Below are positions 1-64,000 of a DNA stretch of 64,000 bases, one piece after another. The position numbers and the translations under genes are program-made. The DNA comes from Rhizobium brockwellii (GTDB lineage Bacteria; Pseudomonadota; Alphaproteobacteria; Rhizobiales; Rhizobiaceae). A model generated the notes under the pieces. The model had not been told where the DNA came from. It saw only the letters and a program-made list of their open reading frames with translations, and did not search any database. Each line of letters starts with the position of its first letter. The stretch's first letter is position 1. The stretch is from contig NZ_CP053441.1 in the NCBI RefSeq assembly GCF_000769405.2, forward strand, positions 1 to 64,000, given 5' to 3'.

Positions 1-1197
1 TTGGACAACATTAGCGTATCGACGACAGATGTACGGATCGAGCGGCATGCCAACCAGCTTTCTCGGCAACTGAAGCTCCTCCGCGACAAGTTGTTTCCGC
101 CGCTCTCGCAAAAGACGCTACGAACATTCTCCTCCGGCGAGGCGGCCCAGATGATCGGCGTCTCGGACGGCTATCTTCGCCAGCTTTCACTGGATGGGAA
201 GGGACCGCAGCCGGATCTTGCCCAGAATGGTCGGCGTTCCTATACGCTCGGCCAGATCAATGAATTGCGCCAATATATGGCGAAGCTCAAGCCGAAGGAC
301 GCGCTTTCCTATCAGCCATGGCGTCGCCCTGGCGAAAAGCTGCAGACGGTTGCGGTCACCAATTTCAAGGGCGGCTCGGCCAAAACCACGACGACGCTCT
401 ATCTGGCGCAGTACCTGGCGCTGGCGGGTTACCGGGTGCTTGCGATCGATCTCGATCCGCAGGCTTCCCTCTCTTCGATGCTCGGCGTCCAGCCCGAATT
501 CGATCTTTCCGAAGGCGATACGCTCTATGGCGCAATTCGCTATGATGCGGACCGCAAGCCGCTGAAGGAGATCGTCCGCAAGACCTATTTCGATGGTTTG
601 GATCTGGTGCCAGGCAATCTCGAACTGATGGAGTTCGAGCATGAGACGCCACGGGCATTGAACGACCGGCAGCGACCTGGCGAGCTGTTCTTCCGTCGGG
701 TCGGCATCGCCATTGCCGAGGTCGAGGCCGATTACGACATCGTGGTGATCGACTGCCCGCCGCAGCTCGGTTACCTCACGCTTGGCGCGGTTTGTGCCGC
801 GACATCGCTGCTCATCACCATCCATCCGCAGATGGTCGACGTCGCTTCCATGTCGCAGTTCCTGCTGATGACTTCGGATCTGCTTTCCGTCGTGCGCAAG
901 GCCGGCGGAGACCTGCAGCATGACTTCATCAAATATGTCGTCACGCGTCACGAACCCTTCGATGCGCCGCAGTCGCAGATCGTCGCGCTGCTGCGCAGCC
1001 TTTTCAGTGACGACGTGTTGACGGCGACCATTCTTAAATCGACGGCGATCGCGGATGTCGGGCTGACCAAGCAGACGCTCTACGAGATCGAGAAGGGGCA
1101 GGTGCGCCGCTCGACCTATGACCGCGCGCTGGAATCGGTCAATGCCGCCAACGGCGAGGTTCTCGCCAGTATTCACAAAGCCTGGGGTCGAGCATGA
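1..1197 (+). CDS. repA: RepA, ParA-type plasmid partition ATPase
   Basis: RepA is the Walker-type ATPase that segregates the replicon and, with RepB, represses the repABC promoter. An N-terminal helix-turn-helix region (about residues 40-70, beginning FSSGEAAQMIGVSDGYLRQ) precedes a deviant Walker A motif KGGSAKTT at residues 123-130 and a Walker A' motif DLDPQAS near residue 150. The 398-residue length is normal for the family. The reading frame opens with TTG at base 1; this could be the real start or the true start could lie before the window, because nothing upstream is visible. The stop overlaps the repB start by four bases (ATGA), so the two genes are translationally coupled. The operon promoter and its operator must lie outside the window. 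Confidence 0.96.
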   Translation: MDNISVSTTDVRIERHANQLSRQLKLLRDKLFPPLSQKTLRTFSSGEAAQMIGVSDGYLRQLSLDGKGPQPDLAQNGRRSYTLGQINELRQYMAKLKPKDALSYQPWRRPGEKLQTVAVTNFKGGSAKTTTTLYLAQYLALAGYRVLAIDLDPQASLSSMLGVQPEFDLSEGDTLYGAIRYDADRKPLKEIVRKTYFDGLDLVPGNLELMEFEHETPRALNDRQRPGELFFRRVGIAIAEVEADYDIVVIDCPPQLGYLTLGAVCAATSLLITIHPQMVDVASMSQFLLMTSDLLSVVRKAGGDLQHDFIKYVVTRHEPFDAPQSQIVALLRSLFSDDVLTATILKSTAIADVGLTKQTLYEIEKGQVRRSTYDRALESVNAANGEVLASIHKAWGRA

Positions 1198-2189
1198 GCA
1201 GACGCGATCGCCTGAAAGGTCTATTCGACGATACGGCGCAGGAGTTGGCCGCGGCCAACTACGAGGAGCCATCTTCGCGCGGATCGGCCGGGCCGGTTCG
1301 GACGATGGCGTTGACCCTTGGCCGCATGGAGGAAGAGAGCAGGGCGATGCAGGAGGCCTTGCTCTCCGGCGAACGCATCGTCGAACTCGATCCTGATCTG
1401 ATCGATTCCTCCTTCGTCCGCGACCGCCTTGCCGACCAGCCGCTCGATACGGAAGACGAGCTGGTGCAGTCGATTGCTGAGAACGGCCAGGAAGTGCCGA
1501 TCCTCGTTCGCCGCCATCCCAATAATGAGGAGCGGTACCAGATCGCCTATGGCCATCGCCGCCTGCAGGCTGTCAAGCTGCTCGGGCTCAAGGTGCAGGC
1601 GATCGTCCGTAAGCTTGACGATACCGATGTCGTCATCGCGCAGGGCATTGAGAATTCGGCGCGTCGGAACCTTTCTTATATCGAGCGCGCGGTCTTTGCC
1701 CTCAATCTCGAGCTTAAGGGTTTTGAGCGTCCCGTTATCATGAAAGCGCTGTCGACAGATAAGACGGAGCTATCGAAGCTGATATCGGTCGCAAAAGCCC
1801 TCCCCGCCGAAATTGTCAGGTCGGTCGGAGCCGCGCCTGGCATTGGGCGACGCAGGTGGATGGCGCTTGCCCAAGACTGGAATGGGATGACGGCCGCGCG
1901 GCTTGCAAAGCTCATTGCTTCGGGAAGTTTCTTGGCGGAAGAGAGCGACCGCCGTTTCGAGCTTTTGGTTGCCGAGCTCGCCAAGAAAGAGGCGAAGCCC
2001 GAAACCACGGAATATGACTGGAAGCCGAAAAGCGGCGGCAAGATTGCCGGCCGAATCAAAAGCGCCGGCAATTCCTTCACGATCGCGTTGAAGACCGGCG
2101 ATGCGCCGGATTTCGGCGCTTACATTTCACGCCGTCTCGATGAGCTTTACGAAGCCTATCGGGCCGGCAAATTGCAAGCAGGAGAGTAG
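1194..2189 (+). CDS. repB: RepB, ParB-type centromere-binding protein
   Basis: RepB binds the parS centromere and works with RepA in partition and autoregulation. The 331-residue protein has the ParB/Spo0J N-terminal fold, recognisable from the conserved segment AYGHRRLQAVKLLG near residue 118, followed by a helical DNA-binding middle and a basic, dimerising C-terminus as in other plasmid RepB proteins. The ATG overlaps the repA stop. It is followed by the 150-base gap that holds the antisense RNA and then repC. I looked for the published 16-base rhizobial parS pattern (GTT-N4-GC-N4-AAC) in the spacers around repC and did not find an exact copy, so the centromere may be upstream of repA and out of view. 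Confidence 0.95.
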   Translation: MSRRDRLKGLFDDTAQELAAANYEEPSSRGSAGPVRTMALTLGRMEEESRAMQEALLSGERIVELDPDLIDSSFVRDRLADQPLDTEDELVQSIAENGQEVPILVRRHPNNEERYQIAYGHRRLQAVKLLGLKVQAIVRKLDDTDVVIAQGIENSARRNLSYIERAVFALNLELKGFERPVIMKALSTDKTELSKLISVAKALPAEIVRSVGAAPGIGRRRWMALAQDWNGMTAARLAKLIASGSFLAEESDRRFELLVAELAKKEAKPETTEYDWKPKSGGKIAGRIKSAGNSFTIALKTGDAPDFGAYISRRLDELYEAYRAGKLQAGE

Positions 2190-2194
2190 ACCGC

Positions 2195-2249
2195 AAAAGA
2201 AAAAAGCCTCCGAACGTTGCCGCCGCGGAAGCCTTTCTCATATCTGGAC
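2195..2249 (-). ncRNA. repABC counter-transcribed RNA (incompatibility RNA)
   Basis: The repB-repC gap of repABC replicons encodes a small antisense RNA of about 50-60 bases that limits RepC synthesis and causes incompatibility. Here the minus strand carries TTGACA (2284-2279), a 17-base spacer and GATTCT (2261-2256), placing the RNA start near 2249. A ten-pair hairpin, including G-U pairs, with arms 2226-2235 and 2203-2212 is followed on the minus strand by a T-rich run to about 2195. The result is a RNA of about 55 bases, the expected size. It is complementary to the leader of the repC message. The ends are estimated from promoter and terminator positions. Confidence 0.85.
2203..2235 (-). 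terminator. Intrinsic terminator of the antisense RNA
   Basis: On the minus strand AAGGCTTCCG (2235-2226) pairs with CGGAGGCTTT (2212-2203) across a 13-base loop, followed by TTCTTTT. In the repC direction the same DNA can also fold ahead of the start codon, which is how the RNA is thought to act in related replicons. Confidence 0.75.
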
Positions 2250-2255
2250 AATCTG

Positions 2256-2284
2256 AGAATCGCACTTCCTCGAATCACTGTCAA
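2256..2284 (-). promoter_or_regulatory. Sigma-70 promoter of the antisense RNA
   Basis: A perfect minus-strand -35 hexamer TTGACA at 2284-2279 is separated by 17 bases from GATTCT at 2261-2256. The -35 box is consensus and the -10 box matches at three of six positions. Strong constitutive promoters of this kind are typical for the copy-number RNAs of repABC replicons. Confidence 0.7.
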
Positions 2285-2343
2285 GCGTCTTCGGCATCCT
2301 TTTGGGTGGTAGCTTTCTTTTGCCTTGAGCAAAGGTGAGGGAC

Positions 2344-3558
2344 ATGGAGCCTCAATATGTATCGACGCCCTTTGGGCGGCGGTCGATGACGCTTGGCATG
2401 CTGGCAAGCCAGGAAAGTGCCAGCAAGGTCGATCCGGACGCATCGGTCGACAAGTGGAAGATTTTTCGCGCGCTCTGCGAAGCAAAGGACATGGTCGGTG
2501 TATCCGACCGTGCCCTCGCTGTTCTCAACGCGCTGTTGACCTTCTACCCGAAGAACGAGATTGCCGAGGCCAACGGCTTCGTCGTCTTTCCGTCGAACGA
2601 GCAGCTGTCGCTTCGCACGCACGGCATGGCCGGCACGACGCTGCGGCGGAACCTGGCAATGTTGGTGGAAGCCGGCCTGATCATCCGCCGGGATAGCCCG
2701 AACGGGAAACGTTTTGCCCGCCGCAACGGCGAGGGCGGGCTGGGAGAGGCCTTTGGCTTCAGCTTGGCGCCATTGCTTGCGCGCGCCCACGAGATCGAGG
2801 CGCAGGCGGCTCAGGTGATGGCCGCCAAGCTCGAATGGAAGCGCCTGAGGGAGCGCCTGACACTTTGCCGGCGTGACATCACCAAGCTCATCGAGATCGC
2901 GCTGGAAGAGGAAGTTGCCGGCGAATGGATCGAGATGCAGAAGCATTTCAATCTGCTTTCCGCAAGCCTGCCGCGCCGCCCGTCGGCCGCCGAGATGGAA
3001 AGCCTGCTGGCCGATCTCGATGCTTTCCGGGAATTGATTGTCAAGACGCTGGAATCGAAGTCGAAAACGGAAAAAACAGACGCCAATGATAACCAAAACG
3101 GTCGGCACATACATAATTCAAACCCACACCCTAAATCTGAACTTGAACCAAGCTTCGAACCGAAGCAGGGCGCAAAGCCGGAGGAAGAACCGCGGCATTG
3201 GCGGGAGCCGCCGAAATCCTTCCCCCTTGCCATGGTGCTGCAGGCCTGCCCTGAGATCATCGCTTACGGACCGGGCGGCGGCATTGGCAGCTGGCGCGAT
3301 TTGATGGCCGCGGCCGTCATCGTCCGCTCCACTCTTGGCGTCAGCCCCAGCGCCTATCAGCTGGCTTGCGATGTCATGGGGCCGGAAAACGCCGCCACGG
3401 TGATCGCCTGCATTCTGGAAAGGGGTGGACATATCAACTCGGCCGGCGGCTATCTGCGTGACCTGACGCGGCGAGCGGAGCGTGGCGAATTCTCGCTCGG
3501 ACCGATGCTGATGGCGCTGATGCGGGCAAATGGTCCGGTGGCGAGGAAAACCGGATGA
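2344..3558 (+). CDS. repC: RepC, replication initiator
   Basis: RepC is the only protein needed to initiate replication of repABC replicons and it acts in cis on an origin inside its own gene. The N-terminal half is the conserved winged-helix initiator region (YVSTPFGRR near the start, then FPSNEQLSLRTHGMAGTTLRRN and SPNGKRFARR around residues 80-125), a linker follows, and the C-terminal part near residues 300-400 is a second conserved helical block. A GTG at 2335 is in frame, but ATG 2344 is preceded by AAAGG at a good distance and matches the usual RepC start, so I chose ATG, giving 404 residues. Expression should be limited by the antisense RNA in the preceding spacer. Confidence 0.95.
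   Translation: MEPQYVSTPFGRRSMTLGMLASQESASKVDPDASVDKWKIFRALCEAKDMVGVSDRALAVLNALLTFYPKNEIAEANGFVVFPSNEQLSLRTHGMAGTTLRRNLAMLVEAGLIIRRDSPNGKRFARRNGEGGLGEAFGFSLAPLLARAHEIEAQAAQVMAAKLEWKRLRERLTLCRRDITKLIEIALEEEVAGEWIEMQKHFNLLSASLPRRPSAAEMESLLADLDAFRELIVKTLESKSKTEKTDANDNQNGRHIHNSNPHPKSELEPSFEPKQGAKPEEEPRHWREPPKSFPLAMVLQACPEIIAYGPGGGIGSWRDLMAAAVIVRSTLGVSPSAYQLACDVMGPENAATVIACILERGGHINSAGGYLRDLTRRAERGEFSLGPMLMALMRANGPVARKTG
3050..3170. other. Probable origin of replication (AT-rich segment inside repC)
   Basis: Within otherwise GC-rich repC, bases about 3055-3165 are clearly AT-rich and encode a low-complexity linker rich in Lys, Asn, His and Glu. In experimentally studied repABC replicons the origin lies in an AT-rich stretch inside repC. 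Here the composition is seen directly and the origin role is inferred from the family. Confidence 0.6.
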
Positions 3559-3670
3559 GCGGCTATGAAAAAGTTTCGCGCCAGCTGCGACGGGTAGAAG
3601 CATATGCGGCCGGTCGATCAGTCATCTTAACGGCTTCCATTTCCCTAGTTTTGTTGAAATACGCTGTTAA

Positions 3671-3704
3671 CCATGTCATACATGGCGGAAGGAAACACGT
3701 GTTT
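3671..3704. repeat. Two palindromes between repC and the DUF1612 gene
   Basis: CCATGT-CAT-ACATGG occupies 3671-3685 and the uninterrupted 12-base palindrome AAACACGTGTTT occupies 3693-3704, both in the AT-richer spacer just before the next gene. They could be operators for that HTH protein or partition-related sites. No intrinsic terminator for repC is obvious in this 180-base spacer. Confidence 0.5.
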
Positions 3705-3738
3705 TGCTTCCAGTTGTGGAAAACCGTAAAGCTTAACA

Positions 3739-4872
3739 ATGCGCTACGATATTGACGGCACGATGCTTCAAACCCTGCTTCCAGCCCTTACCGCGGCGGA
3801 GGATGCAGTGGCGCGGCTGGACGAGCGGGTGTTGCGCTCGCCGGTCGGCGAGGGATTTGCCGAACGCAGCCATTTCTTCGACGCCGCCGGTGCGCTCTGG
3901 GTGGCCGGCGAACTCGTACATGTCGAGGATCTCGTTTTGCATGACGCGCATATGGATAGCCGCGCTCCCACCCACGAACTGACGATCGCCCATTCCGTGC
4001 TGCGGGCACGTCGGCGGATCTGGACGGGCGAACCCGCCTGGGCACTCGGTGTCTCGGGGCTTGCGACGCTGACCGCGACCGGCGGGGAAGGGGAGGGGAA
4101 AGCGCAGGAAGCAAAGAGCGTCGCCGCTCCACTCGAGACCGACGAAGAGGGCGAGGATGAGGAGGGGCCGCTCGCTGCCGAGATGGCTGAGATCGATGCG
4201 CTTCTTGCCCGCTCGCAGAAGCTGCTCGATATCCATACCGGGAAAACGCCGGCAAGCGAGACGGCCGCCGTTACCCCGGCAAGGCGCAACGAAGATCCTC
4301 TCGGCTTGCTCGGTGACGACGAGTGGGACGAGGAACAGCGGCTTGCGGAGTGGCGAAGCGTCCAGCCATTGGCCGATAGCTTGCCGCCGGTTCTTGGCGC
4401 CGTCATCCTCTTCGAAGCCTGGGAAAGGATCGAGCCGTTGCGGCGTCAGCACTGGCTCGGCGGCCTTCTGATCGCAAGCCATCTACGCGCCCGCGGCAAG
4501 GTCGCCTCACATCTGTTTTCTTTCTACGGCGGGCTGAAGCTGGTGCGCCATGAGCGTCGTCGGGCGCGCGATCGGACCACGCGGCTGCAAGCCTTTCTGG
4601 AGGCGATGCATCTGGGTGCCGTGGCCGGCCTCAAGGAACTCGACCGCTTGTCCTTGGCACGTACGCAGATGGAGCTGCGCTTTCGCGGCCGCCGTTCGAA
4701 CAGCAGCCTGCCGGAACTTGCCGATTTCATCCTGTCGCGGCCAATGGTCTCGGCGGCGATGATTGCCCGTCACCTGCGCATCACGCCGCGCGGCGCGCTG
4801 AACCTCGTCAACGAGATCGGCATTCGTGAAATCACCGGCCGGGGTCGCTATCGCGCCTGGGGTATCATCTGA
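3739..4872 (+). CDS. DUF1612 / helix-turn-helix domain protein
   Basis: This 377-residue protein belongs to the rhizobial family that combines a DUF1612 region with a C-terminal helix-turn-helix (HTH_13 type); members are often found next to repABC modules. A conserved N-terminal block (about residues 15-100, with HDAHMDSRAPTHEL) is followed by an acidic, low-complexity linker around residues 115-150 and a C-terminal winged-helix segment (ARHLRITPRGALNLVNEI near residue 345) ending in GRGRYRAWGII. The biological role is not established. The spacing from repC and the palindromes upstream suggest a DNA-binding protein that may regulate itself. The ATG at 3739 has no good ribosome binding site; an in-frame ATG at 3763 is an alternative. 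Confidence 0.8.
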   Translation: MRYDIDGTMLQTLLPALTAAEDAVARLDERVLRSPVGEGFAERSHFFDAAGALWVAGELVHVEDLVLHDAHMDSRAPTHELTIAHSVLRARRRIWTGEPAWALGVSGLATLTATGGEGEGKAQEAKSVAAPLETDEEGEDEEGPLAAEMAEIDALLARSQKLLDIHTGKTPASETAAVTPARRNEDPLGLLGDDEWDEEQRLAEWRSVQPLADSLPPVLGAVILFEAWERIEPLRRQHWLGGLLIASHLRARGKVASHLFSFYGGLKLVRHERRRARDRTTRLQAFLEAMHLGAVAGLKELDRLSLARTQMELRFRGRRSNSSLPELADFILSRPMVSAAMIARHLRITPRGALNLVNEIGIREITGRGRYRAWGII

Positions 4873-4879
4873 AACGAAA

Positions 4880-4903
4880 ACGGCCGGGCGTTGACCCGGC
4901 CGT
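4880..4903. terminator. Bidirectional terminator hairpin
   Basis: ACGGCCGGG (4880-4888) pairs perfectly with CCCGGCCGT (4895-4903) around a six-base loop. It lies between two converging genes. The minus-strand product ends in TTTTCGTTT, a usable T-run, while the plus strand has only CTCGTTTA, so it may serve both genes but better the minus-strand one. Confidence 0.75.
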
Positions 4904-4991
4904 CTCGTTTAGGTGAGCACCCAGTCCGCCATCCTGTCACAGACTGCAAACCAGGCGCTCTTGCGCTTCCTTTGCCCCCAGAAGCGCAGTC

Positions 4992-5702
4992 CTATTCCCG
5001 CTCGCCGGTGAAGTTGAGCAGAAGCTGGAAGATGTTGACGAAGTTCAGGTAGAGCGAGAGCGCACCGAAGACGGCGAGCTTCTGGTTCGATTCCTGATCA
5101 AAGTTTTCCGAATACTGTTCCTTGATGTTCTGCGTGTCGTAAGCGGTGAGACCGACGAAGACGACGATGCCGATCACCGAGATCGCAAACTGCAGCGCGC
5201 TCGAACCCAGGAAGATGTTGACGACCGAGGCGATGATGACGCCGAAGAGGCCCATCATCAGGAACGAGCCCATGCGCGAGAGATCACGCTTCGTCGCATA
5301 GCCGTAGAGGCTGGTGGCGCCGAACATCGTGGCGGTGATGAAGAAGGTCCGCGCGATGCTCGCCCCGGTGAAGACCAGGAAGACGGAAGCGAGGGACAGG
5401 CCCATCACGGCGCAGAAGGCCCAGAAGGTGATCTGGGCGGTGCTGGCCGACATCGTCTGGATCTTGAACGAGAAGAAGAAGACGAAGGCGAGCGGCGCGA
5501 GCATCACCACCCACTTCAGCGGCGAGCCGAAGATCGGGACATAGAGTGCCGGCGTCGAGCCGACGACAAAGGCGACGAGGCCTGTGATGACGAGGCCGAG
5601 AGCCATATAGTTGTAGACGCGCAGCATATGCTGGCGCAGGCCTTCGTCGAAGAGGGCTTGGGAGCCGGCGACGGCACCGTAGCGGGGATTGATCGGGTTC
5701 AT
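4992..5702 (-). CDS. Bax inhibitor-1/YccA family membrane protein
   Basis: A 236-residue integral membrane protein with seven predicted hydrophobic helices, starting near residue 30 and ending with a helix before the short polar tail. The pattern, including YDTQNIKEQY near residue 190, is that of the BI-1/YccA/TMBIM family, which in other organisms is linked to pH-sensitive calcium leak and membrane quality control; the bacterial role is unclear. It starts 20 bases after the anti-sigma factor stop and has its own site AGGAG before the ATG. It is therefore very likely the third gene of the ECF sigma operon, which hints that it is part of that stress response. Confidence 0.93.
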   Translation of the reverse strand: MNPINPRYGAVAGSQALFDEGLRQHMLRVYNYMALGLVITGLVAFVVGSTPALYVPIFGSPLKWVVMLAPLAFVFFFSFKIQTMSASTAQITFWAFCAVMGLSLASVFLVFTGASIARTFFITATMFGATSLYGYATKRDLSRMGSFLMMGLFGVIIASVVNIFLGSSALQFAISVIGIVVFVGLTAYDTQNIKEQYSENFDQESNQKLAVFGALSLYLNFVNIFQLLLNFTGERE

Positions 5703-5722
5703 GCTGATCTCCTCGGTTTGAA

Positions 5723-6490
5723 TTAATAGAGCGAGCGGGCGAGCCGTTCGGCCGCCTGGTCGAGATTGAGACCGCTATCGTCGGCGATCAGCGCATAAGC
5801 GACCTCGCCGATCTGCCAGTAGGCGGCTTCTGCTTTTTCCAGCTTGAGATGACTGACCGGCTTGACCTCGAAGGCGCCCGGACGGACGGCGAAAAGCGAA
5901 AGTCGCTTTCCATCCGATTGTTCGATCGCCATCTCGACGCTGGGGCCGAATTCGGACGGGAAGATCTGCACGTCGGCGACCTTCCAATCCCTAGGCAGCT
6001 CGGGCATCACGATCGCGGTGGCGGCGCGAATATCGTCAGCGCTATAGCTGGCCGGCGTCTGCGGAGGCATCGATTGGCGCAGGGCCGCGGTCTGATAGGC
6101 GCGGACGGCATCCTCGACGTAGGCGGGTGCCGGAACCGATGCCACCACCTCAGTCGCCGAGAAGGCGCCGAACGAATTGTGCCCCACCCAGCCGGCGGCG
6201 ATCAGAATGCCGACGGCGGCAACGCGCTGCATGGAATGGAAGATGCGGCCATAGGAAAGGCCACGTTCCAGCCGGCGGGCGGCATCGCGGGTCTCGGGGC
6301 GGCCAAAGGCACTTTCGCCGGCCAGCGCCAGACGCAGTTCGCCCCTAACGCTGAGGTCGGCCATGACCTTGGCGGCAATCGCCGGATTCTCGGAAAGATA
6401 GGATTCCACCTGGATGCGACGGGCGACATCGAGCTCGCCATCGACATAGGCGTTAAGATCGGCATCGAGGATCGGATCAATTGCTTTCAT
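5723..6490 (-). CDS. Anti-sigma factor, single-pass membrane protein
   Basis: The gene overlaps the end of the ECF sigma gene by 14 bases and encodes a 255-residue protein with a cytoplasmic N-terminal anti-sigma-like domain (residues 1-60, LNAYVDGELD), one transmembrane helix around residues 88-106 (VAAVGILIAAGWVG) and a periplasmic domain of about 140 residues. This is the layout of membrane anti-sigma factors that hold their partner until an envelope signal arrives. The usual zinc-binding His-x3-Cys-x2-Cys signature is absent, so it is not a redox ZAS protein. The start is supported by GGAGGGAA upstream. Confidence 0.88.
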   Translation of the reverse strand: MKAIDPILDADLNAYVDGELDVARRIQVESYLSENPAIAAKVMADLSVRGELRLALAGESAFGRPETRDAARRLERGLSYGRIFHSMQRVAAVGILIAAGWVGHNSFGAFSATEVVASVPAPAYVEDAVRAYQTAALRQSMPPQTPASYSADDIRAATAIVMPELPRDWKVADVQIFPSEFGPSVEMAIEQSDGKRLSLFAVRPGAFEVKPVSHLKLEKAEAAYWQIGEVAYALIADDSGLNLDQAAERLARSLY

Positions 6491-7016
6491 TGCCGTTCCC
6501 TCCGATGATTCTCAGATGCGAAACCCGCGGCGTCTTCTCCTCGAATTCGCGCAGTTGAGCGCGCGCGCGGGAGATGCGCGACATCAGCGTCCCCACTGGA
6601 ATGCCGAGCGCCTGGGCGGCTTCCTGGTAGGAAAGGTCTTCGATCGCGACGAGATGCAGCGCCTCGCGCTGTTCCTCCGGCAGGTCGAAGAAAGCGTCGC
6701 GCACCTGCTGCAGGCGGACGGCATGTTCCTGGCCGGCCGGCAGCGACTGCTCGGCTTCGACAGCCGCTTCATCGTGGCGGCGCGTCAGCGATCGGTTCCG
6801 GCGAAGACGATCGATATGGGCATTGTGCAGAATGGAGAGCAGCCAGGTGCGCAGGTTGCCGCCGCTGCGGAAGCTCTTTCGCTTCTCGAAGGCGCGCACC
6901 AGCGCATCATGCACCAGATCCTCCGCCTCGTCCGAATTGCGCACCAGCGAGCGAGCGTAGCGCCTCAGCGCTGCAAGCTGTCCGATGACGTCGAAGGGGC
7001 GTTCTTTGCGTTCCAT
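6477..7016 (-). CDS. ECF-type RNA polymerase sigma factor
   Basis: A 179-residue sigma-70 family protein of the extracytoplasmic-function class. Region 2 is seen at about residues 15-80 (EDLVHDALVRAFEKRKSF, then LRTWLLSILHNAHIDRLRR) and region 4 at about 110-160 (LPEEQREALHLVAIEDLSYQEAAQALGIPVGTLMSRISRARAQLR). It is followed by its likely anti-sigma factor and a BI-1 protein in one operon. The start ATG lies directly behind a possible ECF promoter (next entry), which would make the message leaderless and self-activated. The exact ECF group was not assigned. Confidence 0.93.
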   Translation of the reverse strand: MERKERPFDVIGQLAALRRYARSLVRNSDEAEDLVHDALVRAFEKRKSFRSGGNLRTWLLSILHNAHIDRLRRNRSLTRRHDEAAVEAEQSLPAGQEHAVRLQQVRDAFFDLPEEQREALHLVAIEDLSYQEAAQALGIPVGTLMSRISRARAQLREFEEKTPRVSHLRIIGGNGNESN

Positions 7017-7022
7017 GCTTGA

Positions 7023-7052
7023 GTATACGCAAGTCAGGCGGGTTTTATTCCC
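7023..7052 (-). promoter_or_regulatory. Candidate ECF-type autoregulatory promoter
   Basis: On the minus strand GGGAATAA (7052-7045) is followed 15 bases later by CGTATAC (7029-7023). A GGAA-type -35 with a CGT-type -10 is the general form of ECF promoters, and sigma genes of this class usually drive their own operon. The -10 element ends only six bases before the ATG at 7016, so a transcript from it would be nearly leaderless. Confidence 0.45.
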
Positions 7053-7201
7053 GGCGGACGTAAAAAAATCATACGGGCCGACGACCGTCGCTGATAAACA
7101 TCAAATATCCTTCCCTAGCGAAGGGCGCCTCAAATCCGCGATTGTTTATGACAATTACATGACAGATCATGACGCCGCTGATTTGCAGGGGAAAATAAAG
7201 A

Positions 7202-7510
7202 ATGAAGGAAAAGAAGCGGGTCTACGAAGCTCTCGTGGACGGCGCCATGGAAGGGCTGACGGATCAGGCGCTCTACGATTTCGTCAAGGCGCGTTGTCCG
7301 AAGGCCACCAGCAAGAAGATCGTCCGGGCCTCGCTTCTCGCCCTGATGGATCCTCATCTCAGAGACCGCAATATTCTCGACGTGATCTATGCGCTGGCGA
7401 TCAAGCATCGGCTGGATGACGGAGCGCTGGACGACGGCGAAGACGAGGAACCCGACGAGCGGGCTCAACCCTCGCCGGCAGCCAACCAGAACATGCCACA
7501 GCTTTCCTGA
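7202..7510 (+). CDS. Conserved small hypothetical protein
   Basis: A 102-residue soluble protein, divergent from the ECF sigma operon and preceded by AGGGGAAA at a fair distance from the ATG. The first 75 residues are helical and mixed-charge (ALVDGAMEGLTDQALYDFVK near the start), and the last 25 are an acidic, Pro/Asn/Gln-rich tail that looks disordered. No family was recognised. Its placement opposite the sigma operon makes it a candidate member of the same regulon, but no ECF-like promoter was found facing it. Codon use fits its neighbours, so it looks like a real gene. Confidence 0.7.
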   Translation: MKEKKRVYEALVDGAMEGLTDQALYDFVKARCPKATSKKIVRASLLALMDPHLRDRNILDVIYALAIKHRLDDGALDDGEDEEPDERAQPSPAANQNMPQLS

Positions 7511-7529
7511 TGCAGGTCGCCTGAAATGG

Positions 7530-7919
7530 TCAGCCGCCGTCCGAAAGCTCTTCGAGGATCGGACAGTCCGGCCTGTCGTTGCCGTGGCAGGCATGCACGA
7601 GGTGCTCCAGCGTCCGGCGCAGCTCCGTCAGCTCGCGGATCTTGCGGTCGATCTCGGTAAGCTTTGTCTGAGCGATATCCTTGACGTCGGCACTCGCCCG
7701 GCTCTTGTCCTCATAGAGCGCCAGCAATTGCCGGCATTCCTCGACGGAAAAGCCGAGGCCGCGCGAACGCTGCAGGAAGCGCAGCTTGTGGACGTCGGTT
7801 GCGGCATAGTCGCGATAGCCGTTTCCGCCCCTTTCGGGGCGGATGAGGCCGATATCCTCGTAGTAGCGGATGGTCTTCGAAGGCAGGCCGGACCGTTCCG
7901 ATGCTTCGCCGATATTCAT
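7530..7919 (-). CDS. hmrR: HmrR/CueR copper-responsive MerR regulator
   Basis: A 129-residue MerR-family activator. The N-terminal winged helix (NIGEASERSGLPSKTIRYYE) is followed by a dimerisation coiled coil and a metal loop C-x7-C (CHGNDRPDC) near the C-terminus, the Cu(I)-site signature of CueR/HmrR. It should bind the dyad in front of actP and switch that promoter on when copper rises. I start it at ATG 7919 because AGGAG at 7930-7926 is correctly spaced for this codon and too close for ATG 7925. The ribosome binding site overlaps the actP stop, so the two are co-transcribed and the regulator is induced together with its target. Confidence 0.94.
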   Translation of the reverse strand: MNIGEASERSGLPSKTIRYYEDIGLIRPERGGNGYRDYAATDVHKLRFLQRSRGLGFSVEECRQLLALYEDKSRASADVKDIAQTKLTEIDRKIRELTELRRTLEHLVHACHGNDRPDCPILEELSDGG

Positions 7920-7928
7920 CGCCATCTC

Positions 7929-10454
7929 CTATAGTTTTGCAAAGCGCAGTCTCAGCGCATTGGCAATGACCGAAACGGACGACAGGCTCATTGCCGCCGC
8001 GGCGATCATCGGCGAAAGCAGCAGCCCGAAGATCGGATAGAGCACGCCGGCCGCGATCGGCACGCCGAGCGCATTATAGCCGAAGGCGAAGCCGAGATTC
8101 TGGCGGATGTTTCGCATCGTCGCTTCCGCCAGCCGCCGCGCCCTGACGATGCCGTTCAGATCGCCCTTCACCAATGTGATACCGGCGCTTTCCATCGCGA
8201 CGTCGGCGCCGGTCCCCATGGCGATGCCGACATCGGCGGCGGCGAGCGCCGGCGCATCGTTGACGCCGTCGCCGGCCATGGCGATGATGGCGCCCTTGGC
8301 CCGCAACTCGTCGATCAGCGCCTTCTTGCCTTCCGGAAGCACATCGGCGCGCACCTCGTCTATGCCGAGGCTTTTTGCGACCGCACGTGCCGTGCGCTCG
8401 TTGTCGCCTGTCGCCATGATGATCTTCAGACCGCTGTCGTGCAGTGCCTTGATGGCGGCTGCCGTTGTCGGCTTGATGCGGTCGGCAACGGCGACGAGAC
8501 CGGCAAGTGCACCGTCGAACACCACGAACATCACCGTCTTGCCGTCGCCGCGCAGGGCTTCGGTCTTCTCGGCAAGGACCGCTGGATCGATGCCGAGATC
8601 GGTAAGCATCGCCGCATTGCCGAGCGCTACCGTCGTGCCGCCGGCACGGCCCTGAACGCCCTTGCCGGTCTTTGCCTCGAAACCGGTGACCTCGACGAAG
8701 GAGACGCCGCGCTCCTCGGCGCCGGAAACGATCGCTTCGGCTAGCGGATGTTCCGACCCGCGCTCCAGGCTTGCCGCCAGCGACAGCAGTCGGTCTTCCC
8801 CGACGTCACCGAAGGCGACGACGTCGGTAAGCTTCGGCTTGCCTTCGGTCAGCGTGCCGGTCTTGTCGACGATCAGCGTGTCGACCTTGGAAAAGCGCTC
8901 CAGCGCTTCGGCGTCCTTGATCAGCACACCTTCCTGCGCCCCGCGCCCCGTGGCGATCATGATCGACATCGGCGTCGCAAGGCCGAGCGCACAAGGGCAG
9001 GCGATGATCAGAACGGCAACGGCGGCAAGCAGACCATTCGCCATGCGCGGCTCCGGACCGATCGCGGCCCAGACGAGGAAGGCGAGGACGGCGGCGGCGA
9101 CCACCGTCGGCACGAAGATAGCCGACACCCGGTCGACCGCGCCCTGGATCGGCGCCCGCGAGCGTTGCGCCTTGGCGACCATGTCGACGATACGCGACAG
9201 CACCGTGTCTGCGCCGACCTTCTCTGCGGTCATGACGAAGGTGCCGTTCTTGTTGATCGTGCCGCCGGTCAGCGGGTCGCCCTTCGACTTCTCCAGAGGC
9301 AAGGGCTCACCTGATATCATCGATTCGTCGACGGTCGACTGGCCTTCGAGGACGGAGCCATCCACCGGCACCCGCTCGCCAGGGCGAACGCGCAGCCGGT
9401 CACCGGTCTGGATATCGTCCACCGGCACATCATTTTCGCTGCCGCCGGCATCGATGCGCCGCGCCGTCTTCGGCGCAAGGTCGAGCAAAGCGCGGATTGC
9501 CGAGCCGGTGCGTTCGCGCGCTTTCAATTCCAGCACCTGGCCGACAAAGACGAGCGCGACGATAACGGCCGCGGCCTCGAAATAGACGGGCACGGCCGCG
9601 ACGTGGCCATGGAAGCTCATCGGGAAGATGCCTGGTACAAGCGTGGCGACGACGCTGTAGACATAGGCGGTACCGACACCGAGACCGATCAGCGTCCACA
9701 TATTCGGGCTGCGGTTGACGACAGACGCCCATGCGCGGCGGAAGAAGGGCAGGGCCGCCCAGAGCACCACCGGCGTTGCCAGCAGCAGTTCGATGTAGGT
9801 CGCCTGCGGCCCGCCGATCGTTTCGCGAAGCGGCAGGCCGAACATCGGCCCCATGCTCAGCGCCAGCAACGGCACAGCAAGGATGGCGCTGACTGAGAGC
9901 CGCCTGACGAAATCGACGAGTTCCTGGTTCGGACCTTCGTCAGCAGGCGGAATGCCCATCGGCTCCAGTGCCATGCCGCATTTCGGGCAGTCGCCGGGAC
10001 TGTCGCTGACGACTTCGGGATGCATCGGGCAGGTATAGAGCGTGCCCTTGGGTGCCGGCTTTGCCGGCGGGCACTTGCCGTCGCGATAGGCTGCGGGGTC
10101 GGCTTCGAACTTCGCTTGGCAGGCGGCGGAGCAGAAATAGAATTTCTCACCTTCGCGCTTTAGGAAATGTTTCGCTGTGGAGCGATCGACGGTCATGCCG
10201 CAGACGGGATCCTTCGCGGTGAGGTAATCCTCAGGTGCTGCCGCAAACTTCGTCCGGCAGCCCTCGGAGCAGAAATGATAGGTGCGGCCGTCATGATCGA
10301 GCGAAGGTTTGCCAGCCTGGGGATCGACGGTCATGCCGCAGACAGGATCACGGGTCATGACGCTTGCAGCCTTCTCGGGTTCATGGCCGCAATGGCAATG
10401 ATCGTCGCCATCGGCGTGGCTGTGATGGTGATCGTGTTCGTGCTTGATATCCAT
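7929..10454 (-). CDS. actP: ActP/CopA, copper-exporting P1B-type ATPase
   Basis: This 841-residue inner-membrane pump exports Cu(I). The N-terminus is a His-rich stretch (residues 4-26), then two YHS domains each starting DPVCGMTVD with paired cysteines, then a small CPMHPEV...CPKCGM metal-binding domain; the usual GMTCxxC HMA domain is absent. Eight membrane helices follow, with the CPC ion motif ([11 protein letters not shown]) near residue 485, the phosphorylated Asp in DKTGTLTEG near 525 and [10 protein letters not shown] near 726. An in-frame ATG at 10535 lies upstream of the promoter and cannot be the start; ATG 10454 has AGGAG behind it. It heads the operon with hmrR. In rhizobia this pair is known for copper and acid tolerance. 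Confidence 0.96.
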
Positions 10455-10491
10455 GACTATCTCCTGTGCCCGGAGGGGGCACTTGGATAGG

Positions 10492-10522
10492 CTTATCAAC
10501 CTTCCAGTGACCGGAAGGTCAA
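10492..10522 (-). promoter_or_regulatory. HmrR-activated actP promoter (CueR box)
   Basis: On the minus strand TTGACC (10522-10517) and GATAAG (10497-10492) are separated by 19 bases, the stretched spacing typical of MerR-family targets. A perfect dyad ACCTTCC-N7-GGAAGGT at 10499-10519 fills the spacer. This matches the known CueR/HmrR operator form, and the start codon of actP is about 38 bases downstream of the -10 element. Confidence 0.93.
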
Positions 10523-10562
10523 GCACTATTTTCATGGACGAGATTTTTGCGACGGCTGATCC

Positions 10563-13172
10563 TCAGATCGGGGTGATCAGCCCAACGGGCTGGCTCCCGA
10601 GCAGGGCGGCGACCGAAATGCTGCCACCGGGCTCGATCATCTTTCCGGTCACCAGATCGGCCTTCAGTCCGTGAAGCGGGGAGGGGACGGCGATCGCCGT
10701 ATCCTCCCAGAATTCCGGACCGGCAAAGAGCACGCCTGGATCGAGCCAGCCGAACATCAGCCGCGGCGCCGTGATGATGGCGAAATCACTCTTATGCACC
10801 CGGGCAAAAGCAAGCACATGGTCGCGCCGGTTGCCCGTCACCTTCAGCGGCAGATAGTCGCCTCTGGCAAAGAGGTCCGCGTGCCGTTGGCGCAGCTGCA
10901 AGCCGATCCCGACGATGCGCTGCTTCAACGCCGCCGCCTGCAGCTTGGCGATCGGCCCGGCTTCATCAAGCCATGCCTTCAGCCGCTCATGATCGACCGG
11001 CCGGCGGTTGTCGGGATCGACGAGGCTGAAATCGAAGCCCTCCGCACCCTGGTAGATATCGGGAATGCCGGGGGCCGTCAGCTTGAGCAGGGTTTGCGAC
11101 AGGCTGTTGAGGTAACCCGCCGCGATGAAAGGCTGCAGCACCCTTTCGAAATCCTCAAGGAAGACGTCATTATCAGGCGAAACCAGCGCCGCGGCATAGG
11201 TCGTGACCGCTTCCTCGTAAGCGGCATCCTGTTCCGTCCAGTCGCTGCGCAGTTTCGCCTCGCGCACGGCCTTGACCGCGTAATCGGCGAAGCGTTCGCG
11301 GAGCTCTTCCGTCCGTCCTCTGTCGAAATCTTCCGGCCAGATGCCGGCCAGCGCCTGATAGAGCATCCATTCGACATTTGATTCCGGCGCGGCACCCTCC
11401 GGCAGATCCTTCAGCCACGGCCGGTTCATGTCGCGCCAACGCTCGACCGCCTGTGCAAAAACATCCGCGCCTTCGCTCAGTGCGTAGAGCCTTGCACGCG
11501 CATCCTCGCCGCGTTTGGTGTCGTGGGTCGCGCTTGCCGAAAGCCCATGCGGCTGCAGCCGCGCTCGCTCTGCCATGCGGCGGTGGAATTCCTCCGGGCC
11601 GCCAGGCGCCTTGCCCGGTTCACCGCCGACTTCGTTTGCGGCAAGCAGCCTGTTATAGCGGTAGAACAACGTATCTTCCGTCGCCTTCGCCATCACCGGC
11701 CCGCTCAACTGCTGGAAGCGGATACGGAACTCGTGGGCCGCGTCACCTTCGACCTTGCCTTCGAGAAGCTTCAGCACATGGTCGCATGCACGCCGATCGT
11801 CGAGCCGCGCCATGGCTTGCGAGGCGGTCGCGGCAAGGACCGCTGAATCCTGCCAGGAAAGCGGGCCGCCGTCGCCATAGGTGCGGTAGACGGGAAAGGC
11901 GATCAACAACTCGCTGAGCGCGGTGGCGATCTCGTCTCTTGTTAGCTCGGGAAATATGCCTGCCGCGATCGACACCAGCCTGTCGGTCTCGCCGGCGAAA
12001 TTGCGTTCGACCATCAGTCGCTTGGCAATCCGCCGGCCCTCCTCGAGATCAGCCGTCTCACCGGCGACGCTGCGATAGGCATCGTCCAATATGCGCAGAC
12101 CGCCACCGTCGATGAACAGCTCGCTCAGCGCGGCGATGAATTCGTATCCCGTGGTGCCGGCAACCGGCCAGCGCTCCGGCAGGACCTCGCTGGCCCCGAG
12201 GATCTTTTCGACGACGATATAGGTGTCCGGCCCCACCGCCTCCCGCAACCTGTCGAGATAGGCCTTAGGCTCGGCGAGCCCGTCGACATGGTCGATGCGC
12301 AGGCCCTGCACCTTGCCATGGCGCACCAGCTCGATCACCAGCCGGTGCATCTCCTCGAACACGGTTGGATCTTCGACTCGGATGCCGACCAGTCCGGTCA
12401 CCTCGAAAAAGCGGCGATAGCTCAGATATCGTGCCGCCTGCTTCCAATGGGTCAGCCGCCAATGCTGACCCTCATGCAGGCTTCTTACGAAATCGCGATC
12501 GGCCGAGACGTCATCGAGTTTTTGCCGGAGGGCTGCCCGATCGCCACCTTCGAAGAGGATGTCACGCATCGCGCGGTTGAAATTCTCGCCCGAGGTGACG
12601 GCCGCAGCCTCCGCCATTCTGGTGGCAACCGGATCGTCGAGCCGATTTGCGATCGCTCCGTAACTCGTAGGGTTCAGCGGCAACAGCGTCTCGAAATAAC
12701 CGAAGGCGAAATTGCCGTGCGTTTGGTCGAGCGTGATGCGCAGTTCGCCGTTGGCCAGTGCTCCCTCGAAATCCTGGCCGAGCTGCGGCAGGGTCAGCGG
12801 TTCGCTCCAGTCAATGTCGAAGTGGCTGAAATAGGCGCTTTGCCGGCCAAATATCAGCACGTCGCGCCACCAGCCGTTTTCCGGCGAGGCTGCCATGTGG
12901 TTCGGGACGATGTCGAGGATCAGCCCCATGCCCACGGCGGCAAGACTTTCCGTCAGCCGTTCAAATCCCGCCCGGCCGCCGAGCGCCGGGTCGATGTCGT
13001 TGGCGTCGGTAACGTCATAGCCGTGGGTCGAGCCGCTGACGGCTGTGAAGATCGGAGAGGCGTAGAGGTGGCTGATGCCGAGCGTCTTGAGATAGGGGAC
13101 GAGGTCGCAGGCGCGATCGAAGGTCATGCCGTTGCGGAATTGTATCCGGTAGGTGGCTGTCGGAAGTGTCAT
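10563..13172 (-). CDS. treY: Maltooligosyl trehalose synthase
   Basis: TreY turns the reducing end of maltodextrins into a trehalose unit, the first step of the TreY/TreZ trehalose pathway. The 869-residue protein has the GH13 barrel with its conserved blocks: STHGYDVTD near residue 48, DIVPNHMA near 90, GLRIDHVDGL with the nucleophile Asp near 290, VEKIL near 320 and SATHDTKRGEDARARL near 550. The length is normal. The partner treZ and the usual glg genes are not in the window; upstream is pbpC and downstream the copper operon, so it stands alone here. It may serve osmotic or desiccation tolerance together with treZ elsewhere in the genome. Confidence 0.95.
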   Translation of the reverse strand: MTLPTATYRIQFRNGMTFDRACDLVPYLKTLGISHLYASPIFTAVSGSTHGYDVTDANDIDPALGGRAGFERLTESLAAVGMGLILDIVPNHMAASPENGWWRDVLIFGRQSAYFSHFDIDWSEPLTLPQLGQDFEGALANGELRITLDQTHGNFAFGYFETLLPLNPTSYGAIANRLDDPVATRMAEAAAVTSGENFNRAMRDILFEGGDRAALRQKLDDVSADRDFVRSLHEGQHWRLTHWKQAARYLSYRRFFEVTGLVGIRVEDPTVFEEMHRLVIELVRHGKVQGLRIDHVDGLAEPKAYLDRLREAVGPDTYIVVEKILGASEVLPERWPVAGTTGYEFIAALSELFIDGGGLRILDDAYRSVAGETADLEEGRRIAKRLMVERNFAGETDRLVSIAAGIFPELTRDEIATALSELLIAFPVYRTYGDGGPLSWQDSAVLAATASQAMARLDDRRACDHVLKLLEGKVEGDAAHEFRIRFQQLSGPVMAKATEDTLFYRYNRLLAANEVGGEPGKAPGGPEEFHRRMAERARLQPHGLSASATHDTKRGEDARARLYALSEGADVFAQAVERWRDMNRPWLKDLPEGAAPESNVEWMLYQALAGIWPEDFDRGRTEELRERFADYAVKAVREAKLRSDWTEQDAAYEEAVTTYAAALVSPDNDVFLEDFERVLQPFIAAGYLNSLSQTLLKLTAPGIPDIYQGAEGFDFSLVDPDNRRPVDHERLKAWLDEAGPIAKLQAAALKQRIVGIGLQLRQRHADLFARGDYLPLKVTGNRRDHVLAFARVHKSDFAIITAPRLMFGWLDPGVLFAGPEFWEDTAIAVPSPLHGLKADLVTGKMIEPGGSISVAALLGSQPVGLITPI

Positions 13173-13274
13173 GGGGCCGCTGATGTTGGAAAGAGACCCT
13201 CCCGAACGGTTGCAGCCGGGTTTTTGTTCCCTTACAGCGCGGCGGCTCCTTTCAGACGCGCAAAGAACGATGCT

Positions 13275-15353
13275 TTAGTCGATGAAAACGCCGACGCTTG
13301 CGGCGCGTCCGGCCGAGTCGATGACGGTCAGTTTCGAGTAGCCGCCACCATCGGGCAGCCATTGCTGGATGCGCCGGCGGGAGAGGTCGGGCAGCGGCTT
13401 GCCGTTGGCAAGCCAGCGGAAAGGCGCGCGACCGCCCTGCAGCTTCAGCATCAGCGGTGACAGGTTGCCTTGCCCAGCGCCGAGATCGACATGCGCGCCT
13501 TCGGGGGGATAGATGATCTGCGGCGCGGCCTCGCGGCCGGAAGCGAGCAGGCCACTGGCATTGAGGGCGAAACGCCGCTGGCTGATCGGCAGCTCGGACT
13601 GGGCGATGCGCACGGCGCCTGCAGGCGGGCGGGGCAGCGGCGTCGTCGCAATGCCGGATTTGGCGAACCCCTCGAACAGGATCGGCGCGGCGGTGCCATA
13701 ACCCGTCAATCCCGGCACGGCGCTATTGTCGGGCCGTCCGACCCAGACGCCGAGCACATAGCGTCCGTCATAGCCGACCGACCAGGCGTCGCGATAGCCA
13801 TAGCTCGTGCCGGTCTTGTAGGCGATGCCGCGCTGCGGCGCGCCGGCGGGCGGAATGACCCCGGAGAGAATATCGGCGATGTTCCAGACCGCGACCGGTT
13901 CCAGCAGCGGTTCGCCGTCGAGCTTGGCCGGTGCACCGGTGACGCCGTCGCCGAGCCTAACCGGCTGACCGCGATTGGCGAGCGCCGTATAGAGCTGCAC
14001 CAGATCCTTCAGGGTGATGCCGACGCCGCCAAGCCCGATCGCTAGCCCCGGCGTCTCGTTCGGCGGAAGGACCGGGCGTACCTCGGCGCGGCGAAAGCGG
14101 ACCATCAGCCGCGACGGCCCGACGGCATCGAGCAGCTTTACGGCCGGCACGTTCAGCGAAAGCTGCAGTGCCTCGCGTACGGTGACGTCGCCCTGGTAGC
14201 TCATGTCGAAATTGCGCGGCCGATAACCGAAGAAATCGGCGGGCCGGTCTTCGATGATCGTCTCCTGGGACACCAGGCCCTGCTCAAAGGCCAACCCGTA
14301 GATGAAGGGCTTCAACGTCGAGCCCGGCGAGCGGTTGACGCGCGTCATGTCGATCCAGCCGGAGCGGCTGGCATCGAAATAATCGGCCGAGCCGACCTCG
14401 CCGACGATCGCGCCCGTCTGAGCATCCGCCATCACCATGGCAAGCGAGAGCTTCGGCCCGAGCTTGAATGCCGCTGCCCGCGCAACCGCTTCCAGCCCTT
14501 GCTGCACCTGTTTCTTCAGCGTTGTCTGATACTTGAGAACCGTCGGCTCCTTGCGAAGTGCTGATTCGGCGACATGGGCGGCAAGTGCGGGCAATTGCAT
14601 GCGCCGCGCAGGAACTGCGACGCCTTCAGCCCGCTCCGCTTCGCCGTCGCCAACGGCTCTAGCGACCGCGACGCGGTCGAGCACGCGCTTGCGCGCGGTC
14701 TCGGCGGCCTTGAGGTTGCGGTCCGGCCGGCGCCGTTCCGGCAATTGCGGCAGGGCGACGAGCAACGCTGCCTCGGCGATCGTCAGGCGCCGCGGTTCCT
14801 TGCCGAAATAGGCAAGGCTTGCGGCGCGCACGCCTTCCAGATTGCCGCCATAGGGCGCGTGTGTGAGATAGAGGTCGAGAATCTGTTGCTTCGACAGCCG
14901 CCGCTCGATCTGCATGGCGCGCACCAATTGCAGGAGTTTTGCCGAAAGCGAGCGCCCTTCGCGCGGCTCGATCAGCCGCGCCACCTGCATCGACAGCGTC
15001 GAGGCGCCGGAGACGATGCGCCCGTTGCTAATCAGTTGCACGGCAGCGCGCCCGAGCGCCCAGGGGTCGACGCCGCCGTGGTCGTAGAAACGCTGGTCCT
15101 CATAGGCGATCAGCATGCGCAGGAATTGCGGGTCGACGTCGGAGGCCGCCGTCTTCAGCCGCCAGCGTCCTTCCGACGTCGCAAAGGCGCGCAACAATTG
15201 CCCGTCGGCATCCAGCACCTCGGCGGAGACGGCATTTGCCCTGTCCAGCGGCGGCGGAAAGGCCTTGTCGGCGGCATCGAGCGCAAAGAGAGCCGCACCG
15301 GCAAGAACGATGCCGGCTGCGGACCCGATCGCAAACTTGTGCCACCGCCTCAT
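13275..15353 (-). CDS. pbpC: Penicillin-binding protein 1C
   Basis: A 692-residue bifunctional class A penicillin-binding protein of the PBP1C group. It has one N-terminal membrane anchor (residues 7-27), a GT51 glycosyltransferase domain with the catalytic EDQRFYDHGGVD near residue 89, a transpeptidase domain with the serine motif STLK (in SPGSTLKPF), SLN and KTGTS, and a C-terminal BiPBP_C domain of about 90 residues ending at the stop. The start ATG shares one base with the stop of the alpha-2-macroglobulin gene. That pairing (pbpC with yfhM) is widespread and suggests that the two periplasmic proteins cooperate in repair and defence of the wall. Confidence 0.96.
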   Translation of the reverse strand: MRRWHKFAIGSAAGIVLAGAALFALDAADKAFPPPLDRANAVSAEVLDADGQLLRAFATSEGRWRLKTAASDVDPQFLRMLIAYEDQRFYDHGGVDPWALGRAAVQLISNGRIVSGASTLSMQVARLIEPREGRSLSAKLLQLVRAMQIERRLSKQQILDLYLTHAPYGGNLEGVRAASLAYFGKEPRRLTIAEAALLVALPQLPERRRPDRNLKAAETARKRVLDRVAVARAVGDGEAERAEGVAVPARRMQLPALAAHVAESALRKEPTVLKYQTTLKKQVQQGLEAVARAAAFKLGPKLSLAMVMADAQTGAIVGEVGSADYFDASRSGWIDMTRVNRSPGSTLKPFIYGLAFEQGLVSQETIIEDRPADFFGYRPRNFDMSYQGDVTVREALQLSLNVPAVKLLDAVGPSRLMVRFRRAEVRPVLPPNETPGLAIGLGGVGITLKDLVQLYTALANRGQPVRLGDGVTGAPAKLDGEPLLEPVAVWNIADILSGVIPPAGAPQRGIAYKTGTSYGYRDAWSVGYDGRYVLGVWVGRPDNSAVPGLTGYGTAAPILFEGFAKSGIATTPLPRPPAGAVRIAQSELPISQRRFALNASGLLASGREAAPQIIYPPEGAHVDLGAGQGNLSPLMLKLQGGRAPFRWLANGKPLPDLSRRRIQQWLPDGGGYSKLTVIDSAGRAASVGVFID

Positions 15354-18300
15354 TATTGCGCCGTCACGACCTCCATCTTGCCGGTTGCCGTGCGGGCCGA
15401 AAGCTCCGGCCGGTACATGTCCTCGACGTTTGCGGCCGGATGGTCATAGGTGCCGGGAGTGACGGCGCGCACGACATAGGCGACGTTGAATTCGCGCTCA
15501 TCGCCTGCTGCGCGGTTGAAGGCGGCGACGAAGCGATCGTAGCGGAATTCGGTATGGGCAGCGGAGATCTCGCCGATCCAGTCGAAATTCGTCATCTGGG
15601 CGCTGTCGACGAGATTCGGATTGTCGATCTCGAAGCCGGCGGGCAGAAGGTCGGTGATGACGATGCGCGACGGCCAGTCATTGGTTTCGCGCACATGGAT
15701 GACCACGACGTAGCGTTCGTTCTGCTTCGCCTCGCTGACATTCGCTTCTTCGCCGTCGAGCGTGTAATAGGTCCGCTCGATGATGAAGCCGTCGCCGCCG
15801 GCCGGCAATGGCACAGTGGGGGCGGCAACGGTGGTGACCACAGCCGAAACCGTGTCGTTGGTTTGGTTGGTCAGCGTCAGCGGATGGTCAGCCAGGGCAT
15901 CGCCGGTCATGCGTGCCATATAGGCACCGGTGTGTTCGGCCCCATTGACATCGACCTTCAGGCCGTCGTCACCGCCCTGGATGGCGCGCGCAGCAAGCAG
16001 CATCCAGGTTTCTTCCTGCGTGCTCTTATATTTGCTGCGCCCCCATTCCTTGCCGACCGCCTTGGCGAGTTCCGGGATGACAGGCGGTACCGGCCGGCTT
16101 TCGGCAGCGAGCGCCAGGATCGCCGCACCATCGCGCAGGATCGTGCCATAGTCGGTGCGCGACAGGTTCACGCGCGACACCATCGATTGCTCCGACATCT
16201 GCAGCGCGTCGAGGAAGATATTCTTCGAACGCTGCGCATCACCATAGAGCGCCAGTGCGGCGGCGATATGCGCCTTGGCGAGCGGCGTCGGGAAGTCATT
16301 GATCATCGTATCGGCATAGTAGCGCAGATCGCTGATCGCAGCCTTCTTGTTGCGCGCAAGGACGTAGATGGCATAGGCGATCTGGTCGCCCTGGCCCTTG
16401 ATGTCGGTGGTGTAGGACAACGTATTCTGCAGGTTTTCGAGCGCCTGCACGAAAGCCCTTTCCGGCACGTCGTATTTCATTTCGCGGGCCCGCGTCAGGA
16501 AATCGGTGACATAGGAATCGAGCCAGACATCGCCCGAATCCGGTCCCCAGAGACCGAAGCTGCCGGCGGAGGCCTGATAGGAGAGCACGCGGTAGATTGC
16601 ATCCTGCACGCGCTTCTTCACGTCATCATCGTTTTCCATGCCCGCCTGCTTCGCCACCTCGGCGAGGTAGAGCAGCGGCAGCGCCCGGCTGGTGGTCTGC
16701 TCGGCGCAGCCGAAGGGATAGCGGTCGAGCGTCATCAGCAGGGCTGGAATATCGAAGGCGGCCGACCGGGTGACGTTGACGCTGATCGAGGCGCCGGGCA
16801 ACACGCTGTCGGCGAGCAGGTTCTTGTCGACGGTGAGCTTTGCCCCTGGCTTCAGCGCCAGCACCCGCCGTTCGGTAATCGGCAACGAGGCCGGGCGCAC
16901 CGGCACGTCGACCGTCTGGTCGAGCGAGAGGCCGGACGCGTCGGAAAGGTTGATCGAGACGCTGCCGGCGCCCGGCTGCTTGCCGATGAGCGAAAGCGTC
17001 AGCTCGGATTTCGCGCCGGCCTCGAGGCGGATCGTCTCCGAGGCGGACGCTTCTTCGATGCCGACCGCATCATTTCCGGTCAGTTGCAGCTTGTAGTCGC
17101 CGGCCGGCGCATCGGTATTGGCGATGTCGAGCCGCAGATTGGCCTTGTCGCCGGGGGAGAGGAACTTCGGCAGGCTTGCGGTCACCACAACGGGATCGCG
17201 GATGATGACATCCTTGACGCCGTGGCCGACACCCATCTTCGACCAGGCGACCGCCATGACGCGCGCCGTGCCGTTGAACTGCGGAATGTCGAAGGAGACA
17301 TTGGCCTTGCCTTCGGCGTCGAGCTTCACCGGCCCGGAGAAGAAGGCGACGAGCTTCTGCGTCGGCGGGCTTGCCTGCAGTGCCACGGCACCGCCATCGC
17401 CGCCGGTCCGGAGCTTGCCGGTCGCACCCAGCGAGCCGTCGATCAGGCGGCCATAGAGGTCGCGGATTTCGAGGCCGAGCTGGCGCTGGCCGAAATACCA
17501 GTCCTCCGGGTTCGGTGGTTCGTAGCGCGTCAGGTTGAGAATGCCGACATCGACGGCAGCAACCGTCACATAGGCGTCCTCGTTGGCGCCGGCGCCCGCC
17601 ACCTGCAGGCCAATGTTCAGTGGTCCGCGCGGCAGCATCTTTTCGGGCGTGTCGAGCGTCACCTGCAGCGCGCGCTGTTCGGGATCGACCTTCAGCCACT
17701 TGATGCCGATCGAGCGCATCGGCATATGGCTGTCCTGGGCGTCGCCGGGGCGGAAGAGCGTGGCGGTCACATAAGCACCGGCACCCCAATCAGCAGTGAC
17801 GGGGATGTCGACCTCGCCGCCAGTCTCGCCGATCGTGGCGTTCTGTACGGCAACCAGCTTTTCGGTTCCTGATGTCACCATCAGCTCGCCGCCATAGCGC
17901 GAGGTGACTTTCAGCTTGGCCGTTTCGCCGATCTTGTAGCTGTCCTTGTCGAGGGCGATCTCAAGCCCGTCGGGCGTTTCGGTCGAGGTCGAACTCACGA
18001 ACCAGCCGGCGTCGAATTCGACGCTGGAGGTCGGGCCGTCGGCATCGGGGCTTTCCACTTCGAGGCGATAGCGGCCCCAGGTCACCGGCACGGAGATCTT
18101 GCCGCCGTCCATCGTCGCGTCGACGCTGCCGTTGGAGACCTGCTCGGCGGTGTAGACCGGCTCGTATTTCCAGGCCGTTCCCTCGCGATACCATTGGTAT
18201 TGCCGGTTGAGGCTGTAGAATTTCCAGCGCAGGCCCTTCGCCTCCTGCTTCTGTCCATCGGCATTCACGCCGATCACCGTGAAGTTGGCGATCGAGTTCT

Positions 18301-20818
18301 CCGGCAGATCGTCGGAAAATTCCGGCTTGATACCGATCGACGCCCGCTCGTTCTTCACCGGAATGGTCAGAGTGCGCTCGATGGCGCGGCCGCCGGCTTC
18401 CTGCATGCGCATATAGACGGTGGCGTTCAGCAGTTGTGTCGTGGCCGGCAGCTCGCTGATGGTGAGATCCGTCGAGGCTTCGCCGTTCTCGTCGAGTTCC
18501 GGCAGGCCGTCGATCGGCAGGCGCGAATCCTCGCTCGCCTCCTCGTCGGCAAGGCCGAAGAGGAAGCCCTTGTAGGCCGCACTCTCACGCGTCGGCTTGA
18601 CGACGACGTCGCCTTCCAGCGTCAGGCCGGCGGCCGGGGCGCCGTAGAGATATTTGCCCGAAACGGTGATCGTCGCCGGTGTGTCCGGACCAACTTCCTT
18701 GGCCTCGGTCTTGATCTCCATGTCGGTGCGATCGGGGACGAAATCGTCGACGAGGAAACTCTTGGTGGCGATCGCGCTGCCCTTGGGATCGGTATAGATG
18801 TTCATCGTCCAGGTGCCACGCATGGCGTTTTCCTGGGTCGGGAAATCGATGGAGTAGCCGCCGAGATTGCTGGTCTGGCTGACGATCCGCCGGTCTTCGA
18901 CACCATCGGGACGGCTGAAGATGAAGGTGAGCGGCAGGTTCTCGATGGCGTTGCCGTCGGTGTCGCGGGCAAGTGCCTGCGCATGCACCGTCTCGCCGGC
19001 GCGGTAGATGCCGCGTTCGGTGTAGGTCAGCACGTCGATTGCGCCGGGTGCTGCGCGGCCCGTGACGCCGCGGTCGGAAAGGTCGAAGCCGGCGCGCGTC
19101 ATGTCGAGGAAGACGTAGTCCGACGTGCCGTTTTTGGCGGTGATGACGGCCGGCGTCAGCGCCGCCGTGCCACGGATCAGGCCGGCGGTGAAGGTGGCGC
19201 GGCCGTCCGCGTCGGTGGTGGCAGTGCCGAGCACTTCGTTGTTCTTGGCGAGCAGCTGCAGCTCGACGCCTGCGATCGGCTTGGCCGAGGCGAGCGAGCG
19301 GGTGAAGACGTTGAGCCCGTCGGTGCCGGCATAGGTGGTGACGCCGATATCGGAGACCAGGAACCATTGCGTCGCCTGCGAATCCCACTCCTGCGCGGGG
19401 CCGTTTGCCGCCGTTGCGGTCATCACGTAAATGCCGGGCTTGCGCTCGGGCAGCGCCTCGTCGACCGGGAAGCTGGTGACGATGTCCTTGTTGAGTTCGT
19501 TGGCGATGTCGATCGAGCCCTGCCAGACGAGTTCGCCGTTCTGATCCTGGATGTTCTGGGCGCTGTAGCCGTCGAGCTGGGACAGGAACTGCGAATTGGT
19601 CAGCAGCGGCGCGATGGCACGATCGCCGATGCGGTAGAGTTTGAGGTTGGCCGAGGTCATATTGACCGAAACGATCGGGATGCCGCGGCGCGCCGTCGAG
19701 GGCAGCACGAAGCTGTCACCAGTGAAACGCACAATCTGGCTGCGGTCCTTGATGTAGACGTCGACGCTGACAGGTGCTTCCAGCACCTCGTCGACAGCCG
19801 ACGGCAGGCCGGTCCGCAGGGCGATCTTATAGGTCTGGCCATGCGTCAGCCCTTCGACGCAGATCTGCTTGTCCTTGGTTTCGAGTGCCTTTGGTGCTTC
19901 GCCGTTCAACGTCACAAAGGGTGTGTAATCGGTGGTCTTGACGAGCGCCTCGGAGAAGGTGACGCAGGCACGAGGCGTGGCGCTGTCGGCATCGACAGTG
20001 TGTTCGGTGACGCGGAAGCCCTGCGTTGATTTCAGCTGCAGGTAGGCCGCCTGCACATCCTTGGCGCCGACGAGCGCCAGGCTGGCCTTGTAGGCGTCGA
20101 GCGCCGGGCGGTAGTTGGCATTCCGCTCCAGCGCAGTGGCGAGCACGGCCAGCGCCTCGGCGCGTTTGGCGGTGGTGCGCGTCAGCTCGTAGCCGTTCAG
20201 CGCGTCGAGCACGGCCTGGCCGGTCGTGTTGCTTTCGGCGCTGCCGAGCGAAGCTGCGGCGCGGGCGGTTTCGAGCCAGAGATCGGCGTCGTCAGGCGTG
20301 ATCGACAGTGCGCCATGGAAGGACTTCAGCGCGTCGGCCAGATTGTTGGCAGTGAGGTCGATGCGGGCATTGGCCGTCAGGCTGTCGGCGCCCTGGCCCT
20401 GCTGGTCGTCGGCCAGGGTCAGATTATCCTTGAAGTCGTGGGCCTGCTGGATGAGATCGTTCGTGAGAAAGGTCAGGCGCGGCGCAGCGCCGATATCTCG
20501 CTCCTGCTGGGCGGCCGTTTCGACGATCTTGCCGGCGATGGCGCCGGGGAAAGCGTTCATCGTCTTGAAATCGGATTTCAGGAAGCACCATTTCACCTTG
20601 GGATTGTAGGTGAAGGCCTTGCAGCTCTTGTCGCCGATGCAGGATGTCTTGCACTGATCGAGCGAGACGTTCTGCTCGGTGCGAAGATCGAAGCCGAAGA
20701 AATCGGCGTCCTTGATCGTCTGGATGTCGCGCTTGGTGTCCGCCGCGGCGGCGGGAAAGCTGATGGCGATCGTGGAAAATGCGATTGTCGCGAAAGCGAA
20801 GAACGAGCGCACGGACAT
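15353..20818 (-). CDS. yfhM: Bacterial alpha-2-macroglobulin with PAN domain
   Basis: A giant periplasmic protease trap of 1821 residues. An N-terminal signal peptide (about residues 1-26, ending AAA-AD) is followed by a cysteine-containing PAN/Apple-like domain (residues 28-95), a series of beta-sandwich macroglobulin domains, and the thioester-bearing alpha-helical domain with CAEQ in YPFGCAEQTTSR near residue 1370. The thioester can covalently capture an attacking protease. There is no lipobox cysteine, unlike the E. coli lipoprotein, so this form is probably soluble in the periplasm. It is translated from a strong GGGGGGAA site and is coupled to pbpC. The gene symbol follows the E. coli homologue. 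Confidence 0.94.
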   Translation of the reverse strand: MSVRSFFAFATIAFSTIAISFPAAAADTKRDIQTIKDADFFGFDLRTEQNVSLDQCKTSCIGDKSCKAFTYNPKVKWCFLKSDFKTMNAFPGAIAGKIVETAAQQERDIGAAPRLTFLTNDLIQQAHDFKDNLTLADDQQGQGADSLTANARIDLTANNLADALKSFHGALSITPDDADLWLETARAAASLGSAESNTTGQAVLDALNGYELTRTTAKRAEALAVLATALERNANYRPALDAYKASLALVGAKDVQAAYLQLKSTQGFRVTEHTVDADSATPRACVTFSEALVKTTDYTPFVTLNGEAPKALETKDKQICVEGLTHGQTYKIALRTGLPSAVDEVLEAPVSVDVYIKDRSQIVRFTGDSFVLPSTARRGIPIVSVNMTSANLKLYRIGDRAIAPLLTNSQFLSQLDGYSAQNIQDQNGELVWQGSIDIANELNKDIVTSFPVDEALPERKPGIYVMTATAANGPAQEWDSQATQWFLVSDIGVTTYAGTDGLNVFTRSLASAKPIAGVELQLLAKNNEVLGTATTDADGRATFTAGLIRGTAALTPAVITAKNGTSDYVFLDMTRAGFDLSDRGVTGRAAPGAIDVLTYTERGIYRAGETVHAQALARDTDGNAIENLPLTFIFSRPDGVEDRRIVSQTSNLGGYSIDFPTQENAMRGTWTMNIYTDPKGSAIATKSFLVDDFVPDRTDMEIKTEAKEVGPDTPATITVSGKYLYGAPAAGLTLEGDVVVKPTRESAAYKGFLFGLADEEASEDSRLPIDGLPELDENGEASTDLTISELPATTQLLNATVYMRMQEAGGRAIERTLTIPVKNERASIGIKPEFSDDLPENSIANFTVIGVNADGQKQEAKGLRWKFYSLNRQYQWYREGTAWKYEPVYTAEQVSNGSVDATMDGGKISVPVTWGRYRLEVESPDADGPTSSVEFDAGWFVSSTSTETPDGLEIALDKDSYKIGETAKLKVTSRYGGELMVTSGTEKLVAVQNATIGETGGEVDIPVTADWGAGAYVTATLFRPGDAQDSHMPMRSIGIKWLKVDPEQRALQVTLDTPEKMLPRGPLNIGLQVAGAGANEDAYVTVAAVDVGILNLTRYEPPNPEDWYFGQRQLGLEIRDLYGRLIDGSLGATGKLRTGGDGGAVALQASPPTQKLVAFFSGPVKLDAEGKANVSFDIPQFNGTARVMAVAWSKMGVGHGVKDVIIRDPVVVTASLPKFLSPGDKANLRLDIANTDAPAGDYKLQLTGNDAVGIEEASASETIRLEAGAKSELTLSLIGKQPGAGSVSINLSDASGLSLDQTVDVPVRPASLPITERRVLALKPGAKLTVDKNLLADSVLPGASISVNVTRSAAFDIPALLMTLDRYPFGCAEQTTSRALPLLYLAEVAKQAGMENDDDVKKRVQDAIYRVLSYQASAGSFGLWGPDSGDVWLDSYVTDFLTRAREMKYDVPERAFVQALENLQNTLSYTTDIKGQGDQIAYAIYVLARNKKAAISDLRYYADTMINDFPTPLAKAHIAAALALYGDAQRSKNIFLDALQMSEQSMVSRVNLSRTDYGTILRDGAAILALAAESRPVPPVIPELAKAVGKEWGRSKYKSTQEETWMLLAARAIQGGDDGLKVDVNGAEHTGAYMARMTGDALADHPLTLTNQTNDTVSAVVTTVAAPTVPLPAGGDGFIIERTYYTLDGEEANVSEAKQNERYVVVIHVRETNDWPSRIVITDLLPAGFEIDNPNLVDSAQMTNFDWIGEISAAHTEFRYDRFVAAFNRAAGDEREFNVAYVVRAVTPGTYDHPAANVEDMYRPELSARTATGKMEVVTAQ

Positions 20819-20877
20819 AGGTTCCCCCCGGAAATGCTGGCTCTGACCGGCGGCACTCTCCTAACTCCTCGCGAGAT

Positions 20878-20893
20878 TGTCAACTCAAGTTGA
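20878..20893 (-). promoter_or_regulatory. Possible -35 box and operator before the macroglobulin gene
   Basis: A minus-strand TTGACA (20883-20878) overlaps the palindrome TCAACT-CA-AGTTGA (20880-20893), about 60 bases upstream of the ATG. A matching -10 hexamer is not clear (GAGAGT or TAGGAG), so the promoter is tentative. Confidence 0.35.
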
Positions 20894-21016
20894 GCGCTGT
20901 TTCATGTTCGCACAGGCGCTTTCGTCTGGCTGTCACATCGGCGTGAGTGACCGCCTTGTGATTTGCGACTTTTGCAAGGATGAGCAAGGATTTGGGCCAT
21001 CGCAGGAGGTAGCGCC

Positions 21017-21721
21017 ATGTCCACGTCTTCCCACCGCAGGAGCCTTGCCGCGCTCCTTGCTGCCACTCTATTCTCGCTCGGCGTGTGTGTCGCGGACGCG
21101 GCCGAGGATGCCGTCGTCATCCCGCCGCCAGCCATTGACGAGGCCTCCAGCTCAGGCACCGAGACGGCTATTTTCGCCGGAGGTTGTTTCTGGGGCGTCC
21201 AGGGCGTCTTCCAGCACGTCAAGGGCGTTGAGAGCGCCGTCTCCGGTTATGCCGGCGGCGACGCCAAAACGGCGCAGTACGAAACCGTCAGCACCGGCTC
21301 TACGGGTCACGCCGAATCCGTCCAGGTGACGTTCGATCCGAAACAGGTGAGCTACGGCAAGTTGCTGCAGATCTTCTTCTCGGTGGCGCACAACCCGACG
21401 CAGTTGAATTTTCAGGGCCCGGACCAGGGAACGCAGTACCGTTCGGCGTTGTTCGTTGCCGATCCCGAGCAGCGCAAGGTCGCCGAGAGCTATATCAGCC
21501 AACTCGACAATGCGCATGTCTTCCCGCAGCCGATCGTCACCAAAGTGTCCGAAGCCACAGGCTTTTATCCGGCCGAAGCCTATCATCAGGATTTCCTGAC
21601 GCTCAATCCGACCTATCCCTATATCGTCTACAACGACCTGCCGAAAATAGAGAACCTGAAGTCGCTGTTTCCCACTGACTACCGCGGCAAACCGGCGCTC
21701 GTGCTGAAGACCAAGAGCTGA
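21017..21721 (+). CDS. msrA: Exported peptide-methionine sulfoxide reductase A
   Basis: MsrA reduces methionine-S-sulfoxide in oxidised proteins. A 234-residue protein with an N-terminal signal peptide (hydrophobic residues 10-28, cleavage near ADA-AED) and the catalytic motif GGCFWG with Cys57. Family residues GYAGG, STGHAE and YRSALF follow in order. After signal removal, Cys57 is the only cysteine, so it lacks a resolving cysteine and must be regenerated directly by a reductant or an external thiol protein. Its location beside wall-repair genes and its signal peptide point to repair of oxidised periplasmic proteins. The start is supported by GGAGG before the ATG. Confidence 0.94.
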   Translation: MSTSSHRRSLAALLAATLFSLGVCVADAAEDAVVIPPPAIDEASSSGTETAIFAGGCFWGVQGVFQHVKGVESAVSGYAGGDAKTAQYETVSTGSTGHAESVQVTFDPKQVSYGKLLQIFFSVAHNPTQLNFQGPDQGTQYRSALFVADPEQRKVAESYISQLDNAHVFPQPIVTKVSEATGFYPAEAYHQDFLTLNPTYPYIVYNDLPKIENLKSLFPTDYRGKPALVLKTKS

Positions 21722-21747
21722 TGAAGCCGACAGCTTAGAGCGATAGT

Positions 21748-22290
21748 TCAGGGCACAATTTCTATGGGTGTATGGTTGGGGACGCGGGCCCAAATATCGC
21801 GCATTTCCGCGTTGGTGACTGCGATACACCCGTCCGTCCAATCCCACAGTTGATGGGCGTTTCCGACTAGGCCCCATCCGTTGGGAAGCCCGTGGATCAT
21901 GATATTGCCGCCGGGAGGAAAGCCACCTGCTTCAGCGTCGCGCCGATCATCGGGGCTTGGATATGAGATGTGCAGGCTCAGATGCGCCATGGACTGAGGA
22001 TTTCGCCAGTCTATTTCATAACGTCCTTCAGGTGTTTTCTCGTCACCTTCCCGTTGCTTGGGACCCTCATCGGCAGCCGTCCCAAGAGAAATCCGATATG
22101 TAGAGAGGGGAGCATCGCCTCTGAGAAGGACCATGCGACGTTCGGCTTTATAAACACGAATGAGGTCAGCCCGCTGCTCTAGCGGCGCAGCTGGAGGCGG
22201 CGAGCCTGAGCCGATCTTGGCCATCAATTTAGTATAAACGAACAAGCTGACGACCACGGCGGCCAAAATGATAAATTTGTTTCTCAACAA
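21748..22290 (-). CDS. L,D-transpeptidase family protein (YkuD)
   Basis: A 180-residue envelope enzyme with an N-terminal membrane anchor or signal (residues 4-22) and a YkuD catalytic domain. The two hallmarks are present: the histidine in IMIHGLPNG near residue 130 and the cysteine in TDGCIAVTN near 154, the active-site nucleophile (H-x-n-S/T-x-G-C form). Such enzymes form 3-3 cross-links in peptidoglycan or attach proteins to it, and are resistant to most beta-lactams. The start is TTG 22290, preceded by GAGGA. It converges with msrA, 26 bases apart, and stands next to other wall genes. Confidence 0.9.
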   Translation of the reverse strand: MLRNKFIILAAVVVSLFVYTKLMAKIGSGSPPPAAPLEQRADLIRVYKAERRMVLLRGDAPLSTYRISLGTAADEGPKQREGDEKTPEGRYEIDWRNPQSMAHLSLHISYPSPDDRRDAEAGGFPPGGNIMIHGLPNGWGLVGNAHQLWDWTDGCIAVTNAEMRDIWARVPNHTPIEIVP

Positions 22291-22570
22291 TGATCCTCGT
22301 CCTTGAGCTCACGGAATGGCTATATCGTCTTATCGCGCCCTCATCCAGAAGGCGCATGCTTGAGACGGAGCACGCTCCGATGCCGCCTTTTTTCTTCGCT
22401 CCCTTATTCTTAAGAATATATCAACGTTAACAATATCTTAAATACAGGAAATCGCGTTCCACCACGGAACATATCGTTGAGTCGCCCGTTACCACCGTGA
22501 GTTTCGTGTGGGATAAGCTGCCGGAGCGGATCCCTCTTTAGAAGTACAGGCGTAACCAAGGGGACGTATC

Positions 22571-23011
22571 ATGGCCACCAATGTCGTGCGGCGCTGGCAA
22601 CGAGATGATCTCATGAAACAGAGAGTATTGATCGTCGAAGATGAATTCCTGATCGCGCTCGATCTCGAGGCGACGGTGGAAGGCATGGGCATGCAGGTTG
22701 CGGGCCTTGCGCATGATCGCGAACAGGCGCTGCGGCTGGCGCCGCTTGCCGATATCGCCTTCGTCGACGTCAATCTCGCCGACGGCCCGACCGGGCCTGA
22801 GATCGGCCGACGGCTGGCGCAGGAGCACGGCATTGCCGTCGTCTTCATGACCGGCAATCCCGAAGTGGTCGCCGATGGCGTCAAGGGCGCGGTCGGCGTG
22901 GTTCAGAAGCCGGTCATGCCGTCGGTTGTCGAACAGCTGGTGAAATATCTTGCCGCGCGCCGCGTCGGCATGTTCGCGGTCGTGCCCGCACAAATGACGG
23001 TCTTTGCCTGA
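22571..23011 (+). CDS. Single-domain response regulator
   Basis: A 146-residue protein made of one receiver domain: the acidic pair in VLIVEDEF, the phosphoacceptor Asp in FVDVNLADG, the Thr in VFMTGNP and the Lys in VVQKPV, in the usual order. There is no output domain, so it would pass on a signal by protein contact or act as a phosphate sink. ATG 22571 has AAGGGG eight bases upstream and is preferred; ATG 22613 (MKQRVLIVEDE) would give the minimal receiver but has a poor site. No histidine kinase is adjacent; the nearest in the window is the hybrid kinase at 36 kb. Confidence 0.9.
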   Translation: MATNVVRRWQRDDLMKQRVLIVEDEFLIALDLEATVEGMGMQVAGLAHDREQALRLAPLADIAFVDVNLADGPTGPEIGRRLAQEHGIAVVFMTGNPEVVADGVKGAVGVVQKPVMPSVVEQLVKYLAARRVGMFAVVPAQMTVFA

Positions 23012-23038
23012 TCGGAGGGCTTGACCGGAAGGGCCCGA

Positions 23039-23731
23039 TCAGCCTGATATGGTTGCGAGTTGCGGCGGATGGCCGGTCGTTTCCGCCCCTGGCCTGCCAT
23101 AGGCCTTGAGAAAAGTGCGAACCGCGTTGCGCGCTGCCTTTTCCAGTTCTTCATCGGTGGGTGTGGCGCCGAGAAAGATCATCATCTGCAGGTCGGCATT
23201 GCCGAGTGCCACGAACTGCCGGGCGGCGACGTCGAAATCGTCGATGATAAGCGCTTGCCTGTGGGCAAGCCGCGCGAAAAGTGCTGACAGTGCGGTGATC
23301 AGCTTGCCTGGCCCCTGCTGGCGCCAGCTTTCAAAGAGGTGCGGATATCGCTCGCCCTCGGTCTGCACCAGCTTGCGCAGGAATTTTCCGTCGTGGTTGC
23401 AGATGCAGTTCTTGTTGAGGCGCACGGCGAAGGCCGTCAGCTCGTCCTCCAGATCGTCGGCACGTTCAGGAAAGGTCGACAGCACCGAGAACAGCATGGC
23501 GTTGGCGCGGTTCATGACGTCTTCGACGACGGCGACGAACAGCGTTTCCTTCTCGCGATAGTGATTGTAGATCGTCTGGCGGGAGACGCAGGCGACGGCG
23601 GCGATCTCGTCGATGCTGGCGCCGGCAAAACCCTGGCGGCAGAATACGTCGGCCGCGGCATCGAGGATCGACATGCGCTTGGCGCATTGTCCGCGCTGCG
23701 TATGCCCCGTCATCCGGGCTGCCGGTGTCAT
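23039..23731 (-). CDS. TetR/AcrR family repressor
   Basis: A TetR-type repressor of 230 residues, with the DNA-binding helix-turn-helix in the first 60 residues (ILDAAADVFCRQGFAGASIDEIAAVACVSRQTIYNHY) and a ligand-binding C-terminal domain (AefR/TetR_C type) to the end. It is divergent from a Bcr/CflA drug exporter and probably represses it and itself. In-frame ATGs occur at 23779, 23743 and 23731. The promoter inferred at 23779-23751 would place the transcript start at about 23744, which leaves 23731, preceded by GAAAG, as the best-supported start. Confidence 0.88.
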   Translation of the reverse strand: MTPAARMTGHTQRGQCAKRMSILDAAADVFCRQGFAGASIDEIAAVACVSRQTIYNHYREKETLFVAVVEDVMNRANAMLFSVLSTFPERADDLEDELTAFAVRLNKNCICNHDGKFLRKLVQTEGERYPHLFESWRQQGPGKLITALSALFARLAHRQALIIDDFDVAARQFVALGNADLQMMIFLGATPTDEELEKAARNAVRTFLKAYGRPGAETTGHPPQLATISG

Positions 23732-23750
23732 GCGTTCTTTCATGACAGCG

Positions 23751-23788
23751 AAGATAAGACGTCTTGACGTTTTAGACAATGGCGTCTA
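23751..23788 (-). promoter_or_regulatory. Candidate tetR promoter with overlapping operators
   Basis: On the minus strand TTGTCT (23779-23774) and TATCTT (23756-23751) stand 17 bases apart. The perfect palindrome AAGACGTCTT (23756-23765) lies between and over the -10 box, and TAGAC-N6-GTCTA (23773-23788) covers the -35 box. This is where a self-repressing TetR protein would be expected to bind. Confidence 0.5.
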
Positions 23789-23887
23789 ATTTTACATCTG
23801 TGTCCAAATTTGTTGACAGTCTTGGTTCCGTCGCTGGAGATATGAGCTCCCAACTTCGTCTTCGCGCGAACGATCATCATTGAACCC

Positions 23888-23993
23888 TAGCGCATCGGCC
23901 CGAAAATCGGTTCCGATTTTCGGAAAGCACGATGCGTAAATTCAAAGAGTTAGAGCGTCCTTTGTGCGTCCGAGAGGACGCACGGCGCTCTAA
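23888..23993 (+). repeat. RIME-like palindromic repeat, copy 1
   Basis: About 105 bases made of two hairpins: TAGCGCATCGG...CGAAAATCGGTTCCGATTTTCGG...CGATGCG (23888-23936) and TTAGAGCGTCC...GTGCGTCCGAGAGGACGCAC...GCGCTCTAA (23949-23993). It is the reverse complement, with some changes, of the element at 29593-29701. Such units are dispersed in rhizobial intergenic regions. Confidence 0.85.
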
Positions 23994-24054
23994 GAGCAAT
24001 GTGGCGGAGCGACGATCCGGTACCTCCGCTGCGCTTTTATGAAAGAACACCATT

Positions 24055-25254
24055 ATGACGGCTCCTTTCTTTCGCATTGCCCTCATTCTCGGCCTTCTGT
24101 CGGCCATCGGGCCTTTTGCCATCGATATGTATCTGCCTGCGCTGCCGTCCATCGGCCAGGACCTGCATGCCGATAACAACGTCACCCAGCTCACTCTTCT
24201 CGCCTTCTTCATCTCCTTTGCGCTCGCCCAGCTGGTCTATGGTCCGCTGTCGGATATGTGGGGCCGCAAGCTACCGCTCTATCTCGGCATCGGCCTCTTC
24301 GCCGTCGCCTCGATCGGCTGCGCGCTGGCGACCGATATCGAAACGCTGATCGCTTTCCGTTTCGTTCAGGGTATCGGCGGTGCCGCCGGCATGGTCATTC
24401 CGCGCGCCATCGTCCGCGACATGCATACCGGCGTCCAGGCCGCCCGCCTGATGTCGCTGCTAATGCTGGTCTTTTCGATCTCGCCGATCCTGGCGCCGTT
24501 GACGGGCAGCGCCGTCATCGAGTTTTACGGCTGGCGCGGCGTATTCTGGGCCGTGACGATCGCCGCCTTCATCGGCCTCGTCCTGCTTGCGACACAGCTT
24601 GACGAAACCCGTTCGGCGACCGAACGCAGCGGCAGCGGTCTGAAGAGCGCCATGGCGGCCTACCGCCTGCTGCTTGCCGACCGCAACTTCCTGACGCTGA
24701 CCTTCATCGGCGGCCTCGGCATTTCGAGCTTCCTCGTCTATCTCGCCAATTCGCCCTTCGTGCTGATCCAGCATTACGGGCTGACGCCGACGCAATACAG
24801 CTTCGCCTTCTCGATCAATGCCGTGTCCTTCTTCGCGGTATCGCAGGCCACGGGCTGGCTCGGCGAGCGTTTCGGCCTGGTGCGCGTCATGCGGATTGCG
24901 GTCAGCGCTTATGCGCTTGCGATGGTCGTGATGGCGGTGGTGATGGCTTCTGGATTCAATCAGCTGCCTGTCCTGGCGACCTTCCTGTTCATCGGCTACG
25001 GCTTCCTCGGCCTCGTCATCCCGACGAGCGCGGTGCTTGCCCTTGAGGATCACGGCGAGATCGCCGGCACGGCCTCGTCGCTGATGGGCACGCTGCACTT
25101 CGCAATCGCCGCCGTCGCCATGGTCGTATCGAGCGTCTTCTTCGACGGTACAGCCGTTCCGATGGCCGCCGGCATCGCGCTCTGCGCCTTCTCAGCCTTC
25201 GCGCTGACCCAGGCGACGATCGGCCGTCGCGCGGCTGTTGCCGCTGCTGAATGA
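24055..25254 (+). CDS. Bcr/CflA family multidrug MFS exporter
   Basis: A 399-residue, twelve-helix major facilitator. The N-terminal sequence FAIDMYLPALPSI, the motif GPLSDMWGRK after helix 2 and the Bcr/CflA antiporter segment RFVQGIGGAAGMVIPRAIVRD are typical of drug:H+ antiporters such as Bcr (bicyclomycin) and CmlA-like proteins. It should pump a small toxic compound out of the cytoplasm. The divergent TetR gene is its probable regulator, with the leader of about 260 bases between them holding a RIME repeat. A TTGACA at 23813-23818 on the plus strand may belong to its promoter. The substrate is unknown. Confidence 0.92.
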   Translation: MTAPFFRIALILGLLSAIGPFAIDMYLPALPSIGQDLHADNNVTQLTLLAFFISFALAQLVYGPLSDMWGRKLPLYLGIGLFAVASIGCALATDIETLIAFRFVQGIGGAAGMVIPRAIVRDMHTGVQAARLMSLLMLVFSISPILAPLTGSAVIEFYGWRGVFWAVTIAAFIGLVLLATQLDETRSATERSGSGLKSAMAAYRLLLADRNFLTLTFIGGLGISSFLVYLANSPFVLIQHYGLTPTQYSFAFSINAVSFFAVSQATGWLGERFGLVRVMRIAVSAYALAMVVMAVVMASGFNQLPVLATFLFIGYGFLGLVIPTSAVLALEDHGEIAGTASSLMGTLHFAIAAVAMVVSSVFFDGTAVPMAAGIALCAFSAFALTQATIGRRAAVAAAE

Positions 25255-25264
25255 TCTAAAGACA

Positions 25265-25291
25265 GGCCGCACCCGGTGTCCGGGTGCGGCC
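25265..25291 (+). terminator. GC-rich terminator hairpin after the Bcr-type exporter
   Basis: GGCCGCACCCGG (25265-25276) and CCGGGTGCGGCC (25280-25291) form a perfect 12-pair stem with a three-base loop, eleven bases after the stop. There is no T-run, so termination may be weak or rho-assisted. Confidence 0.65.
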
Positions 25292-25395
25292 ATATGATCC
25301 GGTCGCCGCGCCTGAGAAAATGCAATGCGCGGTTGATTATCGGTTGACCGCTCTATCTACGCCGTGGCGAAGCATGGTCATATCGGAGGATACTT

Positions 25396-26685
25396 ATGGT
25401 CGACGAGAAGCGGCTGATCTCGAAAATCACCTGGAAGCTGATGCCATTTCTCGGCATCCTTTATCTCATCGCCTATATCGACCGGCAGAACGTCAGTTTC
25501 GCCAAGCTGCAGATGGTCGATGCCCTCGGAATGAGCGAATATGCCTACGGCCTCGGCGCTTCGCTCTTCTTCATCGGCTATTTTCTTTTCGAGGTGCCGA
25601 GCAACCTCTTCCTCGACAGGCTCGGCGCCCGTGTCTGGTTCGCCCGCATTCTGGTCTCCTGGGGCATCGTCACCATCGCGCTCGCCTTCACGCAGAACGC
25701 GACGATGTTCTATATCCTGCGCTTCCTGCTCGGTGTCTGCGAAGCCGGCTTCTTTCCCGGCGTCCTCTATCTGCTGACGCTGTGGTTTCCCTCGGCCTAT
25801 CGCGGCAGGATGGTGGGACTGTTCATGATCTTCAGTGCCATCGCCAATGCCGTCGGTGCGCCGCTCGGCGGCGTACTGCTCGATCTCGACGGTCTTTACG
25901 GCTTTGCCGGCTGGGAGTGGGTGTTCCTGGCGACCGGTGTTCCGGCTGTGATCGCCGGCATCGTCACCTTCTTCTACCTTCCCGGCCGGCCTGAAAGTGC
26001 AAGCTTTCTGAGCAGCGAGGAGAAGGACTGGCTCGAACGCAGGCTCACTTCCGAAAATGCCGGCATGGGCGAGAATGCTGGAAACGGCTTCAAGGCCCTC
26101 ATCGATCCGCGCGTTCTGCTGATGGCGCTCTGCTATGTCGCCTTTCCGCTTTCGGCCTATGGGCTGAGCTATTGGCTGCCGACCATCGTCAAGGCTTTCG
26201 GCGTCAGCAACACGGTGAACGGCTTCCTCAACATCATCCCCTGGGTGCTGGTCGCGATCGCGCTCTATGTCGTTCCCGCCATGGCCGACAAGGCGCAATC
26301 GAAGACGCCCTATATCGTCATTCCGGCTTTCATCGGCGCTGGCTGCCTGCTGCTCTCGGCGCTGATCCCGAACCACACTTTGCAATTCGCCTTCCTCTGC
26401 GTTGCCGCTGCCGGGATCTTTGCGCCCCAGCCGGTGTTCTGGAGCCTGCCCTCACGTTTCCTCAAGGGCGCGGGAGCTGCAGCCGGCCTTGCCGCCATCA
26501 ATTCGGTCGGAAATCTCGGCGGTTTCGTCGCCCAGAACGTCGTGCCCTGGATCAAGGAAGCGAGCGGCAGCACGATCGCGCCGATGTTCTTCCTGGCCGC
26601 CTGCCTGGCGGCCGGAGCCCTGCTGGTCTTCTTCGTCACGCATCGGCTGTCGAGCAGGGAGCAGGCTGCTCCAAGCCGGGTCTGA
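25396..26685 (+). CDS. MFS transporter, anion:cation symporter family
   Basis: A 429-residue twelve-helix transporter. AYIDRQNVSFAKLQM in helix 1 and LFEVPSNLFLDRLGARVW after helix 2, with RFLLGVCEAGFFPG in helix 4, are signatures of the ACS family that takes up organic anions such as tartrate, phthalate, galactonate or 4-hydroxyphenylacetate. The exact substrate cannot be read from the sequence. The ATG is preceded by GGAGGA. It converges with the first of two LacI-type repressors only 33 bases away, and no catabolic enzyme is adjacent, so the substrate is not revealed by context. Confidence 0.9.
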   Translation: MVDEKRLISKITWKLMPFLGILYLIAYIDRQNVSFAKLQMVDALGMSEYAYGLGASLFFIGYFLFEVPSNLFLDRLGARVWFARILVSWGIVTIALAFTQNATMFYILRFLLGVCEAGFFPGVLYLLTLWFPSAYRGRMVGLFMIFSAIANAVGAPLGGVLLDLDGLYGFAGWEWVFLATGVPAVIAGIVTFFYLPGRPESASFLSSEEKDWLERRLTSENAGMGENAGNGFKALIDPRVLLMALCYVAFPLSAYGLSYWLPTIVKAFGVSNTVNGFLNIIPWVLVAIALYVVPAMADKAQSKTPYIVIPAFIGAGCLLLSALIPNHTLQFAFLCVAAAGIFAPQPVFWSLPSRFLKGAGAAAGLAAINSVGNLGGFVAQNVVPWIKEASGSTIAPMFFLAACLAAGALLVFFVTHRLSSREQAAPSRV

Positions 26686-26718
26686 TACAAGCCGCGAAAC
26701 ATATCTGCGCGGTGGGCT

Positions 26719-27756
26719 TCAGGCCGTCAGCGTGAAAGCGTCGCTTTCGCCGGGAACGAGTTCCAGCGGCCAGATCCTGTTGCGGGCGCCCTGCGGATAG
26801 TGATCGGCATAGGTCGGCATGGTGGCGAGCAGGGTTTCGCCGAGCTGGGCGCCGAGGTCGCGCAGCGACATGCGGAAGGACGTCAGCGTCGGCTGCAGGA
26901 AAAGCGTGCGCGGCTCCTCGCGGAAACCGACGACGGCGAGGTCACGGCCGGGCGCGACGCCGGCCTCGGCAAGCCGTCGGTAAAGCCCGATCGCCATCAG
27001 TTCATGGATCAGGATGATCGCCGTCGGCCGCTGCTTGATCATCAGCAATTCGTGGCCGGCCTGATAGCCGCCCTGTTCGCTCGACTTGACCCGGATGACG
27101 AGGGCCGGGTCGAAGGGGATATCATGCCGTTGCAGCGCCTGGCGGTAGGCGTCGAGGAAGAGGTAGCCGAGATTGATGTCGGAGGAGGGTGCAGCCACCG
27201 CGATCCGCCGGTGGCCTTTGGCGACGAGCCGGTCGACGCCGCGCGTCGCCACGCCCTCGAAATCGAGATCCATCCAGGTGTAACTGCCGCCCGACGCGCT
27301 GCGGCCGAGCGTCACGAAGGGGATGCGGGCCTTTTCCAGAAGCTCTATGCGCCGGTCGGTGCGCCGTGTCGCAGAGATGATCAGCGCGTCGACAAGGCGG
27401 CGCGCCACCATGCGCTTCAGATATTCGTGTGGGTCCTCGTCATCGGGGCAGGGTAGCATGACGAGATCGAGCTTGTGACGGGAAAAGACGCTCTGCAGCC
27501 CGTCGGTGACGCCAAGGAAGAAGTCGTCGCTGTTTTCGACCGTCTCGCGGCTCACCTCGAGCATCAGCCCGATGACGTTGGTCATGCCCTGGCGAAGGCT
27601 GCGGCCCGACTGGTTGGCGACGTAACCGAGCTCTTCGGCGGCGGCGAGCACGCGACGGCGCGTTTCGTCGTTGACGTCGGGCTTGCCGTTCAGCGCACGG
27701 GATACGGTCCCGATCGAAATGTCGAGATGCTCGGCGAGCTGGCGAATTCCCTTCAT
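26719..27756 (-). CDS. LacI family repressor (first of two)
   Basis: A 345-residue LacI/GalR regulator. The N-terminal helix-turn-helix and hinge helix (QLAEHLDISIGTVSRALNGKPDV, then YVANQSGRSLRQG) are followed by a periplasmic-binding-protein-like sugar domain. ATG 27756 (MKGIRQLAEHL) starts the HTH directly and has AGGAAG upstream, so the longer frame to 27822 is not used. It is the second of two LacI genes on this strand, 133 bases behind the other. Neither is next to an enzyme operon, so targets are unknown; the convergent MFS transporter is one candidate. Confidence 0.92.
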   Translation of the reverse strand: MKGIRQLAEHLDISIGTVSRALNGKPDVNDETRRRVLAAAEELGYVANQSGRSLRQGMTNVIGLMLEVSRETVENSDDFFLGVTDGLQSVFSRHKLDLVMLPCPDDEDPHEYLKRMVARRLVDALIISATRRTDRRIELLEKARIPFVTLGRSASGGSYTWMDLDFEGVATRGVDRLVAKGHRRIAVAAPSSDINLGYLFLDAYRQALQRHDIPFDPALVIRVKSSEQGGYQAGHELLMIKQRPTAIILIHELMAIGLYRRLAEAGVAPGRDLAVVGFREEPRTLFLQPTLTSFRMSLRDLGAQLGETLLATMPTYADHYPQGARNRIWPLELVPGESDAFTLTA

Positions 27757-27889
27757 CTCAGGCGATCTTCCTCCCCAATGCATGTCGCCCAAAAGTGTGC
27801 AGCGGTTTTGGGACAACGACATGCGGCAAATAAAGCGTCATGCCCCTTCTTGCCACAGGATGGCGCCCGCGAAAAGCCGCGCGGAAAGG

Positions 27890-28930
27890 TCAGGGTCTGA
27901 AGCTCTGGCGGATGACGAGTTCCGGAATGACGCGTTCGTAACCCGGAGGCGCATCGGGATTTTCAAGCCGCCGCTCCATCAATTTGACGGCACGCAGCGC
28001 CATGGTCAGCGGGTCCTGGCGGAAGGTGGTGAGCCTGTAGCTCAGCCAGGAGGATTCCGGCACGTCGTCGAAGCCGATGACGGCGACGTCCTCGGGGATG
28101 CGCAGCCGCGCTTCCAGGCGCACGACATCCATCAGTCCGAAGGCGATCTGGTCGTTGGCGCAGAAAACGGCGTCGGGCTTTATTGTCTCCGAAAAGAGTG
28201 CGCGCGCGGCGGCAACACCGCCGTCATAGTCCGAATCGCCGCCGCGTCCGATGACGACGGATGTGCCGAGCGACTCGGCGGTCGACAGAAAAGCGCTCTC
28301 GCGCTCGATGATAGCAGGCGTTCCCGTGTTGGAGCCGACGACCGCAAGCCTCCGTCTGCCGCTTTCGTAAAAGGCCGTCGCCGCCTTGCGGGAGGCTTCG
28401 GAGTTGCCGGCGCGCACATGGTCGGCGTCGGGTTCCGATCGGCCGATCACGACGAGCGGCTGGCCGTTTCGCTGTGCGAGTTCGAAGAAACTCGCCGGCG
28501 GCGAGCCGGACAGAATGATGATCGCCTCGGCGCGGTGGCCGATCAGCATCTTCTGTGCGGCGAGCAGCTCGTCTTCCGTCTGGCCGGTGTTGATGAGGAT
28601 CGGGATGCTGCCGCGTTTGATCAGGGCTTTGGCAAGTGCTGCCGCCAGATGCGCGCGAAAACCCACTTCCGGCCGGGTCGCGACGATGCCGACGAGGCGG
28701 CTTTGATTGGCAAGCACGCCGCGCGCCAGGTCGTTGACGTGGTAGCCGAGCTCTTGCGCTGCCCGCAGTACCTTTTCGCGCGTCGTCGGAGCGACGCTGG
28801 CACCCGGCGTGAAGGTGCGTGAGACCGCGGAGCGCGAAACGCCCGCCAGTTGCGCTACCTGTTCGGCGCTGACGAACCGCATGCGTTCTTTCTTCGGCGC
28901 CTTGGCGCCGTTCATTGGACCATCATTCAT
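27890..28930 (-). CDS. LacI family repressor (second of two)
   Basis: A 346-residue LacI/GalR regulator with the HTH at about residues 19-45 (VSAEQVAQLAGVSRSAVSRTFTPGASV) and a sugar-binding core ending in the domain near residue 300 (VIGFDDVPESSWLSYRLTTFRQD). The first 16 residues, Lys-rich, precede the HTH; ATG 28882 would remove them, and the ribosome binding sites do not clearly decide. It shares the strand with the LacI gene downstream, but the two proteins differ in sequence, so this is not a recent duplication. Confidence 0.92.
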   Translation of the reverse strand: MNDGPMNGAKAPKKERMRFVSAEQVAQLAGVSRSAVSRTFTPGASVAPTTREKVLRAAQELGYHVNDLARGVLANQSRLVGIVATRPEVGFRAHLAAALAKALIKRGSIPILINTGQTEDELLAAQKMLIGHRAEAIIILSGSPPASFFELAQRNGQPLVVIGRSEPDADHVRAGNSEASRKAATAFYESGRRRLAVVGSNTGTPAIIERESAFLSTAESLGTSVVIGRGGDSDYDGGVAAARALFSETIKPDAVFCANDQIAFGLMDVVRLEARLRIPEDVAVIGFDDVPESSWLSYRLTTFRQDPLTMALRAVKLMERRLENPDAPPGYERVIPELVIRQSFRP

Positions 28931-29175
28931 CGGCTTTCAGCTATTGATCGTCTCTGACAGCCGGATGACAAGCGATCGCATGGCACCAGATTTTTTCGAA
29001 AAGGGGAATAACCGCGGAATAAGCTGACATGGCGCTCAAACGCAGCCAATGTTCATTGCAGAACGTGCCGGGCTGCGGACGAACCTCGGCTGAGGGGACG
29101 AATACGAGCGGCGACGACGAATGATCAGGTCACGCCGCTCGAGAGTTCGGCTCCCGGTGACGGGTTCTGAACCCG

Positions 29176-29490
29176 TTATTCGCAGACGCGTACAGTTTCG
29201 GCATGATAGCCGCCGTCATAGCGGTTGCGGACATCGCGGTCCTCATACCAGCATCTCGGCGCGGGTTCGACATAGCGAGGGCCGTCGACATAACGAGGCT
29301 CTTCGACGTAGCGAGGGCCGCCATTGGCGATTGCGCCGCCGATCAGGCCGCCGACGACGCCTGCGGCAACGCCGCCGGCGATGATTCGGCCAGTATTGTC
29401 GTGATGGCGGTGATCGCGTGCGGCAGCAGGCTGAATAGCCGATCCAACAAGGGCCGTCGCGATCAACAGGCTGCTAATAACTCGTTTCAT
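29176..29490 (-). CDS. Secreted glycine-zipper protein with Arg-Tyr-Val repeats
   Basis: A 104-residue exported protein. The start is ATG 29490, preceded by GGAGAA at good distance; the frame runs further up but without support. A signal peptide (residues 1-23, ending AAA-RD) is followed by a His-rich patch, a glycine zipper GRIIAGGVAAGVVGGLIGGA that could insert in a membrane or oligomerise, and three tandem RYVExP/RYVDGP repeats. The end contains a pair of cysteines (CWYED and RVCE). It resembles small rhizobial glycine-zipper proteins of unknown function; probably an outer-membrane or periplasmic protein. Confidence 0.8.
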   Translation of the reverse strand: MKRVISSLLIATALVGSAIQPAAARDHRHHDNTGRIIAGGVAAGVVGGLIGGAIANGGPRYVEEPRYVDGPRYVEPAPRCWYEDRDVRNRYDGGYHAETVRVCE

Positions 29491-29592
29491 AACATTCTCC
29501 TCAGTGGCACTCGCCCCAGATAAGAGAGAAATGCGGCAGCAACGCGTTGGTTCGTTCAAACTTTGCGACAGGCATTAATGCACGCCCTAAAC

Positions 29593-29701
29593 GAGAGCGC
29601 CGTGCGTCTTTACGACAGCACAAAAGACGCTCTAACACTTTCAATCCTCGCATCGCGCTTTCCGAAAATCGGCTCCGATTGTCGGAAAGCACGATGCGCT
29701 A
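29593..29701 (-). repeat. RIME-like palindromic repeat, copy 2 (inverted)
   Basis: AGAGCGCCGTGCGTC...AAAGACGCTCTAA (29593-29635) followed by CGCATCG...TTTCCGAAAATCGG-CTCCGATTGTCGGAAA...CGATGCG (29649-29699). The order and sequence are the reverse complement of the copy at 23888. It lies between the secreted small protein and the ABC exporter and touches the stop of the exporter gene. Confidence 0.85.
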
Positions 29702-31600
29702 GGTCGCCGATTCCGCTGCCGTCGTCTCTTCCAGCACGTCTTCGGGAATGTCGTCGAAGGAGGAGTAGTTCAGATTGTAGAGCTTGGAATAGAGTTTGCC
29801 GTTCTTCATCAGCTGGCGGTGGTTGCCGCTTTCGATGACTTCGCCGTTCTGCAGCACGATGATGCGGTCCGCCTCGCGGATCGTCGCAAGCCGATGGGCG
29901 ATGACGAGGCCGGTGCGGTTTTCGAGCAGCTTCACCAGCGCCTTCTGGATCAGCATTTCGGTATAGCTGTCGATATTGGCCGTCGCCTCGTCGAGCACGA
30001 GGATCTTTGCGTCCGCCACCAATGCGCGGGCAAAGCTCAACAGCTGGCGCTGGCCGAGCGAAAGGTTGCCGCCGCGCTCGCCGAGAACGCTGTCGTAACC
30101 ATCGGGCAGGCGCATCACGAAGTCATGCGCGCCGACGGCCTTTGCCGCCTCGATCACCTGCTCGCGCGTCGCCTCCAGCTTGTGGTAGCGGATGTTTTCG
30201 AAAACGGTGCCGGTAAAGAGGAAGGGTTCCTGCAGCACCATGGCAATCTGCGCTCCGAGCGAATCCTGCGTCAGATGACGCACATCGTCGCCGCCGACCA
30301 GCACCTGGCCCTGCTGCACGTCGTAAAAGCGATGGATCAGCGACATGCAGCTCGACTTGCCGGACCCTGTCGGGCCGACCAATGCCACCGTCTCGCCGGG
30401 ATTGACCTTGAAGCTGACATGCTTCAGCACCGGATGCTTCGGATTGTAGCCGAAGACGACGTCCTTGAATTCCACCGAGCCGTCCATGTCGCGCGATAGC
30501 GCCGTGGCACCAGGCGCATCCTTGATGTCGACAGGCACGTCGAGCACTTCGGTCAGCCGCTGGCCGGAAGCCATGGCACGCTGCATCACCGAATATTGCA
30601 GGGTCAGCGAACGGATCGGGTCGAAGAAGCGCTGAATGTAGAACAGGAAGGCGACGAGCACGCCGACATCGAGCGCCTGATTGAGAACGCGGGCGCCGCC
30701 GACGACGATGACGAGCGCCATCGCCACGCCGGTCAGGCTATCGACGATCGGCACCATCACCTGCGCATAGCGCGCCGCCGTCAGATGCGTCTGCAAGTTG
30801 GCGTGCGCCTTGTCGTCGTAAAGCGTGAAGTTGACGCCCTGCCTGTCCATGCTTTGGACCGCACGCACACCGTGGATCGCTTCGGCGAGGGCGCCAGCGG
30901 CAATCGAATTGGTCTCGTGCGCGGCCATGAAGGATTTGCGCGCCAGCGGCAGCCAGAACAGCCTGACGATGAACAGCACCGGCAGCACCGAGAGCGTCAA
31001 TAGTCCCAATTTGAAATCGAGATAGAGCATCACGAAAATGATGCCGAAGAGCAGCACGATGTCGCCGACTGACAGCACCGAGGTTTCGAGGAATTCCTGC
31101 ATCGAGTTGACGTCGCCCTGCAGGCGGGACATCAGCCGGCCGACTTCGGTCTTGTCCATGAAGGAGAGCGAAACGCGTTGGAGATGCGAAAACATCGCCT
31201 TGCGGATATCGAAGAGCACATCTTCCGCCACGCCGCCGACCAGCGTCTCCTGCGCGTAGCTTGCCGCATAGTTGATGAGGATGGCAATCGTGAAGGCGAC
31301 GATCGACCAGCCCAGCGCCGAATGATTGCCGCCCGGCGACATGCCATGGTCGATGGCATAGCGGATGATCAGCGGGATGGTGAGCTGCATCATTGTGAAG
31401 GTCAAAACTGCGACGACGGACCAGAGGACCTGGCGGCGATAGGGGTGAACGAAAACCCAGATGCGCTTGACGATGTTGCCGTCGAAGGCCTTGCCGAACA
31501 TCTCCTCCTCGACGCGATGCGAACCAACCACCGCCCGCGGCGGGCGGCGTCCATCCTCGCGAACGTCGGGGCGCTCGGTTTCCAGTTCCTCGGCCATGTC
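29699..31600 (-). CDS. ABC exporter subunit with consensus ATPase site
   Basis: A 633-residue half-transporter: an N-terminal ABC exporter membrane domain with six helices (about residues 40-330), then a nucleotide-binding domain. The domain has Walker A GPTGSGKSS, a signature changed to LSLGQ, and a normal Walker B with catalytic Glu (ILVLDEATANID), plus the H-loop IAHR. ATG 31600 has an excellent GGGAGGAA site and is chosen over an in-frame start at 31636. With the upstream gene it forms a heterodimeric exporter in the style of TM287/288, LmrCD or BmrCD; these export drugs or lipids. Substrate not known. Confidence 0.93.
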   Translation of the reverse strand, partial: DMAEELETERPDVREDGRRPPRAVVGSHRVEEEMFGKAFDGNIVKRIWVFVHPYRRQVLWSVVAVLTFTMMQLTIPLIIRYAIDHGMSPGGNHSALGWSIVAFTIAILINYAASYAQETLVGGVAEDVLFDIRKAMFSHLQRVSLSFMDKTEVGRLMSRLQGDVNSMQEFLETSVLSVGDIVLLFGIIFVMLYLDFKLGLLTLSVLPVLFIVRLFWLPLARKSFMAAHETNSIAAGALAEAIHGVRAVQSMDRQGVNFTLYDDKAHANLQTHLTAARYAQVMVPIVDSLTGVAMALVIVVGGARVLNQALDVGVLVAFLFYIQRFFDPIRSLTLQYSVMQRAMASGQRLTEVLDVPVDIKDAPGATALSRDMDGSVEFKDVVFGYNPKHPVLKHVSFKVNPGETVALVGPTGSGKSSCMSLIHRFYDVQQGQVLVGGDDVRHLTQDSLGAQIAMVLQEPFLFTGTVFENIRYHKLEATREQVIEAAKAVGAHDFVMRLPDGYDSVLGERGGNLSLGQRQLLSFARALVADAKILVLDEATANIDSYTEMLIQKALVKLLENRTGLVIAHRLATIREADRIIVLQNGEVIESGNHRQLMKNGKLYSKLYNLNYSSFDDIPEDVLEETTAAESAT

Positions 31601-31650
31601 ATTCCTCCCGCGGCCATCACTTCCGGTGGCCTGCACATTCAGTACTTATC

Positions 31651-31816
31651 CTCTCTTCTCCCCAGCGGGGAGAAGGTGCCCGAAGGGCGGATGAGGGGGC
31701 CGCACGGCACACCCTTATTTGCCCATCGCTTCCGCTCAGGGCACTCGTCGCTATCGCTCCTCGCCCCCTCATCGCCTTGCTTTGCTCGGCACTTCTCCCC
31801 GGTGGGGAGAAGAGGG
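31651..31816. repeat. Large imperfect inverted repeat between exporter genes
   Basis: The ends are two hairpins, CTTCTCCCC-AGC-GGGGAGAAG (31655-31675) and CTTCTCCCC-GGT-GGGGAGAAG (31792-31812). Inside them GGATGAGGGGGC (near 31690) is inverted as GCCCCCTCATC (near 31763), so the entire 165 bases can fold into a long structure. This type of element is dispersed in rhizobial genomes. It sits within what should be one operon. Confidence 0.8.
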
Positions 31817-31825
31817 AGTACGTCG

Positions 31826-33679
31826 CTAGGCGCTCAAGACCTCGTCGCCCGGCCGCACCTGTAGCTCGTAAAGTGCTTTGTAGCGCCCGCCGAGCGACAG
31901 CAGCGCCTCATGCGTGCCGCGCTCGACGATCCGGCCGTCTTCGACGAACAGGATCTGGTCGGCATGCATCAGCGAACTCAGGCGGTGAGCGACGATGAGA
32001 GTCACGCGGTCGGCGGCGTAGCGGCGCATGGCGCCGCGAATGCGCTGCTCGGTGGCAGCATCGATTGCCGCCGTCGAATCGTCGAATACCATCACCGCCG
32101 GTTTCAGCATCAGCGTGCGGGCGATCGAAAGACGCTGCCGCTGGCCGCCCGACAGCGAAACGCCGCGCTCGCCGACGACGGTGCCGTAACCTGTCGGAAG
32201 GCCGAGCACGTAGTTGTGCAGCTGGGCGCTTTCGCTGGCGCGTTCGATCCGGCCTTCCTTCGCCCACGGGTCGCCATAGGCGATGTTGTTTTCGATCGTC
32301 GTGGTGAACAGGAAGGAATCCTGCTGCACGACGGCAACCGCCCGGCGCAGCGATTGCAGCGTCGCCTTGCGGATGTCCTGGCCATCGATGGTGATCTTGC
32401 CGCCGCTGACGTCGTAGAAGCGGGGAATAAGATGGGCGATGGTCGACTTGCCGCTGCCGGGAGGCCCGACGATGCCGATCGTCTGGCCACGCCTGGCTTC
32501 GAAGGAGACATCGTCGAGAACGGTGCGCTTTTCGGAACCCGGATAGGCGAAGCTGACGTTTTCGAAGCGCAGCACGCCGTCGGTGAGGTTCAGCTCCTTC
32601 GCATCCGGCGCATCCTTGATCGCGACGTCGAGGTCGAGCAGGGCAAAGAGGCGCGAGCCGCAGGTGGAGGCGCGGGCGAAGGCATTGACCATCAGGCCGA
32701 GCTGGCGCACCGGCATCTGCAGGATGGTCATGAAGGTCAGGAACGAGGCCAGCGTGCCGACGGTGATTTCGCCCGACATCACCTTGCCGCCGCCGAACCA
32801 GAGCACCAGGCCCATCGCCGCGAAGAAGGAGAGGGTCATGGCGCTGGTGTTGGTGACGCGAATGCCGACGCGCTGATGCGCGAGCGCGAGCGCGCTCTTC
32901 GACGCGGCCTCGAACTTCGAAATCTCGTGTTGGTGGGCGGCAAAGGCGCGCACGACGCGGATGCCGCCGAGATTTTCCTCCATGATGCGGGTCAGCACCG
33001 AAAGCCGTTCCTGCAGGTCGAGCCAGGTGGCGCGCAGCTTGAGTTGCGTCACCGACGAGCGCCAGCCGACGAAGGGTACGAAGCTCAGCGCCAGCAGGCC
33101 GAGCAGGATATCGGTCGACAGCAGCATATAGGCGCCGATGCCGATCAGGATAGACAGCAGGATCATCCGGACGAGTGCCGTGGAAAAGTACATCCGCACG
33201 CCTTCGAGATCGAGCAGGCCGACGGTGATCAGGTCGCCGGAATGCACGGTGTCATGAAAGCTGAAAGAAAGTCGCTGGATCTTCTCGTAGCAGGCCAGCC
33301 GCAATTCGTAGCCGATGTGATGGCCGACGGCTTCGCTGTAATAGTTCTGGACCATGGTGAAGAGGCCGCGCAGCACGCTGGCGCCAAGCAGCAGCAGCGC
33401 CGTGGTCAAAAGCGCGTCCTGTGCCGCCTGGCCCGCGGCACCGCCGGTCATCGCCATCTGCGTGTGGTCGACGGCGTGGCCGAGAAGGCGCGGGATCATC
33501 AGCTGGAAGGTCGAGGCGACAAGCGTGGCGCCGATCGCAAAGCCGGATTGCCAGGGGTGGCGGAAGGCCATCATGGTGATACGCACCAATGTGAAGAGGC
33601 CTCGGCCCCAGCCTGCCGCAGTTGCAAGCGCCATCGAAGCCGAAGGCTTCGTCGCGCGTGTTAACGCATCGCTGCTCAC
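31826..33679 (-). CDS. ABC exporter subunit with degenerate ATPase site
   Basis: A 617-residue half-transporter with the six-helix exporter domain (roughly residues 30-320) and a nucleotide-binding domain. Walker A is GPPGSGKST and the signature is LSGGQ, but Walker B ends VMVFDDSTAAID, so the catalytic glutamate is replaced by aspartate. This is how the inactive site of heterodimeric exporters looks, and its partner is the next gene. Start: GTG 33679 is preceded by GGAA and gives the usual N-terminus; an in-frame codon at 33787 would add 36 unlike residues. Both subunits are on the same strand, separated by a palindromic repeat. Confidence 0.92.
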   Translation of the reverse strand: MSSDALTRATKPSASMALATAAGWGRGLFTLVRITMMAFRHPWQSGFAIGATLVASTFQLMIPRLLGHAVDHTQMAMTGGAAGQAAQDALLTTALLLLGASVLRGLFTMVQNYYSEAVGHHIGYELRLACYEKIQRLSFSFHDTVHSGDLITVGLLDLEGVRMYFSTALVRMILLSILIGIGAYMLLSTDILLGLLALSFVPFVGWRSSVTQLKLRATWLDLQERLSVLTRIMEENLGGIRVVRAFAAHQHEISKFEAASKSALALAHQRVGIRVTNTSAMTLSFFAAMGLVLWFGGGKVMSGEITVGTLASFLTFMTILQMPVRQLGLMVNAFARASTCGSRLFALLDLDVAIKDAPDAKELNLTDGVLRFENVSFAYPGSEKRTVLDDVSFEARRGQTIGIVGPPGSGKSTIAHLIPRFYDVSGGKITIDGQDIRKATLQSLRRAVAVVQQDSFLFTTTIENNIAYGDPWAKEGRIERASESAQLHNYVLGLPTGYGTVVGERGVSLSGGQRQRLSIARTLMLKPAVMVFDDSTAAIDAATEQRIRGAMRRYAADRVTLIVAHRLSSLMHADQILFVEDGRIVERGTHEALLSLGGRYKALYELQVRPGDEVLSA

Positions 33680-33909
33680 GGTATTTTTTCCAATAGATGT
33701 GTGGTCGGACGCTGGCCCGAAAAGACGGCAAATCCATGAAGGGATTGATAGCATCTTCACTTTTGCCGATTCCATTTGGGGGTTCAAGTAAAGAATTCAC
33801 CAGTTGGTTATTTTTACGTGAGGTCGCCTCGCATCCGGGCGGGAACAATCTGCGCGCGAACGGGTTGCAGCAGGCGAACGCCAACCGCCGACCGCTATCG
33901 GAGAGAGCC

Positions 33910-34527
33910 ATGCCGCTCAAAGCCCTCGCCCTCAACGCCACGCTGAAGACCAGCGACGCCAAGGACGCGTCCTCGACCGACCGGATGATCGGTCTGATCG
34001 ACAAGGTGATGTCCGCTCACGGTGTCGTCACCGAAGTGCTTCGCCTCGCCGATTTCAACGTCAAGCCGGGCGTCACCTCCGACGAAGGCGCCGGCGATGA
34101 CTGGCCTGATATTCGCGCCAAGGTGCTCTCCGCCGATATCCTGCTGATGGCGACGCCGATCTGGCTCGGTCAGCCATCCAGTGTCTGCAAGCGGGCGCTG
34201 GAGCGCATGGACGCCTTCCTCGAGGAGACCGATGATGAGGGCCGCATGGTCTCCTATGGCAAGGTCGCGACGGTTGCCGTCGTCGGCAATGAGGACGGCG
34301 CCCATCATGTGTCGGCCGAGCTCTTCCAAGCGCTGAACGACGTCGGTTTCACCATTCCGGCCAATGCAGTCGCCTATTGGGTTGGCGAGGCAATGGGGTC
34401 CACCAATTTCGTCGATCTCGACAAGGTGCCGAAGGTCGTGACCAATGCCGTCGACATGCTGGCCCGTAACACGGCGCATATGGCGGGCCTGCTGAAGGCA
34501 AAACAATATCCGGGCGAGGGCAGTTGA
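33910..34527 (+). CDS. Flavodoxin-like NAD(P)H-dependent reductase
   Basis: A 205-residue protein of the flavodoxin/NADPH-dependent FMN reductase fold: ALALNATLK at the N-terminal beta strand and loop for the flavin phosphate, ADILLMATPIWLGQPSSVCKRALERMDAF for the second flavin-contact loop, and AHHVSAELFQALNDVGF before the last helix. It probably transfers electrons from NAD(P)H to a quinone or another small molecule; the substrate is unknown. The ATG at 33910 follows GGAGAGA; a longer frame to 33697 has no site. It is divergent from the ABC exporter pair, with about 230 bases between starts. Confidence 0.85.
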   Translation: MPLKALALNATLKTSDAKDASSTDRMIGLIDKVMSAHGVVTEVLRLADFNVKPGVTSDEGAGDDWPDIRAKVLSADILLMATPIWLGQPSSVCKRALERMDAFLEETDDEGRMVSYGKVATVAVVGNEDGAHHVSAELFQALNDVGFTIPANAVAYWVGEAMGSTNFVDLDKVPKVVTNAVDMLARNTAHMAGLLKAKQYPGEGS

Positions 34528-34879
34528 GGCCGCTGCCGAGCTGACATGTTTAAGTTCAATTCCCGGCTCGGGGAGCACAGGTCGACCGAGCTTCCACGGA
34601 ATACGTCTAAATTATGTTTTATTTCAATATCTTGCAGATAAGTGGCAACAAACCTCTTGCCACCTGCGCCATTTAGCGCTTTCATACACTACCAGTTTGA
34701 TAGACTATGGACGAGCGTGCTTGCTCCCCTAGTTTCGTTGCGGGGCCGCTGGTTCGGAGCCCGATGCCGCGGCAGGTGTTGTGAATGGCCGCATGAACCT
34801 CATCAACGCGTGAACCACTGTTTTATGCGTTGAAACCTCGATCGACCCAGGGTGCGGATGAAGCCGCAAAGGAGTTGCG
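34528..34879. other. Non-coding spacer with a hairpin
   Basis: The 352-base gap between the flavodoxin-like gene and the FAD protein has no credible gene. It includes an AT-rich stretch near 34600-34640 and the hairpin GTGGCAA-N8-TTGCCAC (34642-34663), which may be a terminator for the upstream gene although it lacks a T-run. The last 20 bases hold a AAAGGAG ribosome binding site for the next gene. Confidence 0.5.
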
Positions 34880-36286
34880 ATGACGGTTCAGGGACTTTTT
34901 TCCGCCAGAGCCAATGCGGCGGCGCAGATATCAGCCGTGCCGCGCATTGCGATCGTCGGGCGCGGCTTTTCCGGGATGATGACGGCCATCGCATTGATGA
35001 AGACAGTGCGCGCGCCCTTCCATCTCCAGCTGTTCGATCCGAATTCGTCGGTCAGCGGCGGGCAGGCGCTGGCCTCGGCCCGCTCCTCGACGATCCTCAA
35101 CACCCGTGTGCGCGATCTTTCTGTCTCGGTCGGCGACAATGACGATTTCAACGACTGGCTCTGCAGCAATGCCGTCTTCCGCGCCGCCGTGCCGGCCGCT
35201 ATTCCCGGGTTCCGGCAGATCTTCGTGCCGAAGGAAATCTTCAGCGATTATGTCTACCAGCGCTTTTCGGAGGCACTCGCCGCGCGCAGGGACATCACCG
35301 TGCAGGTCTGCAACGATCCTGTTGTGGCGATCCGCAGGAGCCATGGCAACCGCTTCCTGCTCGAAAGCGCCAATCCCGCCAATCCGCTATTTGATACCGT
35401 CATCCTCGCCACCGGCTACGGCCTGACGGCGCCGGATGCCGGCGGTGAGGACGCTTCGCCGGTCAGGGCCCAGCGCCTCGTCGCGCGGCCGCATGCGGTG
35501 CTGCTTGGCAGCGGCATCCGTGTCGTCGATCAGTTGCTGCAGCTGCGCGATTCCGGTTATGCCGGCCAGGTCACGATCATTTCCCGGCGCGGCTTCCTGC
35601 CGCAGAGCCATACGCCGAATTCCGCCGATCCGGTGTTCCCGGCCGAAGCGCTGCCGCAGAGCCTGCCGGAGATCGTGCGCTTCATCCGTGAAGCCTGTCG
35701 CGAGGCGGAGGAAGCGGGACGAAGCTGGCAATCGGTGATGAACGGCCTCAGAAAACATGCCCGCTCGCTTTGGCGTGCGCTGCCGGCCCGCCACAAACAT
35801 CAGTTCAACCGCCATCTCAGGGCAATCTACGACAGCCATCGCAACCGCCTGCCGGAGGCCATGCACCTGCGTCTGAAACGCGAGCTCGCCGAAGGCCGCA
35901 CGGTGCTACGCCGCGGCCTGGCCGGCCGCCGGGGGCTGAGCGGCCTGTTCTTCACACCGGCCGGTTCCACTGCCGAAGAGGTCATCCATGCCGAGCGCAT
36001 CATCGATTGCCGCTGCCAGGCGCCGGATCTTTCAGCGCCGCTGATGCAGAGCCTGCTTTCCGCCGGTCTCGCCATGCCGGACGAGCTCTCGCTGGGGCTC
36101 GCGGTCAATGCGCGCGGCGAGCCCTTCCTCGAGGATGGTTCGACGGTCGCCGGGCTCTTTGCCGTCGGCCCGCTCGGTCTCGGCAGCCTGCCCGATATCG
36201 ATCTCGTGCCGGAGATCGTCTCGCAGGCTTATGCCGCCGCCGAGCGTGTCGGGGAGCGGTTCTACCCGCAGGTCAAGGCGGTTTGA
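34880..36286 (+). CDS. FAD/NAD(P)-binding family oxidoreductase
   Basis: A 468-residue protein with an N-terminal Rossmann motif for FAD (RIAIVGRGFSGMMTAIAL, residues 22-39), a second site ATGYG near 178 and another nucleotide-binding stretch (PHAVLLGSGIRVVDQ, near 208). The family is the FAD-NAD(P)-binding group (PF13454-like) of N-hydroxylase and monooxygenase relatives; specific activity is unknown. C-terminal FAVGPLGLGSLPDIDLVPEI is typical for the FAD-contact end. The start is supported by AAAGGAG. It stands between the flavodoxin-like reductase and a sensor kinase and may be its own unit. Confidence 0.85.
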   Translation: MTVQGLFSARANAAAQISAVPRIAIVGRGFSGMMTAIALMKTVRAPFHLQLFDPNSSVSGGQALASARSSTILNTRVRDLSVSVGDNDDFNDWLCSNAVFRAAVPAAIPGFRQIFVPKEIFSDYVYQRFSEALAARRDITVQVCNDPVVAIRRSHGNRFLLESANPANPLFDTVILATGYGLTAPDAGGEDASPVRAQRLVARPHAVLLGSGIRVVDQLLQLRDSGYAGQVTIISRRGFLPQSHTPNSADPVFPAEALPQSLPEIVRFIREACREAEEAGRSWQSVMNGLRKHARSLWRALPARHKHQFNRHLRAIYDSHRNRLPEAMHLRLKRELAEGRTVLRRGLAGRRGLSGLFFTPAGSTAEEVIHAERIIDCRCQAPDLSAPLMQSLLSAGLAMPDELSLGLAVNARGEPFLEDGSTVAGLFAVGPLGLGSLPDIDLVPEIVSQAYAAAERVGERFYPQVKAV

Positions 36287-36354
36287 AATTCGGGCTGCTT
36301 CGGAACCATCCGCCCCCTGCCGCGTTATAAAGCGCTGGTGGTTAAGGGGCGCAT

Positions 36355-38283
36355 ATGGAAGTGCTGAATCGACATGACACGTCTCTTGACGAAGAGGGAC
36401 GCTTTCGCCTTCTGGTCGATGCCATCACCGACTATGCTATCTATATGCTGAGCCCCGAAGGCATCATCACAAGCTGGAATACTGGCGCGCAGCGCTTCAA
36501 GGGTTACACGCCTTCCGAAATTCTCGGCAAGCATTTTTCCCGTTTCTATCTGCCAGAGGACCGCGCCGCAGGAGTGCCGGCGCGTGCGCTCGCCACGGCT
36601 GAGGAGCACGGCCGGTTCGAGGGAGAAGGCTGGCGCCAGCGCAAGGATGGAAGCCGCTTCTGGGCGCATGTGATCATCGATCCTATCCGTCGTCCCTCCG
36701 GCGAGCTCATCGGGTATGCTAAGATCACGCGCGACCTGACCGAACGCAGAGCAGCTGAACAGACGATCCGCCAAAGCGAGGAACAGTTCCGCCGGCTCGT
36801 TCAGGGCGTCTCGGATTATGCGATCTACATGCTCGATCCCGACGGCAACGTCAGCAGTTGGAATTTCGGCGCCGAGCGGATCAAGGGTTATCGGCCGCAA
36901 GAAATCATCGGTCGGCATTTCTCGACCTTCTATACTCCCGAAGACCGCGAAGCCGGTCTGCCGGAGACGGCGCTCGGCATCGCGCGCGCCGAGGGCCGGT
37001 TCGAGAGGGAGGGCTGGCGCGTCCGCAAGGACGGCACCCGTTTCTGGGCAAGCATCGTCATCGACGCCATCCACGACGAGGAAGGTGATGTGCTCGGTTT
37101 CGCGAAGATCACCCGCGATATCACCGAGAAGATGGAGACCCAGCGGGCACTGGAACAGGCGCGCGAAGAGCTCTTCCAGTCGCAGAAGATGGAGGCGATC
37201 GGTCAATTGACCGGTGGTATCGCCCATGATTTCAACAATTTGCTGATGGCTGTCCTCGGCAGTCTCGAAATCCTGAAGAAACGCATGCCGCAGGATCTCT
37301 CGCTGACTTCGCTCGTCGATAATGCCATGCAGGGTGCCCAGCGGGGTGCTGCGTTGACGCAGCGTATGCTTGCCTTTTCCCGCCGGCAGGAACTGCACAT
37401 GGAGCCGATCGACGTCTCCGGCCTGGTCCGCGGCATGATGGATATGCTGAGCCGTTCGCTCGGCCCGCTGACCGTGATCGAGACCTCTTTCCCTGTCAGG
37501 CTGCCGACGATCCTGACCGATCCGAACCAGCTGGAGATGGCTATCCTGAACCTCGTCGTCAACGCCCGCGATGCGATGCCGTCGGGCGGCCGGATCGTGC
37601 TTCGCGCGTCCGAAGAATCGGTGCCCTCGGGCAAGAGTCCGCTGCCGCCCGCCCGCTATGTCCGCATTGCGGTGATCGACGAAGGCGAGGGCATGGATGC
37701 CAAGACGGTGGAGCAGGCAATCACGCCGTTCTTCACCACCAAAGGGGTCGGCAAAGGCACCGGCCTCGGGCTTTCCATGGTGCAGGGCCTTGCGACCCAG
37801 TCCGGCGGCCGCCTCATCCTGAAGAGCAGCCTCGGCGAAGGCACGACGGCCGAATTGTGGTTCCCGATTGTCATTGCCGAGCAGGTGACCGCGACAGCTG
37901 CGGACCTGCCGCAACGCGAGGAAAACGCGCCGCGTCAGTTGCGCATCGTCGCCGTCGATGACGATGGTCTGGTGCTGATGAATACGACTCTTATGCTGGA
38001 GGATCTCGGCCATACCGTGTTCGAGGCGATGGCGGGTCCCGAAGCGCTCGACATCCTGCGCGAGCAGCGGGTGGACCTGGTGATTTGCGATCATGCCATG
38101 CCGCGCATGACCGGCGCGCAGCTCGCGGAGGCGATCCGCAAGGAATGGCCCGAGATACCGATCATCCTCGCAACCGGTTACGCCGAAATCCCCGAAGGCG
38201 CCGGCATCGCCAATCTGCCACGCCTCGGCAAGCCCTTTTCGCAAGCGCAGCTCGCCGAGGCGATCAGTCGGATCGCCTCCTAA
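36355..38283 (+). CDS. Tandem-PAS hybrid histidine kinase
   Basis: A 642-residue soluble sensor kinase with a C-terminal receiver. Two PAS domains (about residues 15-125 and 140-250) are close duplicates, sharing DYAIYML, SWN, RFKGY/RIKGY, FYLPEDR/FYTPEDR and GWRxRKDG. The phosphoacceptor His is near 291 in AIGQLTGGIAHDFNNLL, the ATPase domain ends GKGTGLGLSM near 475, and the receiver Asp is near 579 in CDHAMPRMTG. No membrane segment is present, so the signal is cytoplasmic; a PAS cofactor such as flavin or heme is possible. The HWE/His-KA type with GGIAHDFNN is common in rhizobia. No partner regulator is adjacent. Confidence 0.94.
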   Translation: MEVLNRHDTSLDEEGRFRLLVDAITDYAIYMLSPEGIITSWNTGAQRFKGYTPSEILGKHFSRFYLPEDRAAGVPARALATAEEHGRFEGEGWRQRKDGSRFWAHVIIDPIRRPSGELIGYAKITRDLTERRAAEQTIRQSEEQFRRLVQGVSDYAIYMLDPDGNVSSWNFGAERIKGYRPQEIIGRHFSTFYTPEDREAGLPETALGIARAEGRFEREGWRVRKDGTRFWASIVIDAIHDEEGDVLGFAKITRDITEKMETQRALEQAREELFQSQKMEAIGQLTGGIAHDFNNLLMAVLGSLEILKKRMPQDLSLTSLVDNAMQGAQRGAALTQRMLAFSRRQELHMEPIDVSGLVRGMMDMLSRSLGPLTVIETSFPVRLPTILTDPNQLEMAILNLVVNARDAMPSGGRIVLRASEESVPSGKSPLPPARYVRIAVIDEGEGMDAKTVEQAITPFFTTKGVGKGTGLGLSMVQGLATQSGGRLILKSSLGEGTTAELWFPIVIAEQVTATAADLPQREENAPRQLRIVAVDDDGLVLMNTTLMLEDLGHTVFEAMAGPEALDILREQRVDLVICDHAMPRMTGAQLAEAIRKEWPEIPIILATGYAEIPEGAGIANLPRLGKPFSQAQLAEAISRIAS

Positions 38284-38300
38284 GGGTGATTACTGCTGCA

Positions 38301-39080
38301 TTATATAGCGGCCCTCTCGCCACGAAGAATGAAGACCAGCAATCCCAGCACCATCGCCGCCAGCCCGTACCAGGTGATCGCGTAGACGAGATGGTTGTTG
38401 GGGAAAGCGATGACCGTCAGGCCGCCGACAGGCAGGCCTCCCGGGTTGGCCGTGGCATCGGCGTCGATGAAATAGGGCGCGACCGCGCTGACACCGCGCT
38501 TTTGCGCGATCGCCGCGACATCGCGCGAATACCAGCGGTCGGCGGCCACGTCATTGGATTGCAGTAGCGATCCCCTCGGCTCCGTCATCCGCATCAGCCC
38601 GGTAATCTCGACCGGGCCTGATGGTTCGCCCTCGCGGCGTGAGGCCGGGTCGCGCCTGTCGGTCGGCACGAAGCCGCGATTGACGAGGATTGATGTGCCA
38701 TCGGTCAGCATCAGCGGCGTCATCACCCAATAGCCCGGTCCGAGCTCGGTCGAGGCATAGACCAACGTCTCCTTGTCATTCGCCAGCATCCCGGCCGCGG
38801 TCACCCGCCGATATTCGTCATCGGTGGCATTGACCTTGTTCCAGTCGGCGCGTGCCGGGGCGGGCACGGGTGGTGCATGCACACGCTGGTCGACGCGGGC
38901 GATGAGGTCGCGTTTCCAGGCCAGCCGCTCGACCTGCCAGGTGCCAAGTGCCGCGAGTGCCGCGGCAAGCAGTATCAGGCAGACGGCGAAGATTGCGCGT
39001 TTTGCCCGATGACGCCGTCCATCGGATTTTTCCGAGGAAGCCTGCGGGTGACGCTGCCGCCGCCCCTTCGTCATAGTCAC
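38301..39080 (-). CDS. SURF1 family oxidase assembly protein
   Basis: A 259-residue protein with two transmembrane helices, one N-terminal (about residues 28-47, FAVCLILLAAALAALGTWQ) and one C-terminal (LVYAITWYGLAAMVLGLLVFIL), flanking a periplasmic domain, the SURF1/Shy1 layout. SURF1 helps insert heme into subunit I of terminal oxidases. It is the last gene of the cyo operon; GTG 39080 overlaps the cyoD stop (GTGA), with ATG 39074 two codons later as an alternative. SURF1 is best known with aa3-type cytochrome c oxidases, so a partner of the quinol oxidase here is inferred from the operon. Confidence 0.92.
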   Translation of the reverse strand: MTMTKGRRQRHPQASSEKSDGRRHRAKRAIFAVCLILLAAALAALGTWQVERLAWKRDLIARVDQRVHAPPVPAPARADWNKVNATDDEYRRVTAAGMLANDKETLVYASTELGPGYWVMTPLMLTDGTSILVNRGFVPTDRRDPASRREGEPSGPVEITGLMRMTEPRGSLLQSNDVAADRWYSRDVAAIAQKRGVSAVAPYFIDADATANPGGLPVGGLTVIAFPNNHLVYAITWYGLAAMVLGLLVFILRGERAAI

Positions 39081-39478
39081 GGCATGTTCTTCATCATCTC
39101 GGGGCTCATCGGCATCATGTTGGTGTTGAGATGATGCATGACCCAGAGCGAACCGGAGAGCGCGATGGCGACGATGATGAGGGTGAAAATCAGCGCCATG
39201 ATCGTCCAGCCGCCCTCGCTCCTGGTATTCATGTGCAGGAAGAAGACCATATGGACGACGATCTGGATCGCTCCGAGGCCCATCACCAGCACCGCCGTCA
39301 CCGCCGGGCTCTCGAACACGCCTGACATGACCAGCCAGAAGGGAATGGCGGTCAGGATGATGGAGAGCACGAAGCCCGTCATGTAGCTGCGGAATGTGCC
39401 ATGGCCGGCCTGATGGCCGTGGCTGTGGCCGTGATGAGCCTCGTGGGCATCCTCATGGGCAGGTGCTTGCGAACTCAT
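39077..39478 (-). CDS. cyoD: Cytochrome bo3-type quinol oxidase subunit IV
   Basis: A small membrane protein of 133 residues with three helices. The His-rich N-terminus (HEDAHEAHHGHSHGHQ) precedes the first helix; the third ends before a Met-rich tail. The line GAIQIVVHMVFFLHMNT is the core signature of CyoD. The start is ATG 39478; its first bases overlap the end of cyoC (ATGA). Subunit IV stabilises the CuB-containing oxidase during assembly. Confidence 0.94.
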   Translation of the reverse strand: MSSQAPAHEDAHEAHHGHSHGHQAGHGTFRSYMTGFVLSIILTAIPFWLVMSGVFESPAVTAVLVMGLGAIQIVVHMVFFLHMNTRSEGGWTIMALIFTLIIVAIALSGSLWVMHHLNTNMMPMSPEMMKNMP

Positions 39479-40095
39479 CCGAGAACTCCCAACAGATAGA
39501 CGAAGGAAAAGACGCCGATCCAGACGACGTCGAGGAAGTGCCAGAACATCGACAGGCACATCAGGCGGCGGCGGTTGGCCTCGACCAGCCCGTGCATCGA
39601 CACCTGCACCATCAGCGTGATCAGCCAGATGATGCCGAAGGTGACGTGCAGCCCGTGCGTGCCGACCAGAGTGAAGAAGGAGGAGAGGAAGGCGCTGCGC
39701 GTCGGCCCGGCGCCTTCGTGGATCAGGTGAATGAACTCGTAGAGCTCGAGCCCGATGAAAGCTGCGCCGAACAGGCCGGTCACCCCAAGCCAGAACAGCG
39801 TTTCCGCCTTGGCGTTCCGCTCCATCTGCAGCATGGCGAAGCCGTAGGTGATCGAAGAAAACAGCAGCATCGAGGTGTTGAGGGCAACGATCGGCAGATC
39901 GAAGAGATCGGCGGGCGACGGGCCGGCGGCATAATTGCGGCCGAGAACGCCGTGCGTCGCAAACAGCACGGCGAAGATCAGGCAGTCGCTCATCAGGTAG
40001 AGCCAGAAGCCGAGATTGGTGCTGTTCTCGGGATGATGGTCTTCCGTCAGGTAGAATTCAGGCTTTTCGGCCGTGTCGATATTTTGATCGCTCAT
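39475..40095 (-). CDS. cyoC: Quinol oxidase subunit III
   Basis: A 206-residue membrane protein with five helices and the heme-copper oxidase subunit III pattern (LGFWLYLMSDCLIFAVLFA, ALNTSMLLFSSITY, TLVGTHGLHVTFG, MFWHFLDVVWIGVF). ATG 40095 is used; an in-frame TTG at 40101 also exists. It begins seven bases after the cyoB stop and overlaps cyoD at its end, so it is fully embedded in the operon. Confidence 0.95.
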   Translation of the reverse strand: MSDQNIDTAEKPEFYLTEDHHPENSTNLGFWLYLMSDCLIFAVLFATHGVLGRNYAAGPSPADLFDLPIVALNTSMLLFSSITYGFAMLQMERNAKAETLFWLGVTGLFGAAFIGLELYEFIHLIHEGAGPTRSAFLSSFFTLVGTHGLHVTFGIIWLITLMVQVSMHGLVEANRRRLMCLSMFWHFLDVVWIGVFSFVYLLGVLG

Positions 40096-40101
40096 GGGCA
40101 A

Positions 40102-42105
40102 TTACACCTGTTCGGCAAGCAGCGCAGTGCGCTTGCCTTCCGTTTCGGTCACCTCTTCGGCGGTGATGTGGAAGTCGCGTCTGTAGTTGAAGGTATGGCC
40201 GATCGCGACGACGAGCATTGCGACGAAGGAGACGACCACCAGCCACCACATATACCAGATCAGGCCGAAGGCGAGGGCGACGCTGATGGCCGACAGGATC
40301 GCGCCGGTGCCGGTGTTCTTCGGCATATGGATCGGCCGGAAACCTTCCAGCGGACGCGCATAACCGCGGTTCTTCATGTCGTACCAGCCGTCATGGTCGT
40401 GCACCACGGGCGTGAAGGCGAAGTTGTAGTCCGGTGGCGGCGAGGAGGTCGACCATTCCAGCGTGCGGCCGTCCCAGGGATCGCCGCTGTCGTCGCGCAA
40501 TTCCTCGCGTTTCATGAAGCTGACGGCGATCTGGATCAGGAAGGCGACAATGCCAAGCGCGATCAGGCCGACGCCGAAGGCGGCGATGATGAACCAGATC
40601 TGCAGCGACGGATCCTCGAACTGATTCATGCGGCGGGTGACGCCCATCAGGCCCAGCACGTAGAGCGGCATGAAGGCGAACCAGAAGCCGATCTGCCAGA
40701 ACCAGAAGCTCATCTTGCCCCAGAAGGGATCGAGCTTGAAGCCGAAGGCCTTCGGGAACCAGTAGTTCACACCGGCGAACATGCCGAAGAGTACGCCGCC
40801 GATGATGACGTTGTGGAAGTGGGCGATGAGGAACAGCGAATTGTGCAGCACGAAGTCGGCCGGCGGCACGGCCAGCATGACGCCGGTCATGCCGCCGATG
40901 ACGAAGGTCACCATGAAGCCGACCGTCCAGAGCATCGGCACCTCATAGCGGATGCGGCCGCGATACATGGTGAAGAGCCAGTTGAACATCTTCGCCCCGG
41001 TCGGGATGGAGATGATCATCGTGGTGATGCCGAAGAAGGAGTTGACGCTGGCGCCCGAGCCCATCGTGAAGAAATGGTGCAGCCAGACGATGTAGGAGAG
41101 AATCATGATCACGCAGGTCGCGTAGACCATGGAGGCATAGCCGAACAGGCGTTTGCCGGAGAAGGTGGCGACGACTTCCGAGAAGATGCCGAAGGCCGGC
41201 AGCACGAGGATGTAGACCTCCGGATGACCCCAGATCCAGATGAGGTTGACGTACATCATCGGATTGCCGCCGAGGTCGTTGGTAAAGAAGTTCGTGCCGG
41301 CGTAGCGGTCGAGCGACAGAAGCGCCAGCGTTGCCGTCAGGATCGGGAAGGAGGCGACGATCAGCACGTTGGTGCAAAGCGCCGTCCAGGTGAAGACTGG
41401 CATCTTCATGAAGGTCATGCCTGGAGCACGCATCTTGACGATGGTGGCGATCAGGTTGATGCCCGAAAGTGTCGTCCCCACGCCGGCCACTTGCAGGCCC
41501 CAGATATAATAATCGACGCCGACGCCCGGACTATAAGCAGCACCCGACAGCGGCGGATAGGCCAGCCAGCCGGTCTGGGCGAATTCGCCGATGAACAGCG
41601 ACAGCATGATGATGATCGCGCCGGCGGTGGTCATCCAGAAAGAGAAGTTGTTCAGGAAGGGGAAGGAGACGTCGCGCGCGCCGATCTGCAGCGGCACCAC
41701 GAAGTTCATCAAACCGGTGACGAAGGGCATCGCCACGAAGAAGATCATGATGACGCCGTGGGCGGTGAAGACCTGGTCGTAATGGTGCGGCGGCAGGTAG
41801 CCCTCCGAACCGTTGAAGGCGATCGCCTGCTGGATGCGCATCAGGATCGCGTCGGAGAAGCCGCGCAGCAGCATGATGACGGCGAGGATCACATACATGA
41901 TGCCGATTTTTTTGTGATCGACGCTGCAGATCCAGTCCCGCCAGAGCGGACCCCAGAACTTGAAATAGGTGATGATGCCGAGCACCGCGATGGCGCCGAT
42001 GACGACGCCGATGAAGGTCACGACCAGGATCGGCTCGTGATAGGGAATGGCATCGAGGGTCAACCGGCCGAAGACGAACTTCAGGAGGTCAGGATTGGAA
42101 AACAT
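40102..42105 (-). CDS. cyoB: Quinol oxidase subunit I (heme-copper catalytic subunit)
   Basis: The 667-residue core subunit has the low-spin heme ligand region ([12 protein letters not shown]), the CuB ligand and cross-linked Tyr motif [14 protein letters not shown], the histidine pair in WLHHFFTMG and the heme ligands in [12 protein letters not shown]. It pumps protons while reducing oxygen with electrons from ubiquinol. In most relatives heme O or heme A is needed; no cyoE (heme O synthase) gene is present within the window, so it must be supplied elsewhere. It stands 42 bases downstream of cyoA. Confidence 0.97.
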
Positions 42106-42147
42106 GGAACAACCCGTTCATTATGTCTTGCGACGCAAAGCGCCAGG

Positions 42148-43332
42148 TTAATTGTTGTTGTTGAGCTGCGCCGGCGCCGGATCGGCGCCATTGCTCATGC
42201 CGGGCATCGAATGACCCTCATGCTGCATGTCCATTCCAGGCGTGCTAGGCATGCCGGGCATGTCGTGCTGCATGCTGTTGCCGTCGGTCCGCTCGGCAGG
42301 TTCGCTGCGTGCCGGAGCCCCGGTCGCCGGCACGGTGGCGGCGGGCGCCACGATGCCTTCGTCGGCATGACGGTTGTCGTATTGCAGCTTCTCGCGGTTC
42401 TCGGCACTTTCCTTGCCGCCGCCGCCCATCATGTCGATGTGCATCATCTCGTTCATGCACATCTTGCCCGGCGTGGCGCACATGTTGAGGATGGCATTGT
42501 AAAGGTCGGCATCGGCGCCGGCATAATAACGCACCGGTTCCTTCTCGCTCGGCTTCTCGAGCTTCAGATAGGCGTCGCGGTTGAGCATCGTGCCCTGCTG
42601 CTTGACCTGCGCCACCCAGGCGTCAAAGCCCGCTTGGTCGAGGCCGTGGAACTTGAAGCGCATATGCGAGAAGCCGCTTCCGCTGTAGTTGGCGGAGAAG
42701 CCCTCATATTCGCCTTGCCTGTTGATGACGGCGTGCAGCTTCGTCTCCATGCCCGGCATGGCATAGATCTGGCCGGCAAGGGCCGGGATGTAGAAGGAGT
42801 TCATCACCGAAGAGGAGGTGATCTTGAAATTGATCGGCACGTCCACAGGGGCAGCGAGTTCGTTGACCGTGGCAATACCGAGTTCGGGGTAGAAGAACAG
42901 CCACTTCCAGTCGAGCGCCACGACCTCGACGATCAGCGGCTTGGTATCGGCCGGAATGGCGCGCTCCGCATCGAGGCGGTCGAGCGGGCGGTAGGGATCG
43001 AGCTTATGCGTGGAAATCCAGGTGACGGCGCCAAGCGCGATGATGATCGCCAGCGGCGCTGCCCAGATCACGATTTCGAGGCGGGTCGAATGGTGCCATT
43101 CCGGCGCGTAAGTGGCGGCCGTATTGGAGCGGCGGTAGCGCCAGGCGAAGAACAGCGTCAGGAAGATCACCGGTATGATGATCAAAAGCATCAGCACCGT
43201 CGAGATGACGATGAGGTCGCGCTGTTGCACGGCGATGTCGCCGGAGGGCGCCATGACCACCATGTTGCATCCTGCCAGGAAAAGCAGCGGCAAGACGGAT
43301 AGAAGGCGGGAAAACTTCACGAGTTTTAGCAC
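42148..43332 (-). CDS. cyoA: Quinol oxidase subunit II, lipoprotein
   Basis: Subunit II docks on the periplasmic face. A lipobox LLFLAGC near residue 20 marks a lipoprotein; two helices follow, then the cupredoxin-like domain, which lacks the CuA cysteines and histidines as in quinol-type oxidases (WLFFYPELGIATVNELAAPVDVP). A COX_ARM domain is near residue 250 and a Met/His-rich tail (MPGMPSTPGMDMQHEGHSMP) ends the protein, a feature also present in E. coli CyoA. The frame extends to ATG 43452, but 40 residues with no resemblance to CyoA would be added; GTG 43332 starts just before the lipoprotein signal and is preferred. Confidence 0.92.
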   Translation of the reverse strand: MLKLVKFSRLLSVLPLLFLAGCNMVVMAPSGDIAVQQRDLIVISTVLMLLIIIPVIFLTLFFAWRYRRSNTAATYAPEWHHSTRLEIVIWAAPLAIIIALGAVTWISTHKLDPYRPLDRLDAERAIPADTKPLIVEVVALDWKWLFFYPELGIATVNELAAPVDVPINFKITSSSVMNSFYIPALAGQIYAMPGMETKLHAVINRQGEYEGFSANYSGSGFSHMRFKFHGLDQAGFDAWVAQVKQQGTMLNRDAYLKLEKPSEKEPVRYYAGADADLYNAILNMCATPGKMCMNEMMHIDMMGGGGKESAENREKLQYDNRHADEGIVAPAATVPATGAPARSEPAERTDGNSMQHDMPGMPSTPGMDMQHEGHSMPGMSNGADPAPAQLNNNN

Positions 43333-43421
43333 GTCTCTAAGCTCTTGTTGTTTCGTTCGTTCCGCGACTAACGCACTGAACCTGATAGCGACATGAGGTG
43401 TTTGGTCGCAGTGCAGCAAGC

Positions 43422-43438
43422 ATGCCGCATTGCGGCAT
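43422..43438. promoter_or_regulatory. Palindrome upstream of cyoA
   Basis: Seven-base arms ATGCCGC and GCGGCAT flank a three-base centre at 43422-43438. The position upstream of the cyo operon is suitable for a transcription factor, but no known regulator motif is matched. Confidence 0.4.
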
Positions 43439-43653
43439 AAATCATGGTGCACTACAGCTTTGAAATCCTGATGAAATCAAGAAGGATTCTTTCGCCAGCG
43501 CATGTTTTGTTGCAATATATCCGCAAGAGCCGGCCAAGCCAGCGTCCCCGGGAAAAATCGCCGGTCGGATCACGCTATTTTTTCTGCCCAAGCCTCATTT
43601 TGAGCCGTGATGATGAACTATTTGCGTCTTACGGACTTGATAAGCCTGCAGGT

Positions 43654-43667
43654 TTGATCAAGATCAG
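43654..43667 (+). promoter_or_regulatory. FNR/FixK-like anaerobox
   Basis: TTGAT-CAAG-ATCAG differs from the consensus TTGAT-N4-ATCAA in the last base only. If active as a class II site for the plus-strand gene, the message would begin near 43702, about ten bases before the start codon. It could alternatively act on cyo from the opposite side, 320 bases away. Confidence 0.4.
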
Positions 43668-43711
43668 GCTGAGGCGCCTTGCCGAAAGCGCTTCAACGAG
43701 GGAGGCGTTTT

Positions 43712-45043
43712 ATGGCTACAACATCGCATTACGGACCGTCGTCGTCGTCGCTGGAACGCGACGCGCGGCGCATTCACGACGACAAACCGGTTTCGCCTGG
43801 TAGTATCGCCATCGGCGTGGTGATCGGCCGCATGTCGGAATTCTTCGATTTCTTCGTTTATGGCCTCGCTTCGGTCCTGGTCTTTCCACAGCTGATCTTC
43901 CCCTTCGCGCCGGACAGGCTGACGGGCACGCTCTATTCCTTCGCCATCTTCTCGCTGGCCTTCCTGGCCCGCCCGGTCGGCTCCGTGGTCTTCATGACGA
44001 TCGACCGGCTGTACGGCCGCGGCACCAAGCTGACGATCGCGCTCTTCCTGCTCGGCGGCTCCACCGCCTCGATCGCCTTCCTGCCGGGTTACGAGGAGAT
44101 CGGCGCCTGGTCGATCGCATTGCTGGCGCTTTTTCGTCTCGGCCAGGGCTTCGCGCTCGGCGGCGCCTGGGACGGCCTTGCCTCGCTGCTCGCGCTCAAC
44201 GCGCCGGCCAGGCACCGCGGCTGGTATGCGATGATCCCGCAGCTCGGCGCGCCGATCGGCTTTGCGCTGGCCAGCACCCTCTTCGGTTATTTCGTCGCCA
44301 ATCTTTCCAGCGAGGATTTCCTCTCCTGGGGTTGGCGTTATCCATTCTTCGTCGCCTTCGCGATCAACGTCGTGGCGCTGTTTGCGCGGTTGCGGCTCGT
44401 CATGACGAAGGAGTTCGGCACGCTGCTTGAGCAGCATGAGCTGGAAGCAGCCCCCATCCTCGACGTGCTACGCGTCCACGGCCGCGACATCCTGATCGGC
44501 GCCTTCGTGCCGCTCGCGAGTTTTGCCATGTTCCACCTCGTCACCATCTTTCCGCTCGGCTGGATGAGCCTTTACGGCAACCAGCCGATCGGCGCCTTCA
44601 TGGTGGTGCAGGTGATCGGCGCCGCGGTCGGCATCCTCACGATCATCGCCTCGGGCCTGATCGCCGACCGTATCGGCCGGCGCGCCCAGCTTGCCATCTG
44701 CGCCGTCATCATCGCTATCTTCAGCTTTATCGGGCCGAGTCTGATCGCATCCGGCAACAGCGGCCATGACGCTTTCGTCATCATCGGCTTCGGGGTGCTT
44801 GGTCTTTCCTTCGGCCAGGCGACCGGCTCGATCTCGTCCCGCTTCGGCCGCGGCTACCGTTATACCGGTGCGGCCTTCACCTCGGATCTGGCCTGGTTGA
44901 TCGGCGCGGGTTTTGCGCCGCTGGTGGCACTCAGCCTTTCCAGCCGCTTCGGCCTGACCTTCGTCGGCTACTACCTGCTGTCCGGCGCCATCTGCACACT
45001 TGCGGCCCTCGCCTTCAGCAGGGCGCTGGAGCAACGCGAATAG
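43712..45043 (+). CDS. MFS transporter, metabolite:H+ symporter type
   Basis: A 443-residue transporter with twelve predicted helices. The first helix pair (GRMSEFFDFFVYGLASVLVFPQ, LARPVGSVVFMTIDRLYGRG) has the fingerprint of the metabolite:H+ symporter subgroup (sugar porter-like, as in ProP/KgtP/ShiA relatives). The start ATG 43712 is preceded by GGGAGG; an upstream in-frame ATG at 43679 is not supported. It is divergent from cyoABCD and may share its control region. The small antitoxin-like gene starts 17 bases after its stop. Substrate unknown. Confidence 0.88.
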   Translation: MATTSHYGPSSSSLERDARRIHDDKPVSPGSIAIGVVIGRMSEFFDFFVYGLASVLVFPQLIFPFAPDRLTGTLYSFAIFSLAFLARPVGSVVFMTIDRLYGRGTKLTIALFLLGGSTASIAFLPGYEEIGAWSIALLALFRLGQGFALGGAWDGLASLLALNAPARHRGWYAMIPQLGAPIGFALASTLFGYFVANLSSEDFLSWGWRYPFFVAFAINVVALFARLRLVMTKEFGTLLEQHELEAAPILDVLRVHGRDILIGAFVPLASFAMFHLVTIFPLGWMSLYGNQPIGAFMVVQVIGAAVGILTIIASGLIADRIGRRAQLAICAVIIAIFSFIGPSLIASGNSGHDAFVIIGFGVLGLSFGQATGSISSRFGRGYRYTGAAFTSDLAWLIGAGFAPLVALSLSSRFGLTFVGYYLLSGAICTLAALAFSRALEQRE

Positions 45044-45060
45044 GACTTTGCGAGGAAGCC

Positions 45061-45276
45061 ATGCCTGGGAGAGACGTGAGACCGGGTAGTGCCCAGGCTT
45101 TGCGGCGCACCCACGAGGCGGCGGCATACGAGAGATGGTTTCTCGAACGGGTTGGGGAAGCGATCCGGGAAGCCGATGCTCCCAACGCCATCTGGATCCC
45201 GCACGAAGTCATTAAGGAAGAGATGGTGCGAGAACGTGCCGAGTTGCTTGCCTTGCTCACGCACGAGGGCAAGTGA
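45061..45276 (+). CDS. Antitoxin-like stability determinant, orphan
   Basis: A 71-residue helical protein with the pattern AAAYERWFLERVGEAI...IPHEVIKEEM, which resembles the short antitoxins (stability determinants, ParD/StbD-like) encoded just before a ParE/RelE toxin, where the common form is YDRWFRAKVxxAL...IPHDEVMAEM. GAGGAA precedes the ATG, so it is likely translated. The expected toxin gene is missing: only 35 bases follow before the convergent cNMP-binding gene. It may be the remnant of a toxin-antitoxin pair, or act as an anti-toxin for a distant toxin. Confidence is moderate because it is short. Confidence 0.6.
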   Translation: MPGRDVRPGSAQALRRTHEAAAYERWFLERVGEAIREADAPNAIWIPHEVIKEEMVRERAELLALLTHEGK

Positions 45277-45311
45277 GGATCGTTTGGTCACCCAAATCCT
45301 ATAGCTGAATC

Positions 45312-45821
45312 CTATTGCGCCATTTGCGGCTGCTTGGCCGCCCGGGCCGCGGTCAGTTCCGCGGTGGTGTGGTTCAGACGGTCGGCCAGCACTCGCATGA
45401 TTTCCACGGCCATCTCCGGAAAATCGCTGAGCAGCTTCAGGAAGTGTTCCTTGCTGATGCGCAGCACCTCGAGCGGCGAGGTGGCGCGCACCGTCGCCGT
45501 GCGCGAGACATCGCAGAGAATGGCGATTTCGCCGACGATGGAATTGGGTTCGACATCTGCGACCTTGATCTCGCCGGCCGGTGAGGCGACGACGATATCG
45601 GCCGTACCCGTAAGGATGACATAGGCGGCATCACCGACATCGCCCTGATGGAAGAGGTCCTGTCCGGCCTTGTAGGTCATTCGGTCGGAGGTAAACGCCA
45701 AAAGCTTGAGCTTTGCTGGCGCAATCCTTGAAAAGATCGGCACCCTTCGCAACATTTCGACTTCGTCTCTCAACAGCATGAGCGTTTCAATCCCCTGACG
45801 CAGGTCCACAGGACCAGGCAT
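45312..45821 (-). CDS. Stand-alone cyclic-nucleotide-binding protein
   Basis: A 169-residue protein consisting of one cNMP-binding beta-roll (about residues 30-145) with no DNA-binding domain after it, so it is not a CRP-type transcription factor. The phosphate-binding cassette is present: GEIAILCDVSRTATVRA, with the Glu and the Arg that contact the ribose and phosphate of cAMP or cGMP in this family. ATG 45821 has GGAG spaced seven bases; a GTG at 45854 is less likely. It is separated from the pseudo-ABC gene by about 58 bases and lies downstream in the same direction, so a sensor role for that protein is plausible (inference). Confidence 0.88.
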   Translation of the reverse strand: MPGPVDLRQGIETLMLLRDEVEMLRRVPIFSRIAPAKLKLLAFTSDRMTYKAGQDLFHQGDVGDAAYVILTGTADIVVASPAGEIKVADVEPNSIVGEIAILCDVSRTATVRATSPLEVLRISKEHFLKLLSDFPEMAVEIMRVLADRLNHTTAELTAARAAKQPQMAQ

Positions 45822-45879
45822 CTTCAAACTCCGAGGCGTTCCCATCGGGAACACCCACCATCGCCGCCCCTATAGAATA

Positions 45880-48594
45880 TTACGATAACAGTTCCTTGAA
45901 CATCCCGTTTTTCTCGGAAAGTTCCGGATAGTTTCCGGCTTCCGCCAATCCGCCGCGGTCGAAGAGCAGGATCCGGTCGAACATCTCTGCCAGCCGGGCA
46001 TTGGAGAGCACCCAGATGATCGCCGGCCGATGGCCTTCCTCGTGCAGGTTCTCGATGATGTTGCGGGTGATCTGATCCTGAACGCGCTGGTCGAGCGCCG
46101 ACAGCGGCCGGTTGAAGATGAAATAATCCGAGCGCTTCAATAGCGCGCGGGCCAGGTTCAGCTTCTGCCGCTGCACCATGGTCAGCCGTTTGCCGCCGGA
46201 GCCGACGTCGAATTCGAGGCCGATCGACAGCACGTCGTCATAAAGGTCGAGCGCATCGAAGAGTTCGCCCATGATGCCGCGGAGGCGGTCGGAGGCGTCG
46301 GCCTGCTGATAGGCGATACGGCCGAAAAGCACGTTGTCCATCAGGCTTGCCGACGGCGTGAAACGCTCGGCGTCGTAGCGCTCGATCAGCTCGGCGAGAT
46401 CGGCCGGAATATGTTCGTGGAACTGCTTGCGGGCGCTGACGATCTTGTCCATGAGCTCGTTCGTCAGCAAGCCGAAGCGGTGGCGCGGCTCGATATAGGC
46501 AAAACTCAGCCGGATGATGGCCGAACGCTCCTCAGGCGTGGCGTCCTCGAAGCGGCGGCTTTGCAGCTTCTGCAGCAGCGCCTGGTAGGTCGGAATGTCG
46601 TCCGCCGTCATGAAGGTCAGCTGCTGGAAGAAAGGATGGTCCGGCGGCAGGTCGTGGAAGAGTTCCACCGCGTTCTCGGCGATCTCGAGGCCCATGTCGT
46701 AGAGATCGGTGCTGAGGCCGGTCTCACGGAATAGCTGCTGGAAATAGGGATGCGCAGCAAGCCTGCGGTTGGTCATCAAAGGCCGCTTCATCGTGCCGAA
46801 GAGCAGGTTCTCGCCAACCGTCGCCTGGGCGTTATAGGCGTCGAAATCGAAAGGCACGACGATCGTGTCGAGCCCCTCGTCGCGCAGCCGGTCCCTGAGC
46901 GAGGCGCGTAGCGCCACGACGTGGTCGCCGAGCGCCACGTGCACGTCTGTGTTGACGGTCGAGCGCAGCGCCAGATCGAGGATGTCCTGCGAGATCAGGA
47001 CGGCGTCGAGCACCGGGCGGATCGCTTTCAGAATGTCCTCGGGCCCACTGGCGCCGGCGGCCTTGTAGTCCACCCAGTCGCTATTGAGGTCGAGCGTCGG
47101 ATTGCCGGCCTTCTCCGCCTCGGCGGAATGCCATTTATACTCCAGCGCTTCCCGCTCGTCGTAAACCGGATCGGTCATCGGCGCATGTTTCAGGCCGTAG
47201 AGCAGATTGCTGGCGAGCGTGCCGTGAAAGAAGAAGGTGTCGGACGAGGCATAGGAGATCCGCCGGCCGGTGATCGATTCCGGCATGTCCAGCAGATCGC
47301 GGCCGTCGATGGTGATGCGGCCGGAGTCCGGCCAGACCATGCGGCCGAGCGCTTCGGCGAAGGCTTCGGCGCCGCTGCCGTTCGGCCCGACGATCGCCAC
47401 CGTCTCGTTCGGCTTGATCTCGACGGAGACGTGGTCGACAAGGCGGGCGCCGCTGTCGTCGGAGAGCGACAGGTTGGTGACGACGAACGCGCCCGTCAGC
47501 GCGCCGACCGGGGCGGTCGCGAGTTCCTGGATGCGGCTGTCGATCAGTGGCTCGACATTGAACTGCTCATAGACCTGCTGGTACTTCACCTGCACGTCCT
47601 GGCGCATCTGGTCCCAGTCGATCAGTTCCTTCAGCGGACCGGGCAGGTCCTTGTAGGCTGATATGACGGCGACGAGCTGGCCGATGTCGAGCCGGCCCTG
47701 CAGCGCCAGGTAGCCGCCGATCGCGTAAAACAGGAAAGGCGTGACCTGAGCGAGGAAATTGTTGATGAACTTCACCAGGAACTTCCACTGGTAAAGGTCG
47801 TAGCGGATCGAGAAGATCCGGCCGAGTCGCGAGGCGATGTCGGCGCGTTCGAGGTTTGATGTGTCGTTGCCGTGGATCGTGCCGATGCCGTCGACGATTT
47901 CGCCGACGCGACCGGAGAGCTCGCGCGCCGTTAGCTGCCGCTGGCGACCGAGATCCAGCAGGCGCTTGCGCATGCGGGGAATGACGATGGCCTGGACGCC
48001 GACGATGCCGGCGGCGATCATGCCGAGCCAGAAATTTTGCACAATGATGAAGGCGAGAGCCGTGATCGCCTGGCCGCCGAGAAGGGCAGGGGAGACGAAG
48101 GCATCGCCGGTGAAGCCGCCCATCGGCTCCACCTCGTCCTTGATCATGGTGGCGATTTCGGCCGATTTCACCCGCTTGAAGTGAATGGGCGGAAAACGCA
48201 GCACCCGGTCGATCAGCTCGAAGCGGATACGGCGCAGCATGCGCTCGCCGAGCCGGCCTTTATAGGTGTTGATGTAGAACTTGAAGAGGCCGTTCAGCAC
48301 CACCAGCGCCAGAAACACCAGGCTGAGGGCCATCAGCATCTGGAAGCGGTTGAGCTGCAACCCTTGAAAGAATTCGACATGGCCGATCAGCGGCAGGTCG
48401 TAGGCAATGTGCATAAAAGTCTGCGTTGCGCCCGGACCTTCGAAGCCGTCACCCTGGATCGGTCCGTTGACGATCTGCTTCGGCAGGTCGAAGGACAAGA
48501 AGTAGGGGACCATCGAGGCGGCGACGACAGCCAGAATCCACAGCTGCTGCAGCCGCGTGTTCTTCCAGATGTAGCGGGCGAGGCTTTTTTCCAT
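45880..48594 (-). CDS. Pseudo-ABC exporter with inserted region and inactive NBD
   Basis: A 904-residue protein with an ABC exporter membrane domain (about residues 15-330) followed by a nucleotide-binding domain whose catalytic motifs are lost. Walker A reads GPNGSGAEA (Ala for the Lys, residues 403-411), the signature LSGGQ is LTMVQ (804-808), Walker B is FIFNRPLSALD (825-835, no Asp-Glu) and the H-loop His is replaced (VLSNA). About 300 residues are inserted between the Q-loop region and the signature. Within it the segment after the Q-loop occurs three times: SNLLYG (462-467), ENLLFG (595-600), DNVLFG (753-758). The frame is intact, so the protein is probably used, but ATP hydrolysis by the classical mechanism is unlikely. 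The neighbours are glycosyltransferases and a cNMP-binding protein. Confidence 0.85.
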   Translation of the reverse strand: MEKSLARYIWKNTRLQQLWILAVVAASMVPYFLSFDLPKQIVNGPIQGDGFEGPGATQTFMHIAYDLPLIGHVEFFQGLQLNRFQMLMALSLVFLALVVLNGLFKFYINTYKGRLGERMLRRIRFELIDRVLRFPPIHFKRVKSAEIATMIKDEVEPMGGFTGDAFVSPALLGGQAITALAFIIVQNFWLGMIAAGIVGVQAIVIPRMRKRLLDLGRQRQLTARELSGRVGEIVDGIGTIHGNDTSNLERADIASRLGRIFSIRYDLYQWKFLVKFINNFLAQVTPFLFYAIGGYLALQGRLDIGQLVAVISAYKDLPGPLKELIDWDQMRQDVQVKYQQVYEQFNVEPLIDSRIQELATAPVGALTGAFVVTNLSLSDDSGARLVDHVSVEIKPNETVAIVGPNGSGAEAFAEALGRMVWPDSGRITIDGRDLLDMPESITGRRISYASSDTFFFHGTLASNLLYGLKHAPMTDPVYDEREALEYKWHSAEAEKAGNPTLDLNSDWVDYKAAGASGPEDILKAIRPVLDAVLISQDILDLALRSTVNTDVHVALGDHVVALRASLRDRLRDEGLDTIVVPFDFDAYNAQATVGENLLFGTMKRPLMTNRRLAAHPYFQQLFRETGLSTDLYDMGLEIAENAVELFHDLPPDHPFFQQLTFMTADDIPTYQALLQKLQSRRFEDATPEERSAIIRLSFAYIEPRHRFGLLTNELMDKIVSARKQFHEHIPADLAELIERYDAERFTPSASLMDNVLFGRIAYQQADASDRLRGIMGELFDALDLYDDVLSIGLEFDVGSGGKRLTMVQRQKLNLARALLKRSDYFIFNRPLSALDQRVQDQITRNIIENLHEEGHRPAIIWVLSNARLAEMFDRILLFDRGGLAEAGNYPELSEKNGMFKELLS

Positions 48595-48776
48595 GGCTAA
48601 CCGTCAGCTTGCTGGGAAATTCCGGGGGCGCGATCCGGGCGCCGGGACGGGGAGGGATCTTAAGAACAGGATCATGCAGCCGGACCGCCGATATCGCAAT
48701 GAAAACAAGGCGAAAGGACCGGCTTCAAAAGTGCCGATTCTCGCCTGAACATTGCTTATACCACAGGAATTTTGGA

Positions 48777-49922
48777 TTAGGCGAGGGATTCGGCAATCAT
48801 GGAGCGAATGATGAGGGCGGTTTTCTCCGCCCCATCGAGGTCGAGCGAGACCGGCCCCCGTGGCTGTGCGGCGAGCGCCTTTTCCACCGCCTCTTTCACA
48901 TGGCCCGCCGTCAGTCCGGTTTCCGGCAGAATATCGGCGAGGCCGAGCGCCTGCAGCCGTTCGGCGCGCACCGTCTGCTCGGTCTCACCACCGGCGACGA
49001 AAGGGATGAGGATCGCCCGGCATTCGGTGCGCAGCAGGTCGCCGACCGTGTTGTAACCTGCCTGCGAGATCGACACCTTGGCGCCGCGCAGCAGCGAGGG
49101 AAAATCCTTGCGGAAGCGCACCAGCGTCACATTCGGGGCCGCGTCCTCAGACAGCGCGGCGAAATCGGCCTCCGGCAGGTTCGGGCCAGCGACCAGCAGC
49201 CAGCGAAGATCGTCCGGTAGCAGCGCTGCCGCCTCTTTTGCCGCGCCGATCAGCGCGGCGCCGACCGCGCCGCCGCCCGCCGATGCGATGATGTCGAATG
49301 TCTCGGTCGGTTCGGGCGCCGGCGGGGCTGCGACGAGGCCGGTATAACGCAGCCTGTCGGCGATCTCGGCTGTCAGCGGGAAGGTGTCCTCAAGCCTGAC
49401 GAAACCGGGATCGCCATGGACGAGCACGGCATCGAAATGATCCTTGACCAGTGTGGCGGTCTCCGCGTCGCGGCCGGCCTTGCGGTTTTGCTGCAGGATG
49501 TCGCGCACCGAACTTAGAAGTTTCGGCCGCGGCTCGGCCTTGTCGATCGCCTCGAGCAGCGGCAGCAGTTCGAAGCGCATCTGTCGCCGGCCGAACGGGA
49601 AGGCTTCGATGATGACGACATCGGGCCTTGCGGCATGAAAGGCATCGAGCAGCAGCTGGCGGCGGGCATGGAGGAAGTCCTCGCCGGCCGGCCGGCCATC
49701 GGCATCGGCGAGACCGGAGAAACCGGCATTGCTGGCAACGACCGCCGGCAAGGCCACGGTCTTCACGCCTTCGCCGGGAAAGCCCGGCACCGGCAGGCCG
49801 CCGGTCACGACAGTGACGTCAAAACCGTCCCTGACCAGCGCGTTGGCGATGCGGCTGGCGCGGGCTATGTGGCCGATGCCGAGCAAGTGCTGGACGTAGA
49901 AGAAAATGCGCGGTGCCGTCAT
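48777..49922 (-). CDS. GT28-like glycosyltransferase A
   Basis: A 381-residue glycosyltransferase with the GT-B fold: N-terminal FFYVQHLLGIGHIARASRIANAL (acceptor-side glycine motif GIGH) and C-terminal donor site VSISQAGYNTVGDLLRTE...PFVAGGETEQTVRAERLQALG, as in MurG and UGT enzymes. It begins at ATG 49922, overlapping the GT4 stop by four bases, with AAGG behind it. It is related to glycosyltransferase B at 51176 (both have G-x-GH...R and QAGYNT/MGGYNT signatures). It probably adds a sugar from a nucleotide donor to a lipid- or wall-linked acceptor; substrate unknown. Confidence 0.88.
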   Translation of the reverse strand: MTAPRIFFYVQHLLGIGHIARASRIANALVRDGFDVTVVTGGLPVPGFPGEGVKTVALPAVVASNAGFSGLADADGRPAGEDFLHARRQLLLDAFHAARPDVVIIEAFPFGRRQMRFELLPLLEAIDKAEPRPKLLSSVRDILQQNRKAGRDAETATLVKDHFDAVLVHGDPGFVRLEDTFPLTAEIADRLRYTGLVAAPPAPEPTETFDIIASAGGGAVGAALIGAAKEAAALLPDDLRWLLVAGPNLPEADFAALSEDAAPNVTLVRFRKDFPSLLRGAKVSISQAGYNTVGDLLRTECRAILIPFVAGGETEQTVRAERLQALGLADILPETGLTAGHVKEAVEKALAAQPRGPVSLDLDGAEKTALIIRSMIAESLA

Positions 49923-51166
49923 GACGCCTTCTGCCATTCGGCCTCGAACAGGCCGGTGAGCTGTCTGATGCTGGAGTGATAGTCGAAATATTGGCGCACC
50001 TGGTGTTCGGCGGCATCGCCGAGCCGCTTGCGCAGCGCCGGGTCGCGGATCGCCGCCTCCAGCGCCTCGGCGAGCTTCGTCGGGTCGTCCGGCGGCACGA
50101 CGAGGCCGTTTTCACCGTTCTTCAGGAGTTCCGGTACGCCGGATACTTCGGTCGAGAGGCAGACGAGCCGCTGGCTGGAGGCCTCGACCAGGACGTTCGG
50201 CAAGCCGTCGCGGTCGCCGTTGGCAGCGATCCGGCAGGCGAGCGCGAAGAGGTCGGCGCGGCGGTAATGATCGAGCACGTCTTCCTGGGCCATGGCGCCC
50301 TTCCAGACGATGCGGCCGGAGATGCCGAGTTCGTTGGCCATCGCCTTCAGTTTCGCAAGCTCCTCGCCGCCGCCGATATGGTCCATGCGCCATTGAAGGT
50401 CGGCGGGCAACAGCGCAAGCGCGCGCAGCAGCACGTCGTAGCCCTTCTTCTCGACGGCGCGGCCGACGCTGAGGATGAAGGCCGGATCGTCGGGGTCGCT
50501 GCCGGTCCGGTCCGAACGCTCGCCGGCAAAATGGCCGAAGCGGGCGAGATCGAGACCGTGGTAACTCAAGTGCACGGCCTCCTTGCGTGACGTCAGCGTG
50601 CGCATATGGTCGTAGCCTGTCCTGGTGCAGGTGACGGTCCAGCGGGCGCTGCCGAGTTTCTCGTTCAGCTCCCAGTCGGGAGACGTCCATATGTCCTTGG
50701 CGTGCGCCGAACAGGTCCAGGGCGTGCCCGTGAGGATGCTCGCATATTCCGTCACCGAAGCCGGCGTGTGGATGAAATGGGCATGCAGCCATTCGCCCTC
50801 GTCCGGCCATTCGCGCCCCAGCACTAGCGCCTGTCCGAGGCGGCGGAAGCGGTTGCGGGAGACGTCGCGCTTGAGGTCGGCGAGGAAGCGTTTCATCAGC
50901 GCCTTGAAGCCGGGTTTGGAGAGGCCGGCGATGAGGCCCTTCAGCACTCGGATCGGCTCTTCGTGCAGATATTCCGGCAGATAGACGACGCGCGCCCGGA
51001 TCTCGTCATGCACGGGATGGCGCTTCTTGTCGGTCGGCCGGCGCATCGAAATCAGCGTGAGGTCGAAGCCGGCCTTTTCGAGGCCGAGCAGTTCCTGGGC
51101 GATGAAGGTTTCCGAAAGGCGGGGATAGCCTTTCAGCACGACGAGGATCTTGCGGCGTGGCGGCAA
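49919..51166 (-). CDS. GT4-family glycosyltransferase
   Basis: A 415-residue GT-B enzyme of the GT4 group. YPRLSETFIAQELLGLEKAGFD at the N-terminus is typical of exopolysaccharide and lipopolysaccharide enzymes, and the donor-binding end has DGLPNVLVEASSQRLVCLSTEVSGVPELL, in which the first Glu of the E-x7-E motif is Asp. It is located between the two GT28-like genes: nine bases after the upstream gene and overlapping the next by four, so the three form a translation-coupled trio. Confidence 0.9.
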   Translation of the reverse strand: MPPRRKILVVLKGYPRLSETFIAQELLGLEKAGFDLTLISMRRPTDKKRHPVHDEIRARVVYLPEYLHEEPIRVLKGLIAGLSKPGFKALMKRFLADLKRDVSRNRFRRLGQALVLGREWPDEGEWLHAHFIHTPASVTEYASILTGTPWTCSAHAKDIWTSPDWELNEKLGSARWTVTCTRTGYDHMRTLTSRKEAVHLSYHGLDLARFGHFAGERSDRTGSDPDDPAFILSVGRAVEKKGYDVLLRALALLPADLQWRMDHIGGGEELAKLKAMANELGISGRIVWKGAMAQEDVLDHYRRADLFALACRIAANGDRDGLPNVLVEASSQRLVCLSTEVSGVPELLKNGENGLVVPPDDPTKLAEALEAAIRDPALRKRLGDAAEHQVRQYFDYHSSIRQLTGLFEAEWQKAS

Positions 51167-51175
51167 GGCTGTGCC

Positions 51176-52384
51176 CTATTCCGCGCCGACGAGGGAAAGG
51201 TGGCTGCCGCGGCCGTCGATCCAGCGACCGACGGTCTGCGAGATATGGTCCAGTCCTTCGAGACGCATATTGCCGCCGCTCTTCGACGGTGGCTGACGGG
51301 AGGGCAGGCGCTTCAGCGCTTCGGCCATGATGGTCGGATCGACCGATTGTTCCGGCAGCAGCATGTCGACGAGGCCGAGTTCGCTCGCGCGTTGGGCGCG
51401 TAGCAGTTGCTCCTCGCGTGGCTTGACACGCGGCACGATGAGGGCCGGCTTGTCGAAGGAGAGGATCTCGCAATAGGTGTTATAACCGCCCATGGCGACG
51501 ACGCCGGTCGCGCCGTCGATCAGCTCTTCCATGTGGTTGTCGAATTCGATCACCTCGATATAGGGGATGGCTTCCCCCTTCTGCACCAGCTTGGCGCGCT
51601 CGGCGGCCGGCATATAGGGGCCGAGCACGACGAGCGCCTTCTGCGTCAGCGTCGGATCGGCCTCGTAGGCGTTCATGACGTCATGGACGAGATCGGAGCC
51701 GTCGCCGCCGCCGCCTGTGGTGACGAGGATGTAATTGTCCTTTCGGGCGTTGATCGAGGTCTTGCCCCTGGAGACGCTGCGCTGCAGGAAGCCGACGAAA
51801 TCCATCTTCCGGCGCAGGCTGGCCGGCACGTCGAGGCCGATCAGCGGATCGTAGAAATCCGGCGGACCGTAAACCCAGACGCTGTCGTAATACTGGTCGA
51901 TCTTCTGCATGATGCTGTTCCTCTTCCACTCGGCCTCGAGCAGATGCGGCGCATCCATGATCTCGCGCAGGCCGAGCACCAGGACGGTGCCGCGGGCCTT
52001 GAGATAGGCGAGCGTATCCTCGACCTCGCCTTTCAGTCCCATCGGTTCCTTGTCGACGATGAAGATATCGGGCTGGAAGGTCTCGGCCGTGTGGCGAATG
52101 CTCGATTCGCGCATCTTCAGCGTCTCGTGCAGGTCGATATGGCTGGCGAGCGAGGTGTATTCGCCGTTGCGGAGCTTGATGACGCTCGGGATCTTCACGA
52201 AGTCGACACGGGCACGGTAGTCGAAGGCGCCGGCAATCGTGGCACCCGAAATGATCAGAATATTGAGGCCGCGATAATCCTCGACCAGCGCATGGGCGAT
52301 GGCGCGACAACGGCGCAGATGGCCGAGACCGAAAGTATCGTGGCTGTACATGAGGATGCGCGCATCTTCGAGACGTCTGGACAT
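51176..52384 (-). CDS. GT28-like glycosyltransferase B
   Basis: A 402-residue GT-B glycosyltransferase. N-terminal ILMYSHDTFGLGHLRRCRAIAHAL holds the GLGH motif and the C-terminal half includes GVVAMGGYNTYCEILSFDKPALIVPR...EQLLRAQRASELGL, the UGT/MurG-type donor site. It starts at ATG 52384 (MSRRLEDARI); the frame extends to 52426 without a credible N-terminus. It heads the three-gene glycosyltransferase set and follows the peptide-type permease at 52481 by less than 100 bases on the same strand. Confidence 0.88.
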   Translation of the reverse strand: MSRRLEDARILMYSHDTFGLGHLRRCRAIAHALVEDYRGLNILIISGATIAGAFDYRARVDFVKIPSVIKLRNGEYTSLASHIDLHETLKMRESSIRHTAETFQPDIFIVDKEPMGLKGEVEDTLAYLKARGTVLVLGLREIMDAPHLLEAEWKRNSIMQKIDQYYDSVWVYGPPDFYDPLIGLDVPASLRRKMDFVGFLQRSVSRGKTSINARKDNYILVTTGGGGDGSDLVHDVMNAYEADPTLTQKALVVLGPYMPAAERAKLVQKGEAIPYIEVIEFDNHMEELIDGATGVVAMGGYNTYCEILSFDKPALIVPRVKPREEQLLRAQRASELGLVDMLLPEQSVDPTIMAEALKRLPSRQPPSKSGGNMRLEGLDHISQTVGRWIDGRGSHLSLVGAE

Positions 52385-52480
52385 GGGCATCCCTTCTGGG
52401 GTCAGCAACATACTTAGTAACCCCACCGTCCGGAGGCCAAGAGGTGGGGGCGGTGCCGTGATGCGCCGCCGCGTTTCCTG

Positions 52481-53653
52481 CTATTTGTAGGGATCTGCCG
52501 CATCACGCAAGCCGTCTCCCAGAAAGTTGAACGCCAAAATGACAAGAACAACAGGAATGATCGGATAGAGCAGCCATGGATAGAAGGCGATGACGCTGAC
52601 GCTTTTTGCCTCGGTCAGCAGAATGCCCCAGCTGGTGATCGGCGGACGAAGGCCGAGGCCGAGGAAGGAGAGCGCGGTCTCTCCAAGGATCATGCCGGGA
52701 ATTGAAATCGTCGCCGACGCAATGAGATGCGACATGAAGCCCGGCACCAGATGCCGGCCGATGATGCGCGGCGTGCTGGCCCCCATCAGCTGCGCTGCCT
52801 GGACATAATCCTCCTCGCGCAGCGCCAGGAGTTTGGACCGCACGGCACGCGCGAGCCCCGTCCAGTCGATGATGCCGAGGATGACGGTGATGCCGAAATA
52901 GATGACGATCGGGCTCCACGTCACCGGCATGATGGCAGCCAGCGCCATCCATAGCGGCAGGCTCGGCAGCGATTGCAGCACTTCGATCAGCCGCTGGACG
53001 ATGAGATCGAAGACGCCGCCGCGATAGCCGGCGAGGCCGCCGATGACGATGCCGAGCACGAAGCTGATCGAAATCCCGATCAGACCGATCGTCAGCGATA
53101 TCCGCGCGCCGTAAAGAATGCGCGAAAGGACGTCACGGCCGAGCCGGTCGGTGCCGAGCAGGAACATCTGACCGCCGATTGCCGGGCAGACGAGATGATA
53201 GTTCGAGGCGGCAACGCCCCAGAATTTATAGGCATCGCCGCGGCAGAAGAAACGGATCGGCTGCACGTCGTTCGTCTTGTCGGTATAGACGCGGTGCAGC
53301 GTGTCGATATCGAGCGTCATGCTGCGGCCGTAGACGAAGGGACCGACGAAGCTGCCCTTGTCGAAGAAGTGGACGCGCTGCGGCGGCGCGTGGATGAAAT
53401 CGACATTGCGCGTGTGCAGCCCGTAGGGCGCCAGGAACTCGACGATCACGATCATCAGGTAGACGGCGGCGAGAAAGATGCCGGAGATCAAGGCCAGCTT
53501 GTGCTGCTTGAACTTCCACCACATCAGCTGCTTCTGCGAGGCGAGATGGATGCGCGATTGCGCCGACGTCATCGATTCGGTCGCAAGCGGATCGAAAGGA
53601 GCAGTCGAGACGTAATGGGGAAGCGGCGCGCCGGGTGCGGGAAGGGGCGACAT
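52481..53653 (-). CDS. ABC importer permease, DppC/OppC type
   Basis: A 390-residue inner-membrane permease with an N-terminal helix near residue 50, a periplasmic segment of about 100 residues before the second helix, and then five helices carrying the coupling motif EEDYVQAAQLMGASTPRIIGRHLVPG (EAA loop). The long insertion between helices 1 and 2 is a hallmark of one branch of peptide/opine-type permeases. The start shares a base with the stop of the other permease, so both are translated together. It transports the ligand bound by the Tat-exported binding protein two genes up. Confidence 0.93.
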   Translation of the reverse strand: MSPLPAPGAPLPHYVSTAPFDPLATESMTSAQSRIHLASQKQLMWWKFKQHKLALISGIFLAAVYLMIVIVEFLAPYGLHTRNVDFIHAPPQRVHFFDKGSFVGPFVYGRSMTLDIDTLHRVYTDKTNDVQPIRFFCRGDAYKFWGVAASNYHLVCPAIGGQMFLLGTDRLGRDVLSRILYGARISLTIGLIGISISFVLGIVIGGLAGYRGGVFDLIVQRLIEVLQSLPSLPLWMALAAIMPVTWSPIVIYFGITVILGIIDWTGLARAVRSKLLALREEDYVQAAQLMGASTPRIIGRHLVPGFMSHLIASATISIPGMILGETALSFLGLGLRPPITSWGILLTEAKSVSVIAFYPWLLYPIIPVVLVILAFNFLGDGLRDAADPYK

Positions 53654-54651
53654 TATTTGGTGCTCCTGCCTTGCAGACGGATGCGGGGATCAAGAAAGCC
53701 GAGTGCGATGTCGGAGATCAGCACGCCGATGACGTTGAGGAAGGCCAGGAACATCAGGAAGGAGCCGGCGAGATACATGTCCTGGCTCTGCAGCGCCTTG
53801 ATGAGCATCGGCCCCGTCGTCTCCAGCGACAGCACGATCGCGACGATCTCGGCGCCCGAGATGATCGACGGCAGGATCGAGCCGATATCGGCGACGAAGA
53901 AGTTGAGCGCCATGCGCAGCGGATATTTGATCAGCGCCTTCAGCGGCGGCAGGCCCTTGGCGCGGGCGGTGACGACATACTGCTTCTGCATCTCGTCGAG
54001 CAGGTTGGCGCGCAGCCGCCGGATCATGCCGGCCGTGCCGGCCGTGCCGACGATGATCACGGGGATCCATAGATGAGAGAGGATCGACCGCGCCTTCTCC
54101 CAGCTCATCGGCGCCGAGATATATTGCTGGTCCATCAGATGGCCGATCGAGATGCCGAACCAGATATTGGCGAAATACATCAGGATCAGTGCCAGCATGA
54201 AGTTCGGAACGGCGATGCCGAGCAGGCCGAGGAACGTCAGCCCGTAATCACCCCAGCTGTACTGGTGCGTGGCCGAATAGATGCCGATCGGAAAGGCGAT
54301 CAGCCAGGTGAGCAGGATCGTCGTGAAGGAGACGAGCATCGTCAGCCACAAACGATCGCCGACGACGTCGGAGACCGGCAGCTGGTATTCGAAGGAATAA
54401 CCGAAATCGCCGTGCAACATGCCGCCGACCCAGTAGAAATAGCGCACGATCTCCGGTTTGTCGAAGCCGTATTGCTGCCGCATCTCCTCGATTTCCTGGA
54501 GGTTGGCGGTCTCGCCGGAGGCACGCAGCTCGGCGATCTGGCTCTCGAAGAAGTCGCCGGGCGGCAGCTCGATGATGGTGAAAACCAGCGCCGAAATGAC
54601 GAAGAGTGTCGGCACCATGGCGGCGATGCGCCAGAGAATGTATCTGAGCAC
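53653..54651 (-). CDS. ABC importer permease, DppB/OppB type
   Basis: A 332-residue permease with six helices. The N-terminus MLRYILWRIAAMVPTLFVISALVF and the EAA loop YVVTARAKGLPPLKALIKYPLRMALN are those of DppB/OppB permeases. It begins three bases after the stop of the substrate-binding gene and ends at the start of the DppC-type permease. The sequence ELPPGDFFE...IEEMRQQYGFDKP is conserved in this branch. It is one of two permeases of a complete importer. Confidence 0.93.
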   Translation of the reverse strand: MLRYILWRIAAMVPTLFVISALVFTIIELPPGDFFESQIAELRASGETANLQEIEEMRQQYGFDKPEIVRYFYWVGGMLHGDFGYSFEYQLPVSDVVGDRLWLTMLVSFTTILLTWLIAFPIGIYSATHQYSWGDYGLTFLGLLGIAVPNFMLALILMYFANIWFGISIGHLMDQQYISAPMSWEKARSILSHLWIPVIIVGTAGTAGMIRRLRANLLDEMQKQYVVTARAKGLPPLKALIKYPLRMALNFFVADIGSILPSIISGAEIVAIVLSLETTGPMLIKALQSQDMYLAGSFLMFLAFLNVIGVLISDIALGFLDPRIRLQGRSTK

Positions 54652-54654
54652 GCC

Positions 54655-56562
54655 TCAGGCCTCCTTGTACCAGAATGCATCCGGCATATAGACGCCGAGA
54701 TAGGAGGTGGGATCGAAGCCGTAGAGCGCTTTCTCCGGCAGGTTCTGCAGTTTGGCGGCGCAAAGAACGGGCTGCAGCGTGCTGTTGATGAGACCGATCG
54801 AGAAAACCTGCTGCGTATAGAGCGACAGCATCTTGTGCCAGATCACCTGACGCTCCTCGAATTTCGCCGTCGAGCCCCATTGGCCAAGCAGGTCAACCAG
54901 TTCGGCTGCCTCCGGCAGGTCAGGTGCGACCCCCTCCTGGCCGGCGGAAAGGTAATGCATGCCCCAGAGCGGCCATTGCAGCTGATCGTCGAGTGTCGGG
55001 GCAAGGCCTGCAGGCGACATGTCCGCCGTCGGCACGCCATTGTCGAGGCCGTACCAGATCGACATCATGATCGAACCGCTCATGGCGCGGTTGCGGAAGA
55101 CGTCGCGCTGCGAGGTACGGGTATAGAGCGCCAGGCCGATATTGGCCCAGTGGTCGTGCACCAGTTCCAGCACGTCGGTGTCGAGATTGCTCTCGCCGGC
55201 AGTCTCGACGGTGATCTCGGCGCGACGCCCGTCCGGCAGCAGCCGGATGCCGTCGTCGCCGCGTTTGGTCAAGCCGAGCTCGTCGAGCAGGCGGTTGGCC
55301 TCGTCGGGATCGAACTTCACGAAGGCGTCGGCATATTCCTGCTTGAAGAGCGGGCTGTCGGGCAGGACGGTATCGGCGCTTGGCGTGCCGAGGCCGTAGA
55401 AGGCCACCATGTTGACCTCGTGCCGGTCGATCGCCAGCGACAAAGCGCGGCGCAGGCGCACGTCGCGGAAGAGGCCGCGCCACGCCTCGTCGGCGCAGTT
55501 GAGGTTCGGCAGCAGCGTGATGCGCGAGCCGCGCGCGAGCTTCCAGAGATTGACCTTCACCGGGAACCGCTTCTCTGCCTCCTTCAGGAAGGTGTAGTCG
55601 TTGAAATCGATGCCGGTCACCTGCAGGTCGGCTTCGCCTGCACCAGCCTTGGCGGCGATGATCGACGAGGAGGAGACGTTGAGGATGAAACGGTCGAGAT
55701 AGGGAAGCTGCCTGCCGGTCTCGTCGACCCGGTGGAAGAACGGGTTGCGCTCGAAGACGAACTGCTCGGACGGCAGTGGCGTCGTATTGCGCCAGGGATC
55801 GAGCGTCGGCAGGTTCGGATTTTCCGGACGATAGGAACGCGCCATCTTGATGTGCAGATCCTGCCATTTTTTGACGCGATAGGTCTTCATCAGCTCGTCC
55901 ATCTTCGCCTGGTCCGGCTGGAATTTCTTGTGGAACTGCTTGAGATAATGACCGGGGCCGAAGATGACGAGCGGCTGCGGGCCTGCCAGCGTCGGCAGGA
56001 ACATCGGGTTGGGTTTTTCCCAGGTGTAGCGCACGGTCAGCGGATCGAGCATTTCGAAGCGCGGCAGGCTGCCGTGCGGACGAAGCTCCAGCGCGCCGCC
56101 GCCGGGCGTCAGCTTGTCGTTCAGGATGACGTCTTCCCACCAGTAGCGGAAATCGTCGGCGGTGAACGGCTGGCCGTCGGACCATTTATGGCCCTCGCGC
56201 AGCGTGAAGGTGAAGACCGTGTCGTCCTCGGACTGGAAACGGGCCAGGATGTCCGGCTGGAACTGCAGGTGCTTGTTGTAGCCGACCAGGCGGGCATAGC
56301 CGTAGATCGTCATGAAGCGGATGTCGCGCTGGCTGCCGATGATGGTGCGCACCGTGCCGCCATAGGCACCCGGTTCGAGCCCCATCTCCTTCAGATTGAC
56401 GATGCGCGGGCGCAGCGGAATGCGCTCGGCCATCGGCGGCAGGCTGCCTGATGTCAGCCGCTCCTTGAGGAATTCCGGCTCGCCGGCCTGTCCGGCGCGA
56501 AGCACCGCGGGCGCGATCGCCGCACCCACGAGGCCGCCGAGAAACGTACGACGCGTCACCAT
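54655..56562 (-). CDS. Extracellular solute-binding protein, SBP_bac_5 (Tat-exported)
   Basis: A 635-residue periplasmic binding protein. The N-terminus [21 protein letters not shown] is a Tat signal with the RR-x-F-L pattern, the remainder the cluster C peptide/opine-binding fold (LREGHKWSDGQPFTADDFRYWWEDVI near residue 120, RRALSLAIDRHEV near 375). It is about 90-100 residues longer than DppA. The ATG overlaps the ATPase stop in a TGATG. The ligand is not identifiable: peptides, opines, sugars and murein pieces are bound by family members. Tat export suggests it folds in the cytoplasm first. Confidence 0.92.
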   Translation of the reverse strand: MVTRRTFLGGLVGAAIAPAVLRAGQAGEPEFLKERLTSGSLPPMAERIPLRPRIVNLKEMGLEPGAYGGTVRTIIGSQRDIRFMTIYGYARLVGYNKHLQFQPDILARFQSEDDTVFTFTLREGHKWSDGQPFTADDFRYWWEDVILNDKLTPGGGALELRPHGSLPRFEMLDPLTVRYTWEKPNPMFLPTLAGPQPLVIFGPGHYLKQFHKKFQPDQAKMDELMKTYRVKKWQDLHIKMARSYRPENPNLPTLDPWRNTTPLPSEQFVFERNPFFHRVDETGRQLPYLDRFILNVSSSSIIAAKAGAGEADLQVTGIDFNDYTFLKEAEKRFPVKVNLWKLARGSRITLLPNLNCADEAWRGLFRDVRLRRALSLAIDRHEVNMVAFYGLGTPSADTVLPDSPLFKQEYADAFVKFDPDEANRLLDELGLTKRGDDGIRLLPDGRRAEITVETAGESNLDTDVLELVHDHWANIGLALYTRTSQRDVFRNRAMSGSIMMSIWYGLDNGVPTADMSPAGLAPTLDDQLQWPLWGMHYLSAGQEGVAPDLPEAAELVDLLGQWGSTAKFEERQVIWHKMLSLYTQQVFSIGLINSTLQPVLCAAKLQNLPEKALYGFDPTSYLGVYMPDAFWYKEA

Positions 56563-58451
56563 CAGCGCAACTCCTTGGCATCGGCGCCTTTGCGGGCGCG
56601 CACCAGATGACCGTCGCCGAGGTCGGCATAGGCAAGTTCGGAAGCGTCGTCATGCTCGGCGGTGAAGGTCGCGCCCCAGTTCTGCTTGTCAGCGGCGCCG
56701 TTTTCTCTGAGCGCCTTGAAATCGAGCGGCCGGTCGAGATCGGGGAAGGGCACGGCGGCGAGCAGCGATTTCGTATAGGGGTGCACCGGATCGCGCAGGA
56801 TGATCTCGCGCGGCGCGATTTCGACAATACGGCCCTTGCACATCACCGCGATGCGGTCGGCCATATAGTCGACGACCGCGAGATTGTGCGAAATGAACAG
56901 ATAGGTAAGCCCCAGCTCCTTCTGCAGGTCCTTCAACAGATTGAGGATCTGCGCCTGCACCGAGACGTCGAGCGCCGAGACCGGCTCGTCGAGGATGACG
57001 AGCTTCGGGCCGAGCGCGAGCGCCCGCGCAATACCGATGCGCTGGCGCTGGCCGCCCGAAAAACTGTGCGGGTAACGGCTGAGATAACGCTTGTCGAGGC
57101 CGATGGCCGCCATCAGCCCTTCGACCTTGCGCTTGCGCTCGTCGCTGTCGCCGCGGTCATGGATTTCGAGCGGTTCACTCAGGATGTTGCGCACCGTCAT
57201 GCGCGGCGAGAGCGAGGAGACCGGATCCTGGAACACCATCTGGATCTTGGTCCGCATGTCCTGCAGTTCTGAGCCTTTGACAGAGAGGACGTCGACGACC
57301 TCCTTGCCGTCGTTGAACACCACCGCGCCGCTGTCCGGCGTGATCGCGCGCATCAGGATCTTGCTGAGCGTCGTCTTGCCGCAGCCGGATTCGCCCACCA
57401 GGCCGAGACATTCGCCGCGGCGGATGTCGAAGCTGACGTCGTCGACGGCGCGCAGGACGGTGGCTTCGTGCTTGCCGAAGAAACTGCGCTTGCGCGTCTT
57501 GTAGGTCTTCGAGAGATTGGCGACGGACAGCAGGGTGCCCGGCGCCTCAGCCTGCAGCGGCTTCTTCTTGCCGACGAGGGACTCGAGATTGACCGTTACC
57601 TCGCGCAGCGCTTTCAGCCGCTCGCCGGGTTTCATGTCGAAATGCGGAACGGCGGCCATCAGGCCCTTGAGGTAGGGATGCTGGGGATTGCGGAAGATAG
57701 CCTCGACCGGCCCGGCCTCCATGATCTCGCCGTGGTAGATGACGACCACCTCGTCGGCCATGTTGGCGACGATGCCGAGATCGTGAGTGATCAGCAGCAT
57801 CGCCATGCCGAGCTTGGCCTGCAGCTCGCGGAGCAATTCCAGGATCTGCGCCTGGATCGTCACGTCAAGCGCCGTCGTCGGCTCGTCGGCGATCAAAAGC
57901 GCCGGCTTGCAGATCAGCGCCATGGCGATCATCGCGCGCTGGCGCATGCCGCCGGACAGTTCGAACGGATACATGTCGTAGGTGCGATGTGGGTTGGAAA
58001 AGCCGACCAGGCCAAGCATCTCCTCGGTCTTTTCACGGGCTTCCTGCTTGTCGGCTTCGGTATGGATCAGCAGCACTTCGCTGATCTGGTTGCCGATCGT
58101 ATGCAGCGGCGAGAGCGAGGTCATCGGCTCCTGGAAGATCGTCGCCATGCGGCGGCCGCGCAGGTCGCGCATTTCCTCGCTGTCGCGCGGAAAGGACAGG
58201 ATATCGGTCGTGCTGCCGTCGAGCGGATCGGTGAAAAGGATGCTGCCCGAGGCCTTGGCCGGATTGGGCAGGATGCCCATGATCGACTGGCTGATCACCG
58301 ATTTTCCCGAGCCGGATTCACCGACGAGAGCAGTGACCTTGCCCGGAAGAATGCGAAGATTGGCTTGTTTTACGACGCGGAGTCGGTCACCGAAAACCGA
58401 GAAGGAGACGTCGAGATTTTCAATACGCAACAGATCGGCTGCAGACGCCAT
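56562..58451 (-). CDS. Fused double ATPase subunit of peptide-type importer
   Basis: A 629-residue fusion of two ABC ATPases, corresponding to DppD and DppF joined in one chain. Domain 1 has [24 protein letters not shown] and [12 protein letters not shown] (about residues 10-260); domain 2 has [24 protein letters not shown] and [12 protein letters not shown] (about 310-560), each with H-loop ISH/ITH and a C-terminal oligopeptide extension. Both sites look complete, so the importer has two active ATPase sites, unlike the pseudo-ABC gene downstream. It is the first gene of the importer operon. Confidence 0.95.
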
Positions 58452-58605
58452 ACCAATGAAATTCCCCAGTCTTCTATGTTCCCGTTAAGGCACACTATCG
58501 TACCGCAAACGGGGTGTCTAGCTGATGACAATCATAGAAAAACCCCCACCTCCCGCCGAAGTTCCCAGGGCGAGACGCGCAGATTATGACAGGGGTTCTA
58601 GGCTG

Positions 58606-59949
58606 TTACTGGATGAATTTCTCCATGCTGGTGCGCTCGACATGTTTCTTTGCGTCGCGATGCAGGAGAATGACCTGCTCGGCTTCCGAAAGTCCGTTCT
58701 GCACGGCCTCGCGGAAGCTCTCGTCGACGTTGATGGCCGGCGCCGGCGCGCGCGGCTGCAGCACCGTCACCTTCTGTCGGATGCCGCGCAGCTTCTCTTC
58801 GCCGAGTGTCGTCCACTCACCGCCGCAATAACCGGCGAAGGCCTGACTGGCGACGACCTCGCGGCCGTATTTCTTGGTCAGGATCTGCAGGCGTTGGACC
58901 TCGTTGACCGCCGAGCCGAAGGCCGAGAAGGTCAGGCGGTCCTTGAGGCCGACATTGCCGAACATGACGTTGCCGACATGCAGGCCGATGCCGTAGCCGA
59001 CCCTGGTCAGGCCCTTCTGCTCGCGGTCCCTGTTGAGTTCGGCGACCCGCGCCTGCGCCTGATGGACGGCCGAAAGCGCCGCCTCGCAGGCAATTTTCGA
59101 TGGGTCCTTATGGCGTCCGCAAGGATAGACCGCAAGGAAGCCGTCGCCGAGGAAACTCAGGATCTCGCCGCCATTGCGGTTGAACGGGGCGGCGATCGCG
59201 TCGAAGAACTGGTTTAGCGTGTCGATATAGGCCTGCCGGCCTTCCTTTTCGGCATAGACGGTGGATTCGCGCATGTCGCCCATGACCAGGGCTGCGCGGA
59301 TCGTCTCGCCGTCGCCGCGGCGGATCTGGCCGTTCAGCACCCGCTTGCCGGCGTCGCCGCCGAGATAGGTGGTCAGCATGTTGTTGGCGAGCTTGCCGAG
59401 CACCGCCATCTTGGCGGCGACCGCCAGATGGTTCTGCATCCTGAGCAGCGCATCGATCATGTCGTCGGAAAAGCCGGTGTTGTGGTCCGTCGACCAGGAG
59501 CCCATCATGCCCTGCACCGAGCCGTCGCCAAAGGGCTGCACGAAGGCCAGGTAGTCGGTGATGCTGTCCTTGCGCAGGTCCTCGAAAATCGGAAATTCGT
59601 TCGGCCCATCCTGAATCAGCCGGCGGCGGATGTGCTGCAGATTGTTGTCGAGCAGGTAATAATAAGGGCTCTGCAGGAAGCGGTCCGGCTTTTGCCCGGC
59701 AGGCATGCGGAAGCCCTCGATGGTGACGCCGCTGGCGCGCCGCCAGGTGAAGCTCAGCGCATCGTAGAGCGGATGCAGCATCGAGAAGGAAAGATGCACG
59801 CGCGCAAGTGGCAGGCCCGCAGCAGTCAGCCTTTCGCAGAAACCTCGGACAATGTTCTCAAGCTCGTCTCCGGCCAGCGAAGAGTTCGTCAGCCATTCAG
59901 CGACCCGGTCCAACAGGATGGACGACACGCTGGATTCGATCGTGCTCAT
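58606..59949 (-). CDS. Class III adenylate/guanylate cyclase
   Basis: A 447-residue cytoplasmic cyclase. An N-terminal domain of about 200 residues, shared by rhizobial cyclases but without a known ligand, precedes the class III catalytic domain. The two metal-binding aspartates are visible, in ALVMGDMRESTVYAE (near residue 223) and SFLGDGFLAVYP (near 266), and the remaining core includes GIGLHVGNVMFGNVG and SAFGSAVNEVQRLQ. The first metal motif is GDMRES rather than the usual FADIRGFT. ATG 59949 is used. It could make the ligand of the cNMP-binding protein at 45.3 kb. It stands 154 bases upstream of the importer operon. Confidence 0.9.
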   Translation of the reverse strand: MSTIESSVSSILLDRVAEWLTNSSLAGDELENIVRGFCERLTAAGLPLARVHLSFSMLHPLYDALSFTWRRASGVTIEGFRMPAGQKPDRFLQSPYYYLLDNNLQHIRRRLIQDGPNEFPIFEDLRKDSITDYLAFVQPFGDGSVQGMMGSWSTDHNTGFSDDMIDALLRMQNHLAVAAKMAVLGKLANNMLTTYLGGDAGKRVLNGQIRRGDGETIRAALVMGDMRESTVYAEKEGRQAYIDTLNQFFDAIAAPFNRNGGEILSFLGDGFLAVYPCGRHKDPSKIACEAALSAVHQAQARVAELNRDREQKGLTRVGYGIGLHVGNVMFGNVGLKDRLTFSAFGSAVNEVQRLQILTKKYGREVVASQAFAGYCGGEWTTLGEEKLRGIRQKVTVLQPRAPAPAINVDESFREAVQNGLSEAEQVILLHRDAKKHVERTSMEKFIQ

Positions 59950-60456
59950 TCTCGGTATGATCCTCATAAGGCACGCCATCCCCAAGAGCCAAAAGTCCCT
60001 CGGCCGGCACATTTTCATGCGCAGGTCACAAGGAAATCAGGATGTACGAGCGGTATTATTGTGTCAACGATCTGCCGAAAGCCCGGCAGCAGCGCCCCTC
60101 AGCTCCCCATATTCGGGGATCGGACGGGTGGTCCTTTCACGGTGGTTCATTATCAAAAGTCAAAATAGGGATGCTGCAAATGCGAAACAATGGGAGCTTC
60201 AATTTTTTGTGCGCTCAAGTTGCAGCAAAGGGTGAGGCCTGAGTCATTTCCGCCACGGCCTGCTAGCGGATTTGGGTATCAATGTCACGCGACATCCCGG
60301 CCCAGGAGATCGGCGAGAGGGTTAGGCTGAGCGCTGCCATTGGCGCCAATCGGACGGCCGTGCCGCCGGAAAGACGAGGAAGATCCGCGCCCGGGTTTAA
60401 TTTGCCTGGATCATGCATTAGATCAGCCTTCTCTTCCCCGTTTGAAAGATCCCGCC
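59950..60456. other. Non-coding spacer with weak hairpin
   Basis: The 507 bases between the cyclase start and the sugar dehydrogenase start contain no convincing gene. The short frames here (for example at 60042-60242) lack a ribosome binding site and a family. Near 60107-60117 CCCC-ATATT-CGGGG can form a small hairpin, and the region around 60160-60220 is AT-richer. It must contain the two divergent promoters. Confidence 0.5.
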
Positions 60457-61794
60457 TTGGCCACCTCCACCTTCGATACGCTTTTGCAGAAGATCGAAAC
60501 CCGCGCGGCCCGTGCCGGCATCATCGGCCTCGGCTATGTCGGCCTGCCGCTGGCGATGGCGGTGGCGCGCAGCGGCTTTGCGGTCACCGGCTTCGACATC
60601 GATCCGGGCAAGATGGTGGCTCTCGATGGCCGCCGCTCCTATATCGACGCGGTGAGCGACGAGGCGCTGTCTGCCGAGATCGATGCGGGCCGCTTCAAGG
60701 CGACAACCGATTTCGCCGGCCTTGCCGAGTGCGACGTCGTCATCATCTGTGTGCCAACGCCGCTCACCAAACATCGAGATCCCGACCTTTCCTTCGTCGA
60801 GGCGACGTCGCGCTCGATTGCCGCGCATTTGCGCCCCGGTCAGCTCGTCGTACTGGAATCGACCACCTATCCCGGCACAACCGATGACGTGGTGAAGGTC
60901 ATTCTCGAAGGCACCGGGCTGAAATCCGGCTCTGACTTCTTCGTCGGCTTCTCGCCGGAGCGCGAGGATCCGGGCAACCAGCATTATCATACCGCCACCA
61001 TCCCCAAGGTCGTCGCCGGCGACGGGCCTGAGGCGCTGGCGCTGATGAAGGCCTTTTATGGGGCGGCGGTATCATCCGTCGTTCCGGTCTCGTCGAATGC
61101 GACGGCCGAGGCCGTGAAGCTTACCGAAAACATCTTCCGCTCGGTCAACATCGCCCTCGTCAACGAGCTGAAGACCGTCTATGCGGCAATGGGCATCGAC
61201 GTCTGGGAAGTCATCGACGCGGCCAAGACCAAGCCCTTCGGCTACATGCCCTTCTACCCCGGCCCCGGCCTTGGCGGCCATTGCATCCCGATCGATCCCT
61301 TCTACCTCACCTGGAAATCGCGCGAGTACGAGCTGCCGACCCGCTTCATCGAACTCGCTGGCGAGATCAATTCGGCCATGCCGCGTTATGTCGTCGGCAA
61401 GCTTGCCGAAGCGCTCGATATCCGCGCTGGCAAGGCGCTGAGCCGCAGCAGGGTGCTGGTGCTCGGGCTCGCCTACAAGAAGAACGTCGCCGATATCCGC
61501 GAGAGCCCGTCGCTGCGGCTAATCGAGATCATCGAGGAGCGTGGCGGACACGCAGATTACCATGATCCCTTCGTCGCCGAGATCCCGCCGACGCGCGAAT
61601 ACCAGGCGCTGAAGGGCCGCAAATCGGTGACGCTGACGCTTGATACCATTGCCGGCTACGATGCAGTGCTGGTGGCGACCGATCACGACAAGGTGGATTA
61701 TGCGGCGCTCGCAAAAAACGCCTCGCTGATCATCGACACGCGCAACGTCTTCAACCGGCTCGGCCTCTCGGCCGATCACGTCATCAAGGCGTAA
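60457..61794 (+). CDS. UDP-N-acetyl-hexosamine/UDP-hexose dehydrogenase
   Basis: A 445-residue enzyme of the UDP-glucose/GDP-mannose dehydrogenase family, which oxidises C6 of a nucleotide sugar twice, with NAD+, to a uronic acid. The Rossmann motif GIIGLGYVGLPLA lies at residues 20-32, the catalytic Cys276 in GPGLGGHCIPIDPFYL, and RVLVLGLAYKKNVADIRESPS near 345 is the C-terminal domain mark. It is nearest to the WbpO/TviB/WecC branch (UDP-GlcNAc or UDP-GalNAc dehydrogenases), as judged by these motifs only. The TTG at 60457 is preferred as start; ATG 60340 would add 39 residues of unlike sequence. The product could be used by the nearby glycosyltransferases. Confidence 0.88.
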   Translation: MATSTFDTLLQKIETRAARAGIIGLGYVGLPLAMAVARSGFAVTGFDIDPGKMVALDGRRSYIDAVSDEALSAEIDAGRFKATTDFAGLAECDVVIICVPTPLTKHRDPDLSFVEATSRSIAAHLRPGQLVVLESTTYPGTTDDVVKVILEGTGLKSGSDFFVGFSPEREDPGNQHYHTATIPKVVAGDGPEALALMKAFYGAAVSSVVPVSSNATAEAVKLTENIFRSVNIALVNELKTVYAAMGIDVWEVIDAAKTKPFGYMPFYPGPGLGGHCIPIDPFYLTWKSREYELPTRFIELAGEINSAMPRYVVGKLAEALDIRAGKALSRSRVLVLGLAYKKNVADIRESPSLRLIEIIEERGGHADYHDPFVAEIPPTREYQALKGRKSVTLTLDTIAGYDAVLVATDHDKVDYAALAKNASLIIDTRNVFNRLGLSADHVIKA

Positions 61795-62959
61795 CGGAAA
61801 CAGCCGAAAGCGACTTGCCGGTGATCTGGCTCGCGGCCACCGCATAACCGCCAGCGGCGCCATCGATGAAATGGATGTGATCGCGCGCGATCGGCGTCGG
61901 CACGAAGCAGGTCATCAGCGCTGAGGATTGTCGATGCAGGCCGTAGCGGGCCACACCCTTGGCCCGCGCCTGTTGCAGCAGGGTCTCGATGCGCTTCAGG
62001 TGTTCGGCGTCGACGTCGATTGTCATCTTCAGCCCGTCGTCGAACTTGCGGAAATCGGAATTGTCGGCGACGTCGCGCTTGTAGCGGCGGGCATCGAAGC
62101 GGCCGAGCGGAATGCCGAACCTGTAGCACGCGACCGTGATGCCGAGTTGCAGGAAGATGAAGAGCTTCTGCCACAACCGCCGGCGCGGTGGCGCGGTGGC
62201 TTTGGCCTCGCGATTGATGCCATGCAGCGAGAAGGCAAGGTCCGGACCATCGGCCGGTACCGGATGGCTGTTTCGATTCTGCTCGGTGGTGATGGCGACG
62301 ATGCCGCTGACGAGCTCTTGAAAATCTCGGCCTGGCCGGCCTTCGCCGGGCACGGCGATAATCGAGACGATCTCGCCGTTTCGGGCATCGATCGGGCTCC
62401 AGCGGCAGGAGAGACCGGTAAGATCCGGGCGGGTTCCAGCGGGCGCGCGGGCAATGCCGTAACGGCCGAGCTTCATCTGTCTTTCGGCCCAGCTGGTGCC
62501 GCCGCCCCAGAACATCGCATAGGTGACATAAGGGCTTGCGGAATAACGCGCGACGCGGACGTCGAGGCCCTCGGCGCGGGTGTCGGCGACCGGCACGATG
62601 GCGATGCGCAGCACCAGGTTCAGATCTTCCTCGACCCAGACCTGCGCGGCGGCAAGGGCGTCGCGTGCCGCCGCCTCCAGCGAACCCGGAAGCGCGATCA
62701 GCGCGCCGTCGCCGCCGAAGACGAAGGGATAGTCGCCCTTGCCGACGGCATTCAACACCGCTGAAATGACGCTGGCGCCCGCCATGTTGACGTCCTTGTA
62801 ACGGCCGGCGCCGATCGCCTGCGTCGAGCCGACGATATCGGCGAGCGCCAGCACCCATCCATCCGGCAGCGGCCGGTAGTTGGCAGCGTCGGTCACGCCC
62901 TCGAATTCGCTGAAGAGCGGCACTTCGGCAAAGAAATCTTCGTCGGTCACGGTTTTCAT
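61784..62959 (-). CDS. DUF3095 protein, divergent nucleotidyl-cyclase fold
   Basis: A 391-residue protein of the DUF3095 family. Residues 35-90 hold LALADIVGSTQAIGAGRY and PFVFGGDGALIALPG, which match the two metal-binding strands of class III cyclases (ADI-x-GST and GDG), suggesting a cyclase-like N-terminal domain; the C-terminal half has one hydrophobic segment (LFIFLQLGITVACYRFG, near 275) and an unassigned tail. Its 3' end overlaps the sugar dehydrogenase gene by 11 bases on the opposite strand. ATG 62959 is chosen; a frame to 63010 has no good site. Catalytic activity is untested. Confidence 0.85.
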   Translation of the reverse strand: MKTVTDEDFFAEVPLFSEFEGVTDAANYRPLPDGWVLALADIVGSTQAIGAGRYKDVNMAGASVISAVLNAVGKGDYPFVFGGDGALIALPGSLEAAARDALAAAQVWVEEDLNLVLRIAIVPVADTRAEGLDVRVARYSASPYVTYAMFWGGGTSWAERQMKLGRYGIARAPAGTRPDLTGLSCRWSPIDARNGEIVSIIAVPGEGRPGRDFQELVSGIVAITTEQNRNSHPVPADGPDLAFSLHGINREAKATAPPRRRLWQKLFIFLQLGITVACYRFGIPLGRFDARRYKRDVADNSDFRKFDDGLKMTIDVDAEHLKRIETLLQQARAKGVARYGLHRQSSALMTCFVPTPIARDHIHFIDGAAGGYAVAASQITGKSLSAVSVTP

Positions 62960-63042
62960 GTCATCGAGCTTAGCACAGACCCATGTTGCCACTGCAACGC
63001 CAATTCCCATTTACGGCAATCGACTTGGCAAGGTTTCATGTG

Positions 63043-63150
63043 TTAGAGCCTTTCTTCGTTTCCGGGACGCACGGAAACGCCCTATCTTTTTGTTTTTATG
63101 CAATTCCGAACGCAAAACCGCTCCCGCACTTTTTGCTGGAATTGCTCCAG
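63043..63150. repeat. Rhizobial palindromic intergenic repeat
   Basis: Two hairpins in tandem: CGTTTCC-N9-GGAAACG (63057-63079) and GCAATTCC-N30-GGAATTGC (63100-63145). It differs from the RIME-like copies at 24 and 29.6 kb but shares the start TTAGAGC, and fits another dispersed family of rhizobial intergenic elements. Confidence 0.7.
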
Positions 63151-63184
63151 GACCGCTAACGACTTCATGACGGATACGGATTAG

Positions 63185-63664
63185 ATGAGCCGCCTCGACA
63201 GCTTCATTCGCCGGTTGACGGCTCAACGCGACATTCTGAACTCGATCATCGATCTGGTGGGGGAAATTCAAGGCCCGGTGCTGGAATTCGGCCTCGGCAA
63301 TGGCCGCACTTATGATCATCTCCGCGAGAATTTTCCCGGCCGGCGCATTGTCGCTTTCGACTGGGAAGTGCGTTCCTATTCGGCCTCAACACCAGCGGCA
63401 CAAGATATGGTGACCGGCAATATCCGCGAGTCCGGCCAGACCTTCGTCGGCATCGGCGCAGCACTTGCCCATGCCGACATCGGCACCGGCCATGACGAGA
63501 TCGACGCGGTGACCCTGACCTGGCTGCCGCAGCTGATGGCCGGCGTGCTCGCCCATAACGGCATCGCCGTCAGCGGGCTGCCGCTGGAGCATCCCGAGCT
63601 GGTGGCGCTGCCACTGCCTGACGGCATCAAGGAAGGCCGTTATTTCCTTTATCGGAGGAGATAG
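63185..63664 (+). CDS. Small class I SAM-dependent methyltransferase
   Basis: A 159-residue protein with SAM motif I VLEFGLGNGRTYDHL (residues 32-46) and the following acidic residue in RIVAFDWEV. It lacks the usual C-terminal half of full-length methyltransferases; length and pattern fit the short Methyltransf_17-like family, whose substrate is unknown. It starts 14 bases after the end of a RIME-type repeat and its ATG follows GGATTAG. A hairpin terminator separates it from the ABC transporter that ends the window on the other strand. Confidence 0.82.
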   Translation: MSRLDSFIRRLTAQRDILNSIIDLVGEIQGPVLEFGLGNGRTYDHLRENFPGRRIVAFDWEVRSYSASTPAAQDMVTGNIRESGQTFVGIGAALAHADIGTGHDEIDAVTLTWLPQLMAGVLAHNGIAVSGLPLEHPELVALPLPDGIKEGRYFLYRRR

Positions 63665-63684
63665 CATCAGCAATTGAAAGTGCT

Positions 63685-63720
63685 ACAGCGCCGCGCGTCT
63701 GAAAAGAGGCGCGGCGCTGT
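63685..63720. terminator. Terminator-like hairpin between convergent genes
   Basis: ACAGCGCCGCGC (63685-63696) and GCGCGGCGCTGT (63709-63720) form a perfect 12-pair stem with a 12-base loop. No T-run follows on either strand (TCGTGTTTCGG after it), so it may be a repeat-derived or rho-assisted terminator. Confidence 0.6.
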
Positions 63721-63730
63721 CGTGTTTCGG

Positions 63731-64000
63731 TTACGCCACCAGGCCCTTGGTCAGTTCCAGCGCCTGGCGCTCGAACAGCCGGCGATAGATACCGTTGTTA
63801 AGCCTGATCAGCGCCTGGTGGTCACCTTCTTCAACAATCTTTCCCTTGTCGAAGACCAGCAGCCGGTCCAGCGCTCGCACTGTGGACAGCCGGTGCGCGA
63901 TGACAAGTGTCGTGCGGCCGTTCATCAGGCGTTCCATGGCCTGCTGGATCTGCACTTCGCTCTCGCTGTCGAGGCTCGATGTCGCTTCGTCCAGAATCAG
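63731..64000 (-). CDS. ABC exporter ATPase domain, C-terminal part (cut by window edge)
   Basis: Only the last 89 codons of a minus-strand gene lie in the window. Reading in from base 64000 the frame is open: Walker [12 protein letters not shown] at the very edge, then the H-loop [28 protein letters not shown]. This is the end of an ABC-type nucleotide-binding domain, probably a fused exporter (AAxx-LSTV pattern). The catalytic Glu is present. The remainder, including membrane domain, lies outside the window. It follows the methyltransferase in convergent orientation. Confidence 0.93.

Follow-up and report, generated by a model that had tools for sequence, protein, structure and literature searches.

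To our knowledge, ABC transporters are driven by ATP, and in the familiar exceptions either one or more ATP sites still work or the NBD is absent altogether. In CFTR and the SUR proteins, the exporter fold has been turned into a channel or a regulator. MloK1 and SthK are cyclic-nucleotide-gated channels, in which a cyclic-nucleotide-binding (CNB) domain gates a membrane pore without ATP. In the part of one source available (PMC7756269), both nucleotide sites of CFTR and of ABCC9 are said to bind ATP, which CFTR hydrolyses at site 2. SbmA is presented, in the accessible part of another report (PMC13316013), as an ABC-type membrane domain that works on the proton gradient without ATP hydrolysis. 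An excerpt on HetC of Nostoc (PMC10986499) describes a peptidase-containing exporter whose function needs a CNB domain; this domain is N-terminal and reported to bind ppGpp in vitro, and HetC needs its ATPase and peptidase as well.

The locus described here lies in a window of 64,000 nucleotides, the whole stretch of Rhizobium brockwellii DNA that was analysed, and contains a pseudo-ABC exporter gene (pABC, Table 1). Its open reading frame runs on the minus strand from an ATG at 48594 to a stop at 45880-45882 (904 codons plus stop). The first-pass annotation had described an exporter with an intact 904-residue frame and a normal membrane domain whose ATPase motifs were all lost. Both statements were borne out when the sequence was re-read; the coordinates are right, and the strand is minus. 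The protein matches ABC_membrane (PF00664) at 57.1 bits against a cut-off of 28, and ABC_tran (PF00005) at 52.5 bits against a cut-off of 25, the latter only with its N-terminal part (profile positions 2-80 of 137). No other Pfam family was matched up to E 1. Modelling predicts a complete ABC-B exporter fold, in which an ABC_membrane TMD is recognised by both PF00664 and structure match and an NBD fold is also present, and SUR2B is among the top matches of the modelled structure. None of the Walker A, Q-loop Gln, signature, Walker B Asp/Glu and H-loop His motifs is intact. The signature position reads LTMVQ where LSGGQ is expected, Asn-Arg stands in place of the Walker B Asp-Glu with the D-loop SALD retained, and the A-loop aromatic residue is apparently gone too, as judged by eye and not by alignment. 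pABC thus belongs to the ABC-B fold family but, failing every ATPase motif tested, is not to be classed among the ATP-driven exporters. As a control, the remaining 17 PF00664 exporters in this genome were read, and Walker A (GxxGxGK[ST]) was found in 16 of them and LSGG[QEM] in 14.

Table 1. Features of the pABC locus, in order of position in the window.
Feature	Position	Strand	Remarks
CNB protein	45312..45854	-	PF00027 73.9 bits, cut-off 27.5
CNB ligand motif GEIAILCDVSRTA	45495..45533	-	Glu and Arg kept
Pseudo-ABC exporter gene (pABC)	45880..48594	-	904 aa
Degenerate H-loop AIIWVLSNA	45997..46023	-	aa 858-866; no His
Degenerate Walker B DYFIFNRPLSALD (FIFNRPLSALD)	46087..46128	-	aa 823-836
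Degenerate signature region VGSGGKRLTMVQRQKL (LTMVQRQKL)	46159..46206	-	aa 797-812; no LSGGQ
Repeat 3, ...YDAERFTPSASLMDNVLFG...	46210..46437	-	about aa 720-795; repeat alignment; Asn754
Family-specific NBD insertion	46360..47133	-	about aa 488-745
Repeat 2, ...FDFDAYNAQATVGENLLFG...	46645..46917	-	aa 560-650; hhalign; Asn596
Repeat 1 core TLASNLLYG	47194..47220	-	aa 459-467
Degenerate Q-loop region RISYASSDTFFF	47227..47262	-	aa 445-456; no Gln
Degenerate Walker A GPNGSGAE	47365..47388	-	aa 403-410; canonical GxxGxGK[ST]
Transmembrane domain (TMD)	47560..48594	-	aa 1-345; PF00664, AF2 helices, conservation, dN/dS
Glycosyltransferase GTA (GT28 C-terminal domain)	48777..49937	-	conserved neighbour
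Glycosyltransferase GTB (GT4 type)	49919..51166	-	
Glycosyltransferase GTC (GT28 C-terminal domain)	51176..52426	-	
Opp-type importer: two permeases, solute-binding protein, fused ATPases	52481..58451	-	within syntenic block
Class III nucleotide cyclase, 470 aa	58606..60018	-	PF00211; about 10 kb from pABC
UDP-sugar/GDP-mannose dehydrogenase family gene	60340..61794	+	end of syntenic block

The loss of these motifs is shared by relatives of the protein. Among the matches listed, at least 120 close relatives have 75-96% identity and 807-920 residues, and the length is exactly 904 in 108 of the 121 sequences formed by the window protein and its 120 closest listed relatives. In these 121 sequences, we found no Walker A Lys or following Ser/Thr, no Q-loop Gln, no LSGGQ, no H-loop His and neither the Asp nor the Glu of Walker B, with Arg at the Glu position in all 121. 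Intact motifs in close relatives, which the first-pass annotation had named as the mark of a single decaying copy, are thus not seen among them. Its expectation that the same substitutions would recur across species needs correction further out, where members have the loss in common and not the particular substitution. A diverse set of 118 members (27-100% identity; the window protein and 117 of 154 loci, those below 800 residues or duplicating a 500-residue core being dropped) keeps the Walker A Lys in 41 and the Ser/Thr after it in 21, the Q-loop Gln in 13, LSG[GA]Q in two, the H-loop His in 17, and the Walker B Asp and catalytic Glu in 33 each. Of the seven catalytic features, 43 of the 118 members keep none, and the maximum kept by any member is four. 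The Walker A Lys, the Walker B Glu or the H-loop His thus survives in some clades and, judging from the Lys and the Glu, some clades may still bind nucleotide. A tree built only from TMD columns requires at least 11 changes of the Lys state, 16 of the Glu state and 10 of the His state; the tree is unrooted, so that these counts do not distinguish gain from loss. It was computed quickly under LG+G4, leaves 30 of its 114 inner branches open and gave one warning that long branches had been joined. Such repeated changes would fit a site that has become dispensable and was eroded again and again.

At an E value of 1e-60 or 1e-70, pABC relatives were found in 45 of the 61 nearest genomes, in 69 of 199 from the order and in 97 of 289 from the class. 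A draw from the phylum found them in 27 of 398 genomes, all 27 belonging to the same class, Alphaproteobacteria; every one of these tallies includes the genome of the window itself. The family spans many families of this class, and some genomes carry two or three copies. A plasmid of Rhizobium leguminosarum matches the segment 45200-49937 at 99.9% identity. In 12 Rhizobium comparisons, two of which (L018 and L064) agree in their values and probably represent one genome, dN/dS was 0.07-0.18 for the whole of pABC and 0.035-0.098 for residues 1-350, the membrane domain, so that selection on pABC is purifying by this measure. With the motifs gone in close relatives, at most four of seven features kept in any of 118 members, and purifying selection, conversion of the protein to a non-hydrolysing role, as first proposed from the window sequence alone, is well supported at the level of sequence.

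The two domains also evolve in an unusual manner. Among 5791 pairs of pABC family members with a TMD identity of 25-60%, the NBD core is more conserved than the TMD in only 74. By contrast, it is the NBD that is more conserved in all 349 pairs from 28 orthologues of a canonical exporter of the same class; these are 28 of 30, chosen for Walker A plus LSGG[QE], as two had no frame holding both motifs. The same is true for all 120 pairs of paralogues (16 of 17 exporters) in the window's genome. By sequence comparison, then, no other large part of pABC is as conserved as the TMD, and conservation is inverted relative to working exporters.

The NBD is further distinguished by an insertion that the first-pass annotation does not mention. 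The distance between Walker A and the signature is 374-473 residues in all 118 family members, compared with 104 in each of the 28 canonical orthologues, the difference being due to a long insertion between the two, in which the Q-loop/helical segment is repeated. Repeats 2 and 3 align by hhalign with a probability of 98.2% (E 3.9e-14). Their motif residues Asn596 and Asn754 are each present in 118 of 118 diverse members, in contrast to the eroded ATPase residues.

Adjacent to pABC is a CNB protein, which was likewise absent from the earlier description and points to control by a nucleotide ligand, as far as sequence can tell. Its start codon is uncertain, since the 3841 record begins about 25 codons later. 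We compared 76 pABC neighbourhoods from 68 genomes, hand-picked for diversity from the listed places and in some cases cut by contig ends. In 75 of them, a CNB domain is paired or fused with pABC, either as the next gene on the same strand (60) or as a C-terminal fusion (15). The gap between the two genes is -199 to +110 bp in 54 of the 60 same-strand pairs, with a 4-base overlap in seven. The Glu and Arg of the ligand motif, which we take as markers of a cyclic-nucleotide pocket, are both retained in 67 of 76 sequences (75 loci plus the window), which implies that the ATP site was eroded while the adjacent nucleotide site was retained. Nine of the 76 do not have the Glu or the Arg, and the CNB domain of HetC is reported to bind ppGpp, which leaves room for a ligand other than cAMP or cGMP. 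A further GGDEF-like domain is added in 23 of 120 listed relatives of a fused form (L251). A pattern search of the C-terminal parts of these 23 found a GGDEF-type motif in none, and an active GGDEF output of fused forms was rejected. Searches of open-access full texts turned up no paper with a title or abstract on the pABC protein or its pairing with a CNB domain.

A possible source of ligand and a possible substrate are both suggested by the neighbouring genes. The class III cyclase of the window matches the PF00211 catalytic domain at 27.5 bits (cut-off 21.9) and belongs to one subfamily with the cyclases of eight other pABC neighbourhoods at 33-67% identity. Read by eye and without alignment to a solved structure, it seems to have Ser at the positions that we presume to be those of the substrate-specifying Lys and Asp. 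Class III cyclases, grouped by single-linkage BLAST clustering, are present in 23 of the 76 neighbourhoods, whereas the number of PF00211 proteins across these 68 genomes would lead one to expect 2.9, an excess to be read as enrichment and not as a probability, since related genomes are not independent. The window's own cyclase, at its distance from pABC, falls outside the counted radius of about 7.5 kb. A cyclase of the cluster is missing from 53 of the 76 neighbourhoods and present in only three of the 15 fused forms; the window's genome contains 25 class III cyclases. Homologues of all three glycosyltransferases occur in 50 of the 76 neighbourhoods and of at least one in 52, GTA and GTC cross-matching each other in these searches. 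None was found within about 7.5 kb in the other 24 loci, including 14 of the 15 fused forms, and the glycan link may therefore not be general. On pSymB of S. meliloti 2011, the order of dehydrogenase start, cyclase, Opp importer, three glycosyltransferases, pABC and CNB is kept, and pRL11 of R. johnstonii 3841 has the same layout as the window block; the pABC gene of strain 3841 is RL_RS29995. In the part available of one study (PMC11406972), attachment to roots at pH 6.5 and 7.0 is reported to require pRL110043, a putative efflux permease; gene order, from which we assigned the tag, weakly suggests that this is the MFS gene near the CNB gene. Similarly, pRL110056 is named among LPS/O-antigen enzymes important for root colonization in the accessible portion of another (PMC11103875) and, by a tag also taken from gene order, would tentatively be the sugar dehydrogenase of the pABC block.

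These observations are best explained, at what we consider even odds, if pABC is a gate or flippase that no longer hydrolyses ATP, is switched when the CNB module binds a nucleotide, and serves surface glycan assembly. Against this explanation stand the clades that may still bind nucleotide, the loci with no glycosyltransferase homologue or no cyclase of the cluster, the distance of the window's cyclase and its apparent want of the substrate-specifying residues, and the CNB sequences without the Glu or the Arg. Its parts are not equally firm: sequence makes it very probable that pABC does not hydrolyse ATP, control by the CNB ligand is probable, and action as a gate or flippase in glycan assembly is a balanced call. 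The following mechanism would result. pABC would combine an ABC-B (type IV) membrane domain with an enlarged, NBD-shaped cytoplasmic domain without ATP hydrolysis. A cyclic nucleotide made by a cyclase would bind the CNB module; once loaded, this module, whether C-terminally fused or a neighbouring protein in contact with pABC, would push or release the pseudo-NBDs. Their movement, passed on through the coupling loops, would open or close the membrane domain, which would then gate or flip, independently of ATP, an intermediate, lipid-linked or soluble, of the surface glycan that the adjacent glycosyltransferases would build. The broader reading, of a class-wide family in which the exporter's driver was swapped from ATP hydrolysis to CNB control and a gate or flippase couples a second messenger to the envelope glycan, is more tentative, and we put it below even chances.

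The main rival is a membrane receptor or sensor that passes an envelope signal, such as a glycan intermediate, to the CNB module and effectors without transport. The fusion of CNB domains in 15 of 76 neighbourhoods and the GGDEF-like additions to 23 of the 120 listed L251 relatives resemble a signalling chain, and the multiple copies in some genomes and the want of a glycosyltransferase neighbour in most fused forms also speak for it. On the other hand, no output enzyme is evident, given that none of those 23 has a GGDEF-type motif; the TMD is the most conserved large part, and the synteny with glycosyltransferases at 52 of the 76 loci is compatible with a substrate role as well. We regard such a receptor as unlikely, and the readings with an SbmA-like transporter or an ATPase partner encoded elsewhere as less likely still. 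The first of these two, a secondary transporter in which the proton gradient drives the TMD and the pseudo-NBD and CNB only regulate, has a precedent in SbmA (PMC13316013). Glu117 and Glu154 are invariant in 120 aligned sequences and Glu156 is nearly so, but no proton-coupling site was identified in pABC, whose Pfam matches are PF00664 and PF00005 only and which, unlike SbmA, has kept its NBD; this makes the reading improbable. A plain SbmA-like (SLiPT) protein was ruled out by the presence of the NBD and the different Pfam family.

Slightly more improbable is that pABC is the degenerate half of a heterodimer whose other half hydrolyses ATP, of the kind seen in TM287/288 or TAP. Exporters with a degenerate site are common, and that site stays conserved in them, according to the available part of PMC7756269. 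Exporter genes lie about 12-15 kb downstream (L260, L261) and about 16 kb upstream, just beyond the window (L264), and one of the 76 neighbourhoods (L238) holds a canonical-type exporter frame of 576 residues near pABC. With the 16 canonical exporters of the window's genome as queries, of which pABC queries at blastp E <1e-20 catch three, no second exporter was found in the other 75 neighbourhoods (about 17 kb, some cut by contig ends), however, and the window has none within 12 kb of pABC. Moreover, 43 of 118 family members have lost all seven features, more than is known for the degenerate halves of heterodimers. Finally, a decaying pseudogene or sequencing artefact, suggested by this copy's having no catalytic motif, was rejected as having a negligible chance, in view of the relatives of similar length, the low dN/dS, the class-wide occurrence, the kept synteny and the shared motif loss.

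Compared with known systems, pABC shares the TMD and NBD fold and the domain order of ABC-B/type IV exporters (MsbA, NdvA, TM287/288, IrtAB), but differs from them in the degeneracy of all its motifs, in a TMD more conserved than the NBD, in the much longer stretch from Walker A to signature and in its CNB partner. It would be like SUR1/SUR2 and CFTR in reusing the exporter fold as a regulator or gate; set against the ATP sites of CFTR and ABCC9, the pABC family keeps no more than four of seven features in every one of its 118 members. SbmA/BacA (SLiPT) is without an NBD, its presumed ancestor being a YddA-like protein, whereas pABC has a full pseudo-NBD and a PF00664 match. HetC differs in that pABC is without ATPase motifs and that the CNB of pABC is separate or C-terminal. 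With MloK1 and SthK there is a works-like analogy only, the membrane fold being unrelated. A complete pseudo-NBD and a CNB partner are combined in none of SbmA, HetC, CFTR and the SUR proteins. If our reading is true, pABC would show how the ABC machine can be re-used for gating by another ligand, and would give the numerous class III cyclases found in rhizobia and elsewhere in the Alphaproteobacteria a concrete target.

In 23 fusions between the pseudo-ABC exporter (pABC) and the cyclic-nucleotide-binding protein (CNB), namely P0306 plus 22 others in the range P0306-P0360, the chain carries an extra C-terminal GGDEF-like domain (PF00990). A GGDEF-type motif was not found in this domain in any of the 23 proteins. 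The GGDEF-like domain is thus a second degenerate signalling domain within one fused chain. A pABC relative filed under a eukaryote collection (P0260; eukprot g606.t1) shares 59% identity with a bacterial fused form and is probably bacterial contamination.

Two or three divergent pABC copies are present in each of five genomes (G156, G185, G232, G385 and G231), and some copies of G156 and G385 are fused to CNB. A canonical-type exporter ORF of 576 aa (L238:4101-5831) lies near a fused pABC-CNB gene, the sole case among the 76 neighbourhoods.

Of 76 other pABC neighbourhoods, 13 contain a member of the Methyltransf_17 cluster, which provides the next listed gene after CNB in 9; for the MBL-fold hydrolase cluster the corresponding numbers are 17 of 76 and 14. 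This hydrolase is possibly a phosphodiesterase of the pABC-CNB circuit.

Genes around pABC and CNB
Feature	Location	Remark
DUF3095 protein and Methyltransf_17 protein	window 61784-63010 and 63185-63664	upstream
MBL-fold hydrolase (PF12706)	L198:6155-6979	member of a neighbour-gene cluster

An indel adjoins the pABC-CNB system. The interval between the MFS gene and CNB is only ~270 bp in the window (45043-45312), whereas in R. johnstonii 3841 it holds two genes, one hypothetical and one for a RelE/ParE-type toxin (L274:17240-17991). Elsewhere in the window, a 1302-aa open frame (39394-43302, + strand) runs antisense to cytochrome bo oxidase genes and is almost certainly spurious.

Because both usual base-specifying positions of the class III cyclase at window 58606-60018 are apparently Ser (by eye), its product is not predictable. 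Cyclases adjoining pABC at L182, L191, L196 and L250 carry a 2Fe-2S ferredoxin domain, the presence of which suggests redox control of these enzymes.
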